Positions 1 to 47,252 of a stretch of DNA of 47,252 nucleotides are shown one piece after another. The DNA comes from Oscillospiraceae bacterium. GTDB lineage: Bacteria > Bacillota > Clostridia > Oscillospirales > JAAYXM01. Location: contig JAFSEA010000059.1 of assembly GCA_017435965.1 (NCBI GenBank), positions 1-47,252 of the forward strand, given 5' to 3'. A program made the translations under genes and the position numbers. The notes beneath the pieces were generated by a model, which ran no database searches, was not told the origin of the DNA, and saw only the letters and a list, made by a program, of their open reading frames with translations. Numbering within the stretch: position 1 is the first letter of the stretch; every line of letters starts with the position of its first letter.

Positions 1-1394
1 TAAAAGAAATACCGAATGAAGAAATTCTCCGTCAGAGAGAATTTATAAACATAATAGCAGAGCGGAATGTGGGAAAGAATCTCACCGCTTTCGTTGATAC
101 ATACGGCTGTCAGCAGAATGAGGCGGATAGTGAAATCATCCGAGGAATGCTCATCGAAATGGGCTATTCAATGGCAGAGGATGAGTCAAATGCCAATCTT
201 ATAGTAATAAACTCCTGCGCTGTCCGTGAACACGCAGAGCAGAGAGTCCTCGGCAATGTAGGGCAGCTTATCCATGTAAAGAGAAAAACAAACTGTATAA
301 TTGCAGTCTGCGGATGTATGGTACAGCAGCCTGCTATGGCAGAAAAGATAAAGAAGAGCTATCCTCTTGTAAATCTTGTTTTCGGAGTCCATGCACTTTA
401 TCGTTTTCCTGAGCTTTTAAACCGAGTAATGACCACGGGAAAGCGTGTGTTTGATATTGAACAGAAGGATGGCGAAATTGCGGAAGGACTTCCGGTGCTC
501 CGAAAGGATAAGATTAAGGCGTGGACATCGGTTACCTACGGATGCAATAATTTCTGCACATACTGTATCGTGCCTTATGTCCGGGGAAGGGAACGTTCCC
601 GTGACCCAGAAAAAATAGTGAGAGAGGTACGTGAGCTTATAGAGAACGGTTGTCGTGATATAACACTTCTTGGTCAGAATGTAAATTCTTACGGAAATGA
701 CCTTGATTGTGATATTGATTTTGCAGCTCTTCTTGAGAGGATAAATGCTATTCCTGGTGACTTCAGAATACGATTTATGACAAGTCACCCAAAGGATGCA
801 ACTCATCGTCTTTTTGACGTTATGGCGAAGTGCGAAAAGGTTGCAAAGCACATTCATCTTCCTTTCCAGTCGGGAAGCGACAGAATACTTAAGCTTATGA
901 ACCGCCGTTATGACGGTGCAAAATACCGTGAGCTTGTGGCATATGCGAGAAGCAAAATGCCGGATATATCCGTAACAAGCGATATCATCGTAGGCTTTCC
1001 CGGAGAAACCGAGGAAGATTTTGGCGACACATTAAAGCTTATTTCCGATGTAGGCTTTGACGGACTCTTTGTATTCATCTATTCAAAGAGAAGCGGTACT
1101 CCTGCCGCAGAAATGGAAGACCTCACTCCGAGAGAAGAAAAGGTAAAACGATTCCAGCGTCTTTTTGATTTGCAGGATGAAATCACGGCAAAGAGGTCGG
1201 CTTGCCTTCTCGGTGCAGAGGTTGAAGTGCTTGTTGAAGCAACACAGGAGGACCAGGGTGAATATAATCTCCTTGCAAGAACCGAGGGGAATCGACCCGT
1301 GTATGTGAAGGGCGATGCCTCTCTTGTGGGAACTTTTACAAAGGCAAAAATAACTGATTCCTCAAAATGGGGAATGTATGGTGAATTGGTTTAA
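1..1394 (+). CDS. miaB: tRNA 2-methylthio-N6-isopentenyladenosine synthase MiaB (5' partial)
   Basis: Radical-SAM methylthiotransferase that converts i6A37 of tRNA to ms2i6A37. Numbering from the GTG at 69, the N-terminal domain carries the cluster cysteines C14 (TYGCQQNE), C50 (NSCAVREH) and C83. The radical SAM motif CxxxCxxC is C159/C163/C166, and a TRAM-like segment ends the protein. The frame is open from base 3 through base 68 and encodes a plausible MiaB N-terminal leader ending in IIAERN before the GTG. The true start is therefore probably upstream of the window and the GTG at 69 is internal. mutS follows 13 nt downstream. The pairing with miaA 4.6 kb downstream fits the pathway, since MiaA makes the i6A substrate of MiaB. 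Confidence 0.95.
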   Translation, partial: KEIPNEEILRQREFINIIAERNVGKNLTAFVDTYGCQQNEADSEIIRGMLIEMGYSMAEDESNANLIVINSCAVREHAEQRVLGNVGQLIHVKRKTNCIIAVCGCMVQQPAMAEKIKKSYPLVNLVFGVHALYRFPELLNRVMTTGKRVFDIEQKDGEIAEGLPVLRKDKIKAWTSVTYGCNNFCTYCIVPYVRGRERSRDPEKIVREVRELIENGCRDITLLGQNVNSYGNDLDCDIDFAALLERINAIPGDFRIRFMTSHPKDATHRLFDVMAKCEKVAKHIHLPFQSGSDRILKLMNRRYDGAKYRELVAYARSKMPDISVTSDIIVGFPGETEEDFGDTLKLISDVGFDGLFVFIYSKRSGTPAAEMEDLTPREEKVKRFQRLFDLQDEITAKRSACLLGAEVEVLVEATQEDQGEYNLLARTEGNRPVYVKGDASLVGTFTKAKITDSSKWGMYGELV

Positions 1395-1407
1395 TTTTAA
1401 AGGATAA

Positions 1408-4017
1408 GTGGGTAGTGAAATGGAACAGCTTTCTCCGATGATGCAACAATATATGGCGATAAAGGAGCAGAACAAAGACAGTATTCTGTTCTTCCGTCTC
1501 GGCGACTTTTATGAGATGTTTTTTGAAGATGCTGAAATTGCATCAAAAGAGCTTGAACTCACCCTCACGGGAAAAGTTTGCGGAATGGCGGAGCGTGCAC
1601 CGATGTGTGGTGTACCATATCATTCTGCCGAAAGCTATATCGCCCGTCTTATAGCAAAAGGCTATAAGGTGGCAATCTGTGAGCAGACGGAAGAAGTCAC
1701 AAAGGGCAAAAAGCTCGTTGACCGTGAAATTGTGAGAATTGTAACTCCCGGAACAGTCATTGAGAATACAATGCTCGATGAAACAAGAAATAATTACATA
1801 TGCGCAATTTATCGTGAGGGAGACAATGTGGGAATTTCCTTTATGGATATCTCTACGGGTGAGGCTTTTTGTACAGAACTTTCGGGAGAAGATTCAGCAG
1901 AGCAGACTATTGAAGAAGTAGTCAAGTTCTCACCCTCCGAAGCGATCATAAACGGCGAGTTCTGGAATGATGCGTTTTCAAGAGATTACATAAGAGGAAA
2001 TCTTGGGGTAAACTCGGAAAAGGGAAATGCAGACATCTATGAATATGAAAATGCAAAGCAAAGAATATTCTCCCATTTCGGAACTGAAAATCCGGAGGAA
2101 ATCGGACTTGTATCCAAAGGTGTTTCGGTAAACGCCACCGGTGCACTTCTTGCGTATCTTCACGATACGCAGAAAACAAGTCTTTCTCATATAAATAAAA
2201 TAGAGTTTTATTCAAGAGAGCAGTATATGATTCTTGATGAAACTGCAAGAAGAAATCTCGAAATAAGTGAAACTATGCGCTCGAAAGAAAAGCGTGGTTC
2301 ACTTCTCTGGGCAATTGATAAAACAAAAACATCTATGGGTAGCCGCCTTCTTCGCTCGTGGCTTGAAAAACCGCTTATCTCTGTTTCTGAAATCAATAAC
2401 CGTCTTGATGCTGTCGCAGAGTTGGTTGCAGAGCCTATGACGAGGGAAGAAATGAGAGAAGCTATGAGTGCTGTCCGCGATATTGAAAGACTTCTCGGAC
2501 GTGTGGTATACGGTGCGGCAAACGGTCGTGACCTTATAGCAATGGCAAAGACTTTTGAGGCTATTCCTGCGATAAAGGAAAAAATTTCAAAGTTTACTTC
2601 TCCGCTTCTCGTGTCGCTTTGTGCAAAAACCGATGGTCTTTCGGATATGGAAAAGCTCATTTCCGATGCAATATGCGATGAGCCTCCTTTTTCAATCCGC
2701 GAAGGCGGAATTATCCGTGAGGGATATAGTGAAGAAGTTGAAAAGCTTCGTGATATGCTCAAAAACGGCAGTACATATATAGCAGAGCTTACCGCAAAGG
2801 AAAGAGAAGCTACGGGAATCAAAAACCTGAAAATAGCATACAATCGTGTTTTTGGATATTATATTGAAGTCACAAAATCAAACCTCGCAGACGTTCCGGA
2901 CAGATATATAAGGAAGCAGACTCTTGCAAATGCGGAGAGATACATAACCGAAGAGCTCAAAGAGCTTGAAACAATGATTCTCGGTGCAAAGGAAATGGTA
3001 TGCAATCTGGAAGCCGAGATTTTCAAAGGTATTTGTGCAAAGATAACGGAGAACATCACCAGGATAAGGGAAACCTCCGTTGCTCTTGCAACTCTTGATG
3101 TAATAGTGAATTTCGCATCTGTTGCATCGCGTTACGGTTACTGCAGACCGAAGGTGACATCCGGGGCAAAGATAAGTATCAAAGATGGTCGTCATCCGGT
3201 TGTTGAAAGGGTTATAAAAGACACTCTTTTTGTTCCCAATGATGCAAATCTCGACTGTGGCGACAACCGTATGGCAATTATCACAGGACCCAATATGGCA
3301 GGTAAATCAACCTTTATGCGTCAGGTTGCACTCATAACACTTATGGCGCAGATAGGCTGTTTTGTTCCTGCAAAGAGCGCGGAAATCGGTGTGGTTGACA
3401 GGATTTTTACAAGAATCGGTGCATCTGATGACCTTGCATCGGGTCAGTCAACCTTTATGGTGGAAATGAGTGAGGTTTCCGAAATTATAAAAAAGGCAAC
3501 GAAAAAGAGCCTTATTATTCTTGATGAAATAGGACGTGGAACATCCACCTTTGACGGTATGGCAATCGCAAGGTCTGTCATTGAGTATGTTTCCGATAAA
3601 AAATGTATTGGTGCAAAAACCCTCTTTGCAACGCACTATCACGAGCTTACAGAGCTTGAAGGAAAGCTTGACGGAATAAAGAATTATAACATCGCCGTTA
3701 AAAAGCACGGCTTTGATATCACCTTCCTCCGAAAGATTGTGCGAGGAAGTGCCGATGAAAGCTATGGTGTTGAGGTTGCACGCCTTGCAGGCATTCCGGA
3801 TTCTGTGACCCTTCGTGCAAAAGAGATTCTTGAAGGTCTTGAGAATGACATCGCAATTGCAAAGCCTGAATTTATCATTCCCGAAGAGCGTGTGCGCTCT
3901 CACGCGGGAGATGAGATTTTAAGAGAGCTTGCACATATGGACGTAAACACACTTTCTCCCCTTGAGGCTATATCGGTACTTTTTGACATGGCAAAGAGGG
4001 CAAGAGAAGCCGAATAA
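1408..4017 (+). CDS. mutS: DNA mismatch repair protein MutS
   Basis: Mismatch-recognition ATPase that recruits MutL. It is 869 residues, normal for bacterial MutS. The mismatch-wedging Phe-X-Glu motif is F34-Y-E36 within RLGDFYEMF. The Walker A loop GPNMAGKST spans residues 627-635 and is followed by the Walker B segment LIILDEIGRGTSTFDG and the signature histidine loop FATHYHELTELE. Two starts are possible. GTG 1408 has AAGGA only 4 nt upstream; ATG 1420 gives the more typical N-terminus MEQLSPMMQQY but lies 16 nt from that site. It is tightly linked to miaB upstream and to mutL 23 nt downstream, the usual clostridial mutSL order. Confidence 0.97.
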   Translation: MGSEMEQLSPMMQQYMAIKEQNKDSILFFRLGDFYEMFFEDAEIASKELELTLTGKVCGMAERAPMCGVPYHSAESYIARLIAKGYKVAICEQTEEVTKGKKLVDREIVRIVTPGTVIENTMLDETRNNYICAIYREGDNVGISFMDISTGEAFCTELSGEDSAEQTIEEVVKFSPSEAIINGEFWNDAFSRDYIRGNLGVNSEKGNADIYEYENAKQRIFSHFGTENPEEIGLVSKGVSVNATGALLAYLHDTQKTSLSHINKIEFYSREQYMILDETARRNLEISETMRSKEKRGSLLWAIDKTKTSMGSRLLRSWLEKPLISVSEINNRLDAVAELVAEPMTREEMREAMSAVRDIERLLGRVVYGAANGRDLIAMAKTFEAIPAIKEKISKFTSPLLVSLCAKTDGLSDMEKLISDAICDEPPFSIREGGIIREGYSEEVEKLRDMLKNGSTYIAELTAKEREATGIKNLKIAYNRVFGYYIEVTKSNLADVPDRYIRKQTLANAERYITEELKELETMILGAKEMVCNLEAEIFKGICAKITENITRIRETSVALATLDVIVNFASVASRYGYCRPKVTSGAKISIKDGRHPVVERVIKDTLFVPNDANLDCGDNRMAIITGPNMAGKSTFMRQVALITLMAQIGCFVPAKSAEIGVVDRIFTRIGASDDLASGQSTFMVEMSEVSEIIKKATKKSLIILDEIGRGTSTFDGMAIARSVIEYVSDKKCIGAKTLFATHYHELTELEGKLDGIKNYNIAVKKHGFDITFLRKIVRGSADESYGVEVARLAGIPDSVTLRAKEILEGLENDIAIAKPEFIIPEERVRSHAGDEILRELAHMDVNTLSPLEAISVLFDMAKRAREAE

Positions 4018-4040
4018 AAAAGAAAGGCAGGTGGGATGAA

Positions 4041-5987
4041 ATGAGCAAAGTAAAAGTGCTTGATCAGCACGTTGCAAATATGATAGCTGCAGGCGAAGTG
4101 GTTGAAAATCCCGCCTCTGTAGTAAAAGAGCTTTTAGAAAATGCAATAGACGCAAAATCCTCTTCCGTAACGGTTGAAATCCAGAATGGAGGAATATCAT
4201 ATATCCGTATAACGGATGATGGTATCGGGATGGAGCGTGATGATGCAAAATGCGCTTTTCTCCGCCACGCAACAAGCAAGATTTCAAATGCCGATGATCT
4301 TGAGTGCATCCACACTCTCGGCTTTCGCGGTGAAGCTCTGGCGGCAATATCCTCGGTGTCAAAGATTGACCTCATAACGAAAACTGCTGATAGTGATATG
4401 GGAATTGCCCTCCGTGTTGAAGCGGGAAAGGTTGTCCGTGAAAGTGAATCGGGATGCCCTGACGGCACAACCATAGTTGTAAGAGAGCTTTTTTATAACA
4501 CTCCTGCCCGTATGCGCTTTCTTAAGAAGGATGCAACGGAGGCTGCGGCTGTGGAGAGCGTTGTGAAATCGGCTGCTCTTTCTCATCCCGAGGTTTCCGT
4601 AAAATTCATAAAAGATGGCAGGGACATTCTCCACACTCCCGGTGATGGCGTTGTGAAATCCTGTATGTATGCGCTTTTCGGTAGGGATTTTGCAAATGGT
4701 ATGCTTGATGTGGAGTGTGTTGAACGGGGAATGAAGGTCACGGGTTTTGCAAGCACTCCCATTGCATCAAGAGGAAACAGAACTCTCCAGTTCTTTTTTG
4801 TGAACGGCAGACCTGTAAAGTCGAGAATGCTCTCTGTTGCACTTGACAATGCTTATAAAGAGCGTATTATGAAGGGGCGTTTTCCCACTTGTGTGCTTAT
4901 GCTCGATATTCCACTCGGTCAGGTGGATGTAAACGTTCATCCGGCAAAAACCGAGGTTAAGTTTGCAAGAGAACGGGATGTTTTCGATATTGTGTATTTC
5001 GGCGTGAAATCAGCTCTTGAAAAGAGCGAAAAACGTGAGATAAAACCACCGATGGCAATAAATCGCCCCGACCCCGTTGATAATATAACGGAGCAGCAAA
5101 CACGCATTGAGCTTTCACCACCCGAGGTAAAAAGAGAAGAAAAAAAGGATTATGTAACACCGAGAGAAAAAATTATTTCTCCCGAGGAAATAAAGAAAGA
5201 CATATCTCCAAACTTTGAAAGAAGAAACCCCGAAGAACGGGTTATGCTCAGATCACCCATATTTGAAAGACTTGTCCGCAGGCCGGAAGAAAAAGAGGAA
5301 ACGGTCATTCCGAAGAAACGGACTCAGGAAAACGTAGTAAATGATGAAGTTGAAACCTTAACCGCTGTTTTGCCCGAAGAAAAAGAAACTCCGGTTTGTG
5401 AGAAAAAGGAAATTGAGCCCATTATAAAGTTTGTCGGCGAGACAATGAACACGTATATAATCGTTGAAAAAGACGAAACTGTAATTTTTATAGACAAGCA
5501 CGCAGCCCACGAACGTATAATTTTTGAAAAACTCAAAGCGGAAAAAGGTGCGGTACAGAGTCAAATACTTCTCACTCCTGAAATTGTTGAGACAGATAAA
5601 ACGCTTGTGCCGATTTTGATTGAAAATCGCGAAGAGCTTCTCTCGCTTGGATTTGATGTGGATGATTTCGGTGACGGAAGAATTGTTATATCGGCAATTC
5701 CCGATGGTATAGACACAAGCGATGCCGTGGCGATACTTGATAGCCTTTCAGAAACAATGAAGGGCGGAGCACGACCGGCACTTCCCGAAATAATGGCAGA
5801 GACAATGTACTCCGTTGCCTGTAAGGCTGCGATTAAAGCAGGACAGAAAAACAGTCCCGAAGAGCTTATGTCACTTGCAAAAAGAGTTCTTCTTTCTGAT
5901 GATATACGCTATTGCCCTCATGGCAGGCCTGTTATGTTTGAAATGTCAAAAACAGAACTTGAAAAGAAGTTCAAAAGAATAGTGTAA
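4041..5987 (+). CDS. mutL: DNA mismatch repair endonuclease MutL
   Basis: MutS partner with an N-terminal GHKL ATPase and a C-terminal dimerisation/endonuclease domain. ATPase motifs are visible: ELLENAIDAKS, DDGIGM and TLGFRGEAL. A charged, low-complexity linker covers roughly residues 335-465. The C-terminal domain holds DKHAAHERIIFE starting at D485, a variant of the family metal motif DQHA-x2-E-x4-E with Lys in place of Gln. ACKAAIKAG and CPHGRP follow, so a latent nicking endonuclease like that of MutL in Gram-positives is expected. The ATG at 4041 has a GGCAGGTGGG-like ribosome binding site. miaA begins 7 nt after the stop. Confidence 0.97.
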   Translation: MSKVKVLDQHVANMIAAGEVVENPASVVKELLENAIDAKSSSVTVEIQNGGISYIRITDDGIGMERDDAKCAFLRHATSKISNADDLECIHTLGFRGEALAAISSVSKIDLITKTADSDMGIALRVEAGKVVRESESGCPDGTTIVVRELFYNTPARMRFLKKDATEAAAVESVVKSAALSHPEVSVKFIKDGRDILHTPGDGVVKSCMYALFGRDFANGMLDVECVERGMKVTGFASTPIASRGNRTLQFFFVNGRPVKSRMLSVALDNAYKERIMKGRFPTCVLMLDIPLGQVDVNVHPAKTEVKFARERDVFDIVYFGVKSALEKSEKREIKPPMAINRPDPVDNITEQQTRIELSPPEVKREEKKDYVTPREKIISPEEIKKDISPNFERRNPEERVMLRSPIFERLVRRPEEKEETVIPKKRTQENVVNDEVETLTAVLPEEKETPVCEKKEIEPIIKFVGETMNTYIIVEKDETVIFIDKHAAHERIIFEKLKAEKGAVQSQILLTPEIVETDKTLVPILIENREELLSLGFDVDDFGDGRIVISAIPDGIDTSDAVAILDSLSETMKGGARPALPEIMAETMYSVACKAAIKAGQKNSPEELMSLAKRVLLSDDIRYCPHGRPVMFEMSKTELEKKFKRIV

Positions 5988-5994
5988 ATTAAGT

Positions 5995-6945
5995 ATGGAA
6001 AACAAAAAGAAAAAAGTTATATGTATAGTCGGGCCTACGGCATCGGGAAAAACGGCTCTTTCTGTTGCTCTGGCAAAGGAGCTTTGCGGCGAAGTTGTTT
6101 CCTGTGACTCGATGCAGATTTATCGTGGGATGGATATAGGTACTGCAAAACCGACGGTTGATGAAATGCAAGGAATTCCTCATCATATGTTTTCCGTTGT
6201 GTCTCCTGAGGAAAATTACTCTGTTGCAAGATATGTGGAGGAAGCCGGCTTTTGTGTGGATGATATTATAAGCAGAGATAAGTTTCCGATAATAGTCGGA
6301 GGAACGGGTCTTTATGTTGATTCTCTCATAAAAGGTATTGAGTTTGCTGAATTCAGAGAAGATGAAGAATATCGAAATGAGCTCTTCAGACTTTGCGAGG
6401 AAAAGGGGAATACTTATATTCACAATATGTTGAAAGAAGTTGATCCCGAACGCGCCGCCGAGATACACGAGAACAATGTAAAACGTGTTATTCGTGCTCT
6501 TGAGGTATATAAAGCCACGGGAAGAACGATATCCGAGCACGATGCGGAAAGTATGAAAAAGCCGCCTAAATATGATGCGATATACATAGGACTTATGTTT
6601 GAGGACAGAGAAAAGCTTTATGACAGGATAAATCTGCGTGTGGATATGATGCTGAAAGCGGGGCTTTGCGATGAGGTTCAAAAGCTGCTTGAGTCAGGAG
6701 TTTCTGCAAATGCAACATCAATGCAGGCAATAGGATATAAGGAAATGGTATCTTATTTTGCCGGAAATTGTTCACTTGCCGATGCCGCGGAGCAGATAAA
6801 ACAGTCATCGAGACGTTATGCAAAAAGACAGATGACCTGGTTTAAAAGGAATAAGAATATGAGATGGATTTCTGTTGATAAATCGAAAAATATTTCCGAC
6901 TTACTACAAGCTTCGATGAATTTCATAGCTTTCGAAGGTATATAA
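5995..6945 (+). CDS. miaA: tRNA dimethylallyltransferase MiaA
   Basis: Transfers dimethylallyl from DMAPP to A37 of tRNAs that read codons starting with U, making the substrate of MiaB. The P-loop GPTASGKT is at residues 13-20, followed by the SCDSMQIYRGMDIGTAKP segment that carries the catalytic Asp and the DMAPP-contact region. Later come GGTGLYVDSL, and MTWFKRN near the C-terminus. The length of 316 residues is normal. It sits between mutL and hfq, the conserved order in many Firmicutes. No strong ribosome binding site is seen before the ATG, so translation may be coupled to mutL. Confidence 0.97.
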   Translation: MENKKKKVICIVGPTASGKTALSVALAKELCGEVVSCDSMQIYRGMDIGTAKPTVDEMQGIPHHMFSVVSPEENYSVARYVEEAGFCVDDIISRDKFPIIVGGTGLYVDSLIKGIEFAEFREDEEYRNELFRLCEEKGNTYIHNMLKEVDPERAAEIHENNVKRVIRALEVYKATGRTISEHDAESMKKPPKYDAIYIGLMFEDREKLYDRINLRVDMMLKAGLCDEVQKLLESGVSANATSMQAIGYKEMVSYFAGNCSLADAAEQIKQSSRRYAKRQMTWFKRNKNMRWISVDKSKNISDLLQASMNFIAFEGI

Positions 6946-6980
6946 TTAAAGCAAATATCTTTGAAAGAGTGTGATTTATT

Positions 6981-7241
6981 ATGACAAAGACAGCAGGGTT
7001 GCAGGATGTATTTCTCAACAGGGCAAGACGTGAAGGCGTAAGTGTAACGGTGTTCCTTACCAACGGTTTCCAGCTCAAGGGAAAAGTCGGAGGCTTTGAT
7101 TGCTTCACCGTAGTACTTTTAAGCGACGGACGGCAGCAGCTTATCTATAAGCATGCCATTTCAACGGTTGTGCCGTCAAAGGCACTTAAGTTTTTTGAAA
7201 TAGATGAAGAGGAGGAACCGCGGGAAGAATGCCTCAGTTGA
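6981..7241 (+). CDS. hfq: RNA chaperone Hfq
   Basis: Small Sm-like hexameric RNA-binding protein that helps sRNA-mRNA pairing. The N-terminal [34 protein letters not shown] is a clear Sm1 region, and [12 protein letters not shown] is the Sm2 motif (usually YKHAIST). The 86-residue protein has a short acidic C-terminal tail ([11 protein letters not shown]), as in Gram-positive Hfq. It follows miaA by 35 nt with GAAAGAGTGTGA upstream of the ATG. Its last 38 bases overlap the next gene in another frame. Confidence 0.96.
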
Positions 7242-8514
7242 TACAGAGGCGTTTTCCGCAAGAACACAAATGAAACATAGAAACAGCTTGGTTTCAAAGT
7301 TAATAACGATAGTCCTGGGCCTTATGCTTTGTGCATATATAGGATACCAGGCTTATCGTGCGTTGTATAAACCGGTAGAAACTGTGAGTGCGGTCTATGT
7401 TGAGGTTGACAATTTTATACGTGTCAATGGTTGTGTGGTAAGAAATGAAAAGATACTTATAAAGAATTACGACTCCGGTGTTCTTGAGGCAGTTGCAGAT
7501 GAGGGCGAAAGAGTAAAGAACGGCGATCAGGTTGTTCTTGTTCATGCAAGCGAAGGATCTGCAGAAAAGAAGCGAGAAGCGGAAGAAATCGAAAAAGAAA
7601 TTGAGCAGATGACAACTCTCTATGCTCAAAGTAACGAAAATTTTGATATCGAAAAGGCAAATCAGCAAATTGTAGATAGTGCCATAAGTCTCATTGAGCT
7701 TCAGCACGGCAAATCACTTGAAGAATTGGATGAGAGAATTGAAGAACTCAAATTCGGAACTCTTGTGCGAGAATATATTTATCGTGACAAAGACGGTCTT
7801 TTGCGCGTAATTGAAGAACTCAAAGAAGAAAGGGATGAAGCGTCATCGGAGATCGTCATAAAAAACAGAATATATGCAAGTGATACAGGATATTTTTCGC
7901 GAAAAACAGATGGATATGAGAGTGTTCTGAATTACAATGAGCTTATGAATATGACTCCTGCGGACTTTGAGAAAGCCAGAAACCAACACGCCGATTCGCC
8001 GGAAAATGCGATAGGAAAAATTGTGTCAGACAGCAAGTGGTATTTTGCGGCGGTTTTGAGCGAGGAGGATATCAAAGCTCTCAAGCAGGATTCCAAGTTG
8101 TTGGATGAAGAAGGAAAGACTGTTACACTTAAGTTTGACGATAAAAAGTTGCCGGATGTATCAGCAAAAATCATCAAAAAAACAAAAGCGGAAAACGGGA
8201 AAGTTCTGCTGGTGATGGAATGTGCTACCAATATAGCTGATTTCACAAAAGTTCGTGATGTGGAAGCTGATATAGTTGTAGAGACTTATTCGGGACTCCG
8301 TGTGCCGCAAAAGTCCTTGCGTGTCAATGAGGGAAATGAAGGTGTTTATTGCCTTATAGATTCACAGGTGAAGTTCAAACGGATTGAGAAGCTGTTTGAA
8401 AAAGAAGGATATGCCATAGTGAAATATGATACAAGTGATACAAAATCGCTTCTCTTGTATGATGAAATTGTAGTTTCGGGCAAAGAACTCACAAATAAAA
8501 AAATTGTAAAGTAG
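7204..8514 (+). CDS. HlyD-like membrane-anchored protein
   Basis: Single-pass membrane protein with an extracytoplasmic coiled-coil and barrel organisation resembling HlyD-family adaptor proteins that often precede yggS-sepF in Clostridia. A basic N-terminus is followed by one transmembrane helix at about residues 32-52 ([18 protein letters not shown]). Next come a biotinyl-lipoyl-like hairpin ([19 protein letters not shown]) and a long Glu/Lys-rich coiled coil from about residue 115. No transporter partner is nearby, so a transport role is not shown; a cell-envelope or division role is only suggested by neighbours. The start is uncertain: ATG 7204 lies inside hfq without a clear ribosome binding site, and ATG 7270 ([10 protein letters not shown]) is the next in-frame candidate. 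Confidence 0.75.
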
Positions 8515-8526
8515 GGATATAAAGAT

Positions 8527-9225
8527 ATGAGTCAGATTTCCGGAAATGTTGCGGCTCTCAAAAAAGAGATAGATGAGATAGCTCGTCTTACCGGTCGCAG
8601 CGGTGATGATATAACTCTTGTTGCCGCAACGAAAATGAATGATGCAGAGCGTGTACGCGAAGCTGTTGCGGCAGGTATTACCGTGTGTGGTGAAAACCGT
8701 GTTCAGGAGCTTCTTGAAAAATATGAGCAAGGTGCGTATGAAGGAAGTGAACTTCATTTTATCGGAACTTTGCAAACAAATAAGGTTAAATATATCGTAG
8801 GCAAAGTACAGCTTATTCAGTCGGTCAACTCGGTAAAACTCGCAAAAGAGATATCGAAATGCGCAGCGAAGCTCGGCATTGTGCAGGATGTTCTCGTTGA
8901 AGTCAATATAGGAAGCGAAGAGTCCAAAAGCGGTGCGAACGTTGAAAGTGTGTATGAGCTTATAGAGAATATTTCGCTTATTCCCAATATACGGGTACGT
9001 GGAATTATGACAATTCCGCCGATTTCGGATAATTTTGACGAACAAAAATGTTTTTTTACAAAAATGCAACAATTATTTATTGACATTGGGACAAAAAAAT
9101 ACGATAATATTAGTATGGAGTTTTTGTCTATGGGTATGAGTGGCGATTACCGCAATGCGATTCTGTGCGGAGCAAATATGGTTCGCATAGGCACAGGAAT
9201 ATTCGGTGCACGCCACTATTCATAA
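8527..9225 (+). CDS. yggS: PLP homeostasis protein, YggS/YlmE family
   Basis: Cytosolic fold-type III PLP-binding protein that keeps free PLP and amino/keto acid pools balanced; no enzyme activity is established for the family. The PLP-binding lysine is K36 in LVAATKMN. Other signatures are GENRVQELLEKY, HFIGTLQTNKV, the C-terminal LSMGMSGDYRNAI, and the phosphate-binding RIGTGIFGAR. It is 232 residues, as expected. It sits 12 nt after the HlyD-like gene and 30 nt before sepF, the conserved division-cluster arrangement. Confidence 0.95.
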   Translation: MSQISGNVAALKKEIDEIARLTGRSGDDITLVAATKMNDAERVREAVAAGITVCGENRVQELLEKYEQGAYEGSELHFIGTLQTNKVKYIVGKVQLIQSVNSVKLAKEISKCAAKLGIVQDVLVEVNIGSEESKSGANVESVYELIENISLIPNIRVRGIMTIPPISDNFDEQKCFFTKMQQLFIDIGTKKYDNISMEFLSMGMSGDYRNAILCGANMVRIGTGIFGARHYS

Positions 9226-9255
9226 CAAAATATAATTTTCAGGAGGATAAAAATT

Positions 9256-9684
9256 ATGGGTTTCATGGACAAGTTTAAAGAGTGGGCAAGAGTGGAAGAC
9301 GATGAGGAAGATGAATTTGATGAATTCGTAGCTTCCGAAGAACGCACAAAAGGCAGAGAATCTTCCGGTTCAAGACGTGACGACAGAGTTGTAAACATTC
9401 ACACCACAACTCAACTTCAGGTTGTGCTTGTAAAGCCGGAGAGATATGAAAACTCAACAGAGATTGCAGACCATCTCAAAGAGAAGCGTACTGTTGTGTT
9501 GAATCTTGAATCAACAAACAAAGATGCAGCACGACGCATTCTTGACTTCTTGAGTGGTGTTGCTTATACTAACGATGGTCAGATCAAGCGTGTTGCAAAC
9601 AGCACTTATATCATTACTCCGTATAATGTTGACCTTAAGGGAGACCTTATTGACGAACTCGAAAATAACGGACTTTACTTCTAA
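9256..9684 (+). CDS. sepF: cell division protein SepF
   Basis: FtsZ-binding protein that helps tether and align Z-ring filaments at the membrane. The N-terminus MGFMDKFKEW is a short amphipathic membrane-targeting helix. An acidic disordered linker (DDEEDEFDEF) follows, then the C-terminal SepF/DUF552 domain (about residues 50-142) with VVLNLESTNKDAARRILDFLSG and GQIKRVANSTYIITPYNV. The ATG is preceded by a strong CAGGAGG at 9240-9246. It lies in the yggS-sepF-yggT-divIVA cluster; ftsZ itself is not in the window. Confidence 0.96.
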   Translation: MGFMDKFKEWARVEDDEEDEFDEFVASEERTKGRESSGSRRDDRVVNIHTTTQLQVVLVKPERYENSTEIADHLKEKRTVVLNLESTNKDAARRILDFLSGVAYTNDGQIKRVANSTYIITPYNVDLKGDLIDELENNGLYF

Positions 9685-9714
9685 ACCGCTTTTTGGTTTT
9701 GAAAGGGAATAGGT

Positions 9715-9984
9715 ATGATAATTGATTTTTTACGGACGTTCATTTTGGCTATTTTGAGAGCCTATGAGCTTCTGTTTATTGTGCGTGCAATTCTTTCGTG
9801 GTTTCCGATGATGGAGCTTGGCGGAATAATGAGTTTCATTTATTCTGTGACAGAGCCGGTATTGGCACCTATTCGCTCGATGCTTCACAGAGTTCCGTTT
9901 CTTCGGGATTTTCCGTTGGATTTTTCGATTATTGTGGCATATATACTTATTGATGTGATACGAGTGTTGTTCTTACAGATATAG
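9715..9984 (+). CDS. yggT: YggT family membrane protein (YlmG)
   Basis: Small integral membrane protein of the YggT/YlmG family, found beside sepF and divIVA in many Firmicutes and linked to division or envelope organisation; the molecular role is not settled. Two hydrophobic helices are visible, about residues 3-28 and 66-88, around the typical AILSWFPM and TEPVLAPIRSML motifs. The length of 89 residues is typical. GAAAGGGAATAGGT precedes the ATG. No ylmH gene lies between it and divIVA, unlike in Bacillus. Confidence 0.92.
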   Translation: MIIDFLRTFILAILRAYELLFIVRAILSWFPMMELGGIMSFIYSVTEPVLAPIRSMLHRVPFLRDFPLDFSIIVAYILIDVIRVLFLQI

Positions 9985-10000
9985 ATGAGGTGATGAGGAT

Positions 10001-10789
10001 ATGTTTACTCCGAAGGAACTTAGGGAAATTAAATTTGACAAAGCGGTTTTCGGTGGATATGATGTGGATGATGTAGATAAGGCGTTTGCATCAATTTCCG
10101 AAGATTACACTACCCTTTTTAAGGAAAATACGGTGCTTAAGAAGAAGCTTAAGCTTCTTGCCGATACTGTTGAGGATTATCGCAGTGTTGATGAGGCAAT
10201 GCGTAAGGCACTTATAACTGCACAAAATATGGCAAATGATATGGTTGCAGAGGCAGAAAAGAAGTGTGCAGATATGCTTGCAAATGCCAATAACAATGCA
10301 ATGGCAAAAGTTTCGGAGCTTTCTGCACTTATACTTGCAGAGGAAAAAAAGCTTGCCGATGCAAAGGCAGGCACAGCTGCATTTGTTGACAATATGATTG
10401 CAATGCTCGCGGCTGAAAGTGAGAAATTTGCAGCTTTGAAGAGTGCCGTGGATGTTCCGGAAACAACTGCTGCTTCCGTTAACAAAGAGCCTGAAAAGCC
10501 GGAAGTTCCCTTTGACACACTTGAGCAGATTTCCAAGTCTCTTGAAGAAAAGGTAAAACAAGAGGAAGAGGAGCTCGGTATGACCGATGCAACAGAGTTT
10601 GAATCTGAGCAGGAGGAAGAGGACGAAGATGCGGATATGAAAAAAGTGTCCGACACGATATCTTTTCCCGATAGTGCTGACGAAGATGATGAAGAGGAAG
10701 TTTTCGAGAAAGAAAACAAGCCGAAGCGTCGCATAGAATTTACGGAACTTAAATTTGGCAAGGATTACGATATTAAAAAGGATAAATAA
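10001..10789 (+). CDS. divIVA: DivIVA family cell division/polarity protein
   Basis: Coiled-coil scaffold that binds curved membrane at poles and septa. The N-terminal membrane-binding domain is clear: FTPKELREIKFDKAVFGGYDVDDVDKAF, matching the family pattern in which a GY turn precedes the coiled coil. A heptad-rich region spans about residues 30-150, with many Ala/Glu/Lys. The tail from about residue 175 is very acidic (EQEEEDEDADMKK) and probably disordered, ending in RRIEFTELKFGKDYD. At 262 residues it is longer than Bacillus DivIVA because of this tail. GAGGTGATGAGG upstream of the ATG serves as ribosome binding site. Confidence 0.9.
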   Translation: MFTPKELREIKFDKAVFGGYDVDDVDKAFASISEDYTTLFKENTVLKKKLKLLADTVEDYRSVDEAMRKALITAQNMANDMVAEAEKKCADMLANANNNAMAKVSELSALILAEEKKLADAKAGTAAFVDNMIAMLAAESEKFAALKSAVDVPETTAASVNKEPEKPEVPFDTLEQISKSLEEKVKQEEEELGMTDATEFESEQEEEDEDADMKKVSDTISFPDSADEDDEEEVFEKENKPKRRIEFTELKFGKDYDIKKDK

Positions 10790-10828
10790 TAACCACAAAA
10801 ATAAAGATATAGCAAGGAGCAATCAGAA

Positions 10829-13603
10829 ATGTCTCAGGATTATAACAGTACAATCAACCTGCCGAAAACGGAGTTTCCGATGCGTGCGGGACTTCCGAAG
10901 CGCGAGCCGGATATGCTCGCAGCTTGGGAAAATGACAACCTTTATGAAAAAATAGTTGAGAAAAATGAGGGAAGACCTCAGTTCATTCTCCACGATGGAC
11001 CTCCATTCTCAAACGGCAGCATTCATATGGGAACAGCTATGAACAAGTGCCTTAAGGACTTTATCGTAAGATATAAGAATATGGCAGGATTCTCTGCTCC
11101 CTATACCCCCGGTTGGGATAACCACGGTATGCCCATTGAGTCTGCCATCATCAAGCAGAACAAGCTTGACCGCAAGCATATGTCCATTCCGGAATTCAGA
11201 AACGCCTGCACAAAGTTTGCAGAAAACTTTGTAGACGTTCAGAGAAATCAGTTCAAGCGTCTCGGCGTTATCGGAGACTGGGAAAAGCCTTATCTCACAA
11301 TGGATCCGAAGTTTGAAGCAGAAGAAGTAAAAATCTTCGGTGAGATGTATAAGAAGGGTTATATCTATAAGGGACTTAAGCCTGTTTATTGGTGTCCCGT
11401 TTGCGAAACTGCTCTTGCAGAAGCGGAGATCGAATATAAAGATGACCCATGTACAACTGTATATGTAAAGTTCAAGGTAAACGATGATCTCGGAAAACTT
11501 TCCGGTATTGACCTTGATAAAACATACTTTGTTATCTGGACAACCACCATTTGGACACTTCCGGGTAACCTTGCTATAGCTCTTAACCCGTCTGAGGAGT
11601 ATGTAATCGCAAAAGCTCCCAACGGAGAGAATTACATTATGGCAGAGGCTCTTGCAAATAAGGTTATGAAAGTCGGTGGCTTTGACAGCTTCGAGGTTAT
11701 TGACCATCATCCGGGTCAGTTCTTCGAGAATATGCTTGCAGACCATCCCTTCCTTCCCAAGACCTCAAGACTCCTTCTTGCTGATTATGTCACGATGGAA
11801 TCCGGTACAGGTTGTGTTCACACAGCTCCAGGCTTTGGTGCAGACGACTATCAGACCTGCCGTCGTTACGGTATGGAAATGGTTGTTCCTGTTGATGATA
11901 CAGGCCGCCACACAGACTACGCAGGGAAGTATGCAGGAATGAAAACAGAGGAATCAAACCCTGTTATTCTTGCAGATATGAAAGAATCGGGCGCACTCTT
12001 TGCTTCCGAGGATATAGTTCACAGCTATCCCCATTGCTGGAGATGTAAGGGCCCCATCATCTTCCGTGCAACAGATCAGTGGTTCTGCTCTGTTGATGCA
12101 TTCAAGGATGAGGCTGTTGCAGCATGTAATGATGTTCAATGGTTCCCCGAATGGGGCTATGACCGCATCGTATCAATGGTACGTGAGCGTGCGGACTGGT
12201 GTATTTCCCGTCAGCGTCATTGGGGTCTTCCCATTCCCGTATTCTACTGCGAGGATTGTGAAAAGCCGATATGTGATGATGCAACAATCGAGAAGATTTC
12301 AAAAATCTTTGGCGAAAAGGGATCAAACGCATGGTTTGAAATGGAAGTTTCAGACCTCTTGCCGGAAGGATATACCTGCCCCCATTGCGGCGGCACTCAC
12401 TTCTTCAAGGAAACAGATACCCTTGACGGTTGGTTCGATTCAGGTTCTACCCACATCGCATCTATGGAGCTTGATTCACCCAAGTGCTGGCCGGCAGACC
12501 TCTATCTTGAAGGTGCAGACCAGTATCGCGGATGGTTCCAGTCCTCGCTTCTCACAGCTGTTGCTCTTCGCGGCAAAGCTCCTTACCGTCAGGTTCTCAC
12601 CCACGGCTGGACTGTTGACGGCGAGGGCAAGGCAATGCATAAGTCTCTCGGCAACGGCGTAGCACCTGAAGAGATTATTGATAAGTATGGTGCAGACGTT
12701 CTCCGTCTCTGGGCGGCATCTGCCGATTACCGTCAGGATATGCGTTGCTCCGATGCAATATTCAAACAGCTCTCGGATACTTATCTCAAGATAAGAAATA
12801 CATCCAGATACATTCTCGGAAACCTCAATGGTTTTGATCCCAATAAGTGCGTTGCATACGATGACCTTTGCGAAATGGATAAGTGGGCACTTTCACGTCT
12901 CAACACACTCGTAAAGCGTTGTATCGAGGCATATGATAAGTATGAGTTCTACACGGTAGTTCACGCTGTTCATAACTTCTGCGTTGTTGATATGTCAAAC
13001 TTCTACCTCGATGTTATCAAGGACAGACTCTATTGCGATGGCGTTGACAGCGCTTCCCGTCGCGGAGCACAGACTGTTATTTACAGAATTCTCGATAGCC
13101 TTGTACGAATTCTTTCTCCGATTCTTGCTTTCACAAGCGATGAAATCTGGAAGGCAATGCCTCACCACGATGGAGTTCGCCTTGAGAATGCGGCACTTAA
13201 TGATGTACCGGCAGTTGATGAGAAGATTCTTGATGCAGAGCTTGAAAAGAAGTGGGAGCGCATAGCAGCACTCCGTGATACTGTAAACCGTTCTCTTGAA
13301 GCAGCGCGTGCTGCAAAGGAAATCGGTAAGTCTCTTGAGGCTTCGGTTGAGATTTCTGCAAACGGCGAGGTCTATGACTTCATCACAGGAATCCCCGGAC
13401 TTGATAAGCTCTTTATCGTTTCTGCAGTTTCTGTTGCAAAGGATGAAAGTCTTGGTGCAACTCTTGAAGATATCGCAGTTAAGATTTCAAAGGCAGAGGG
13501 TGTGAAGTGTCCCCGTTGCTGGACTTTCTCTAAGGAAGCAGGAACAGATGCAGAGCATCCCGAGCTTTGCCCGAGATGTACGGCGGTTGTTAAAAACGCA
13601 TGA
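10829..13603 (+). CDS. ileS: isoleucine-tRNA ligase IleS
   Basis: Charges tRNA-Ile with isoleucine and edits valine. It is 924 residues, the class Ia IleS size. The HIGH-type motif reads GPPFSNGSIHMGTAMNK, and the CP1 editing domain follows with TTIWTLPGNLAIALN. The KMSKS position reads GKAMHKSLGN, a variant loop. The C-terminal zinc motif is CPRCWTF...ELCPRC. Only 39 nt separate it from divIVA, which leaves no room for a T-box leader, so it seems to be expressed from the upstream operon. The last four bases (ATGA) overlap the lspA start. Confidence 0.97.
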   Translation: MSQDYNSTINLPKTEFPMRAGLPKREPDMLAAWENDNLYEKIVEKNEGRPQFILHDGPPFSNGSIHMGTAMNKCLKDFIVRYKNMAGFSAPYTPGWDNHGMPIESAIIKQNKLDRKHMSIPEFRNACTKFAENFVDVQRNQFKRLGVIGDWEKPYLTMDPKFEAEEVKIFGEMYKKGYIYKGLKPVYWCPVCETALAEAEIEYKDDPCTTVYVKFKVNDDLGKLSGIDLDKTYFVIWTTTIWTLPGNLAIALNPSEEYVIAKAPNGENYIMAEALANKVMKVGGFDSFEVIDHHPGQFFENMLADHPFLPKTSRLLLADYVTMESGTGCVHTAPGFGADDYQTCRRYGMEMVVPVDDTGRHTDYAGKYAGMKTEESNPVILADMKESGALFASEDIVHSYPHCWRCKGPIIFRATDQWFCSVDAFKDEAVAACNDVQWFPEWGYDRIVSMVRERADWCISRQRHWGLPIPVFYCEDCEKPICDDATIEKISKIFGEKGSNAWFEMEVSDLLPEGYTCPHCGGTHFFKETDTLDGWFDSGSTHIASMELDSPKCWPADLYLEGADQYRGWFQSSLLTAVALRGKAPYRQVLTHGWTVDGEGKAMHKSLGNGVAPEEIIDKYGADVLRLWAASADYRQDMRCSDAIFKQLSDTYLKIRNTSRYILGNLNGFDPNKCVAYDDLCEMDKWALSRLNTLVKRCIEAYDKYEFYTVVHAVHNFCVVDMSNFYLDVIKDRLYCDGVDSASRRGAQTVIYRILDSLVRILSPILAFTSDEIWKAMPHHDGVRLENAALNDVPAVDEKILDAELEKKWERIAALRDTVNRSLEAARAAKEIGKSLEASVEISANGEVYDFITGIPGLDKLFIVSAVSVAKDESLGATLEDIAVKISKAEGVKCPRCWTFSKEAGTDAEHPELCPRCTAVVKNA

Positions 13604-14118
13604 GACGAGAGAAAAGACTGGAAGTAATGCAAATTGCATCCGTGGTGCTTCTCATAGTGCTTGATCAGCTTACAAAGCTTTGGGCAGTAAAATCACTTCT
13701 GCCAATAAAGCGTTTTCCGATAATAGACGGAGTGTTCAGCTTGAACTTTGTGGAGAATACGGGCGCAGCATTTTCCATGCTTGAAGGGAAAACTATTTTT
13801 CTGACGGTTATACCTTTGCTTGCGTGTGTCGCAATCGTGTATGTACTGGCAACCAAGAAAGTGAAACCTAAAGTTGGAAGTTGGGGACTTTGTCTTATTC
13901 TTGCAGGCGCTTTGGGAAACATTATTGATCGTATTTTCCGTGGCGCAGTTGTTGATATGCTCGATTTTGAACTTATCAATTTCCCCGTGTTCAACGTTGC
14001 GGATATTGCGGTTACAATTGGTGCAGTACTGTTCTTTATTTACATTCTGTTCCTTTATGACGATAAGGCGGAAAAGAAAGATGGAAAAAACTTGCCTGAT
14101 GGCGGAGAAGAGCGATGA
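13600..14118 (+). CDS. lspA: lipoprotein signal peptidase LspA
   Basis: Aspartic membrane protease that cleaves the signal peptide of diacylglyceryl-modified prolipoproteins. Four hydrophobic segments are visible. Family motifs are NFVENTGAAFSML, ALGNIIDRIFRGAVVDML and FPVFNVADIAVTIG. The catalytic pair is expected to be D119 (VVDML) and D135 (FNVAD). The length of 172 residues is normal. Start and ileS stop overlap as ATGA, indicating translational coupling. A likely client, the small lipoprotein at 16144-16467, is in this window. Confidence 0.96.
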   Translation: MRREKRLEVMQIASVVLLIVLDQLTKLWAVKSLLPIKRFPIIDGVFSLNFVENTGAAFSMLEGKTIFLTVIPLLACVAIVYVLATKKVKPKVGSWGLCLILAGALGNIIDRIFRGAVVDMLDFELINFPVFNVADIAVTIGAVLFFIYILFLYDDKAEKKDGKNLPDGGEER

Positions 14119-14980
14119 GGGTACAAGGCTTGATGTCTTCATCGCAACTAAACTTAATATAACAAGAAACGCCGCAGCGGCCCTCATTGAGGGCGGCGGC
14201 GTTTCCGCGCTTAAAAAGAATTACAAGGTACGAGAGGGAGACTCTATTGAAGTGGTGCTTCCCGAGCTTCGTGAAATTGACGTTGAGGCTCAGGATATAC
14301 CGCTTGACATTGTTTATGAAGATAGTGACCTCTTGGTTATTAACAAGGCAAGAGGAATGGTTGTGCATCCTGCCGCAGGAAACTGGGACGGAACATTGGT
14401 CAACGCTCTTATGTATCATTGCGGCGATGACCTTTCGGGGATAAACGGTGTCCTTCGCCCGGGGATTGTTCACAGACTTGATAAGGACACAAGCGGGGTT
14501 ATGCTTGTTGCAAAAAGCGATATTTCACACAACAGCCTTGCAGAGCAGATAAAGGAGCATACCGTAAGGCGTGAATATCGCACGATTGTTATCGGAAATC
14601 TTCGTGATGATGAAGGAACGATTTCTGCGCCAATCGGTCGTCATAAAACCGACAGAAAGAAAATGGCAGTAACGGAGAACAATTCAAAGGATGCAACCAC
14701 TCATTACAAAGTTATTGAGAGATATCCGGGTTTTACATATGTTTCCTGCCTTCTTGAAACGGGGAGAACGCATCAGATAAGAGTGCATATGTCCCATATC
14801 GGACACCCTGTGATCGGAGACAGAATTTATGGCGCAAGGGATAAGCTCGGCATAGAAGGGCAATGTCTTCATTCAAAAAATGTAACCTTTGTTCATCCGA
14901 GATCGGGTGAAGAAAGGTATTTTGAAACAGAGCTTCCGGATTATTTTGAAAACATTCTGCGAAAGCTTCGTGCAAAGTGA
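14081..14980 (+). CDS. rluD: RluA family pseudouridine synthase (RluD-like)
   Basis: Isomerises uridines to pseudouridine in large-subunit rRNA; the exact sites cannot be read from sequence. An N-terminal S4 RNA-binding domain (TRLDVFIATKLNITRNAAAALIEGG) is followed by the catalytic domain. The catalytic Asp is D134 in VHRLDKDTSGVMLVAK, and GRTHQIRVHMSHIGHPVIGD follows. I place the start at ATG 14081 because AAGGCGG lies about 9 nt upstream and the S4 domain starts soon after. The open frame further upstream just runs through lspA. The gene overlaps lspA by 38 bases. Confidence 0.93.
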   Translation: MEKTCLMAEKSDEGTRLDVFIATKLNITRNAAAALIEGGGVSALKKNYKVREGDSIEVVLPELREIDVEAQDIPLDIVYEDSDLLVINKARGMVVHPAAGNWDGTLVNALMYHCGDDLSGINGVLRPGIVHRLDKDTSGVMLVAKSDISHNSLAEQIKEHTVRREYRTIVIGNLRDDEGTISAPIGRHKTDRKKMAVTENNSKDATTHYKVIERYPGFTYVSCLLETGRTHQIRVHMSHIGHPVIGDRIYGARDKLGIEGQCLHSKNVTFVHPRSGEERYFETELPDYFENILRKLRAK

Positions 14981-14992
14981 GGGATAAAGCTT

Positions 14993-15277
14993 ATGTATCT
15001 TATAATTCCATATGCCATATGGAATGCGATAGTATTTCTTATTTATGGCATAGATAAACATAAGGCAAAGGCGAATGGTTGGCGTATTCCCGAAAAAACA
15101 TTGATAATGTGCGCTGTTCTTCTCGGTGCAGTTGGCGCATATGCCGGAATGGAGATTTTTCGCCATAAAACAAAGCATATAATGTTCAAAATTCTGATTC
15201 CTATTCTTGCGGTGGTAAATGTCGCACTCCTCATAGCTTTCGGAATTGCTCCCGAAAAGCTTAAAGCGATATTTTGA
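14993..15277 (+). CDS. DUF1294 family membrane protein
   Basis: Small integral membrane protein of 94 residues. The pattern of an N-terminal helix, then YGIDKHKAKANGWRIPEKTL, a second helix with GAVGAYAGMEIFRHKTKH, then a third helix matches DUF1294. The DKxKAxxxxWRIPE and RHKT(K)H motifs are the family hallmarks. Function is unknown. It follows rluD by 12 nt and appears to be the last gene of the housekeeping run, since a new promoter starts 5 nt after its stop. No clear terminator is seen before that promoter. Confidence 0.85.
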   Translation: MYLIIPYAIWNAIVFLIYGIDKHKAKANGWRIPEKTLIMCAVLLGAVGAYAGMEIFRHKTKHIMFKILIPILAVVNVALLIAFGIAPEKLKAIF

Positions 15278-15281
15278 TAAC

Positions 15282-15310
15282 TTGACAAGAAACTGATTTA
15301 GGTATATAAT
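15282..15310 (+). promoter_or_regulatory. sigma-A promoter of the thiamine transporter gene
   Basis: Perfect consensus: TTGACA at 15282-15287 and TATAAT at 15305-15310 with a 17-nt spacer. It lies directly upstream of the TPP riboswitch, so expression is probably strong by default and set by the riboswitch. Confidence 0.92.
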
Positions 15311-15324
15311 ACAATCACAACTTA

Positions 15325-15412
15325 ATAGGGGAGCTGAGTGTGACTTGGCTGAGAGAGGGTAGAAAGCCCGAAACCCGTGAACCTGATGCGGATAATGCCG
15401 ACGTAGGAAATG
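15325..15412 (+). ncRNA. TPP riboswitch (THI element)
   Basis: Thiamine-pyrophosphate-binding leader RNA. It starts with the P1/P2 strand AGGGGAGC. The conserved CTGAGA is at 15349-15354, and the P2/P4 signature ACCTGAT followed by GGATAATGCC and ACGTAGGAA runs through 15409. The variable P3 arm (GGGTAGAAAGCCC) is short. It is followed by a terminator hairpin and then thiT, which fits transcription attenuation when TPP is abundant. Confidence 0.96.
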
Positions 15413-15431
15413 TTTTTTAGTTTAGTATCAT

Positions 15432-15467
15432 AAACACGTTTTGCAAATGTCGCAAAACGTGTTTTTT
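15432..15467 (+). terminator. riboswitch expression-platform terminator
   Basis: Intrinsic terminator: AAACACGTTTTGC (15432-15444), a 7-nt loop, GCAAAACGTGTTT (15452-15464) and a T run to 15467. It is placed between the TPP aptamer and thiT, so it is the probable off-state structure of the riboswitch. Confidence 0.9.
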
Positions 15468-15487
15468 ACATTTGAAGGAGCGATAAT

Positions 15488-16048
15488 ATGGAAATTAAGA
15501 AGAAAACGAGAATGCTCACCGAATGTGCAGTTATGCTCTCAATTGCAACTGTACTGTCATTTATAAAAATCTTTGAATCTCCCTTCGGTGGTTCTGTAAC
15601 TTTGGGAAGTATGGTACCTCTTGTTGTTTTGAGTGTGCATATAAAGGAATTTAAATGGGCATCTCTTGCCTGCTTTGCCTATGCCCTTATCCAGATGCTT
15701 TTTGGGTTTTATGCACCGCCTGCGGCAAATGTTATCAGGTTCATTGCCGTGGTGATGCTTGACTATGTTGTGGCATTCGGAGTTATCTGTCTTGCAAATC
15801 CGGTTTCAAAGATGTTTGAAAATAAGATAATCGGAGTGTCGGCAGGTGCATTCATAGCTTGCGTTCTTCGCTTTTTCTGCCACTTTACCACGGGAATACT
15901 TATCTGGGATTCCTACGCACCGGAAGGCACTCCCGTATGGATGTATTCCCTTATCTATAACGGCGGATATATGCTTCCCGAGCTTGTTATAACGGTGGTT
16001 CTCTCCGCTGTGCTCTATACGGTAATTGAAAAGAAATCAAAAGCTTAA
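15488..16048 (+). CDS. thiT: thiamine transporter ThiT (ECF S component)
   Basis: Substrate-binding membrane subunit of an energy-coupling-factor transporter for thiamine; the shared EcfA/EcfT module is not in this window. It has 186 residues and about six hydrophobic helices. Family features include FGGSVTLGSMVPLV, FGFYAPPA, the ligand-side GILIWDSYAPEG, and the C-terminal YSLIYNGGYMLPELV (usually NGSYMLPE). GAAGGAG lies 7 nt before the ATG. Control by the upstream TPP riboswitch strongly supports thiamine as substrate. Confidence 0.95.
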   Translation: MEIKKKTRMLTECAVMLSIATVLSFIKIFESPFGGSVTLGSMVPLVVLSVHIKEFKWASLACFAYALIQMLFGFYAPPAANVIRFIAVVMLDYVVAFGVICLANPVSKMFENKIIGVSAGAFIACVLRFFCHFTTGILIWDSYAPEGTPVWMYSLIYNGGYMLPELVITVVLSAVLYTVIEKKSKA

Positions 16049-16094
16049 ACCTTTTTGCAATGTCACTCCTGCTACCTTCCATACAAGATTACGA

Positions 16095-16129
16095 AAAAGC
16101 CATCTGTGAATAATACGCAGATGGCTTTT
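16095..16129. terminator. bidirectional terminator between thiT and the lipoprotein gene
   Basis: Perfect 12-bp stem AAAAGCCATCTG (16095-16106) and CAGATGGCTTTT (16118-16129) with an 11-nt loop. It has T/A-rich flanks on both strands and lies between convergent genes. Confidence 0.88.
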
Positions 16130-16143
16130 ATGTAATGTAACAT

Positions 16144-16467
16144 TTAATCTATAATGCAGGAATCAATTTTGTATTCTTCGTTATTTTCGCCTCTTGTTGT
16201 GAATTTTACTGTGTAATTACTTCTTGCTGTGGCACCGAAACTATTCTGAGCATCAACCCAACCGCTGACTGTCCAGGAGTTTCCGGAGTTTGAAATGGAT
16301 GTTTCGCTACGAGATGAAAAATCGGCAGTTGAGGGGGATTTTAATCTTTGTTCAACTGCGTTCTCTGCGATTGACATTGCGTCATATTCGTCAAATTTAT
16401 GTTCACCGCAGGCAGAAAAAGAAAATACAAGGATAAAGACAAAAAGTAAAGAAATAAGACGTTTCAT
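16144..16467 (-). CDS. small putative lipoprotein
   Basis: 107-residue exported protein. The signal peptide MKRLISLLFVFILVFSFSAC ends in a lipobox-like FSAC with C20 as lipidation site. The mature part has an N-terminal helix with NAVEQRLKSPSTADF, a motif I associate with small secreted or lipoprotein domains of unknown function, followed by beta-rich sequence (NSWTVSGWVDAQNSFG, NYTVKFTT). AAGGAG lies 11 nt upstream of the ATG. It is 36 nt downstream of the membrane/Cys-rich gene in the same direction, so they probably form an operon. No function is assigned. Confidence 0.75.
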   Translation of the reverse strand: MKRLISLLFVFILVFSFSACGEHKFDEYDAMSIAENAVEQRLKSPSTADFSSRSETSISNSGNSWTVSGWVDAQNSFGATARSNYTVKFTTRGENNEEYKIDSCIID

Positions 16468-16503
16468 AATTGATATGCTCCTTTTTGGTAATTGTTTTGT
16501 GTT

Positions 16504-17031
16504 TTATTTTATAGCATCTTTAATACATGACATACAATACATCGCATCTCCGTCTATGTATTTACCACATTCACCGCAACAGTTGGAATGGGATGTACAG
16601 CAGTTTGTATCACCGGAACTTGCGATTTTTTTATTGCAACCGGAAACAACGCAGACTGTATCCGGAGTACCGTATGCATTGGAAAAACTTGAAGAGGCTG
16701 CTCCGGAACCGGAAGAAGTGGATTGTGAGTCCGTGGACGCAACGGAAAGAAGATTATAAAACACTATCGCACATATAACAAAAAAAGCGGCGAAGAGTAT
16801 GGAGAATACAACTTTTATTACGGTGTTGTTGAGTTGTTCGTTGTATTCTCCCGTATATGCAGAATGGATGCTGGCAAATGTATTGGAAATAGCAAAAGCG
16901 AGAAGAATTACCGAGACAAACAGACTTACGCCACCCCATATGGCATCGGAAGTGTCCGGGTTTTCGCTGAGACCGAAAAGTTTACTGCAGCCATACCAAG
17001 CGGCAGTCCCACCGAGAGCAAATGTTACCAC
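16504..17031 (-). CDS. two-TM membrane protein with Cys-rich C-terminal tail (probable 5' frame break)
   Basis: Protein of unknown function, 175 residues from GTG 17031. Two hydrophobic helices lie at about residues 35-55 and 72-95, followed by a Ser/Gly-rich linker. The C-terminal region has CVVSGC, CC, CCGEC and YCMSC, likely a zinc ribbon. The natural start seems to be an ATG at 17069 with a strong GGGGGGTGA site 7 nt upstream, but that frame reads MKKG then stop. One extra A in the six-A run (17061-17066) would join it to VSKADIIANVVTFALGG. So the gene is either frameshifted, read by -1 slippage at AAAAAAG, or started at the weaker GTG. Confidence 0.65.
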   Translation of the reverse strand: MVTFALGGTAAWYGCSKLFGLSENPDTSDAIWGGVSLFVSVILLAFAISNTFASIHSAYTGEYNEQLNNTVIKVVFSILFAAFFVICAIVFYNLLSVASTDSQSTSSGSGAASSSFSNAYGTPDTVCVVSGCNKKIASSGDTNCCTSHSNCCGECGKYIDGDAMYCMSCIKDAIK

Positions 17032-17179
17032 GTTTGCAATTATGTCTGCTTTACTTACCCTTTTTTCATAAGTTCACCCCCCTCTTCGATTTGTGTTCAG
17101 CTCACGAAGTTTCAAATTATGACAATTATAACACCAAAAAGACAAAAAGTCAAGTGTTTGCGCGAAAAAAACAGCATGA

Positions 17180-17223
17180 GCTATAATGCGTTTGCACTTA
17201 TATAGGTGCAAATACATTATAGC
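17180..17223. promoter_or_regulatory. inverted repeat between divergent HTH and membrane-protein genes (candidate operator)
   Basis: Arms GCTATAATGCGTTTGCAC (17180-17197) and GTGCAAATACATTATAGC (17206-17223) match as an inverted repeat at 16 of 18 positions, with an 8-nt spacer. Each arm includes a TATAAT reading inward and a GTGCAAA half-site. A third GTGCAAA is at 17264-17270, beside the ribosome binding site of the HTH gene. The position suggests autoregulation by the HTH protein; this is inference. Confidence 0.6.
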
Positions 17224-17280
17224 ATTAGAATATAATAACGTCAAGAACTTTGTTCTTATTTGAGTGCAAAGGGTGATGTT

Positions 17281-17517
17281 GTGAATAAAGAAATTGAGAA
17301 AAAAGTTGGAAATAATATTCGCATAATAAGAGAAAAAAAGAATATGACTCAGGATGTTCTTGCATCAAAGCTTCAGCTTTCAGGCTGTGACATAACAAGA
17401 AGTGCTGTTGCAAAAATAGAAGTGGGGCAAAGGCATCTTTATCCCGATGAAATCATTTTGATTAAGGAGATTTTAAATACTGACTTTAATTCTATATTCT
17501 ATGGAGAAGATAAGTAA
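17281..17517 (+). CDS. XRE-family HTH transcriptional regulator (small)
   Basis: A 78-residue stand-alone helix-turn-helix protein. VGNNIRIIREKKNMTQDVLASKLQ is the first half of an HTH_3 domain, and ITRSAVAKIEVGQRHLYPDEIILI the recognition helix and following turn. No ligand domain is present. I choose GTG 17281 because AAGGGTGAT (17269-17276) is placed as a ribosome binding site; a TTG at 17260 is the upstream alternative. It is divergent from the two membrane/lipoprotein genes across an inverted repeat, so it may control them and itself. Confidence 0.82.
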   Translation: MNKEIEKKVGNNIRIIREKKNMTQDVLASKLQLSGCDITRSAVAKIEVGQRHLYPDEIILIKEILNTDFNSIFYGEDK

Positions 17518-17519
17518 AA

Positions 17520-17550
17520 GAGAAGCTGTGATTTTTACAGCTTCTCTCTT
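17520..17550. terminator. terminator between HTH gene and stalk-domain gene
   Basis: Stem GAGAAGCTGT (17520-17529) / ACAGCTTCTC (17537-17546) with a 7-nt loop, lying between convergent genes. T-rich stretches follow on both strands but neither is a long uniform U run. Confidence 0.75.
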
Positions 17551-17555
17551 AAATT

Positions 17556-18302
17556 TCAGTAATCTGTTGTGTATACAGCAAGGTCTCCGATTCTGCAGTA
17601 ACATTCTTCCGGAGGTATCGCAGAGGTTTTTCCCTCGAAGTCTATAGTAATCTCGCGGCAGCCTTTTGTTTCAACTTCAAACTCTATTGAAGCATCCGGA
17701 GCAGACGAACTGAGATATTCTGACTCATACAGAGTGTTTTTCTTTTCATCATAGATTCTTATGCGGGCGGAAGATTCCTTTTCACCCGTACATTCCGGGG
17801 CAACAAATGTTCCTGTGATTTTTTCTACATGCTTTTCTGCAGGATAAGTCAGTGAGCTTCTAAAATCACACATACCAGATTTATCCATTGTACTTTGCAT
17901 CGGGTAAACTATACATCCAATGTAGGTTGACGAATTCGCTCTTTCAAGAGAAAATCCGGAGCTTTTTTGTTTTATCTTACCAAAATGGTCATGCACATAC
18001 ATCTTTTTTGCAGGTTGACCGCTTACCGTGACGGTTGAAGTGTCATTGTTCCAGTTGACATCACGTCCAAAAGCTTCACTTATGGCACGGACGGGAAGAT
18101 ATGTTGTTCCGTTGTAAATAAAAGGCTCAACGATATTTCCGGCAGCATCCTTTGGAATAAGCTCTTCACCATTTATCATAATCTTTATATCACGATAAGT
18201 CACATCAATCGCTTTTTCGAGCTTTGAGGCGAAAGTTGTTCCGCCGGCAATAAAAGCACAAATCAAAAAAGCGCAAATCATACCTTGAAGTCGTTTGCTC
18301 AT
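17556..18302 (-). CDS. secreted stalk-domain protein, copy 1
   Basis: 248-residue exported protein. The signal peptide (RLQGMICAFLICAFIAGGTTFA) is followed by a copper-amine-oxidase N-terminal-like (stalk) domain at about residues 32-95. Its hallmarks are VTYRDIKIMINGEELIPKD, EPFIYNGTTYLPVRAI and NNDTSTVTV. The C-terminal half resembles an NPCBM-type carbohydrate-binding fold (ARIRIYDEKKNTLYES, REITIDFEG, IGDLAVYTTDY); this is inferred from pattern only. It is a tandem paralog of the upstream gene, 27 nt away, with its own AGGAGG site. A wall or glycan-binding role is plausible; no catalytic residues are recognised. Confidence 0.82.
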   Translation of the reverse strand: MSKRLQGMICAFLICAFIAGGTTFASKLEKAIDVTYRDIKIMINGEELIPKDAAGNIVEPFIYNGTTYLPVRAISEAFGRDVNWNNDTSTVTVSGQPAKKMYVHDHFGKIKQKSSGFSLERANSSTYIGCIVYPMQSTMDKSGMCDFRSSLTYPAEKHVEKITGTFVAPECTGEKESSARIRIYDEKKNTLYESEYLSSSAPDASIEFEVETKGCREITIDFEGKTSAIPPEECYCRIGDLAVYTTDY

Positions 18303-18329
18303 AAAAGCTACCTCCTGTCTGGCTGAAAT

Positions 18330-19076
18330 TTAATAATCATAAGTGGTAATCATAAGGTTTTCTATGGCACAAATCGGAAGATCATCAATATTCTTAAGTT
18401 CAGAAGATAATGAACTACTGCACTTGAACTTGATGGTGAGTTTTTGCCAATCTGTGACATCAAGCTCGAAACTGACAGGAGGTTCATTTGCACGCAAGGA
18501 CTTATTGAGAACAGGTTTTTCGTTGTCATCGAATATGGTAATTATAAAACTTGCACCTTTAAATTTACTGTTACAAACCAGCAAGCCGGAAACCTTTTCA
18601 GCTTTTCCTTTGAGCGAATATATGAGATAATCGTCAAAAGTTTTAGGAATATTGGTGTTTGTAGGTTGAGGAACAAAGGGAACGCGAAAACCAACATATT
18701 TGTTTGAACCGATTTCTTCCTTATAAAAATATTTTAGGTCGGGTTGCTCTGCAGGATCCATATCGTAGAGATAGACTTCCTTCAACTGCTTATCGTTTAT
18801 ATGCACAGTGGATGTGTTGTTATCCCAGTCGATGTCTTTTCCAAGTGCTTCACCAACTGCACGGACAGGGAGATATGTCGTTCCATTATGGATAAATGGC
18901 TCAACAACATTGCCTGCAGCATCGCAAGGGGTTACTTCTTTATCGTCAATAACGAGCTTTATATCCCTGTATGTGACGTTGATGGATTTATTCATATTTG
19001 AGGCAAAGGAAATACTTCCGGCTATAAAAAGCCAGAGCAAAACTCCCAAAACAACACCTTGTAATCGCTTGTTCAT
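18330..19076 (-). CDS. secreted stalk-domain protein, copy 2
   Basis: Paralog of the downstream gene with the same length (248 residues) and architecture. It has a signal peptide (VVLGVLLWLFIAGSISFA), a stalk domain (VTYRDIKLVIDDKEVTPCD, EPFIHNGTTYLPVRAVGEALG), then an NPCBM-like C-terminal half (SFIITIFDDNEKPVLNKS, WQKLTIKFKC). The stalk halves are much more alike than the C-terminal halves, so the putative ligand-binding parts have diverged since duplication. AAGGAGGT lies upstream of the ATG. It is first in a two-gene operon from a sigma-A promoter at 19109-19137. Confidence 0.82.
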   Translation of the reverse strand: MNKRLQGVVLGVLLWLFIAGSISFASNMNKSINVTYRDIKLVIDDKEVTPCDAAGNVVEPFIHNGTTYLPVRAVGEALGKDIDWDNNTSTVHINDKQLKEVYLYDMDPAEQPDLKYFYKEEIGSNKYVGFRVPFVPQPTNTNIPKTFDDYLIYSLKGKAEKVSGLLVCNSKFKGASFIITIFDDNEKPVLNKSLRANEPPVSFELDVTDWQKLTIKFKCSSSLSSELKNIDDLPICAIENLMITTYDY

Positions 19077-19108
19077 ATAAATACCTCCTTGTTAAATTCT
19101 GCATCTTT

Positions 19109-19158
19109 AATATAGCATAAGGCTGCAAGAATGTCAAGAGATTAACAATCTTGCAGCC
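19109..19158 (-). promoter_or_regulatory. promoter of the stalk-gene pair within an inverted repeat
   Basis: On the minus strand TTGACA (19137-19132) and TATATT (19114-19109) are 17 nt apart. A 10-bp inverted repeat, GGCTGCAAGA at 19121-19130 and TCTTGCAGCC at 19149-19158, flanks the -35 box, which sits in the 18-nt loop. The repeat also follows the sigG stop and might end sigG transcription, but it lacks a U run. Confidence 0.75.
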
Positions 19159-19164
19159 GGCTAT

Positions 19165-19941
19165 TTACAGTTGTTTTTTTATTCTGTCTATGGCGGTTTT
19201 TTCAAGGCGGGAGACCTGTGCCTGACTTATGCCGATTTCGTTTGCTACCTCTGTTTGCGTTTTTCCGTCAAAAAAGCGGAGAGATAAAATATGCCTTTCA
19301 CGTTCGTTGAGATTTTCAATGGCTTCTTTGAGGGCAATCTTTTCAAGCCAGTTTTCGTCCGTGTTTTTCGTGTCGCCCACCTGATCCATAACGCAGATTG
19401 TATCACCGCCCGAATCGGAATATACCGGCTCATAGAGAGAAACGGGGTCCATAATCCCATCAAGGGCAAAGACAACATCCTCACTCTTTATTCCCATAAC
19501 TTTTGCGATTTCCTCAATGCTGGGCTCTTTCTGATTTTCATTTGTGAGCTGTTCCTTTATTTGCAAGGCTTTGTACGCCGTGTCACGCATTGACCTTGAA
19601 ACACGGATTGCGCTGTTGTCGCGAAGATACCTCCGTATTTCTCCGATAACCATAGGAACGGCGTAGGTGGAAAGCCTGAGTCCCAGAGTTATATCAAAAT
19701 TGTCGATTGCCTTTATAAGACCGACACATCCTACTTGAAAAAGGTCGTCTACCTGCTCGCCGCGATTTGAAAATTTCTGAATAACGCTTAAAACCAGTCG
19801 CAGGTTTCCCGAGATAAGCTCGTCCCTTGCAGAAACATCACCTGCTCTGTATTGTCTTAGTAAATTGTTTGTTTCCTCTCCCGAAAGAACCTTGAGCTTT
19901 GACGTATTAACGCCGCATATTTCAACTTTCCCGTATACCAA
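19165..19941 (-). CDS. sigG: sporulation sigma factor SigG
   Basis: Late forespore sigma factor. The N-terminus VYGKVEICGVNTSKL is the conserved SigG-specific segment. Region 2 includes LRLVLSVIQKFSNRGEQVDDLFQVGCVGLIKAIDNFD and STYAVPMVIGEIRRYLRDN, and region 4 ends with GISQAQVSRLEKTAI. I choose TTG 19941 as start (258 residues) because the product then begins at the conserved N-terminus and GGGAGG lies 9 nt upstream; a TTG at 19950 would abut that site. The ribosome binding site is inside a 16-bp hairpin. sigE and spoIIGA are 4 kb upstream rather than adjacent. Confidence 0.95.
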   Translation of the reverse strand: MVYGKVEICGVNTSKLKVLSGEETNNLLRQYRAGDVSARDELISGNLRLVLSVIQKFSNRGEQVDDLFQVGCVGLIKAIDNFDITLGLRLSTYAVPMVIGEIRRYLRDNSAIRVSRSMRDTAYKALQIKEQLTNENQKEPSIEEIAKVMGIKSEDVVFALDGIMDPVSLYEPVYSDSGGDTICVMDQVGDTKNTDENWLEKIALKEAIENLNERERHILSLRFFDGKTQTEVANEIGISQAQVSRLEKTAIDRIKKQL

Positions 19942-19950
19942 AAAACACAA

Positions 19951-19993
19951 CCTCCCAAAGCAATAAGACTGTTATCATTATTGCCTTGAGAGG
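19951..19993 (-). promoter_or_regulatory. hairpin sequestering the sigG ribosome binding site
   Basis: In the sigG transcript the 5' arm (19993-19978) and the 3' arm (19966-19951) form a continuous 16-bp stem with an 11-nt loop. The 3' arm ends in GGGAGG, the sigG Shine-Dalgarno. Two positions are G-U pairs only in minus-strand RNA and would be C/A mismatches in plus-strand RNA, so the structure fits the sigG transcript. The stem is followed by a U-rich stretch overlapping the TTG start, so it could also act as a terminator of the upstream cassette. Confidence 0.75.
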
Positions 19994-20034
19994 TTTTTTT
20001 AATACCGCAAAGAAATTTTAAGAGAATGAATATT

Positions 20035-21012
20035 TTAGCAAATTCCGGTTAAAAGATACTTCATCTTTTCCACAACGCCATCGGGATTTATGATAACTGC
20101 ATCCTCGAGGTTTCCTGCAAAAGGCATTGCTGTGCGGAGGTTTCCGTATACAAGGGGCTCTGCATCGAGATAGTCAAAGCCGTTTTCAACTACACGGCGG
20201 ACGATTTCAGAACCAACGGAGAATGCTCCGGTTGCTTCGTGTACAACGAGGAGTCTGCCTGTTTTCTTGACGGAGTTAAGGACTGCATCAAAGTCAAGGG
20301 GAACGATTGTGCGAAGGTCGATAAGCTCAACGGAAGCATTCGGCATCTTCTTTATTGCTTCTTCACAAACAGGAACGCCCATACCATAAGTTACGATTGT
20401 GAGGTCATTTCCCTCTTGTTTAATCTTTGCTTCGCCAAGAGGAATTGTGTATTCTTCATCGGGAAGCTCAATTACATCGTAATAGAGGTTTCTGTTTTCC
20501 ATAAAGATACAAGGCGTATTGTCACGGATTGCACTTTTAAGAAGTCCCATTGCATCGTATGCGTTTGAGGGGATGATTACTTTAAAGCCGGGGATCTGGC
20601 AGAACCAACCCTCAAGGCTCTGTGAGTGCTGGGCGGCTTCACGAGAGCCCGAGCCGTACTGCGCACGGAGAGTGATGGGAAGCTCCATCTGCCAGCCTGA
20701 CATAAGGTCAGCCTTTGCTGCCTGGTTTACGAGCTGATCCATACAAGCCGTGATAAAGTCCATATACATAATTTCTGTAACAGGACGAAGACCTGCCATA
20801 GCAGCACCTACACAAAGACCGGTAAATCCTGCTTCCGAAATCGGTGTGTCCATAGCTCGAATTGCACCGTATTTTTCATAAAGACCACGGGTTGCGTTCC
20901 AGACACCACCGTATTCACCGACGTCTTCTGCGATAACGAAAACTTTGTCATCGCGAGCCATTTCCTCATGTATTGCCGCATTGACGGCATCAAGCATATG
21001 TAATTTTCTCAT
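20035..21012 (-). CDS. TPP-dependent 2-oxo acid/acetoin dehydrogenase E1 component, beta subunit
   Basis: Partner of the alpha subunit in a heterotetrameric E1 that decarboxylates a 2-oxo acid or cleaves an acetoin-like substrate. It is 325 residues, as in PdhB/AcoB. Motifs include VFVIAEDVGEYGGVWNATRGL, DTPISEAGFTGLCVGAAMAG, SREAAQHSQSLEGWF, and the transketolase C-terminal segment LIDLRTIVPLDFDAV ... VVHEATGAFSVGSEI. The start overlaps the alpha-subunit stop by 4 nt. No E2 or E3 gene is in the window, so the electron and acyl acceptor is unknown. The true substrate cannot be read from the sequence. Confidence 0.88.
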   Translation of the reverse strand: MRKLHMLDAVNAAIHEEMARDDKVFVIAEDVGEYGGVWNATRGLYEKYGAIRAMDTPISEAGFTGLCVGAAMAGLRPVTEIMYMDFITACMDQLVNQAAKADLMSGWQMELPITLRAQYGSGSREAAQHSQSLEGWFCQIPGFKVIIPSNAYDAMGLLKSAIRDNTPCIFMENRNLYYDVIELPDEEYTIPLGEAKIKQEGNDLTIVTYGMGVPVCEEAIKKMPNASVELIDLRTIVPLDFDAVLNSVKKTGRLLVVHEATGAFSVGSEIVRRVVENGFDYLDAEPLVYGNLRTAMPFAGNLEDAVIINPDGVVEKMKYLLTGIC

Positions 21013-21986
21013 ATCGCATACCTCTCACTGATTTTCTTAAGGAATTCTTCCTTGTCGGGAAGGGGAGCATCTTTGCCGAACTGAATTGCTTCGTTGATTT
21101 CCGAATCAACCTCTGCGGCGATAACCTTAAGCTCATCCTCCGTGATGATTCCTTTTTCTATAAGACGCTCTGAATAAACCTTGATGGGGTCGTGGTCTGC
21201 CCACCACTGAACCACATCCTTGGGACGGAAGATTTCAAGGTCACGGATAACACGGCAATGTCCCTCAACACGGTATGTTTTAAACTCGATGAGTGTCGGA
21301 CCTTCGCCCTTTCTTGCACGGTCAACAGCCTTCTTTACGGTCTTGATGCAGTCGTCAAGGTCGTTTCCGTCGCACTTTACGCCAACCATATCGTATGCCT
21401 TTGCACGCTCATAGATATCGGGATTTGCAAGAGTTTTATATGAGGGAGTGGTCGCCGCAAAAAGGTTATTTTCGCAGGCAAAGATTATCGGAAGCTTCCA
21501 AAGAGAAGCCATATTCATTGCTTCGTGGCACCAACCCTCGTTCGAAGCACCTTCCGAGAAGAAACAGACGGTAACCTTGCCGTCATTTAAGTATTTTGAA
21601 GCGTAAGCTGTGCCGATTGAAACGGGAACACCGCCGCCGACAATACCGTTTCCGCCCATAAATCCGAGCTTCGGATTAAAGAGGTGCATTGAACCGCCGT
21701 AGCCGTTAGAAACGCCGCTTGCCTTGCCCATAAGCTCGGCAAAAATCTTCTTGAGGTCAAGACCCTTTGCGATGGCGTGACCGTGTCCGCGGTGAGTGGA
21801 GAAAACATAGTCATCATCATTGAGGTTCAAGCACACTCCGAGAGCACAAGCCTCTTCACCTGTGTAGCAATGTACTGCACCGTCAACGAAGCCTTCGTTT
21901 GCAAGGTCTTTGATAACGCGCTCAAATTCACGCATTATCATCATGGTTTTTAAATTCTGTCTGCATTGTAATTCTTTCTTGCCCAT
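21009..21986 (-). CDS. TPP-dependent 2-oxo acid/acetoin dehydrogenase E1 component, alpha subunit
   Basis: TPP-binding subunit of the E1 pair, 325 residues. Family features are the N-terminal HCYTGEEACALGV, FSTHRGHGHAIAKG, NGYGGSMHLFNPKLGFMGGNGIVGGG, and ASNEGWCHEAMNMASLWKLPIIFACENN. The canonical GDG that starts the TPP/Mg motif (GDG-x-n-N) reads SEG here, replacing the Mg-ligand Asp by Glu; the downstream NN is kept. AAAGGAG precedes the ATG. It is third in the cassette LacI-SDR-E1alpha-E1beta, suggesting a dehydrogenation step feeding a TPP-dependent C-C cleavage. Confidence 0.88.
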   Translation of the reverse strand: MGKKELQCRQNLKTMMIMREFERVIKDLANEGFVDGAVHCYTGEEACALGVCLNLNDDDYVFSTHRGHGHAIAKGLDLKKIFAELMGKASGVSNGYGGSMHLFNPKLGFMGGNGIVGGGVPVSIGTAYASKYLNDGKVTVCFFSEGASNEGWCHEAMNMASLWKLPIIFACENNLFAATTPSYKTLANPDIYERAKAYDMVGVKCDGNDLDDCIKTVKKAVDRARKGEGPTLIEFKTYRVEGHCRVIRDLEIFRPKDVVQWWADHDPIKVYSERLIEKGIITEDELKVIAAEVDSEINEAIQFGKDAPLPDKEEFLKKISERYAI

Positions 21987-22002
21987 AATAATTTACTCCT
22001 TT

Positions 22003-22776
22003 CTATGCTTCGCGGTTTACCGTTCCGTTTATTGTGATTCCGCCGTCGCAGGGGATTATTACGCCGTTTAAGTAGCTTGCATCGTCCGAGGCGAGAAATG
22101 CCGCAAGAGCCGCAACATCTTCAGGCTTTCCCCAACGTCTGATGGGGGTTATCTGCCTTAAGAAAAACTCGTTGTCAAAGCTTGGGTCATTTAAGTTGCT
22201 TTCTTTTACCATCTCGGTTTCAATGGCGGCAGGTGCGATGCAGTTTGTGCGGATGTTGTATTTGCCGTAGTCAACTGCAAGACCTCTTGTGAGAGTTACC
22301 GTTGCACCCTTTGTGGCGGTATATGCGGCACAGCCGGGAATACCCACCACACCTGCACTTGAAGCGGTGTTGATAATAGCACCGCCCTTTTCCTTCATAA
22401 GGGGAAGGGCAAACTTTGTGCAATGATAAGTACCGTCAAGGTTTATGGATAAAACCTTTTTCCAGGTATTCTCTTCTACATCACCGAGGATTCCGTCACG
22501 ACCACCGAGAAAAACAGATGCGTTGTTGTAAAGCACATCAACACGACCTTCTTTTTCGGCAATCTTTTCAAATGCGGCTTTGACCGAAGCTTCATCGGAA
22601 ATGTCTGTTTTGATAAAGCAGACATTTGAAAGCTCATTTTCAAGTGCCTTGCCTGCAGTCTCGTTTACGTCGAGGATAAAGACGTATGCACCTTCTGCCG
22701 CAAAACGACGTGTGCCTGCTTCTCCTATACCTGCGGCACCGCCGGTGATGACGGCTATTTTGTTTTTAAGTCTCAT
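22003..22776 (-). CDS. short-chain dehydrogenase/reductase (SDR)
   Basis: Classical NAD(P)-dependent SDR of 257 residues from ATG 22776. The cofactor motif TGGAAGIG is at residues 11-18, and NNAS at 84-87. The catalytic set is S140 in NTASSAG with Y152 and K156 in AYTATKGA. Asp at the end of strand 2 (FILDVNE) favours NAD over NADP. AAAGGTGG lies 8 nt before this ATG, whereas the GTG at 22788 falls inside that site. It likely oxidises a sugar alcohol or polyol whose ketone is passed to the E1 pair; this is inference from the operon. Confidence 0.9.
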   Translation of the reverse strand: MRLKNKIAVITGGAAGIGEAGTRRFAAEGAYVFILDVNETAGKALENELSNVCFIKTDISDEASVKAAFEKIAEKEGRVDVLYNNASVFLGGRDGILGDVEENTWKKVLSINLDGTYHCTKFALPLMKEKGGAIINTASSAGVVGIPGCAAYTATKGATVTLTRGLAVDYGKYNIRTNCIAPAAIETEMVKESNLNDPSFDNEFFLRQITPIRRWGKPEDVAALAAFLASDDASYLNGVIIPCDGGITINGTVNREA

Positions 22777-22807
22777 AGGGAAAACCACCTTTCTTTATGA
22801 TGAATTG

Positions 22808-23845
22808 TTATTCTATGTTTGCACGGAGAAAAAGTGCGGGAGAAATGAGAATATTTCGCTGAAATTCCTTATCGCAGCCTCCATAGCTGTTTTTCGTGTT
22901 GAAATATTCATATGCCGAACGGACGGCATATCTTCCGACTTTTTCCTGATTCTGATAGATTGTTGCTTTCATAATTCCGCTTTTCATATAAGAACGAAGC
23001 TCGGAAAATACGTCTGTTCCGATAAGGGAAACTTTTTTTTGAAGATTGTTTTCTTCAAGATATCTGCATACAGACCGTGAAGTTGAGGTGCAGATATAGA
23101 TTCCGTTTATATCGGGGTGATTTTTGAAAAGCTCGCAGACGGCATTATATGCATTTTCTTCATTGTCATCGGTTTCACAGACTTTGACCGTTTTTCCGCC
23201 ACACTCTGCGATACGCCCGATAAATGCCTCGGTTTTTTCTTTGTGGACGGCAATATTGAGAGAACCTGTGAACACGGCTACAGAAAGCTTTGTTTTTGTG
23301 GCGCAGGATAAAAAATCTGCGGCAAGTCTGCCTGAAAGAGGTGCATCAACGGTAATATCGCAAAGACTTCCCGGGGTGTTTTCTCCGCCGCCTACACAAA
23401 AAACGGGAAGGGCGGATTCTTTTGTTGCGTGAAGAATTGTATCGCTGAGTTTATAATTTGAAGAGCAGAGCAGAATAAGGTCAGCACTTATTTCACGAAA
23501 CCAGGAAAGAAGATCACCTGAAGTTGTATCTTCCGTTATGAAGAAGAAAAAACCGTTTACCTTATGCTCTGCAAGAGCTGCTATTTCATATTCCATACCA
23601 ACCTGAAGCTCGGCAAAGTATTCCTGCCATAGCTTTGGTATGATTATTGCAAGGTTTATATTTTTTCGTGCAAGAGACTGCGCTGCCGAATTGACCACAT
23701 ATCCGAGCTTTTCGGCAAGAGCAAGAACTTCGGCACGTCTTGCTTCGCTGACTCCCGGTTTTCCTGTGAGAGCCTTATGAACGGTGGAAAGGGAAATATG
23801 CAGTTGTGATGCGATGTCTTTTACCGATGCACGCTTTTTTTGCAT
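22808..23845 (-). CDS. LacI-family transcriptional regulator
   Basis: 345-residue repressor. The N-terminal LacI HTH reads SVKDIASQLHISLSTVHKAL, with a hinge helix NSAAQSLARK. A periplasmic-binding-protein-like ligand domain follows (INLAIIIPKLWQEYF, DLILLCSSN, INGIYICTSTS, SLIGTDVFSELRSYM). The ligand is unknown. It is the first gene of the cassette, with SDR, E1alpha and E1beta downstream, and is preceded by a sigma-A promoter overlapped by a 30-bp palindrome, so autorepression with the enzymes is very likely. The ATG has GAGGTGAGG upstream. Confidence 0.92.
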   Translation of the reverse strand: MQKKRASVKDIASQLHISLSTVHKALTGKPGVSEARRAEVLALAEKLGYVVNSAAQSLARKNINLAIIIPKLWQEYFAELQVGMEYEIAALAEHKVNGFFFFITEDTTSGDLLSWFREISADLILLCSSNYKLSDTILHATKESALPVFCVGGGENTPGSLCDITVDAPLSGRLAADFLSCATKTKLSVAVFTGSLNIAVHKEKTEAFIGRIAECGGKTVKVCETDDNEENAYNAVCELFKNHPDINGIYICTSTSRSVCRYLEENNLQKKVSLIGTDVFSELRSYMKSGIMKATIYQNQEKVGRYAVRSAYEYFNTKNSYGGCDKEFQRNILISPALFLRANIE

Positions 23846-23864
23846 ATATCCTCACCTCAAAACA

Positions 23865-23894
23865 AATGGTAGGGGAAACGTTTCCCCTACCATT
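23865..23894. promoter_or_regulatory. perfect 30-bp palindromic operator of the LacI cassette
   Basis: Half-site AATGGTAGGGGAAAC (23865-23879) followed at once by its exact reverse complement (23880-23894). The centre GAAACGTTTC fits the LacI-family operator pattern. It begins 2 bases past the -10 box and ends 19 bases before the lacI ATG, so a bound repressor would block transcription initiation. Confidence 0.88.
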
Positions 23895-23895
23895 A

Positions 23896-23924
23896 AAGAT
23901 ATCATATTTGCTTTTGTTTGTCAA
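23896..23924 (-). promoter_or_regulatory. sigma-A promoter of the LacI-SDR-E1 cassette
   Basis: On the minus strand TTGACA (23924-23919) and TATCTT (23901-23896) are separated by 17 nt. The promoter sits in the short gap after sigE, making the downstream cassette an independent transcription unit. Confidence 0.82.
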
Positions 23925-23938
23925 GATAAAATGCAGAG

Positions 23939-24646
23939 TCACAGAAGCCGCAGAATTTCTGATTTCAGTCGTGCGATGATACGCTTTTCAAGACGTGAAA
24001 TATAGGATTGGGAAATGCCGAGAAGGTCTGCAACTTCTTTTTGGGTATATTCCCGTCCTCCGTCAATACCAAAGCGAAGTTTTATAATGGTCTGTTCTTT
24101 TGGTGAGAGTGTGTTGAGTGAACACCTCAAAAGCTCACGGTCTGTTTCATCCTCCATGGGACGGATTACGCTGTCGGGCTCCGTGCCGAGAATGTCCGAA
24201 AGAAGAAGCTCGTTTCCGTCCCAGTCGGTGTTAAGGGGTTCATCGAAAGAGATTTCCGATTTTTGCGAGGAGGTCTTCCGGAGATACATAAGTATTTCGT
24301 TTTCAATACAACGGGAGGCATAAGTTGCCAGCTTTATCTGCTTTTCGGGTTTGTATGTGTTTATCGCCTTTATGAGTCCGATTGTGCCGATTGAAACAAG
24401 GTCTTCAATACCTACACCTGTATTTTCAAATCTTCTTGCTATGTAGACCACAAGTCGAAGGTTGTGCTCCGTAAGTGTGCGTCGCACGTTTTCGCTGTCG
24501 GTTTCAAGCCTTGATATAAGATATGCTTCATCTTCGGGAGAAAGAGGAGGCGGCAGAGTTTCGCTGCCGCAGATATACATAATTGCCGCAGGGGAGAGGA
24601 GTCCCAGCTTTTCGAGAAATTTGCAGAATCTAAATTTGATTTTCAT
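23939..24646 (-). CDS. sigE: sporulation sigma factor SigE (pro-sigma-E)
   Basis: Early mother-cell sigma factor, made as an inactive precursor and cleaved by SpoIIGA. The N-terminal pro-sequence ([16 protein letters not shown] ...) leads to [17 protein letters not shown], matching the known cleavage neighbourhood. Region 2 is [16 protein letters not shown]...[19 protein letters not shown] and [20 protein letters not shown], and region 4 ends [15 protein letters not shown] choose ATG 24646 (235 residues) because AAAGGA lies about 9 nt upstream; the ATG at 24655 overlaps that site. It is directly downstream of spoIIGA. sigG, usually next, is displaced by the LacI cassette. Confidence 0.96.
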
Positions 24647-24664
24647 AAATGTCATCCTTTCTTT

Positions 24665-25510
24665 TTAAATCAAAGCAGAATATGCACCACCGTCTGAAAT
24701 CTTACCGCGACTCAGGGCAATCAATGCACCGTATTCTTCTTTTCCGTCAATCAGAACTTTGTCGGGTTTGTATGCAAGCATAAGAGAAAATGGTGCGCTT
24801 ACGGTTTTATAGGGGAGCAGTTTGAACATTCCGTAGGCGGAGATTCTGTCAAGTGCAAGAGAAAAACTCTCCGGATTTTCACGGTCAAGTATATCTCTGA
24901 CTTGTGGGGGAAAAGCATCTCTTAAAACGGAATAGTCAGAGATTATGACAGGGGCGTTTGTTTTTGGATCGCGCAATGAATTTCCGGTGTCGTGGAGTGC
25001 GTTTGCATTCACGGTTGCTCCGCCTGAAAAAATCGTAATGCGGCTTATTTTTCGATCGGCACGTGATGCGGAACGATTAAAAACCAACGAAAAAAGTATG
25101 TAGGATATAATTGATACGCATATGAGGAAAGGTGCGGATATGTGAAGATAATAGATTCCGTTGTTCATTTCAACAAGAGTTCCCGAGCCTAAAAAAGTTG
25201 AAGCGAAAACAACGCCGCCGAACGCAAGTGAAGTGAGAAGAAAAACCAGGAGCTTTTTTATAAAGAATGTCCACCCAAAGGAGATAAGCACCATAAGGGA
25301 AGAGGTGGCAAGCTTTGAAAAAAGTGCCGAAAGAAATTCCATTTCCGGAAAAAATGAAGCAACTGCATAGACAGCACCGATGAAGCTTCCGCATAAAAGT
25401 CGCCACCGACGTATTACGGCGGATTGAATTTTACCGCTTGCGAATAAGATGAGATAGTTGATAATAAAATTTATCAGGAAAAGAATGTCAATGTAAATCA
25501 CCCGGGTCAT
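24665..25510 (-). CDS. spoIIGA: sigma-E processing peptidase SpoIIGA
   Basis: Membrane-bound aspartic protease that activates pro-sigma-E in the mother cell during sporulation. The N-terminal half has about five hydrophobic helices (residues 5-140). The C-terminal protease domain carries the catalytic motif ALHDTGNSLRDP with D174. The length of 281 residues is in the family range. GGCGGTGA lies upstream of the ATG at 25510. It is transcribed with sigE, 18 nt apart. I found no convincing Spo0A box in the 100 bp upstream. Confidence 0.95.
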   Translation of the reverse strand: MTRVIYIDILFLINFIINYLILFASGKIQSAVIRRWRLLCGSFIGAVYAVASFFPEMEFLSALFSKLATSSLMVLISFGWTFFIKKLLVFLLTSLAFGGVVFASTFLGSGTLVEMNNGIYYLHISAPFLICVSIISYILFSLVFNRSASRADRKISRITIFSGGATVNANALHDTGNSLRDPKTNAPVIISDYSVLRDAFPPQVRDILDRENPESFSLALDRISAYGMFKLLPYKTVSAPFSLMLAYKPDKVLIDGKEEYGALIALSRGKISDGGAYSALI

Positions 25511-25611
25511 AAATAATTCACCGCCTTTGTTTAGGATTTATTTTATACCGTGGGTGATGTAAAAAATGTCTAAAGCTGATAGGTGAAAAAATTATTATGG
25601 AGGAAATTCGG

Positions 25612-26067
25612 ATGTCTCGCAAAAAAACAAAGTTTATTTTTATTTTTACGGTAATGGCTGTAGTTTTGATTTCAGTAATGCTCATACTTCGAGAAGAGGA
25701 TACCGAAGCTTTGCCTGCTCAAAATGCCGAGGATATAATTAGTGAAAGGATAAAGTCGGAAATTCCGATAAGCGACATAAAAATTTCAGGCGATGGTAAA
25801 GTGTTTGAGATAAATGCAAAGACTCCGAAAGAGAAGATATTTGTATTCCTTGAGGAAAAACTTGGCGACACAGGTGAAAAAATGCGCATATTTTCTTCCT
25901 TTATGCCCGATGAAATACAATTCAGATGTGAAGTGACCTTGGTTGCGGTTGAAGGAGAAAAAGGAGCAAAACCGACTGTAACTCATATGTCACTCAACGA
26001 ATATGAAATACCGTCCTCACTTTTGGAGAATATAGTCGATTTTCCCTTGATTTCAGTTGGGTTTTAG
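25612..26067 (+). CDS. membrane-anchored protein of unknown function
   Basis: 151 residues from ATG 25612, chosen because GGAGG at 25600-25604 is its ribosome binding site; an ATG at 25597 lies inside that region. One N-terminal helix (FIFIFTVMAVVLISVMLIL) anchors an extracytoplasmic domain of about 125 residues with alternating beta-rich and charged segments (ISDIKISGDGKVFEINAKTP, FRCEVTLVAVEGEKG). I do not recognise the family. It is divergent from spoIIGA across about 100 bp, so a sporulation or envelope role is possible but not shown. The promoter of the next gene overlaps its 3' end. Confidence 0.75.
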   Translation: MSRKKTKFIFIFTVMAVVLISVMLILREEDTEALPAQNAEDIISERIKSEIPISDIKISGDGKVFEINAKTPKEKIFVFLEEKLGDTGEKMRIFSSFMPDEIQFRCEVTLVAVEGEKGAKPTVTHMSLNEYEIPSSLLENIVDFPLISVGF

Positions 26068-26075
26068 GCTATAAT
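26047..26075 (+). promoter_or_regulatory. sigma-A promoter of the aconitase-like hydratase gene
   Basis: TTGATT at 26047-26052 and TATAAT at 26070-26075 with a 17-nt spacer. The box lies within the 3' end of the preceding gene; GAAAGGGTG then leads to the ATG at 26105. Confidence 0.85.
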
Positions 26076-26104
26076 AGTGTACATAACAGAAAGGGTGTAT
26101 ACAA

Positions 26105-28351
26105 ATGATTTCTTTATCAAAAAGCGGCGTCTATCTTAAGGATGGAAGCCTTCTCTCTCTCCGCGATGCTTCGGCTCTCGGACTTGATGCCCCGGGTGAG
26201 GCAAAAAAGAAAACCATGGCGTATTCTATTTTGGAGGCACATAATACCTCCGATACAATGGATTCGCTCAAAATCAAGTTTGATGCAATGGCATCCCACG
26301 ACATTACATATGTCGGAATCATCCAGACAGCTCGTGCATCGGGACTTGAGAAGTTTCCGCTTCCCTATGTCCTCACAAACTGTCACAACAGCCTTTGTGC
26401 AGTAGGTGGCACAATAAACGAGGATGACCATCTCTTTGGTCTTTCTGCGGCAAAGAAATACGGCGGTGAGTTTGTACCTGCCCATCAGGCGGTAATACAT
26501 CAGTATATGCGTGAGAGATATGCAGGCTGCGGAAAGATGATTCTCGCATCCGACTCCCACACACGCTACGGAGCTCTCGGCTCTATCTCAATCGGTGAGG
26601 GTGGACCTGAGCTTGCACGTCAGCTTCTTTCAAAGACCTATAATATCGCATATCCCGAGGTTGTCTGTGTATACCTCGAAGGCGCACCGAGACCCGGTGT
26701 AGGACCTCAGGATATAGCTCTTGCAATAATCGGCGCAGTATTCCGTGACGGTCACGTTAAGAATAAGATTATGGAATTTGTGGGTCCGGGTATTGCAAAC
26801 CTCAGTATGGACTTCAGAAACGGCATTGATGTTATGACAACAGAGACATCCTGCCTCTCATCCATCTGGGAAACAGACAAGACCGTATGCGATTTCCTCA
26901 CAGCTCACGGCAGAGGCGATGAATATAAGCCGCTTCACCCGGAAAACGGTGCATATTATGATTGCGCTGTATGTGTTAACCTCTCAAAGGTTGAGCCGAT
27001 GATTGCACTTCCGTTCCATCCGTCAAATGCATTCAAGATTTCCGAGCTCAAGGCAAATCTTCCGGAGCTTCTTGCAAAGGTTGACCGTGATGCAAAGGAA
27101 ATGCTCGGTATTGATGATAAATCAGTTTCACTTCTCAATAAAATCAAAAACGGTGAACTCTATGTTGAACAGGGCTTTGTGGGCGGTTGCTCCGGCGGTC
27201 TCTTCCAGAACATTCACCGCGTCCGTGATATACTTAAGGGCAACACCACCGGTGACGGTGCATTCTGGCTCTCGGTATATCCTGCAAGCTCACCCATGTC
27301 TATGGAGCTTATGCGTGACGGTACTCTTGCAGACCTCACAGCGGCAGGTGTAAGCATCCGTTCCTGCTTCTGCGGTCCTTGCTTCGGTGCAGGTGACGTT
27401 CCTGCAAACGGTGCACTTTCCATCCGCCACGCAACACGTAACTTCCCCAACCGTGAAGGTTCAAAGCCGGGAGACGGACAGATTTCCTACGTTGCACTTA
27501 TGGATGCACGTTCAATTGCCGCAACTGCTCTTAACGGCGGTAAGCTTACAAGTGCATTTGAGCTTGGAAATATTCCCGAAGATCCCAAGGATGAGAAGTA
27601 CACATATGATGCAACTCCCTATAAGAGCAGAATTTACTATGGTGTCGGTAATCCTCAGCCGGAAGCTGAACTTAAGTTTGGCCCCAATATTGCAGACTGG
27701 CCCGAGATGATTGGCATGACAGATAACCTTCTCATTTCCGTTGCAAGTGCAATTTATGACCCGGTAACAACAACAGATGAGCTTATCCCCTCGGGTGAAA
27801 CCTCATCCTATCGTTCCAACCCCATAAAGCTCGCTTCCTTTGCTCTTTCGAGAAAGGATCCCGAGTATGTAGGCAGAACAAAGGTTGTTTATGCCGCAGA
27901 GCTTGCACGTCGTGAAGGCAAGAAGGATGCTCTTGATGTATTCGGTGTTGATGGCATTGATATGTCAAAGACCTCTGTGGGAACTTGTGTGTTTGCGCTT
28001 AAGCCCGGTGACGGCTCTGCCCGTGAACAGGCGGCATCCTGCCAGAGAGTTCTCGGCGGTGTTGCAAATATTGCAAGCGAATATGCAACAAAGCGTTATC
28101 GTTCAAACGTTGTAAACTGGGGCATGCTTCCCTTTATCCTCGATGATGCTGAATCCTTCGGCATTGAGGCAAATGACCTCATCTACATCGAAGGTATCCG
28201 TGATATTCTTCTCGGCGATGATGAAGAGGTCAAGGCAACACTCATAAAAGGTGGAGACAAGAAAGAAATAACACTCCGACTTCCGGCACTTACCCGTGAA
28301 GAACGTGACATAATCCTCGCAGGCTGCCTCATAAACTTCTATTCAAAATAA
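26105..28351 (+). CDS. aconitase-superfamily hydratase (YbhJ-like)
   Basis: 748-residue member of the aconitase superfamily, probably a 4Fe-4S hydro-lyase; it looks closest to the YbhJ-type group of unknown substrate. The cluster ligands are C362 (GGCSGG) and C423/C426 ([10 protein letters not shown]). [20 protein letters not shown] is the usual substrate-loop region, and the C-terminal swivel part includes [13 protein letters not shown]. It lacks the compact LeuC size, and no LeuD-like separate subunit is nearby. It is monocistronic, with its own promoter and a strong terminator. The substrate is not deducible; a citrate/isocitrate role is only one possibility. Confidence 0.85.
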
Positions 28352-28372
28352 GTGATAAAACATAAAAAATAA

Positions 28373-28405
28373 CAAAAGAGCAACTGTTTTGCAGTTGCTC
28401 TTTTG
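28373..28405 (+). terminator. terminator of the hydratase gene
   Basis: Perfect 14-bp stem CAAAAGAGCAACTG (28373-28386) / CAGTTGCTCTTTTG (28392-28405) with a TTTTG loop and T-rich 3' side, 22 nt after the stop codon. Confidence 0.92.
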
Positions 28406-28462
28406 TCGCAATTGTAGCCTTTACCGGATGTCTGTTTTTAGAAAAATAATATTTAGTAAAGG

Positions 28463-28936
28463 TTAGTAGCAAAGATCTACTCCTCGTGTCTTGGAAACAC
28501 TCCATGTTGCCGGGCTCCTCCAATATATGCTTGAGCCGCCGAAACGAAGATTAAGAGATGTTGTGTTATATGGAACTACTCGTATTGTGTAAGTCGAGTT
28601 TTTCTTTAGTGTAATAGAACAGTTTTTCCCGGTCCATTTTTTTGACTTCCACTTAGAATCTCCGCTCTTTTTATAGTATACATTATACGCCATATATCCG
28701 GTTTTGACTTTTTTGGAATAACTTGTACTGATTGCCGGACGATATTCATATTCCCCTTTTGTCTGCGTTAAAGTTATTTTTTCGGATAAAACAGGGAAGT
28801 TTTTCGTATTTACAGTAAAAGTTTTTTCATAATTACAATTTCCTGATATTTGAGAACATACATTTGCGGCGTATGTTGTAGGCACCATAATAATGCTCAT
28901 AACAATAACTAGAATCAGAGCTATTGTTCTTTTCAT
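28463..28936 (-). CDS. small secreted protein of unknown function
   Basis: 157 residues with a clear Sec signal peptide (MKRTIALILVIVMSIIMVPTTYA, cleavage probably after AYA). The mature part is basic, rich in Tyr, Lys, Ser and Thr, and mostly predicted beta (YMAYNVYYKKSGDSKWKSKK, STYTIRVVPY). It has two close cysteines near the N-terminus (VCSQISGNC) and a C-terminal LCY. I do not recognise the family; an adhesion-like fibronectin-type beta sandwich is possible. The minus-strand promoter TTGCAA-17-TATAAT (29014-28986) serves it. It faces a small ribbon-helix-helix-like gene. Confidence 0.72.
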   Translation of the reverse strand: MKRTIALILVIVMSIIMVPTTYAANVCSQISGNCNYEKTFTVNTKNFPVLSEKITLTQTKGEYEYRPAISTSYSKKVKTGYMAYNVYYKKSGDSKWKSKKWTGKNCSITLKKNSTYTIRVVPYNTTSLNLRFGGSSIYWRSPATWSVSKTRGVDLCY

Positions 28937-28985
28937 ATTCCGCCACCTCCTTTCAGTAATGTGTATGAAGCATGCTTACATTTGT

Positions 28986-29056
28986 ATTATAGCACAATTA
29001 TTTAATCATTGCAATACAAATGTTATGCATAAATGTTATAGAATTTGCTATATAAT
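28986..29056. promoter_or_regulatory. divergent promoter region with AAATGTTAT direct repeats
   Basis: The minus-strand promoter TTGCAA (29014-29009) and TATAAT (28991-28986) has a 17-nt spacer and serves the secreted protein. On the plus strand TATAAT at 29051-29056 serves the small RHH gene, with a poor -35. Between them AAATGTTAT occurs twice (29018-29026 and 29031-29039) separated by GCAT, a candidate operator for the RHH protein. Confidence 0.65.
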
Positions 29057-29076
29057 TGTAATGCAGAGGTGGTTTT

Positions 29077-29250
29077 GTGAAAAAGTTCAAAATACCGTCT
29101 ATTCCCCCGACAACGAATAAATGCGTTCGTTTTCCGAATGATGTAATAGCCAAGGTTGAAAGCGCAATTGAGGGGAAAAATTGCACCTTTACTGCTTTTG
29201 TTGTAGAGGCGGTACGAGTAGCGTTGGAAAATATCGAAGAAGATAAATGA
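29077..29250 (+). CDS. 57-residue ribbon-helix-helix-like protein
   Basis: Short gene starting at GTG 29077, with AGAGGTGG about 4 nt upstream and TATAAT at 29051-29056. The product begins KKFKIPSIPPTTNKCVRFPN, continues DVIAKVESAIEGKNCTFTAF and ends VVEAVRVALENIEEDK. The pattern of a short beta strand (CVRFPN) followed by two amphipathic helices fits a CopG/Arc-type DNA-binding fold, and resembles small conserved clostridial proteins with an RFPNxxIxKVE core. It is likely a regulator of itself and of the divergent secreted protein gene; this is inferred from layout. Confidence 0.75.
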   Translation: MKKFKIPSIPPTTNKCVRFPNDVIAKVESAIEGKNCTFTAFVVEAVRVALENIEEDK

Positions 29251-29268
29251 GAACATAAAAGCATTTTT

Positions 29269-29290
29269 TAAGCCGTTTGTAAGCCGTTTG
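29269..29290. repeat. 11-bp perfect tandem duplication
   Basis: TAAGCCGTTTG occurs twice in direct contact (29269-29279, 29280-29290), 18 nt after the RHH gene stop. The rest of the 250-bp gap to the GH20 gene holds a terminator and the GH20 promoter region. Confidence 0.8.
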
Positions 29291-29317
29291 GGGACGTACA
29301 TTTTTTGGCATCATTTT

Positions 29318-29346
29318 AAGGGCGGTGCAATCCACCGCCCTTTTTT
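29318..29346 (+). terminator. terminator downstream of the RHH gene
   Basis: Stem AAGGGCGGTG / CACCGCCCTT with a 5-nt loop (29318-29342) and a run of six T residues. A canonical strong intrinsic terminator. Confidence 0.93.
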
Positions 29347-29501
29347 CTCTGTCTGTTACAAAACAACATTCGCATTCTGTTATTCCGGATGCGGATGTTC
29401 TTTTTTGCAGTTTTTACATGAAAAGTATCAGAATTGATATAGCTATTTATCCTTGAATATGTTAGAATATTTTAAACCGAAGGAAAGGGGCTTGTTTTTT
29501 T

Positions 29502-31844
29502 ATGAAAATAGGTGTGCTTAACGACTTATTGAATAATATTGATTTTTCGTATGGTTTTGAGGGAAGCGGAAGAGAGCTTTCCATTGAAAAGAACGGAAAT
29601 CCAATTGTGGGGGAAACTCTCTCTGCTTTGTGGAATGTTGTGAGAAATTCTCCCATTGAGTTTAAATTAAAACTCGGAGAAAAGGCTTTTGTTGACCGTG
29701 TTGAGATAAAACTCGGAGAAAAGACAAAGATTACAAAAGCGGTTTTGAAGAATGAGGAAAATATTTTTTATACATATACCGCCGAGACGGGAAAGGCGGT
29801 AGAGGAAAAGTCCATAATCCTTGAGGCAGGAGAATTTTTGGACGAGTTTTCACTTATACTTTTTGCAGACTTTTCCGATATAGAAATTCTTTCAATAAAT
29901 CTTTACGGTGCACTTTGTGAAAGAGCAGATATATTCCCGATTCCGAAAAGTGCAGAATATGGCGATAAGAAAATTTCCGTATCGGTATTTTCGTCATATA
30001 GTGCCGATTGCGAAGATGGATTGCGTGCAGGAAAAGTTCTCTCCGAGAAGTTTTTTGAAGCGGCGGAAGTATCTATTTCGGAATCCGATGGCGGAAACAT
30101 TCGCTTTGTAACAGACAGCACGATAAAAGCAGACGGATATGAGCTTGAAGTGGATGAATCCGGTGCAAAAATTTCGGCATCAAATTTCCGTGGCTTTGTA
30201 TGCGGCGCAGAATGCCTTATAAAGCTTACGGATAAATATGGGGTACAAAAGGCAAAAATTTCCGACAGCCCGTTTCTTCCGTTCCGGGGAGTTCATTTGT
30301 TTTTGCCTTCCGTTGAAGAGATGCCCTTTGCAAAAAGACTTATCAAAAATATGATATCGCCTCTCGGATACAATGCAGTAATCATAGAGGTGGCAGGCTG
30401 TATGCAGTTTGATTCTCACCCCGAGATAAATGCTGCTGTTATGAATGCCATAGATATGCACAAAAAAGGACTGTGGCTGAAGTTTGCCCACGATGCGGTG
30501 GCGGCAGGAACGGTTGTTCCAAAAGCAGCAGTTGCAGAATTCGTTGACTATATAAGAAGTTTTGGCATTGAGGTTATCCCCGAGGTGCAGAGTCTCGGTC
30601 ACGTTCAGTTTATGACTCAGGCACACCCCGATATTGCAGAGATTGAGGATGATGCGGAAAATCGTAACATCGACACAAGGGGAGAAGATGCACGTCCCGA
30701 GAAATTCTATCGCCATTCCTATTGTCCTTCAAACCCCAAGTCATATGAGATTCTCTTTGACCTTCTTGATGAGGTGATTGAAGTGTTCAGACCTCGTGAA
30801 TATGTTCATATGGGACACGATGAGGTGTATGAAATCGGAGTATGCCCCATCTGCAAGGATAAAGACCCTGCCCGACTCTATGCCGATGATGTAAATAAGC
30901 TTTATTCATATCTTAAAGACAGGGGACTTAAGATGATGATATGGTCGGATATGATTCAGCCCATCACGAGATATAAAACACCCGGTGCCATTGATATGAT
31001 TCCGAAGGATATCCTCATGCTTGACTTTATCTGGTATTTCCATTTTGACAAGGATATTGAGGATAACCTTCTCAAAAAGGGCTTTAAAGTTGCTGTCGGT
31101 AACCTTTATTCAAGCCATTATCCGAGATATGAATCAAGAATCCGGAAAGAAGGAATGGTCGGAGGTCAGATTTCTGCATGGGTCGGCACAAATGAGCCTG
31201 AGCTTCAGGCAGAAGGTAAGCTCTATGACTTCATAATGACTGCCGAAATGCTTTGGGATGAAAAGTATTCAAAGATTTATACCCTTACCTATGACAATAT
31301 CATAAAAGGCATCATTCCGAAATTCAGAGAAGAGCTTCAGAATAAAAAGTATCCTTCTCTGTCGGAAAATGCAGAGAAGGAAATAGTCCTTGAAAACAGT
31401 ATATCTTTCCCACCGAAGCTTCCTGTTACACAGAAAACCGATATCGACGTGTCCGGAGATTTTGCGAGCCTCATTTTCTGCCATACCGAGCTTTCAAAGC
31501 TTACCCGACTTCCGTGGCAGGGGTATGACGAAACGGGAAGATATATTCTCACATATGACGACGGAAGTGTTGAAAATGTGGCGATAAATAACTGCGGCAA
31601 CATAGGCTATTGGAACAGAAGGCAAAACGACCCTCTTGCTCCGCAGCTATATCGTCATTCGGGATATATATGCACCTTCTCCGCCGACAGCGATGAAGAG
31701 AGAACTGCCTCGGGAGATCCTGTATGCATATACCGCTTTGAGCATATTCTGCCGAAGGACAAAAAGCTTGTGAACATAAAGCTTTGTGAAAATCCAAAGT
31801 TTGACACAAAGATATTTATCAGAAAAATAATCGGTGTGAAATAA
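29502..31844 (+). CDS. family 20 glycoside hydrolase (beta-N-acetylhexosaminidase-like), cytoplasmic
   Basis: 780-residue GH20-type enzyme expected to remove terminal beta-linked N-acetylhexosamine by substrate-assisted catalysis. The catalytic motif is H436-M-G-H-D440-E441, where most GH20 enzymes have HxGGDE. The barrel is also marked by FRGVHLFLPS, IEVIPEVQSLGHVQFM and YCPSNPKSYEILFDLLDEV. About 250 N-terminal residues form extra domains, and there is a C-terminal beta-rich domain. There is no signal peptide, so it acts on imported di- or oligosaccharides. A likely extended -10 (TGTTAGAAT, 29460-29468) and GAAGGAAAGGGG precede it. It is convergent with a murQ operon, suggesting amino-sugar salvage. 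Confidence 0.85.
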   Translation: MKIGVLNDLLNNIDFSYGFEGSGRELSIEKNGNPIVGETLSALWNVVRNSPIEFKLKLGEKAFVDRVEIKLGEKTKITKAVLKNEENIFYTYTAETGKAVEEKSIILEAGEFLDEFSLILFADFSDIEILSINLYGALCERADIFPIPKSAEYGDKKISVSVFSSYSADCEDGLRAGKVLSEKFFEAAEVSISESDGGNIRFVTDSTIKADGYELEVDESGAKISASNFRGFVCGAECLIKLTDKYGVQKAKISDSPFLPFRGVHLFLPSVEEMPFAKRLIKNMISPLGYNAVIIEVAGCMQFDSHPEINAAVMNAIDMHKKGLWLKFAHDAVAAGTVVPKAAVAEFVDYIRSFGIEVIPEVQSLGHVQFMTQAHPDIAEIEDDAENRNIDTRGEDARPEKFYRHSYCPSNPKSYEILFDLLDEVIEVFRPREYVHMGHDEVYEIGVCPICKDKDPARLYADDVNKLYSYLKDRGLKMMIWSDMIQPITRYKTPGAIDMIPKDILMLDFIWYFHFDKDIEDNLLKKGFKVAVGNLYSSHYPRYESRIRKEGMVGGQISAWVGTNEPELQAEGKLYDFIMTAEMLWDEKYSKIYTLTYDNIIKGIIPKFREELQNKKYPSLSENAEKEIVLENSISFPPKLPVTQKTDIDVSGDFASLIFCHTELSKLTRLPWQGYDETGRYILTYDDGSVENVAINNCGNIGYWNRRQNDPLAPQLYRHSGYICTFSADSDEERTASGDPVCIYRFEHILPKDKKLVNIKLCENPKFDTKIFIRKIIGVK

Positions 31845-31952
31845 GAGACATTTTTATATGATAATGATCTGAAATTATATTTTCGCACATCAGGATGGAA
31901 GAAACAGATGGTGAGTATCAAATTCAGATCGGGATTCTTGAACGAAAATGCT

Positions 31953-32762
31953 TTACAACCCTAAAGTTTTTATGACTTCTTTTATTGTCCAGTTATTTTC
32001 TTCAAGAAGATTTATGGCTCTTTCTTCATCGCATTTTACGATATCTCGGACGATGTTTATAACACGTTTTCTGAGCTTTTCGTTGGAGGGCTTGAGGTTG
32101 ACCATCATATTTTCATAGACGTGACCGAGCTTTATCATAACACAGGTGGAAAGCATGGTTGTCACCATCTTCTGTGCAGCCCCTGCCTTCATTCTTGTAG
32201 AACCCATAATTACCTCGGGACCTGTATCGGTAACTATGGAAATATCCGATTCAACATCAAGGCGACTGCCGAAGTTGGAGGAAAATCCGATGGTTTTGCA
32301 ACCGACAGTCCGGGCATAAGCAAGTGCATCGGCAACATATGCCGCATTCCCTGCTGCAGAGATTCCCACAATACGATCGTTGGAGGTGAGATTTAATGCT
32401 TTCAGATCGGATATTCCGGAAGACGCAATATCTTCTGCATTTTCGCTTGAAGAAAATACTCGCTCACGTCCTCCTGCAATAAGTCCCACAACTGTATCGG
32501 GAGAAACGCCGTAGGTGGGAGGACATTCCGTTGCATCAATGATTCCAAGCCTGCCCGAAGTGCCTGCACCTATGTATATAAGTCTTCCGCCTTTTCGCAT
32601 ACCTTCTTCTATGCAATCTGCGGCTTCGGCGATTTTTGGAAGAGCATCGTTTATCGCCTTTACTGCGTTTTCGTTTTCTGCCTGAATAAGGGAAAGAATA
32701 CCTATGGTTGATTCTTTGTGAATGTTCATTGTTGCAGGATTTCGCATTTCTGTTTTGTTCAT
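31953..32762 (-). CDS. murQ: N-acetylmuramic acid 6-phosphate etherase MurQ
   Basis: Cleaves the lactyl ether of MurNAc-6-P to give GlcNAc-6-P and D-lactate, for peptidoglycan amino-sugar salvage. The SIS-domain motif IYIGAGTSGRLGIIDATECPPTYG is diagnostic. GPEVIMGSTRMKAGAAQKMV follows, and a C-terminal UBA-like segment ends the protein (DEERAINLLEENNWTIKEVIKTL). At 269 residues it is slightly short but complete. Its start overlaps the stop of the upstream HTH-kinase gene as ATGA, showing translational coupling. No MurP-type PTS gene is nearby. Confidence 0.95.
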   Translation of the reverse strand: MNKTEMRNPATMNIHKESTIGILSLIQAENENAVKAINDALPKIAEAADCIEEGMRKGGRLIYIGAGTSGRLGIIDATECPPTYGVSPDTVVGLIAGGRERVFSSSENAEDIASSGISDLKALNLTSNDRIVGISAAGNAAYVADALAYARTVGCKTIGFSSNFGSRLDVESDISIVTDTGPEVIMGSTRMKAGAAQKMVTTMLSTCVMIKLGHVYENMMVNLKPSNEKLRKRVINIVRDIVKCDEERAINLLEENNWTIKEVIKTLGL

Positions 32763-33868
32763 TTTTTTAATGTCTCCTTATACATTTTCTTTGCAAGACG
32801 GACAGCACCGGATACCGGCTCACAGTCAAGCTTTCTGATATCAAAGTCATACTTATTGCCGAGGGAAGTCTTAAGATAAGAAATTGTAAGCGGGTCATTT
32901 GTGAGACCGCCTGCAAGGATAAGGGGTATCTTTTTGGTGGAAAGCTTTTCTGCATTTGCAAGAACGAATATGGCGGCATTTTCCATATTATGTTTGATTA
33001 TATCATTGGCAGTTTTATCGCCTATCCTTGCCGCTTCATAAACAAAATGAGCAAAGGATGCAACGTATTTCTTGCCCTTGTCGTATATATGGAAAAGAAG
33101 ATTCTGAGGAGAAGTAAACCCTGCCTTATCCATAAGGAGAGTTATCTTGCTTTTCTTTCCACAACCGTCCTTTTCACGGTAGTATGTAATAAGAGCTTCT
33201 CTGCCGATATCAAAGGCACTTCCGCCATTGTCTATAAAATAACCTCTTCCGCCGACCTGAGAACGCTTTCCGTCTTTCTGGAGAAAGGAGCAAACGCCTG
33301 TTCCGAGAATAAGGGTTATGCCGTCGGAGGAATCAAGACCTGCCGCAATTATATTTGCGTTGTCGGTGTCTGCCTTGTAAGCCATAAAGCCAAACTTTGA
33401 AAAGAACTCATCAAAGTGCTTTTCCATACCTCCCGATGTACAGCCTGCTATGCCGGCAAAGCATACCACGGAAGAGAAGGAAAGCCCTTCGCAGATGTCA
33501 TAGATTCCTTTTTTCAGTATCTCCGTTGCACGTTCAATCCCTATGTCAATGGGGTTTGAACAGTCGGTGCATATTTCCCTTATGGGAGTGCCGTCGGCTT
33601 CCGCGAGGGAAAGAACCGTTTTGGTTCCACCGCCGTCAATGCCGAGAAGATAAGCCTTGCCACCGTCGGCAAAAAGGGCTTCCACGGTTGTTTTAAGATA
33701 TGACGAGAGAGAAAGAAGCACCTCAATATCGGGAATACTTTGTGCACATTCCCACTTGCTGACCGCCTTCTCGGAACAGCCTGCCGCTTCTGCAAGCTCC
33801 TTTTGGGTTATGTTCATCTTTTTTCGAAGCATTTTGATGTTTTTTGCAAATCTTTCTTCTATGCTCAT
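32759..33868 (-). CDS. HTH regulator fused to a BadF/NagK-type sugar kinase
   Basis: 369-residue fusion. Residues 1-70 are an XRE HTH domain (NIKMLRKKMNITQKELAEAAGCSEKAVSKWECAQSIPDIEVLL). From about residue 72 a BadF/BadG-type ASKHA ATPase begins with YLLGIDGGGTKTVLSLAE and continues with GITLILGTGVCSFL, GGRGYFIDNGGSAFDIGREAL and a late LILAGGLTND. This resembles N-acetylglucosamine kinases of the family. I choose ATG 33868, with GGTGGTGA upstream, over an ATG-like start 15 codons earlier. It is coupled to murQ and driven by a perfect sigma-A promoter. One polypeptide may phosphorylate or sense GlcNAc/MurNAc and control its own operon. Confidence 0.87.
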   Translation of the reverse strand: MSIEERFAKNIKMLRKKMNITQKELAEAAGCSEKAVSKWECAQSIPDIEVLLSLSSYLKTTVEALFADGGKAYLLGIDGGGTKTVLSLAEADGTPIREICTDCSNPIDIGIERATEILKKGIYDICEGLSFSSVVCFAGIAGCTSGGMEKHFDEFFSKFGFMAYKADTDNANIIAAGLDSSDGITLILGTGVCSFLQKDGKRSQVGGRGYFIDNGGSAFDIGREALITYYREKDGCGKKSKITLLMDKAGFTSPQNLLFHIYDKGKKYVASFAHFVYEAARIGDKTANDIIKHNMENAAIFVLANAEKLSTKKIPLILAGGLTNDPLTISYLKTSLGNKYDFDIRKLDCEPVSGAVRLAKKMYKETLKK

Positions 33869-33904
33869 AAAGTCACCACCGGCTCTGAATTGCTTTCTGT
33901 CTTG

Positions 33905-33933
33905 ATTATACAAGCATTAAACTCTCTTGTCAA
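33905..33933 (-). promoter_or_regulatory. sigma-A promoter of the HTH-kinase/murQ operon
   Basis: Perfect consensus on the minus strand: TTGACA (33933-33928), 17-nt spacer, TATAAT (33910-33905). A second TTTGACAA lies about 20 nt upstream of the first, giving a direct repeat that could matter for regulation. Confidence 0.92.
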
Positions 33934-34020
33934 ACTACTTTCGGTGGGATTTGTCAAAAAAATCTACCGGAGGGAGGGTGGCTTGCAGAATAAAGTGAAC
34001 AAAATAGAGAATTAAATGTA

Positions 34021-34049
34021 TTGCCCATAGTAAAAAAATCGTGTATAAT
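34021..34049 (+). promoter_or_regulatory. sigma-A promoter of the rhamnose isomerase operon
   Basis: TTGCCC at 34021-34026 and TATAAT at 34044-34049 with a 17-nt spacer, followed by AGGAGGTG 8 nt before the rhaA ATG. Confidence 0.85.
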
Positions 34050-34090
34050 AGCATTGTGAAAAATACCCATCGTTTGAGGAGGTGCACAGT

Positions 34091-35326
34091 ATGTGCAGAT
34101 ATAACGAGGCAAAAGAAATTTATTCGACTTTTGGAATCGACACGGAAAAAGCGATAGACACACTTAAAAATGTCACAATCTCTGTCCATTGCTGGCAGGG
34201 TGATGATGTTGTTGGCTTTGACAGTCGTGAGAGCCTTTCGGGCGGAATACAGACCACCGGTAATTATCCCGGAAGAGCAAGAACTTTTGAAGAGCTCACA
34301 AAGGATCTTGAACTTGCGTTTTCGCTTATGCCGGGAAAGAAAAAACTCAACATTCACGCAAGCTATGCATTGCTTGACTCAGAAAATGTCGGAAGAGACG
34401 AGATAAAGCCCTGTCACTTTGCGAAGTGGGTAGAGTTTGCAAAAAAGCACAATGTGGGAATAGACTTTAACCCCACCTTTTTTGCCCATCCTATGGTGCG
34501 AGACGGACTCACACTTTCCTCTCCCGATGAAGAAGTTCGTGCATATTGGGTTAAGCACGGAATAGCTTGTCTTAAGATTTCGGAGTATTTTGCCGAAGAA
34601 ACGGGAATACCCTGTGTTATGAATATCTGGATTCCAGACGGCTATAAGGATATTCCGGCAGACAGACTTTCGCCCCGTGCGAGATTTAAAAAGTCTCTTG
34701 ATGAAATTCTTGACACGCCTTATGATAAGTCAAAGGTATATGTAACTCTTGAATCAAAGGTGTTCGGAATCGGCGTTGAAAGCTACACGGTGGGTTCTGC
34801 GGAATTCTGCCTTTCATATTCCGATTATAAAGGCATAACACCCCTTATGGATAACGGACATTACCATCCCACAGAAGTTGTTTCCGATAAGATTTCTGCA
34901 CTTCTTCTTTTTAATGAAAAGATAGCTCTTCATATAACCCGTGGTGTTCGCTGGGATAGTGACCACGTGGTAATATTTGATGATGAAACAAAGGAAATTG
35001 CAAAGGAAATTGTGAGAAACAATGCCCTTGACAGGGTGTTTATCGCAACGGACTATTTTGATGCATCAATCAACCGTATTTCTGCCTGGGTAACGGGTGT
35101 GAGAAGCGTTAGCAAGGCACTTCTCTTTGCACTTCTCCAGCCGGCTGAAAAGCTTCAGAAGCTTCAGGAAGAGGGCGACTTCACAAGTGTTATGGCACTT
35201 TCGGAGGAAATGAAGACTGCACCCTTCGGCGATGTATGGGAAGAATTCTTAAAGCGTGAAGGAACGGAAAAGAATTACTTATCCGTAATCAAAGATTATG
35301 AGAAAAATATACTTTTAAATCGTTAG
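34091..35326 (+). CDS. rhaA: L-rhamnose isomerase RhaA
   Basis: Isomerises L-rhamnose to L-rhamnulose in the cytoplasm. It is 411 residues, close to family length. Recognisable segments are VHCWQGDDVVGFDSRESLSGG, MPGKKKLNIHASYALLDSENVGRDEI, GIDFNPTFFAHPMVRDGLTLSSPDE, and PLMDNGHYHPTEVVSDKISALLLF with metal-binding His/Asp. I take ATG 34091 with AGGAGGTG 8 nt upstream; GTG 34082 is within that site. It is followed 11 nt later by a class II aldolase. No rhamnulokinase gene (rhaB) is in the window, so the pathway needs a kinase from elsewhere. Confidence 0.95.
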   Translation: MCRYNEAKEIYSTFGIDTEKAIDTLKNVTISVHCWQGDDVVGFDSRESLSGGIQTTGNYPGRARTFEELTKDLELAFSLMPGKKKLNIHASYALLDSENVGRDEIKPCHFAKWVEFAKKHNVGIDFNPTFFAHPMVRDGLTLSSPDEEVRAYWVKHGIACLKISEYFAEETGIPCVMNIWIPDGYKDIPADRLSPRARFKKSLDEILDTPYDKSKVYVTLESKVFGIGVESYTVGSAEFCLSYSDYKGITPLMDNGHYHPTEVVSDKISALLLFNEKIALHITRGVRWDSDHVVIFDDETKEIAKEIVRNNALDRVFIATDYFDASINRISAWVTGVRSVSKALLFALLQPAEKLQKLQEEGDFTSVMALSEEMKTAPFGDVWEEFLKREGTEKNYLSVIKDYEKNILLNR

Positions 35327-35337
35327 GAGAACTGGGA

Positions 35338-36342
35338 ATGAAAGATTTTGTTAAGATGTGTGCCGCAATCGGCGGTATGAAAGATTATGTTCAGGGTGGC
35401 GGCGGAAATGCCTCCTGCAAACATGATGCAAACAAAATGGCGATAAAGGCTTCCGGTTTTACAATCGGTGAAATTACGGAGGATTCAGGTTATGCGGATG
35501 TAGATTACATCAAAATTTGTGAGTACCATACAGGGGTCAAAGAAAATGAGCTTGCAGAGCGTGAGAAAAACTCAACTCCCTTCACAATGTCCTGTGTATT
35601 CCCGGATAAAAACGGAAACAAGCTTCGCCCCTCTGTTGAAACGGGATTCCATTCCTTTATGAAGAAATATGTTATGCACACCCATCCTGTTTATGCAAAT
35701 GCAATAACCTGTGCATCGGGCGGTGCAGAACTTGCAAAAAAAATATTGGGAGATGCGGATTTTATCTGGATTCCATACATTAACCCCGGCTTTTCCCTCA
35801 CTCTCGTAATCAAGGCTGCTATGGATGCATATGAAGAGAAAACCGGAATCTTCCCGAAGATTATATTCCTTGAAAACCACGGTCTTATAACAACCTCGGA
35901 CGATGCGGAGGAGTGTCTTGCACTTCATTTTGAAGTGAACGAAAAGATTAAAGCATATCTCGGTGCAGAAGATTTTGTGAAGAGTATCAGTCTTTCTGAA
36001 AAGGATGATGCATATATCTGCGAAGATGCCTTTGTCTCTGACTTTGTAAGCACTTTCGGAGTTGAAGAAATAGAAAAGAGCATCCTCTATCCCGATCAGC
36101 TTGTTTACCTCAATGCAGCAATGAAGGACGGAAAAATTGCGTTTTCCGATAGCTCCATAACCATAAATGCACCGAAGAAAGAGGCACTTGCTATAGTTGA
36201 GACCTTTGCGGCATTCTGTTATGTTGTTAAGGCGATAAAAAAAGCAGATCTTACCATACAGGTAATGGATAATGAGGCTACCGGTTTTATCAATAACTGG
36301 GAAAGTGAAAAATACAGAAAGTCCGTGGCATCACAGAAGTAA
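35338..36342 (+). CDS. class II aldolase/adducin-domain protein, probable rhamnulose-phosphate aldolase
   Basis: 334-residue zinc aldolase of the class II type. The N-terminal QGGGGNASCKHD fits the phosphate-binding GNxS region, and E101 in SVETGFHSFM lies near the active site. Zinc ligands H114 and H116 are in VMHTHPVYAN, and H181 in FLENHGL. It is longer than E. coli RhaD and resembles the aldolase half of longer bifunctional rhamnose enzymes, with a C-terminal extension of about 90 residues. Coupling to rhaA points to splitting rhamnulose-1-phosphate into DHAP and lactaldehyde; the specificity is inferred. AGGAG precedes the ATG. Confidence 0.82.
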   Translation: MKDFVKMCAAIGGMKDYVQGGGGNASCKHDANKMAIKASGFTIGEITEDSGYADVDYIKICEYHTGVKENELAEREKNSTPFTMSCVFPDKNGNKLRPSVETGFHSFMKKYVMHTHPVYANAITCASGGAELAKKILGDADFIWIPYINPGFSLTLVIKAAMDAYEEKTGIFPKIIFLENHGLITTSDDAEECLALHFEVNEKIKAYLGAEDFVKSISLSEKDDAYICEDAFVSDFVSTFGVEEIEKSILYPDQLVYLNAAMKDGKIAFSDSSITINAPKKEALAIVETFAAFCYVVKAIKKADLTIQVMDNEATGFINNWESEKYRKSVASQK

Positions 36343-36358
36343 AGAAATTGAATTTGAA

Positions 36359-36392
36359 AAGAGCGTTGATTTTTTCGATAATCAACGCTCTT
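36359..36392. terminator. bidirectional terminator between aldolase and epimerase genes
   Basis: Perfect 12-bp stem AAGAGCGTTGAT (36359-36370) / ATCAACGCTCTT (36381-36392), loop of 10 nt, between convergent genes, with T-rich sequence on the plus-strand 3' side. Confidence 0.88.
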
Positions 36393-36397
36393 GTTCT

Positions 36398-37537
36398 TTA
36401 TAGAATCGGAACTTCTCCGTTTGAGTCTGCAAGGGATAACCAGATGAACAGCCTCGGAATGTGGAACGGGCCTTTGAAGATATTACCCTTTAACGGATTT
36501 GCAACGGTATTGTCATAATGGAGATAACCAAACCATTCAAGACCGTCCTTATCCTCAAAGTGAGTGAGGGTGTAGTCGAGAAGGTTTTTGAAGTTTGTAT
36601 TGTATTTCTCAATGCCTGTGAGCATATGAGCCATCTTATTTGCAATAATCGCTTCGCATTGCGGCCACCAGAGCTTCATATCCCATTCAAGGGAAGTGGG
36701 CGGATTTCCGAGATAGTCACAGAATGCAATTATTCCACCATCGAAGAGACCTCTCTTCATGGAAAAGTCAATTATGCGAAGTCCCGCATCTATGAGAGAT
36801 TTATCATTTTGATATACTCCTTCTGTCATAATAAACCAGGCGGCTTCAAGAGAATGACCGGGATTTACCGTTCGTCCGAGAGGAGTGTCGGCGAAGCTTC
36901 CGTCAGAATATACGTGTTCAAGAAGAACATCGTCACGGAGATAACCACCGTTTATGATTTCGGAAACCATTTCTTTTGCTATGGCATTGTATTTGTGGCA
37001 ATCAAGTTTACGCATCACCTGTGCTGTGGCGAGCATTATCATAACGGGAGAAAGGGATTTATACGGAGCATTTGCGGGATTGAACTTTGGTGTTGTGAGG
37101 GATGGATTGTTAAAAATTGCATAGGCGGTATCAAAGTAGTTTTCTGCACATTTCCTTGCATTTTCATTGCCTGTTGCAAGATAGTATTCTGCACAGCCGA
37201 TTGCGGCGAAGGTTTCGCTGAAATAATATCTTCGCTTCTGGATTCCTTTTCCGTCTTCCGTTACGGTGAAGTACATTCTGCCGTCAATGTCCGTGCATTT
37301 CGGGAGAAAATTAAAAATGCATTCCGCAGCCTTCAGATATTCGCTTTTTTTGTCAACGGAATTATAGGTTTTTGAGAAAACCCACAAAGCTCGTCCCTGA
37401 AACCACACACTCTTTTCACGACCGTATATTTTTCCGTCTTTGTCAAGAGAAGTAAAGATACCTCCATTGGTATAGTCTATTGCATTGTCAAGCCAAAATT
37501 TGAGTATATTATCTGAAAGATATTTTTGATAATTCAT
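36398..37537 (-). CDS. AGE-family epimerase/isomerase (N-acylglucosamine 2-epimerase type)
   Basis: 379-residue alpha/alpha-barrel enzyme of the AGE superfamily, which includes N-acetylglucosamine 2-epimerase, mannose isomerase and cellobiose 2-epimerase. Diagnostic segments are KSVWFQGRALWVFS, YYFSETFAAIGCAEYYLATG, GRTVNPGHSLEAAWFIM, and WDMKLWWPQCEAIIANKMAH with the paired catalytic histidines late in the chain (H-x-GP-FHIPR). The substrate cannot be fixed; GlcNAc/ManNAc is attractive beside an SASA esterase and amino-sugar genes. It is monocistronic and divergent from the SASA gene across an inverted repeat. Confidence 0.87.
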   Translation of the reverse strand: MNYQKYLSDNILKFWLDNAIDYTNGGIFTSLDKDGKIYGREKSVWFQGRALWVFSKTYNSVDKKSEYLKAAECIFNFLPKCTDIDGRMYFTVTEDGKGIQKRRYYFSETFAAIGCAEYYLATGNENARKCAENYFDTAYAIFNNPSLTTPKFNPANAPYKSLSPVMIMLATAQVMRKLDCHKYNAIAKEMVSEIINGGYLRDDVLLEHVYSDGSFADTPLGRTVNPGHSLEAAWFIMTEGVYQNDKSLIDAGLRIIDFSMKRGLFDGGIIAFCDYLGNPPTSLEWDMKLWWPQCEAIIANKMAHMLTGIEKYNTNFKNLLDYTLTHFEDKDGLEWFGYLHYDNTVANPLKGNIFKGPFHIPRLFIWLSLADSNGEVPIL

Positions 37538-37621
37538 ACCGACACCTCTGTTGTTTTGTTGTTATTTCAGTTTAACACAGTCTCGGTTTTTTTTCAACCG
37601 TTGGTATGTAACATTATACAG

Positions 37622-37646
37622 AAGGTGCAAATATAGGTTGCACCTT
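37622..37646. promoter_or_regulatory. perfect inverted repeat between divergent AGE and SASA genes (candidate operator)
   Basis: AAGGTGCAA (37622-37630), a 7-nt spacer, then TTGCACCTT (37638-37646). The right arm covers TTGCAC (37638-37643), which is 17 nt before TACAAT (37661-37666) and so the probable -35 of the SASA operon. On the minus side a TATAAT lies at 37618-37613. A following T run means it could instead terminate or attenuate transcription, but no plus-strand gene ends nearby. Confidence 0.65.
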
Positions 37647-37693
37647 TTTGCTTTTGGTGATACAATAAGTTTAATAGTCGCAGAGGTGATATG

Positions 37694-38428
37694 ATGATTA
37701 AAGACGGAATTTCAAAAGGTGAAAATAATATCCGGTCATTTCTTATGATCGGACAATCAAATATGTCCGGCAGAGGTGAGTTTGGCGATGTTCCTCCCAT
37801 AAAGAATGAACTGTGCTTTATGCTTCGTATGGGAAGATGGCAGCCTATGAGCGAGCCTATAAATGTTGACAGAGATATTCTCAATATAAGATTCCACAGC
37901 GGTATTGGTCTTGCGGCAAGCTTTGCAGATGAGGTTGCAAAGCTCACAAATTCGGCAGTAGGGCTTATCCCATGTGCCGATGGTGGTACCGGAATAAGTC
38001 AATGGCAACCAGGTGAGGTTCTTTTTGACCACGCTGTTATGATGACAAGGCTTGCTCTTCGCACATCGGAATTTGGCGGAATAATCTGGCATCAGGGTGA
38101 GAATGACTGCGGAAATTTCGACGCAGACAGCTACAGAAAGATGTTTTTAAACACAATGACTGCTCTGCGAAAGGAACTTGATGCGGAAAAACTCCCACTT
38201 ATAATAGGTGAGCTTTCGGAAAGTATTTCAGATGAGTATAAGCTTGGCGATAATCCCCAAAAGATGAATGTGCTTTTGCATTCTCTGGCAGCGGAGCTTC
38301 CGAATTGTGCGGTTGCACCGGCAAAGGAACTTGAACTTAAACCCGACGGACTTCACTTCAATGCCGTTTCCTGCAGAGAGCTTGGAAGAAGATACTTCCA
38401 AAAGTACAGAGAGCTTATCGGGAAATAA
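37694..38428 (+). CDS. SASA-domain carbohydrate/sialate O-acetylesterase
   Basis: 244-residue SGNH-type esterase of the sialate O-acetylesterase-like (SASA) family. The nucleophile motif is FLMIGQSNMSGRG. ADGGTGISQW follows, then GGIIWHQGENDC and the C-terminal catalytic DGLHFN. No signal peptide is seen, so it acts inside the cell on imported acetylated sugars. I choose ATG 37694 because GAGG is 7 nt upstream; ATG 37691 is equally in frame. It is the first gene of a five-gene operon through the N-acetyltransferase gene. Confidence 0.87.
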   Translation: MIKDGISKGENNIRSFLMIGQSNMSGRGEFGDVPPIKNELCFMLRMGRWQPMSEPINVDRDILNIRFHSGIGLAASFADEVAKLTNSAVGLIPCADGGTGISQWQPGEVLFDHAVMMTRLALRTSEFGGIIWHQGENDCGNFDADSYRKMFLNTMTALRKELDAEKLPLIIGELSESISDEYKLGDNPQKMNVLLHSLAAELPNCAVAPAKELELKPDGLHFNAVSCRELGRRYFQKYRELIGK

Positions 38429-38443
38429 GGGAAGTGAAAAGAT

Positions 38444-39097
38444 ATGACGGTATCTGAGCTTGTTTTGTTGATACTTGAGATAATAGGAACCATTTCGTTT
38501 TCCGTGTCGGGAGCTATGGTGGGAATAAAAGCACGGCTTGATATTTTCGGAGTTGTGTTTGTAAGCGCCATAACTGCTTTCGGAGGGGGAATTCTGAGGG
38601 ACATCCTTATCGGAAGAACGCCGCCTGCAATATTTGAAAACGGATATATGGTGCTGCTTTCTTTTCTGTCGGCAATAGTCGTTTTTATTATAATACGTTT
38701 TAAGAAAGATGAGTTTTCGGTTTTCGAGGAGAGAATAGAATTCATAAACAACTTCTTTGATGCAATAGGGCTTGCAGCTTTTTCTGTTATGGGAACGGAG
38801 GTTGCCTTTGCCGCCGGTTTTTCGGGAAATGTTTTCATATCCGTAACTCTCGGTATGCTAACAGGTATCGGCGGCGGAATTTTCAGAGATGTGCTGACGG
38901 ATTCGACACCCTTTGTGTTTAAAAAACACATTTATGCTGTGGCATCAATCATAGGAAGCACATTGTATTACATATTGAGAAATAATTTTGAAAATCTCGT
39001 TGTTGTGTCTGTGGTACCGATAGTCGTGATTTTTTCAATAAGAATGCTTGCAACGAAATATCGTTGGAGTCTTCCTAAAATCAAAGTGGAAAAATAA
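38444..39097 (+). CDS. TRIC/UPF0126-family membrane protein
   Basis: 217-residue membrane protein with about seven hydrophobic helices and an internal duplication. The two repeats carry the family motifs TAFGGGILRDILIGRTPP (about residues 45-62) and TGIGGGIFRDVLTDSTP (about residues 145-161). The family is known as prokaryotic trimeric intracellular cation channels (YadS-like). Some members are linked to glycine uptake, so the transported species is open. It starts 15 nt after the SASA gene and is likely co-transcribed. Confidence 0.9.
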   Translation: MTVSELVLLILEIIGTISFSVSGAMVGIKARLDIFGVVFVSAITAFGGGILRDILIGRTPPAIFENGYMVLLSFLSAIVVFIIIRFKKDEFSVFEERIEFINNFFDAIGLAAFSVMGTEVAFAAGFSGNVFISVTLGMLTGIGGGIFRDVLTDSTPFVFKKHIYAVASIIGSTLYYILRNNFENLVVVSVVPIVVIFSIRMLATKYRWSLPKIKVEK

Positions 39098-39117
39098 AAT
39101 TTACGGAGGAATATAAA

Positions 39118-39972
39118 ATGTTTAAATTGGGTCTTTCAACGAACGCAAAGGAAATCTCGGAAAAACTTTTTGCCGAATATAATGCGGCAGGGATTGAAAA
39201 TATGGAAGTCAGCACTTCTTATGACCTGTATGAAGGGCTTAACTATGAAAAGCTTTTGGAATATTCAAAAAAATATGATGTAAAGCTGTGGTCCTTTCAT
39301 CTCCCCTTTATGCCCTTTGATGAAATTGACATTTCAGACAGAAGTCTTAAGGCACATACATTGAAGTATCTCAAGAGCCTTATTGAGAAAGCAACGGCAA
39401 TCGGGATTGATAAGTTTATAATCCATCCCAGCGGAGAGCCGATTGCGGAGGAAGACCGACGTGAAAGACTTGATTGCGCAAAGGAAAGTCTTTTTGAACT
39501 TGCGGAGTTTTCAAAAGCTCATGGTGCCGTTATGGCGGTAGAGAACCTTCCGAGAACTTGCCTTGGTAGAAATTCAGAGGAAATGAAAGAGCTTCTCAGC
39601 GCCCACGATAACCTTCGCTCCTGCTTTGATACAAATCATCTTCTCGGTGAGAAGTTTGAAGATTACATTCAAAATATTGGAAATAAAATTATAACAATGC
39701 ATACTTCCGATTATGACTATTTAAACGAAAGACATTGGCTTCCGGGAGAAGGTAAGACTGATTGGAAGTCCCTTCGTGATGCCCTTGTAAGTGTAAATTA
39801 TAGCGGAATATGGTTATATGAGGTCGCCTTTGCAGCACCGCCTTCAATTGTGAGAGAAAGAGATCTGACTTGTATGGATTTTATCCGCAACGCTGATGAA
39901 ATCTTGAATGATAAATCCATCACGGTGTTGGGAACTCCCGTTTCGGGACTCAAGCATTGGACGGAAATGTAA
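39118..39972 (+). CDS. sugar phosphate isomerase/epimerase, xylose-isomerase-like TIM barrel
   Basis: 284-residue AP-endonuclease-2 type TIM barrel. Metal-site segments are KLWSFHLPFMPFDEID, FIIHPSGEPI, MAVENLPRTCLG, CFDTNHLLGE, TMHTSDYD and WLYEVAF, giving the His/Glu/Asp set typical of sugar isomerases/epimerases and IolE/IolI-like dehydratases. The substrate is unknown. ACGGAGGA lies 7 nt before the ATG. It is co-operonic with SASA, TRIC and the AraM-like gene, so a linked sugar or glycerol-phosphate product is plausible. Confidence 0.85.
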   Translation: MFKLGLSTNAKEISEKLFAEYNAAGIENMEVSTSYDLYEGLNYEKLLEYSKKYDVKLWSFHLPFMPFDEIDISDRSLKAHTLKYLKSLIEKATAIGIDKFIIHPSGEPIAEEDRRERLDCAKESLFELAEFSKAHGAVMAVENLPRTCLGRNSEEMKELLSAHDNLRSCFDTNHLLGEKFEDYIQNIGNKIITMHTSDYDYLNERHWLPGEGKTDWKSLRDALVSVNYSGIWLYEVAFAAPPSIVRERDLTCMDFIRNADEILNDKSITVLGTPVSGLKHWTEM

Positions 39973-39984
39973 GGAGACAACAAA

Positions 39985-41238
39985 ATGGATATACAGGCAC
40001 TTCACAGAAGTTTTGAAAATTGCACCTGCGGGAGAGTGCACAGCTGTCCTGTTGAATTTGTGGAAATAGGTCACGGCGCAACGGTAAAGATTGCAGAGGT
40101 ATGCAGGGATTACAAGAAAATTTTACTTGTGTCCGATGAAAATACATATAAAGCTTGCGGAAAGTCTGTTTCGGATTTACTTTCGGAAAAGGTGGAAAAG
40201 AATCTTATCCTCAGATCAGATGGAAAGGTTGTTATTCCCGATGAAGAAAAGATTTCGGAAATAGAAGCTGCGATAACGAAAGAAACCGATTTTGTTGTAG
40301 GTGTCGGTTCCGGCGTTATAAATGACCTCTGCAAATATGTGAGCTTTAAGAATAATCTCCGATATTGCATTGTTGCAACTGCGCCTTCTATGGACGGTTA
40401 TGCTTCCGTAGGCTCGGCACTTATTCTTGAGGGAATGAAAGTAACGCTCAACGCACGTCCGCCTATGGCCATAATTGCAGACACCGAAGTTTTGAAGGAT
40501 GCATCCTTTGATATGATTCAGGCGGGTTATGGCGATATCATAGGAAAGTTTTCCTGCCTTAATGACTGGAAACTCAGCACTCTTATAAATGGAGAATATT
40601 TCTGTGAGGCTGTATATAATCTCACGGAAGATTGTACAAAAAGAGTGGTGAAAATGGCAGAGGGCATAGTTGCAAGAGATGAAGATACCATTGGTGCACT
40701 TATGGAAGCTCTTGTTACCGTGGGTGTTGCGATGAGCTATGTCGGAAACTCAAGACCTGCATCGGGAAGCGAGCATCACCTGTCACACTTTTTTGAAATT
40801 ACCGGTATTCTTGATAATAAGGAATACTTTGCTCATGGCATAGATGTGGCGTTTTCTGCGGTCAAGACCGCAAAGATAAGAGAAGGTCTGTTAAGTAGAA
40901 CACCTTGCCACAATGCTTTTGTGAGAAGTGAGTGGGAAAACGAAATAAGAAGGATATATTCTACTTCCGCGGATGGAGTTATAGCACTTCAGGATAAACT
41001 CGGCTGGTATATGAGGGATGATGAAAAGGTTGTTTTGGATAAGTGGGAAGAAATTCGCGCTGTTTTAAAAGAATCGCCGTCACCTTCGGAGTTTGAGAAA
41101 ATGCTTTCAAAAGTAGGTCTTGATTTTGCGGACTTTAAAAAGCTCTACGGGGAAGACAAGATAAAGGATGCAAGACGGTATGCAAAGGATTTAAAAGACA
41201 GATATACCGTTTTGTGGCTTGATTATTGCTACTTTTAA
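39985..41238 (+). CDS. araM: AraM/EgsA-type sn-glycerol-1-phosphate dehydrogenase
   Basis: 417-residue iron-alcohol-dehydrogenase-fold enzyme of the bacterial AraM/EgsA group, which reduces DHAP to sn-glycerol-1-phosphate. Features are CTCGRVHSCPVEFVEIGHGA at the N-terminus, FVVGVGSGVINDLCKYVS for NAD(P) binding, ATAPSMDGYASVGSALIL, and GDIIGKFSCLNDWKLS. Metal histidines are in RPASGSEHHLSHFFEI and the later FAHGIDV. A long C-terminal helical part follows. It starts 12 nt after the TIM-barrel gene. In Bacillus the product is used for an archaeal-type glyceryl phosphate; the role here is not known. Confidence 0.87.
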   Translation: MDIQALHRSFENCTCGRVHSCPVEFVEIGHGATVKIAEVCRDYKKILLVSDENTYKACGKSVSDLLSEKVEKNLILRSDGKVVIPDEEKISEIEAAITKETDFVVGVGSGVINDLCKYVSFKNNLRYCIVATAPSMDGYASVGSALILEGMKVTLNARPPMAIIADTEVLKDASFDMIQAGYGDIIGKFSCLNDWKLSTLINGEYFCEAVYNLTEDCTKRVVKMAEGIVARDEDTIGALMEALVTVGVAMSYVGNSRPASGSEHHLSHFFEITGILDNKEYFAHGIDVAFSAVKTAKIREGLLSRTPCHNAFVRSEWENEIRRIYSTSADGVIALQDKLGWYMRDDEKVVLDKWEEIRAVLKESPSPSEFEKMLSKVGLDFADFKKLYGEDKIKDARRYAKDLKDRYTVLWLDYCYF

Positions 41239-41248
41239 GGAGAAAAAT

Positions 41249-42088
41249 ATGTCGGGTGAGAAAAATAGTCCCTTTGAAAAAGTGTATGAGTCGATAAAAG
41301 ATGTAAATGCATATCTTAATCGCATAGGCTTTGACGGAAAAGTAATTCCGTCAATTGATTGCCTCAAAGAGCTTATGCGTTGTCACCTTATGACAGTTCC
41401 TTTTGAAAATCTCGACGTTTTTCACGGACATAAAGAACCGTCTCTTGAAGTGGATGTTATGTTTGAGAAAATAGTTATAAAACGTCGCGGCGGATATTGC
41501 TTTGAGCTTAACGGTCTCTTTTCAAAGCTTCTTGAAGCTGTTGGTTTTTCGGTCTCTTCTTCAATTGCGAGAATAAGATTCGGAAGAGACTTTATTCCAC
41601 CTGCGGCTCACCGTGTGATTACAGTAAAAATAGCGGATAAAAGCTATTTCTGTGATGTGGGATTCGGTGGACCCGTTCCCCTTGAGCCCATAGAAATCGC
41701 ATACGATAAAGTGATTGAGTTAAAAGGGGACAGAAGGTATAAATTTTCCCGTGAAGAGAGGGGAACAACTCTTCTTATTGAGAAAGACGAAAACTTTGTT
41801 CCCGTTCTTATGTTTGATGATTTTACTTGCGATGAAGCGGATTTTATACCACTGAACGCATTTTGTGCTTACTCGGTTTATGAGCCGTTCAGGAAAAGAC
41901 AGATGCTATGGAAGCTTACCGAAAATGGAAGATACTCCATTGACGGAGATGTTTTGCGGCTTTCGGAAAATGGCAAGACTTCAGAAATGCGTCTTGCGAC
42001 TGAAGCGGAGCTTCGGAATGCGTTTGAAAAGTATTTCGGCATTGTATATGAAGAAGAATTAAGAGAATGGAAATGTTTTCAAAAGTGA
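41249..42088 (+). CDS. arylamine N-acetyltransferase
   Basis: Transfers acetyl from acetyl-CoA to arylamines or related amines. The catalytic triad is complete: C84 in RRGGYCFELN, H121 in PAAHRVIT, D136 in CDVGFGGP. It is 279 residues from ATG 41249, chosen because AAGGAG is 7 nt upstream; an upstream TTG overlaps the previous gene. TVPFENLDVFHG is the usual N-terminal motif. It is last in the SASA-TRIC-TIM-AraM-NAT run, and its physiological substrate is unknown; it may be a metabolite made by the operon or a dietary xenobiotic. Confidence 0.93.
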   Translation: MSGEKNSPFEKVYESIKDVNAYLNRIGFDGKVIPSIDCLKELMRCHLMTVPFENLDVFHGHKEPSLEVDVMFEKIVIKRRGGYCFELNGLFSKLLEAVGFSVSSSIARIRFGRDFIPPAAHRVITVKIADKSYFCDVGFGGPVPLEPIEIAYDKVIELKGDRRYKFSREERGTTLLIEKDENFVPVLMFDDFTCDEADFIPLNAFCAYSVYEPFRKRQMLWKLTENGRYSIDGDVLRLSENGKTSEMRLATEAELRNAFEKYFGIVYEEELREWKCFQK

Positions 42089-42117
42089 TTGCAAAACGTG
42101 TTTTGAAGTGCTACAAT
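42089..42117 (+). promoter_or_regulatory. trkAH promoter with an internal inverted repeat
   Basis: TTGCAA at 42089-42094 and TACAAT at 42112-42117 with a 17-nt spacer. CAAAAC-GT-GTTTTG (42092-42105) is an inverted repeat overlapping the -35 and spacer, a possible operator. Confidence 0.75.
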
Positions 42118-42154
42118 AAGCTTGTTGAATTGATGTTTTTAAGGAGAGTCTTTA

Positions 42155-43528
42155 GTGAATATTATAGTTGTCGGTTGCGGCAAGGTAGGAACAACTCTTG
42201 TTCGGGAACTTGCCGAGGAAAAACATAATATAGTAGTTGTTGATATAGACCAGGAAAAGCTTGACGAACTGGGTAATACTCTTGATGTAATGTGCGTTGA
42301 AGGTCAGGGAGAATCCGTTTCGGTTCTCAAAGAAGCACAGGTTGAAAGTTGCGATCTTTTGATTGCTATGACTCGTTCTGATGAAATAAATCTTTTGAGT
42401 TGTCTTATGGCAAAGAAACTTGGCGCCAAAAATACTATAGCAAGAGTGCGAAATCCTATTTATGCCGATGGTATAAATTTAATAAAGGATGACCTTGGTC
42501 TTAGTCTTGCAATAAATCCGGAGCTTGCGGCAGCAAATGAAATATCACGTTTGTTGAGATTTCCGTCTGCTATTCAGGTTGAAACTTTTGCAAAGGGCAG
42601 AGTTGAAATTATGAAGTATAAAATCCCTGAAGGATCTGTGCTTTGTGAGCTTCGTCTCTTCCAGCTTCGTCCGCGTCTTAAAACTACAGTCTTTATATGT
42701 GCTATAGAGCGTGGTGATGATGTATTTGTTCCGACCGGCGATTTCGTTCTTAAAGCGGGAGATGTTATATCTTTTGTTGCACCAATAAGAGTTGCAACTG
42801 AATTTTTTGAAAAAGTAGGTACGTTTACTTCCGAAATTCGCGATGTTGTTATTATCGGCGGAGGTCGAATCACATACTATCTTACAAAGAAGTTGCTTGA
42901 ATCAAGGCTTCGCGTGAAGATAATAGAGATAAATCGTGAACGCTGTGAGGAACTCAGCGAACTGTTGCCTGAAGCCATAATTATAAACGGAGACGGGACC
43001 AACAACAATCTGCTTCATGAAGAACATATAGAAAACGCAGATGCTGTCCTTAGTCTTACCGGTGTAGACGAGCAGAATGTGCTTATGTCAATCTATGCAT
43101 CACAACAGGTTCCGAAGGCGAAGATTGTAACGAAGATAAAGCATTTTGACTTTGATGATGTTTTAAGAGGAATGCCTATCGGAAGCATAGTTTATCCAAA
43201 ACATATTACAGCGGATAGAATTCTTCAGTACGTCCGTGTTATGCAGAATTCTTGGGAAGCAAGTATGGAATCGCTCCATAGAATTGTCGATGACAGAGTA
43301 GAAGCATTGGAGTTTCGTATTCGTGAGAAGACTCCGCTTAATGGAATTACTTTTTCTGAATTAAATATAAGAAAAGGGACACTTATTGCCTGTATAACAA
43401 GAAACGGAGTCACATTTACCCCGGGAGGAAAGGATAGCATACAGCTCGGTGATACGATTATCGTTGTTACAACTCATATGGGCATAAGCAAGATAGAACA
43501 GATACTTGAAGATGAAACGGAGAAATAA
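42155..43528 (+). CDS. trkA: Trk potassium uptake regulatory subunit TrkA
   Basis: Peripheral nucleotide-binding subunit that gates the TrkH channel. It is 457 residues with two RCK modules. The first Rossmann domain starts MNIIVVGCGKVGTTLVREL with acidic strand end VVDID, and a TrkA_C domain follows at about residues 140-220. The second Rossmann domain starts at about residue 228 (VVIIGGGRITYYLTKKL, IIEINRERCEEL, IINGDGTN), followed by a second TrkA_C. GTG 42155 has AAGGAGAG upstream. trkH begins immediately after the stop. Confidence 0.96.
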   Translation: MNIIVVGCGKVGTTLVRELAEEKHNIVVVDIDQEKLDELGNTLDVMCVEGQGESVSVLKEAQVESCDLLIAMTRSDEINLLSCLMAKKLGAKNTIARVRNPIYADGINLIKDDLGLSLAINPELAAANEISRLLRFPSAIQVETFAKGRVEIMKYKIPEGSVLCELRLFQLRPRLKTTVFICAIERGDDVFVPTGDFVLKAGDVISFVAPIRVATEFFEKVGTFTSEIRDVVIIGGGRITYYLTKKLLESRLRVKIIEINRERCEELSELLPEAIIINGDGTNNNLLHEEHIENADAVLSLTGVDEQNVLMSIYASQQVPKAKIVTKIKHFDFDDVLRGMPIGSIVYPKHITADRILQYVRVMQNSWEASMESLHRIVDDRVEALEFRIREKTPLNGITFSELNIRKGTLIACITRNGVTFTPGGKDSIQLGDTIIVVTTHMGISKIEQILEDETEK

Positions 43529-44968
43529 ATGAATACCAAATTAGTTTTAAAACTTAACGGATATATTCTTCTGTTCGATGTTTTTGCAATGGTCTTACCG
43601 CTGATTGTGGCCGGAATTTATAAAGAAAGCACGGGAATGGCATTTCTTCCCGTGATGCTTCTTTGTCTTGCGGTTGCTATACCGCTTATCAGAATTAAGC
43701 CGCAAAAGCGAGATTTGTTTGCGAGAGAAGGGCTTGTGACTGTGGCTCTTGCTTGGATAATTATGAGCTTTGTCGGAGGACTTCCTTTCTTTTTTTCAAG
43801 AGAAATCCCAAACCTTATAGACTGCTTCTTTGAAAGTGCCTCCGGCTTTACAACGACAGGTGCGACTATACTTACCGATATTGAAGCTATGAGTAAATGT
43901 ATGCTCTTTTGGAGAAGCTTTACGCATTGGATTGGAGGAATGGGCGTACTTATGTTCGTCCTTGCGATAGCACCTCTTGCCGGTGGAAATAATATGCAGC
44001 TTATCCGGGCTGAATCTCCGGGACCGCAGGTAGAAAAGCTTTTGCCGAAAGCAAATTCAACAGCAAAAGTTCTCTATGGAATGTATATAGGTCTGACAGT
44101 TCTTCAGGTTATTTTCCTTATGTTTGGAAATATGCCGCTTTTTGATGCACTTACAACGGCGTTCGGAACTGCAGGCACAGGTGGCTTTGCAATAAAGAGC
44201 AGCAGTATGGGGGGATACAGTCAGTATACTCAGATTGTTGTTACGGTATTTATGCTTCTGTTTTCCGTGAACTTTAATATTTACTTTTTTATCATAGCTA
44301 AAAAGTTTTCGTCGATCTGGAAAAATGAGGAGCTTCGGGCGTTTGCAATAATTGTTTTCGCATCTATTGCACTTATAACGCTTAATACGGTACAGCTTTT
44401 TGAAAATTTGGGCGGTGCAATTCATCATTCGTCTTTTGCGGTAGCTACAATTATTTCAACATCCGGTTTTTCTACGGTTGATTTTAATACGTGGCCTGAT
44501 TTTTCAAAAACACTGCTTGTTGTACTTATGTTCATAGGTGCTTGTGCCGGCTCAACCGGCGGCGGAATCAAAGTTTCAAGAATTTTGATTATGTTTAAGT
44601 CGTTAAAGCGTGAGTTTTTCGTGCTTATTCATCCGAGAAGTGTAAAAACCATAAGAATTAGTGGAAAGAAGATAGATGATGAGACGGTAAAAAAAGTCAA
44701 TTCATATATGATATGCTATATACTTTTGTTTTTTATTTCATTTCTCATTATTTCTTTTGACAACTTCGGTTTTGAAACAAATTTTACAGCTGTCGCTGCG
44801 ACTCTGAACAATATAGGTCCGGGACTCGGTGCAGTCGGTCCGGCAGGGAATTTTGCAGCTTTCTCACCGCTTTCAAAAATCGTTTTCGCAATAGATATGA
44901 TATGCGGACGACTTGAGCTTTTCCCGATATTGATTCTCTTTTTGCCGCACACATGGAAAAAATATTAA
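43529..44968 (+). CDS. trkH: Trk potassium uptake channel subunit TrkH
   Basis: Potassium-translocating membrane subunit, 479 residues, with four M1-P-M2-type repeats. The selectivity-filter segments are visible in order: SASGFTTTGATIL, FGTAGTGGFAIKS, ISTSGFSTVDF and NNIGPGLGAVGPAGNFA, each with the filter glycine. The N-terminal helices match the TrkH/KtrB family (HWIGGMGVLMFVLAIAPLAGG). ATG 43529 abuts the trkA stop, so the two are co-expressed. Confidence 0.96.
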   Translation: MNTKLVLKLNGYILLFDVFAMVLPLIVAGIYKESTGMAFLPVMLLCLAVAIPLIRIKPQKRDLFAREGLVTVALAWIIMSFVGGLPFFFSREIPNLIDCFFESASGFTTTGATILTDIEAMSKCMLFWRSFTHWIGGMGVLMFVLAIAPLAGGNNMQLIRAESPGPQVEKLLPKANSTAKVLYGMYIGLTVLQVIFLMFGNMPLFDALTTAFGTAGTGGFAIKSSSMGGYSQYTQIVVTVFMLLFSVNFNIYFFIIAKKFSSIWKNEELRAFAIIVFASIALITLNTVQLFENLGGAIHHSSFAVATIISTSGFSTVDFNTWPDFSKTLLVVLMFIGACAGSTGGGIKVSRILIMFKSLKREFFVLIHPRSVKTIRISGKKIDDETVKKVNSYMICYILLFFISFLIISFDNFGFETNFTAVAATLNNIGPGLGAVGPAGNFAAFSPLSKIVFAIDMICGRLELFPILILFLPHTWKKY

Positions 44969-45021
44969 AGTGAGGCGTTGTTTTATCATAAATTGCGCTC
45001 TGCTAAAAAGGAGAATTATCG

Positions 45022-45657
45022 GTGATTGATTTTGAAAAAGAAAAATATGCAATTTCTGTTTCACAAATGAGAAACAGCGACAGATATACAATAGAAAACT
45101 TCACATCGGGAAAAGAACTTATGTATAGAGCCGCTATGGGAATATACAATTCCGCTGATTGGAGAAAAAAGAGGATTGCAATTGTCTGCGGAAGTGGGAA
45201 TAACGGCGGCGATGGTTATGCTCTTGCCGGAATACTTGCAGATAATGGCGAAGCTCCTGTAATATTCAGAATCAGCGAGAAATTTTCGGAAGACGGTTCT
45301 TTTTACTACAAACAAGCCAAAAAGAAAGGTGTAAAGGATATTACGTTTACATTGAAAAATGACCTTTCGGGCTTCGATATAGTAGTGGATTGTATTCTTG
45401 GTACAGGGTTTCGGGGAAATCCCGAAGGAATTGTGGCTGATGCGATAAATACAATAAACAATTCAGGTGCTTATGTCATAAGTGCAGATATAAACAGCGG
45501 ACTTAATGGGGATACGGGAGAAGCACAACTTGCAGTAAAATCAGACCTTACAGTTTCTATTGGTTACTATAAAAAAGGAATGTTTAAGGGCAAAGCACCT
45601 GAAAATATCGGAGAGCTTGTGAATGTTGATATAGGCATAGTGTTGACTTGCGAGTAA
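45022..45657 (+). CDS. nnrE: NAD(P)H-hydrate epimerase (YjeF N-terminal domain)
   Basis: Epimerises damaged R-NAD(P)HX to the S form for repair. It is 211 residues, a stand-alone YjeF_N domain. Key motifs are LMYRAAMGIYNS near the N-terminus, VCGSGNNGGDGYALAGILADNG, VVDCILGTGFRGNPEG, and ISADINSGLNGDTG. The ADP-dependent dehydratase domain (NnrD), often fused, is absent and no separate gene is seen here. GTG 45022 has AAAAGGAGAA upstream. It lies 53 nt after trkH and may be co-transcribed with it. Confidence 0.9.
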   Translation: MIDFEKEKYAISVSQMRNSDRYTIENFTSGKELMYRAAMGIYNSADWRKKRIAIVCGSGNNGGDGYALAGILADNGEAPVIFRISEKFSEDGSFYYKQAKKKGVKDITFTLKNDLSGFDIVVDCILGTGFRGNPEGIVADAINTINNSGAYVISADINSGLNGDTGEAQLAVKSDLTVSIGYYKKGMFKGKAPENIGELVNVDIGIVLTCE

Positions 45658-45681
45658 ATATTTACTTTTGTTTTTTGTGTC

Positions 45682-45690
45682 TGTTATAAT
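45682..45690 (+). promoter_or_regulatory. extended -10 promoter of the PfkB kinase gene
   Basis: TGTTATAAT at 45682-45690 is an extended -10 (TGnTATAAT). The -35 position (TTACTT, 45662-45667, 17 nt upstream) is poor, as is usual with an extended -10. Confidence 0.8.
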
Positions 45691-45721
45691 CAAATCAATA
45701 ATACAAAAAGAGGTGTTTTAT

Positions 45722-46750
45722 ATGGAGTTTATTAAGTCTTCGGCAGATTTTGACCTTATCAGCTTTGGGGAGGTAATGCTCAGACTTTCAGCACCCGACA
45801 AAGAAAAAATATCACAGAGCGAAACTTTTGAAAAGAACTGTGGCGGCTCGGAATTCAACGTAGCATCAGGTGCGGCAAATCTTGGCATCCGTGCCGCAGT
45901 TGTAACAAAGCTTCCTAAAAATAAGCTTGGCCACTTTATTTCACGCAGAATAAGATACGGAAATGTCTCGGATGATTACGTGGTTTGGGATGATACCGAC
46001 ACGAAGCGTCTCGGCATCTATTATTACGAAAACGGAGTATTTCCGAGAAAGTCTGCCGTTGTATATGACAGAGCAAATGCATCTGTATGCTCGCTTTCGC
46101 TTTCGGAAATTCTGGATGATATTTATAAGCGTACAAGAGTTTTTCACATAAGCTCAATTTCTCTTGCATTATCTCCAATGCTTCGTGAAACGGCACTTCA
46201 AATGATAAAGCTTATGAAGGCAAATGGAGTTGCAATAAGCTTTGATGTAAACTATCGTGCCGCACTTTGGAGTGAAGAAGAAGCACGCTCTGTGGTAGAA
46301 AAAATATTCCCCATGGTCGATATTTTATTTGTTTCTGAAGAAACGTCGAGAAGAATGCTCAGACGTACCGGTACTCTCGATGAAATTATGAAAGGTTATG
46401 CCGATGATTATGGTTGCAAGATAGTTGCGACCACCCGACGTGAGGTTGCAAGCCCCACAAGACATAATTTCGGCTCAAGAGTGTACTTTGACGGAAAGTT
46501 TTATGAGGAAGAGCATTATAAAAACATTGAGGTAATAGACCGTGTCGGAAGCGGAGATGCCTATGTTGCAGGTGTCCTTTTTGCAATCCTGACAGGAAAG
46601 AGCGTGGAAGAGGCAATGTGCTATGGAAACGCACTCAGCGCAATTAAGAACACGGTTATCGGAGATATGTCCATAAGCTCTATTGATGAAGTTGAATCGG
46701 TTATAAAGTCTCACAGAGCCACCGGCGTTCAGGATGAGCTTGTAAGATAA
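45722..46750 (+). CDS. PfkB-family carbohydrate kinase, 2-keto-3-deoxygluconate kinase-like
   Basis: 342-residue ribokinase/PfkB-family enzyme. LISFGEVMLRLSAP and CGGSEFNVASGAANLG form the N-terminal sugar-binding part, SFDVNYRAALWSEEEAR is a KDG-kinase-like segment, and DRVGSGDAYVAGVLFA holds the anion hole and catalytic base Asp (GSGD in place of GAGD). The length and the SFDVNYR motif favour 2-dehydro-3-deoxygluconokinase, but the substrate is not proven. ATG 45722 has AAGAGGTG upstream. A cupin gene follows 16 nt later, likely in the same transcript. Confidence 0.87.
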   Translation: MEFIKSSADFDLISFGEVMLRLSAPDKEKISQSETFEKNCGGSEFNVASGAANLGIRAAVVTKLPKNKLGHFISRRIRYGNVSDDYVVWDDTDTKRLGIYYYENGVFPRKSAVVYDRANASVCSLSLSEILDDIYKRTRVFHISSISLALSPMLRETALQMIKLMKANGVAISFDVNYRAALWSEEEARSVVEKIFPMVDILFVSEETSRRMLRRTGTLDEIMKGYADDYGCKIVATTRREVASPTRHNFGSRVYFDGKFYEEEHYKNIEVIDRVGSGDAYVAGVLFAILTGKSVEEAMCYGNALSAIKNTVIGDMSISSIDEVESVIKSHRATGVQDELVR

Positions 46751-46766
46751 TAGGGGAGAGGATACG

Positions 46767-47111
46767 ATGATAAAAGCTAAGGAAGAGCTTGTTATAACAA
46801 CAGAACAGAACGAGAAAGGGATAGACAAACTGTTTCTTTCAAATCTTGCCGATTTTGAAGGTAAAAATCCCAAGCTTCGCACCTTTGCTCTTGCAAAGCT
46901 TAATCCGGGCGAAGAAGTTGAGTTTCATATCCACGAGGGCGAATGTGAAAGCTATTATATAATCTCGGGAAGCGGACTTTATAGCGACAACGGAAAAGAA
47001 GTAGAAGTCTATCCCGGTACAGTCACATTTACTCCCTCGGGCGAAGGCCATGGAATAAAAAATACCGGGAAAGAGATTCTTGAGTTTATAGCACTTATAA
47101 TTCTTGATTAA
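46767..47111 (+). CDS. cupin-domain protein
   Basis: 114-residue single-domain cupin. Motif 1 is EVEFHIHEGECESYYIISGSG, with the metal-binding His pair and Glu. Motif 2 is PGTVTFTPSGEGHGIKNTG. Many small cupins next to sugar kinases act as sugar or keto-acid isomerases or as metabolite sensors; no specific role can be assigned. AGGGGAGAGGA lies upstream of the ATG. It is the last gene in the window and is followed by terminator-like hairpins. Confidence 0.88.
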   Translation: MIKAKEELVITTEQNEKGIDKLFLSNLADFEGKNPKLRTFALAKLNPGEEVEFHIHEGECESYYIISGSGLYSDNGKEVEVYPGTVTFTPSGEGHGIKNTGKEILEFIALIILD

Positions 47112-47113
47112 AA

Positions 47114-47135
47114 AGGGACTGTAAAAAAAGTCCCT
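47114..47135 (-). terminator. hairpin, terminator-like on the minus strand
   Basis: AGGGACT (47114-47120) and AGTCCCT (47129-47135) with an 8-nt loop. On the minus strand it is followed by TTTTT, so it would end a minus-strand transcript entering from beyond the right edge. Confidence 0.6.
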
Positions 47136-47140
47136 AAAAC

Positions 47141-47179
47141 AGACGAAGATCTCAATTGTTGAGGTCTTCGTTTTGTTTT
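47141..47179 (+). terminator. terminator of the kinase-cupin operon
   Basis: A 15-bp stem with two G-U pairs (47141-47155 with 47159-47173), a TTG loop, and T-rich sequence through 47179. The remaining 73 bp to the window edge show no supported gene. Confidence 0.75.
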
Positions 47180-47252
47180 AGGAAAAATCTCTGGATTTTG
47201 TGTATAAGAAATAAAGCCCCATATTTATGGACCGATTTTTGATATTTTGTTA

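Follow-up and report, generated by a model that had tools for sequence, protein, structure and literature searches.

An XRE-type DNA-binding domain fused to a MurK-type kinase: a candidate autoregulator of murQ operons in Clostridia

The DNA considered here, which we call the window, is the stretch of 47,252 nucleotides that makes contig JAFSEA010000059.1 of an Oscillospiraceae bacterium, a member of the sporulating Clostridia (SpoIIGA and sigma factors are present in its genome). On the minus strand, positions 32759 to 33868 encode a 369-residue protein that associates an XRE helix-turn-helix (HTH) domain with a kinase domain of the BadF (MurK) type. Both Pfam domains belong to one open reading frame, in which residues 11-63 match HTH_3 (E 1.4e-12) and residues 75-358 match BcrAD_BadFG (E 2.9e-26); a preliminary description of the region was right in joining an HTH to a full BadF/NagK-type kinase. 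The gene is likely to start at ATG 33868, preceded by GGTGGTGAC, because homologues align from that position; a listed TTG start at 33913, inside the sigma-A promoter, is unlikely. It is followed by murQ (31953 to 32762, minus strand), coding for a MurNAc-6-phosphate etherase of 269 residues that passes the cut-off of the NCBIfam equivalog TIGR00274 (323.7 bits, cut-off 302). The two coding sequences, 33868-32759 and 32762-31953, share the 4 bp ATGA, which is the translational overlap that had been announced. The fusion gene is driven, again as described earlier, by a perfect sigma-A promoter, TTGACA-N17-TATAAT (33905 to 33933, minus strand), an exact consensus whose -35 element begins 65 bp upstream of ATG 33868. 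Chance would place 0.02 exact sites of this kind in the window. The only other one there (15282-15310, plus strand) drives a TPP riboswitch (15317-15426, plus strand), which precedes the gene of a ThiT/YuaJ thiamine transporter. The fusion-murQ pair is surrounded by a sugar island (29502-46750) that comprises a convergent GH20-like hexosaminidase gene and divergent RhaA and aldolase genes. The island also encodes a member of the GlcNAc 2-epimerase family, a SASA esterase, a sugar isomerase-like protein and a PfkB kinase.

The HTH domain (residues 1-66; 33671 to 33868, minus strand) is of the Cro/C1 type. It scores 47.9 bits against PF01381, for a cut-off of 23, and it is through this domain that NCBIfam PRK08154 matches the fusion. 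An AlphaFold2 model of the protein (pLDDT 93) shows a five-helix fold there, with high pLDDT (helices 3-17, 22-29, 33-40, 48-57 and 63-66). The recognition helix, S32-E-K34-A-V-S-K-W-E40, belongs to a class marked by Lys34. The protein has no match to the ROK domain PF00480, and the HTH, being of the HTH_3 family, comes indeed from a DNA-binding family other than that of the ROK proteins.

The kinase domain (residues 72-369; 32762 to 33655, minus strand) is recognized by its Pfam match, its motifs and its fold. The PF01869 profile is matched over its full length (1-270 of 271; 93 bits, cut-off 31.5), and NF046058, the equivalog of the NagK_SO3507 GlcNAc kinase, gives 80.8 bits for a threshold of 370. 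The nearest solved folds found by Foldseek are the hexokinase of Sulfolobus tokodaii and MurK from Clostridium acetobutylicum (E about 1e-19), followed by human NAGK and the MurK of T. forsythia. Modelling and alignment find the kinase residues in place: D78GGG and K83T84 (DGGGTKT 78-84), N105, the catalytic D169, GTG189-191 and GG320-321. These cover the phosphate-1, catalytic Asp, phosphate-2 and adenosine motifs of the family. Across all 37 fusions compared (37/37), no change is seen in the D/GGG/KT residues, N105, both motif glycines, the catalytic Asp or the GT of GTG; the catalytic Asp and ATP motifs are also essentially invariant in relatives that are linked to murQ but lack the HTH. 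The residue preceding the catalytic Asp is Ser or Thr in 33 of the 37; in T. forsythia MurK, a Thr at this place is one of the two features reported to give room to the lactyl ether of MurNAc (PMC10465942).

The sugar pocket differs from that of its models at one place. In the loop of residues 205-217 (33218-33256, minus strand), where the window protein reads D213-N214-G215, Asn214 replaces the Asp that contacts the C1-OH of the sugar in the MurK enzymes of T. forsythia (D141) and C. acetobutylicum (D149). In the murQ-linked kinase clade, the near-universal GDEGS loop has become D-x-G/A-GS. Asp is kept at the C1-OH position in 5 of 37 fusions against 44 of 45 distant kinases, this residue being a usual, not strictly defining, feature of NagK/MurK-type kinases. 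An acidic residue is found one position before the lost Asp in 35 of the 37 fusions. The change may only shift the sugar contact, or it may signal a different anomeric substituent.

The HTH-BadF architecture and its gene neighbours were searched with profiles in about 785 sampled genomes of the order and class, and in one scan of GTDB contigs. This gave 38 distinct fused open reading frames in the sampled Clostridia. The fusion is no assembly artefact, because of these 38 loci and because the same architecture is found again in relatives, at 68%, 46%, 32% and 29% identity by alignment. A murQ gene adjoins the fusion in 36 of the 38 loci: it is the next gene downstream in 33 and the next one upstream in three; the remaining two are a truncated frame (L152) and a locus with no murQ within 1.5 kb (L115). 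The operon of L022 adds nagB, and other loci add glycoside-hydrolase-like genes (DUF6259, DUF4838). Genome G561 has two fused kinase-murQ pairs (L150 and L156). On a Planctomycetia contig, a single open frame codes for MurQ together with a kinase of the BadF type (L089, 1812-3788). Close relatives without the HTH are often adjacent to murQ too. In a kinase-domain tree, fused and unfused members form one supported clade of 63 rows, and the tree requires 11 gains or losses of the fusion; the HTH has therefore been repeatedly gained or lost. With an active site invariant in 37 fusions and murQ in 36 of 38 loci, comparison lends support to the early proposal that the kinase acts on MurNAc or GlcNAc, or senses it.

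The analysis also brought out a candidate operator. Palindrome scans with a free position returned nothing by score, and the signal was measurable only once promoters were aligned on their -10 element. Across 29 fused promoters aligned in this way, an inverted repeat of 15 bp (5-N5-5) stands out with its start at -67, where arm pairs average 2.69 (z 6.8). With a call set at no fewer than four of five arm pairs, at most 3 bp away from the -67 position, the repeat is present in 23 of the 29 (shuffles: mean 5.0, maximum 11, n=500), in 2 of 10 unfused relatives and in 49 of 364 background promoter-like sites (13%). A second, weaker copy, scored with each promoter's own-type consensus, peaks at -38, against the -35 element and 29 bp from the first, and this 29-bp spacing recurs in diverged loci. 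In the window, the candidate operator O1, CCTCC-CTCCG-GTAGA (33963 to 33977, minus strand), starts 67 bp upstream of the -10 element. The weaker candidate O2, CCCAC-CGAAA-GTAGT (33934 to 33948, minus strand), abuts the -35 element, 29 bp from O1. The divergent rhaA has O1 upstream of it too, and may also be affected.

The type of site follows the recognition helix. Proteins with an S-x-K (Lys) helix have TCTAC-N5-GTAGA-like sites (11 of 11) and those with an S-x-Q (Gln) helix have TCAAC-N5-GTTGA-like sites (15 of 18; Fisher 3.6e-6), an association that is not phylogenetically independent, as it comprises three helix-residue changes and one or two independent pairs, and reflects mostly two clades. 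Not all loci conform: the window's own O1 is imperfect, with three of five arm pairs, six of the 29 fused loci are below the four-of-five threshold, L022 being without recognisable site, and, outside this set, no operator-like site was seen at the promoters of L140, L142 and L028. The block around O1 is conserved with G003, the 68%-identical relative, beyond all 2000 shuffles, and an extended O1 pattern occurs exactly once per genome, in that of the window and in G003, at the fusion gene. The K-type site shows no genome-wide enrichment over its reversed control, so that single genomic copies prove nothing, and it is position and neighbours that count. Two other ideas were set aside. A direct repeat in the window promoter is weak (5 of 200 shuffles) and absent from G003. 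A role of the palindromes as terminators was rejected for most loci, in view of the many without stable hairpin, the divergent gene upstream in the window and the fixed spacing. The preliminary description proposed that the protein directly controls its own operon. This proposal receives comparative support from the inverted repeat, which keeps its place upstream of the promoter, varies with the recognition helix and is lacking in most of the unfused relatives.

Similar sites are found outside these promoters. The G032 fusion lies within an operon that begins with a DUF6259 gene, and the perfect Gln-type site before the operon promoter is the only WTCAAC-N5-GTTGAW of the genome. In L147, murQ stands ahead of the fusion, with a Gln-type site before murQ. 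L148 encodes a Lys-type protein within the Gln clade, with a Lys-type site carrying one mismatch and placed 5 bp further out. G410 has only three TCTAC-N5-GTAGA sites. One precedes the operon of the fusion and murQ, another a DUF4838-nagA operon, and these two have identical 10-bp arms, AAAACTCTAC/GTAGAGTTTT; the third precedes a DUF6259 gene. To call the circuit self-contained overstates the case of G410, since other amino-sugar genes have this site there as well. A DUF4838 gene follows murQ in L025. More generally, DUF4838 and DUF6259 proteins (L217 and L218 in G410, L106 in G032, and L025) recur in the neighbourhood or regulon of murQ and nagA; they may be hydrolases that release amino sugars. 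Finally, a separate XRE regulator of about 200 residues has the helix SDKA(V/I)SKWE (L210, at G000:C119:4484, L203, L205 and L207). A perfect TCTAC-N5-GTAGA lies upstream of its start in G000, G003, G004 and G233, which supports the link between helix and site from another family. Cross-talk with this regulator might explain the divergence of the window's own operator.

As for the pathway, the host assembly is 88% complete, and genes absent there may simply be missing from the assembly. Searches of it returned neither AnmK nor PTS_EIIC, nor another BadF kinase of the NagK type: apart from the fusion, the one full-length BadF match belongs to a tandem acyl-CoA dehydratase activator, and the remaining match is weak, below cut-off. 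NagA is present. Because MurQ needs MurNAc-6P and these other sources were not found, the fused kinase is the likely provider of MurNAc-6P in this host. ROK-family proteins, some of kinase length, are also encoded there and may be a second source.

From what was computed (the fusion, its linkage to murQ, an intact active site and a conserved site that tracks the helix) we infer DNA binding, dimerisation, MurNAc as substrate and effector, and the direction of control. In the reading that we favour, with a probability of about 0.78, the fusion would be both an active kinase of MurNAc and a regulator of its own salvage pathway, most likely repressing it when substrate is lacking. The C-terminal domain would use ATP to phosphorylate MurNAc, and possibly GlcNAc too, at C6. 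The co-translated MurQ would convert MurNAc-6P into GlcNAc-6P and D-lactate, and NagA and NagB would then feed GlcNAc-6P to glycolysis or wall synthesis. The N-terminal domain, presumably as a dimer, would bind O1, and O2 more weakly, before its own strong promoter. Without substrate the protein would most likely repress the operon, and domain closure on sugar and ATP would release or weaken DNA binding. This is what sugar binding does in ROK repressors.

Repression is favoured over activation, by about two to one, because the promoters are consensus-like: 27 of 37 have no more than two mismatches, and eight are perfect. Upstream of the -35 element, O1 has a place that would fit an activator as well. 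A bifunctional protein whose DNA-bound form activates transcription is accordingly a minority option that deserves attention: both O1, centred at about -72, and O2, at about -43, lie upstream of -35 instead of spanning the promoter or start, their 29-bp spacing recurs, and lambda CI at PRM is a precedent for such positions, whereas promoters so near to consensus should make an activator needless. It is rather doubtful that the protein is a kinase-active enzyme-regulator whose altered anomeric pocket would bind 1,6-anhydro-MurNAc or a muropeptide, not free MurNAc, and whose phosphorylation of the wall fragment would reset its own DNA binding; the substrate could differ, because the C1-OH Asp is Asn214 here and Asp in so few fusions. 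Still less probable is a pure regulator, where the kinase domain would merely sense sugar or ATP, another enzyme making MurNAc-6P. The precedent is BzdR, in which the shikimate-kinase-like domain is devoid of kinase activity (PMC3602430), and most members have lost the C1-OH Asp; against it stand the catalytic Asp and ATP motifs, kept with or without the HTH, and the other MurNAc-6P sources sought and not found in the host assembly. Least probable of all is that the HTH of the kinase is decorative or vestigial and that the palindromes arise by chance or terminate upstream genes. Some sites (e.g. L003, L126, L141) do form hairpins with T tails and several close relatives lack the HTH, but this domain is under at least as much constraint as the kinase (dN 0.17 versus 0.22, window against G003), the site keeps its distance to -10, tracks the helix and is missing from most unfused relatives, and the window has a divergent upstream gene and no hairpin.

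Several known systems resemble the fusion reading, that of an active MurNAc kinase controlling its own operon. The MurNAc/GlcNAc kinase MurK of C. acetobutylicum (PDB 8zo3) shares with it the BadF/NagK-type fold, motifs and pathway; at about 27% identity, it has no HTH and keeps the GDEGS loop, with Asp149, where the fusion has D-x-G/A-GS. ROK repressors (NagC, Mlc, XylR, Lmo0178) similarly combine a DNA-binding domain with a sugar-kinase fold of the same superfamily, a sugar being the expected effector. The fusion differs from them by its XRE instead of ROK-type HTH, the absence of PF00480 and its intact catalytic site. NadR of enterobacteria, made of an HTH, an NMN adenylyltransferase and a ribosylnicotinamide kinase, is likewise an active enzyme that bears its own DNA-binding domain and controls its pathway, with other enzyme domains and another pathway. 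In BzdR/BoxR, too, an XRE domain is joined to an effector domain derived from a kinase, which is shikimate-kinase-like and has another kinase fold. MurR, of the RpiR type, regulates the murQ operon or lies in it in E. coli, S. aureus and B. subtilis (PMC5061867); in MurR systems the regulator is separate, and import by a PTS (MurP) takes the place of the kinase. Regulator-kinase fusions are therefore already known (ROK, NadR, BzdR). What appears to be new, in the open-access literature searched, where no report of it was found, is the combination of an XRE domain with a MurK-type kinase whose catalytic residues are intact, together with a family of candidate operators.

For Clostridia, including many uncultured gut members, this would be a control of MurNAc salvage that needs neither MurR nor a PTS. 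The proposed one-residue code between helix and operator (Lys versus Gln) is directly testable. From BzdR it has been argued that regulators arise when a DNA-binding domain is fused to an enzyme whose activity is lost later, and that evolutionary intermediate was illustrated by constructing a synthetic chimera whose kinase is active (PMC3602430). With fused and unfused members side by side, their active sites intact, the present family seems to hold this enzyme-regulator intermediate in nature.
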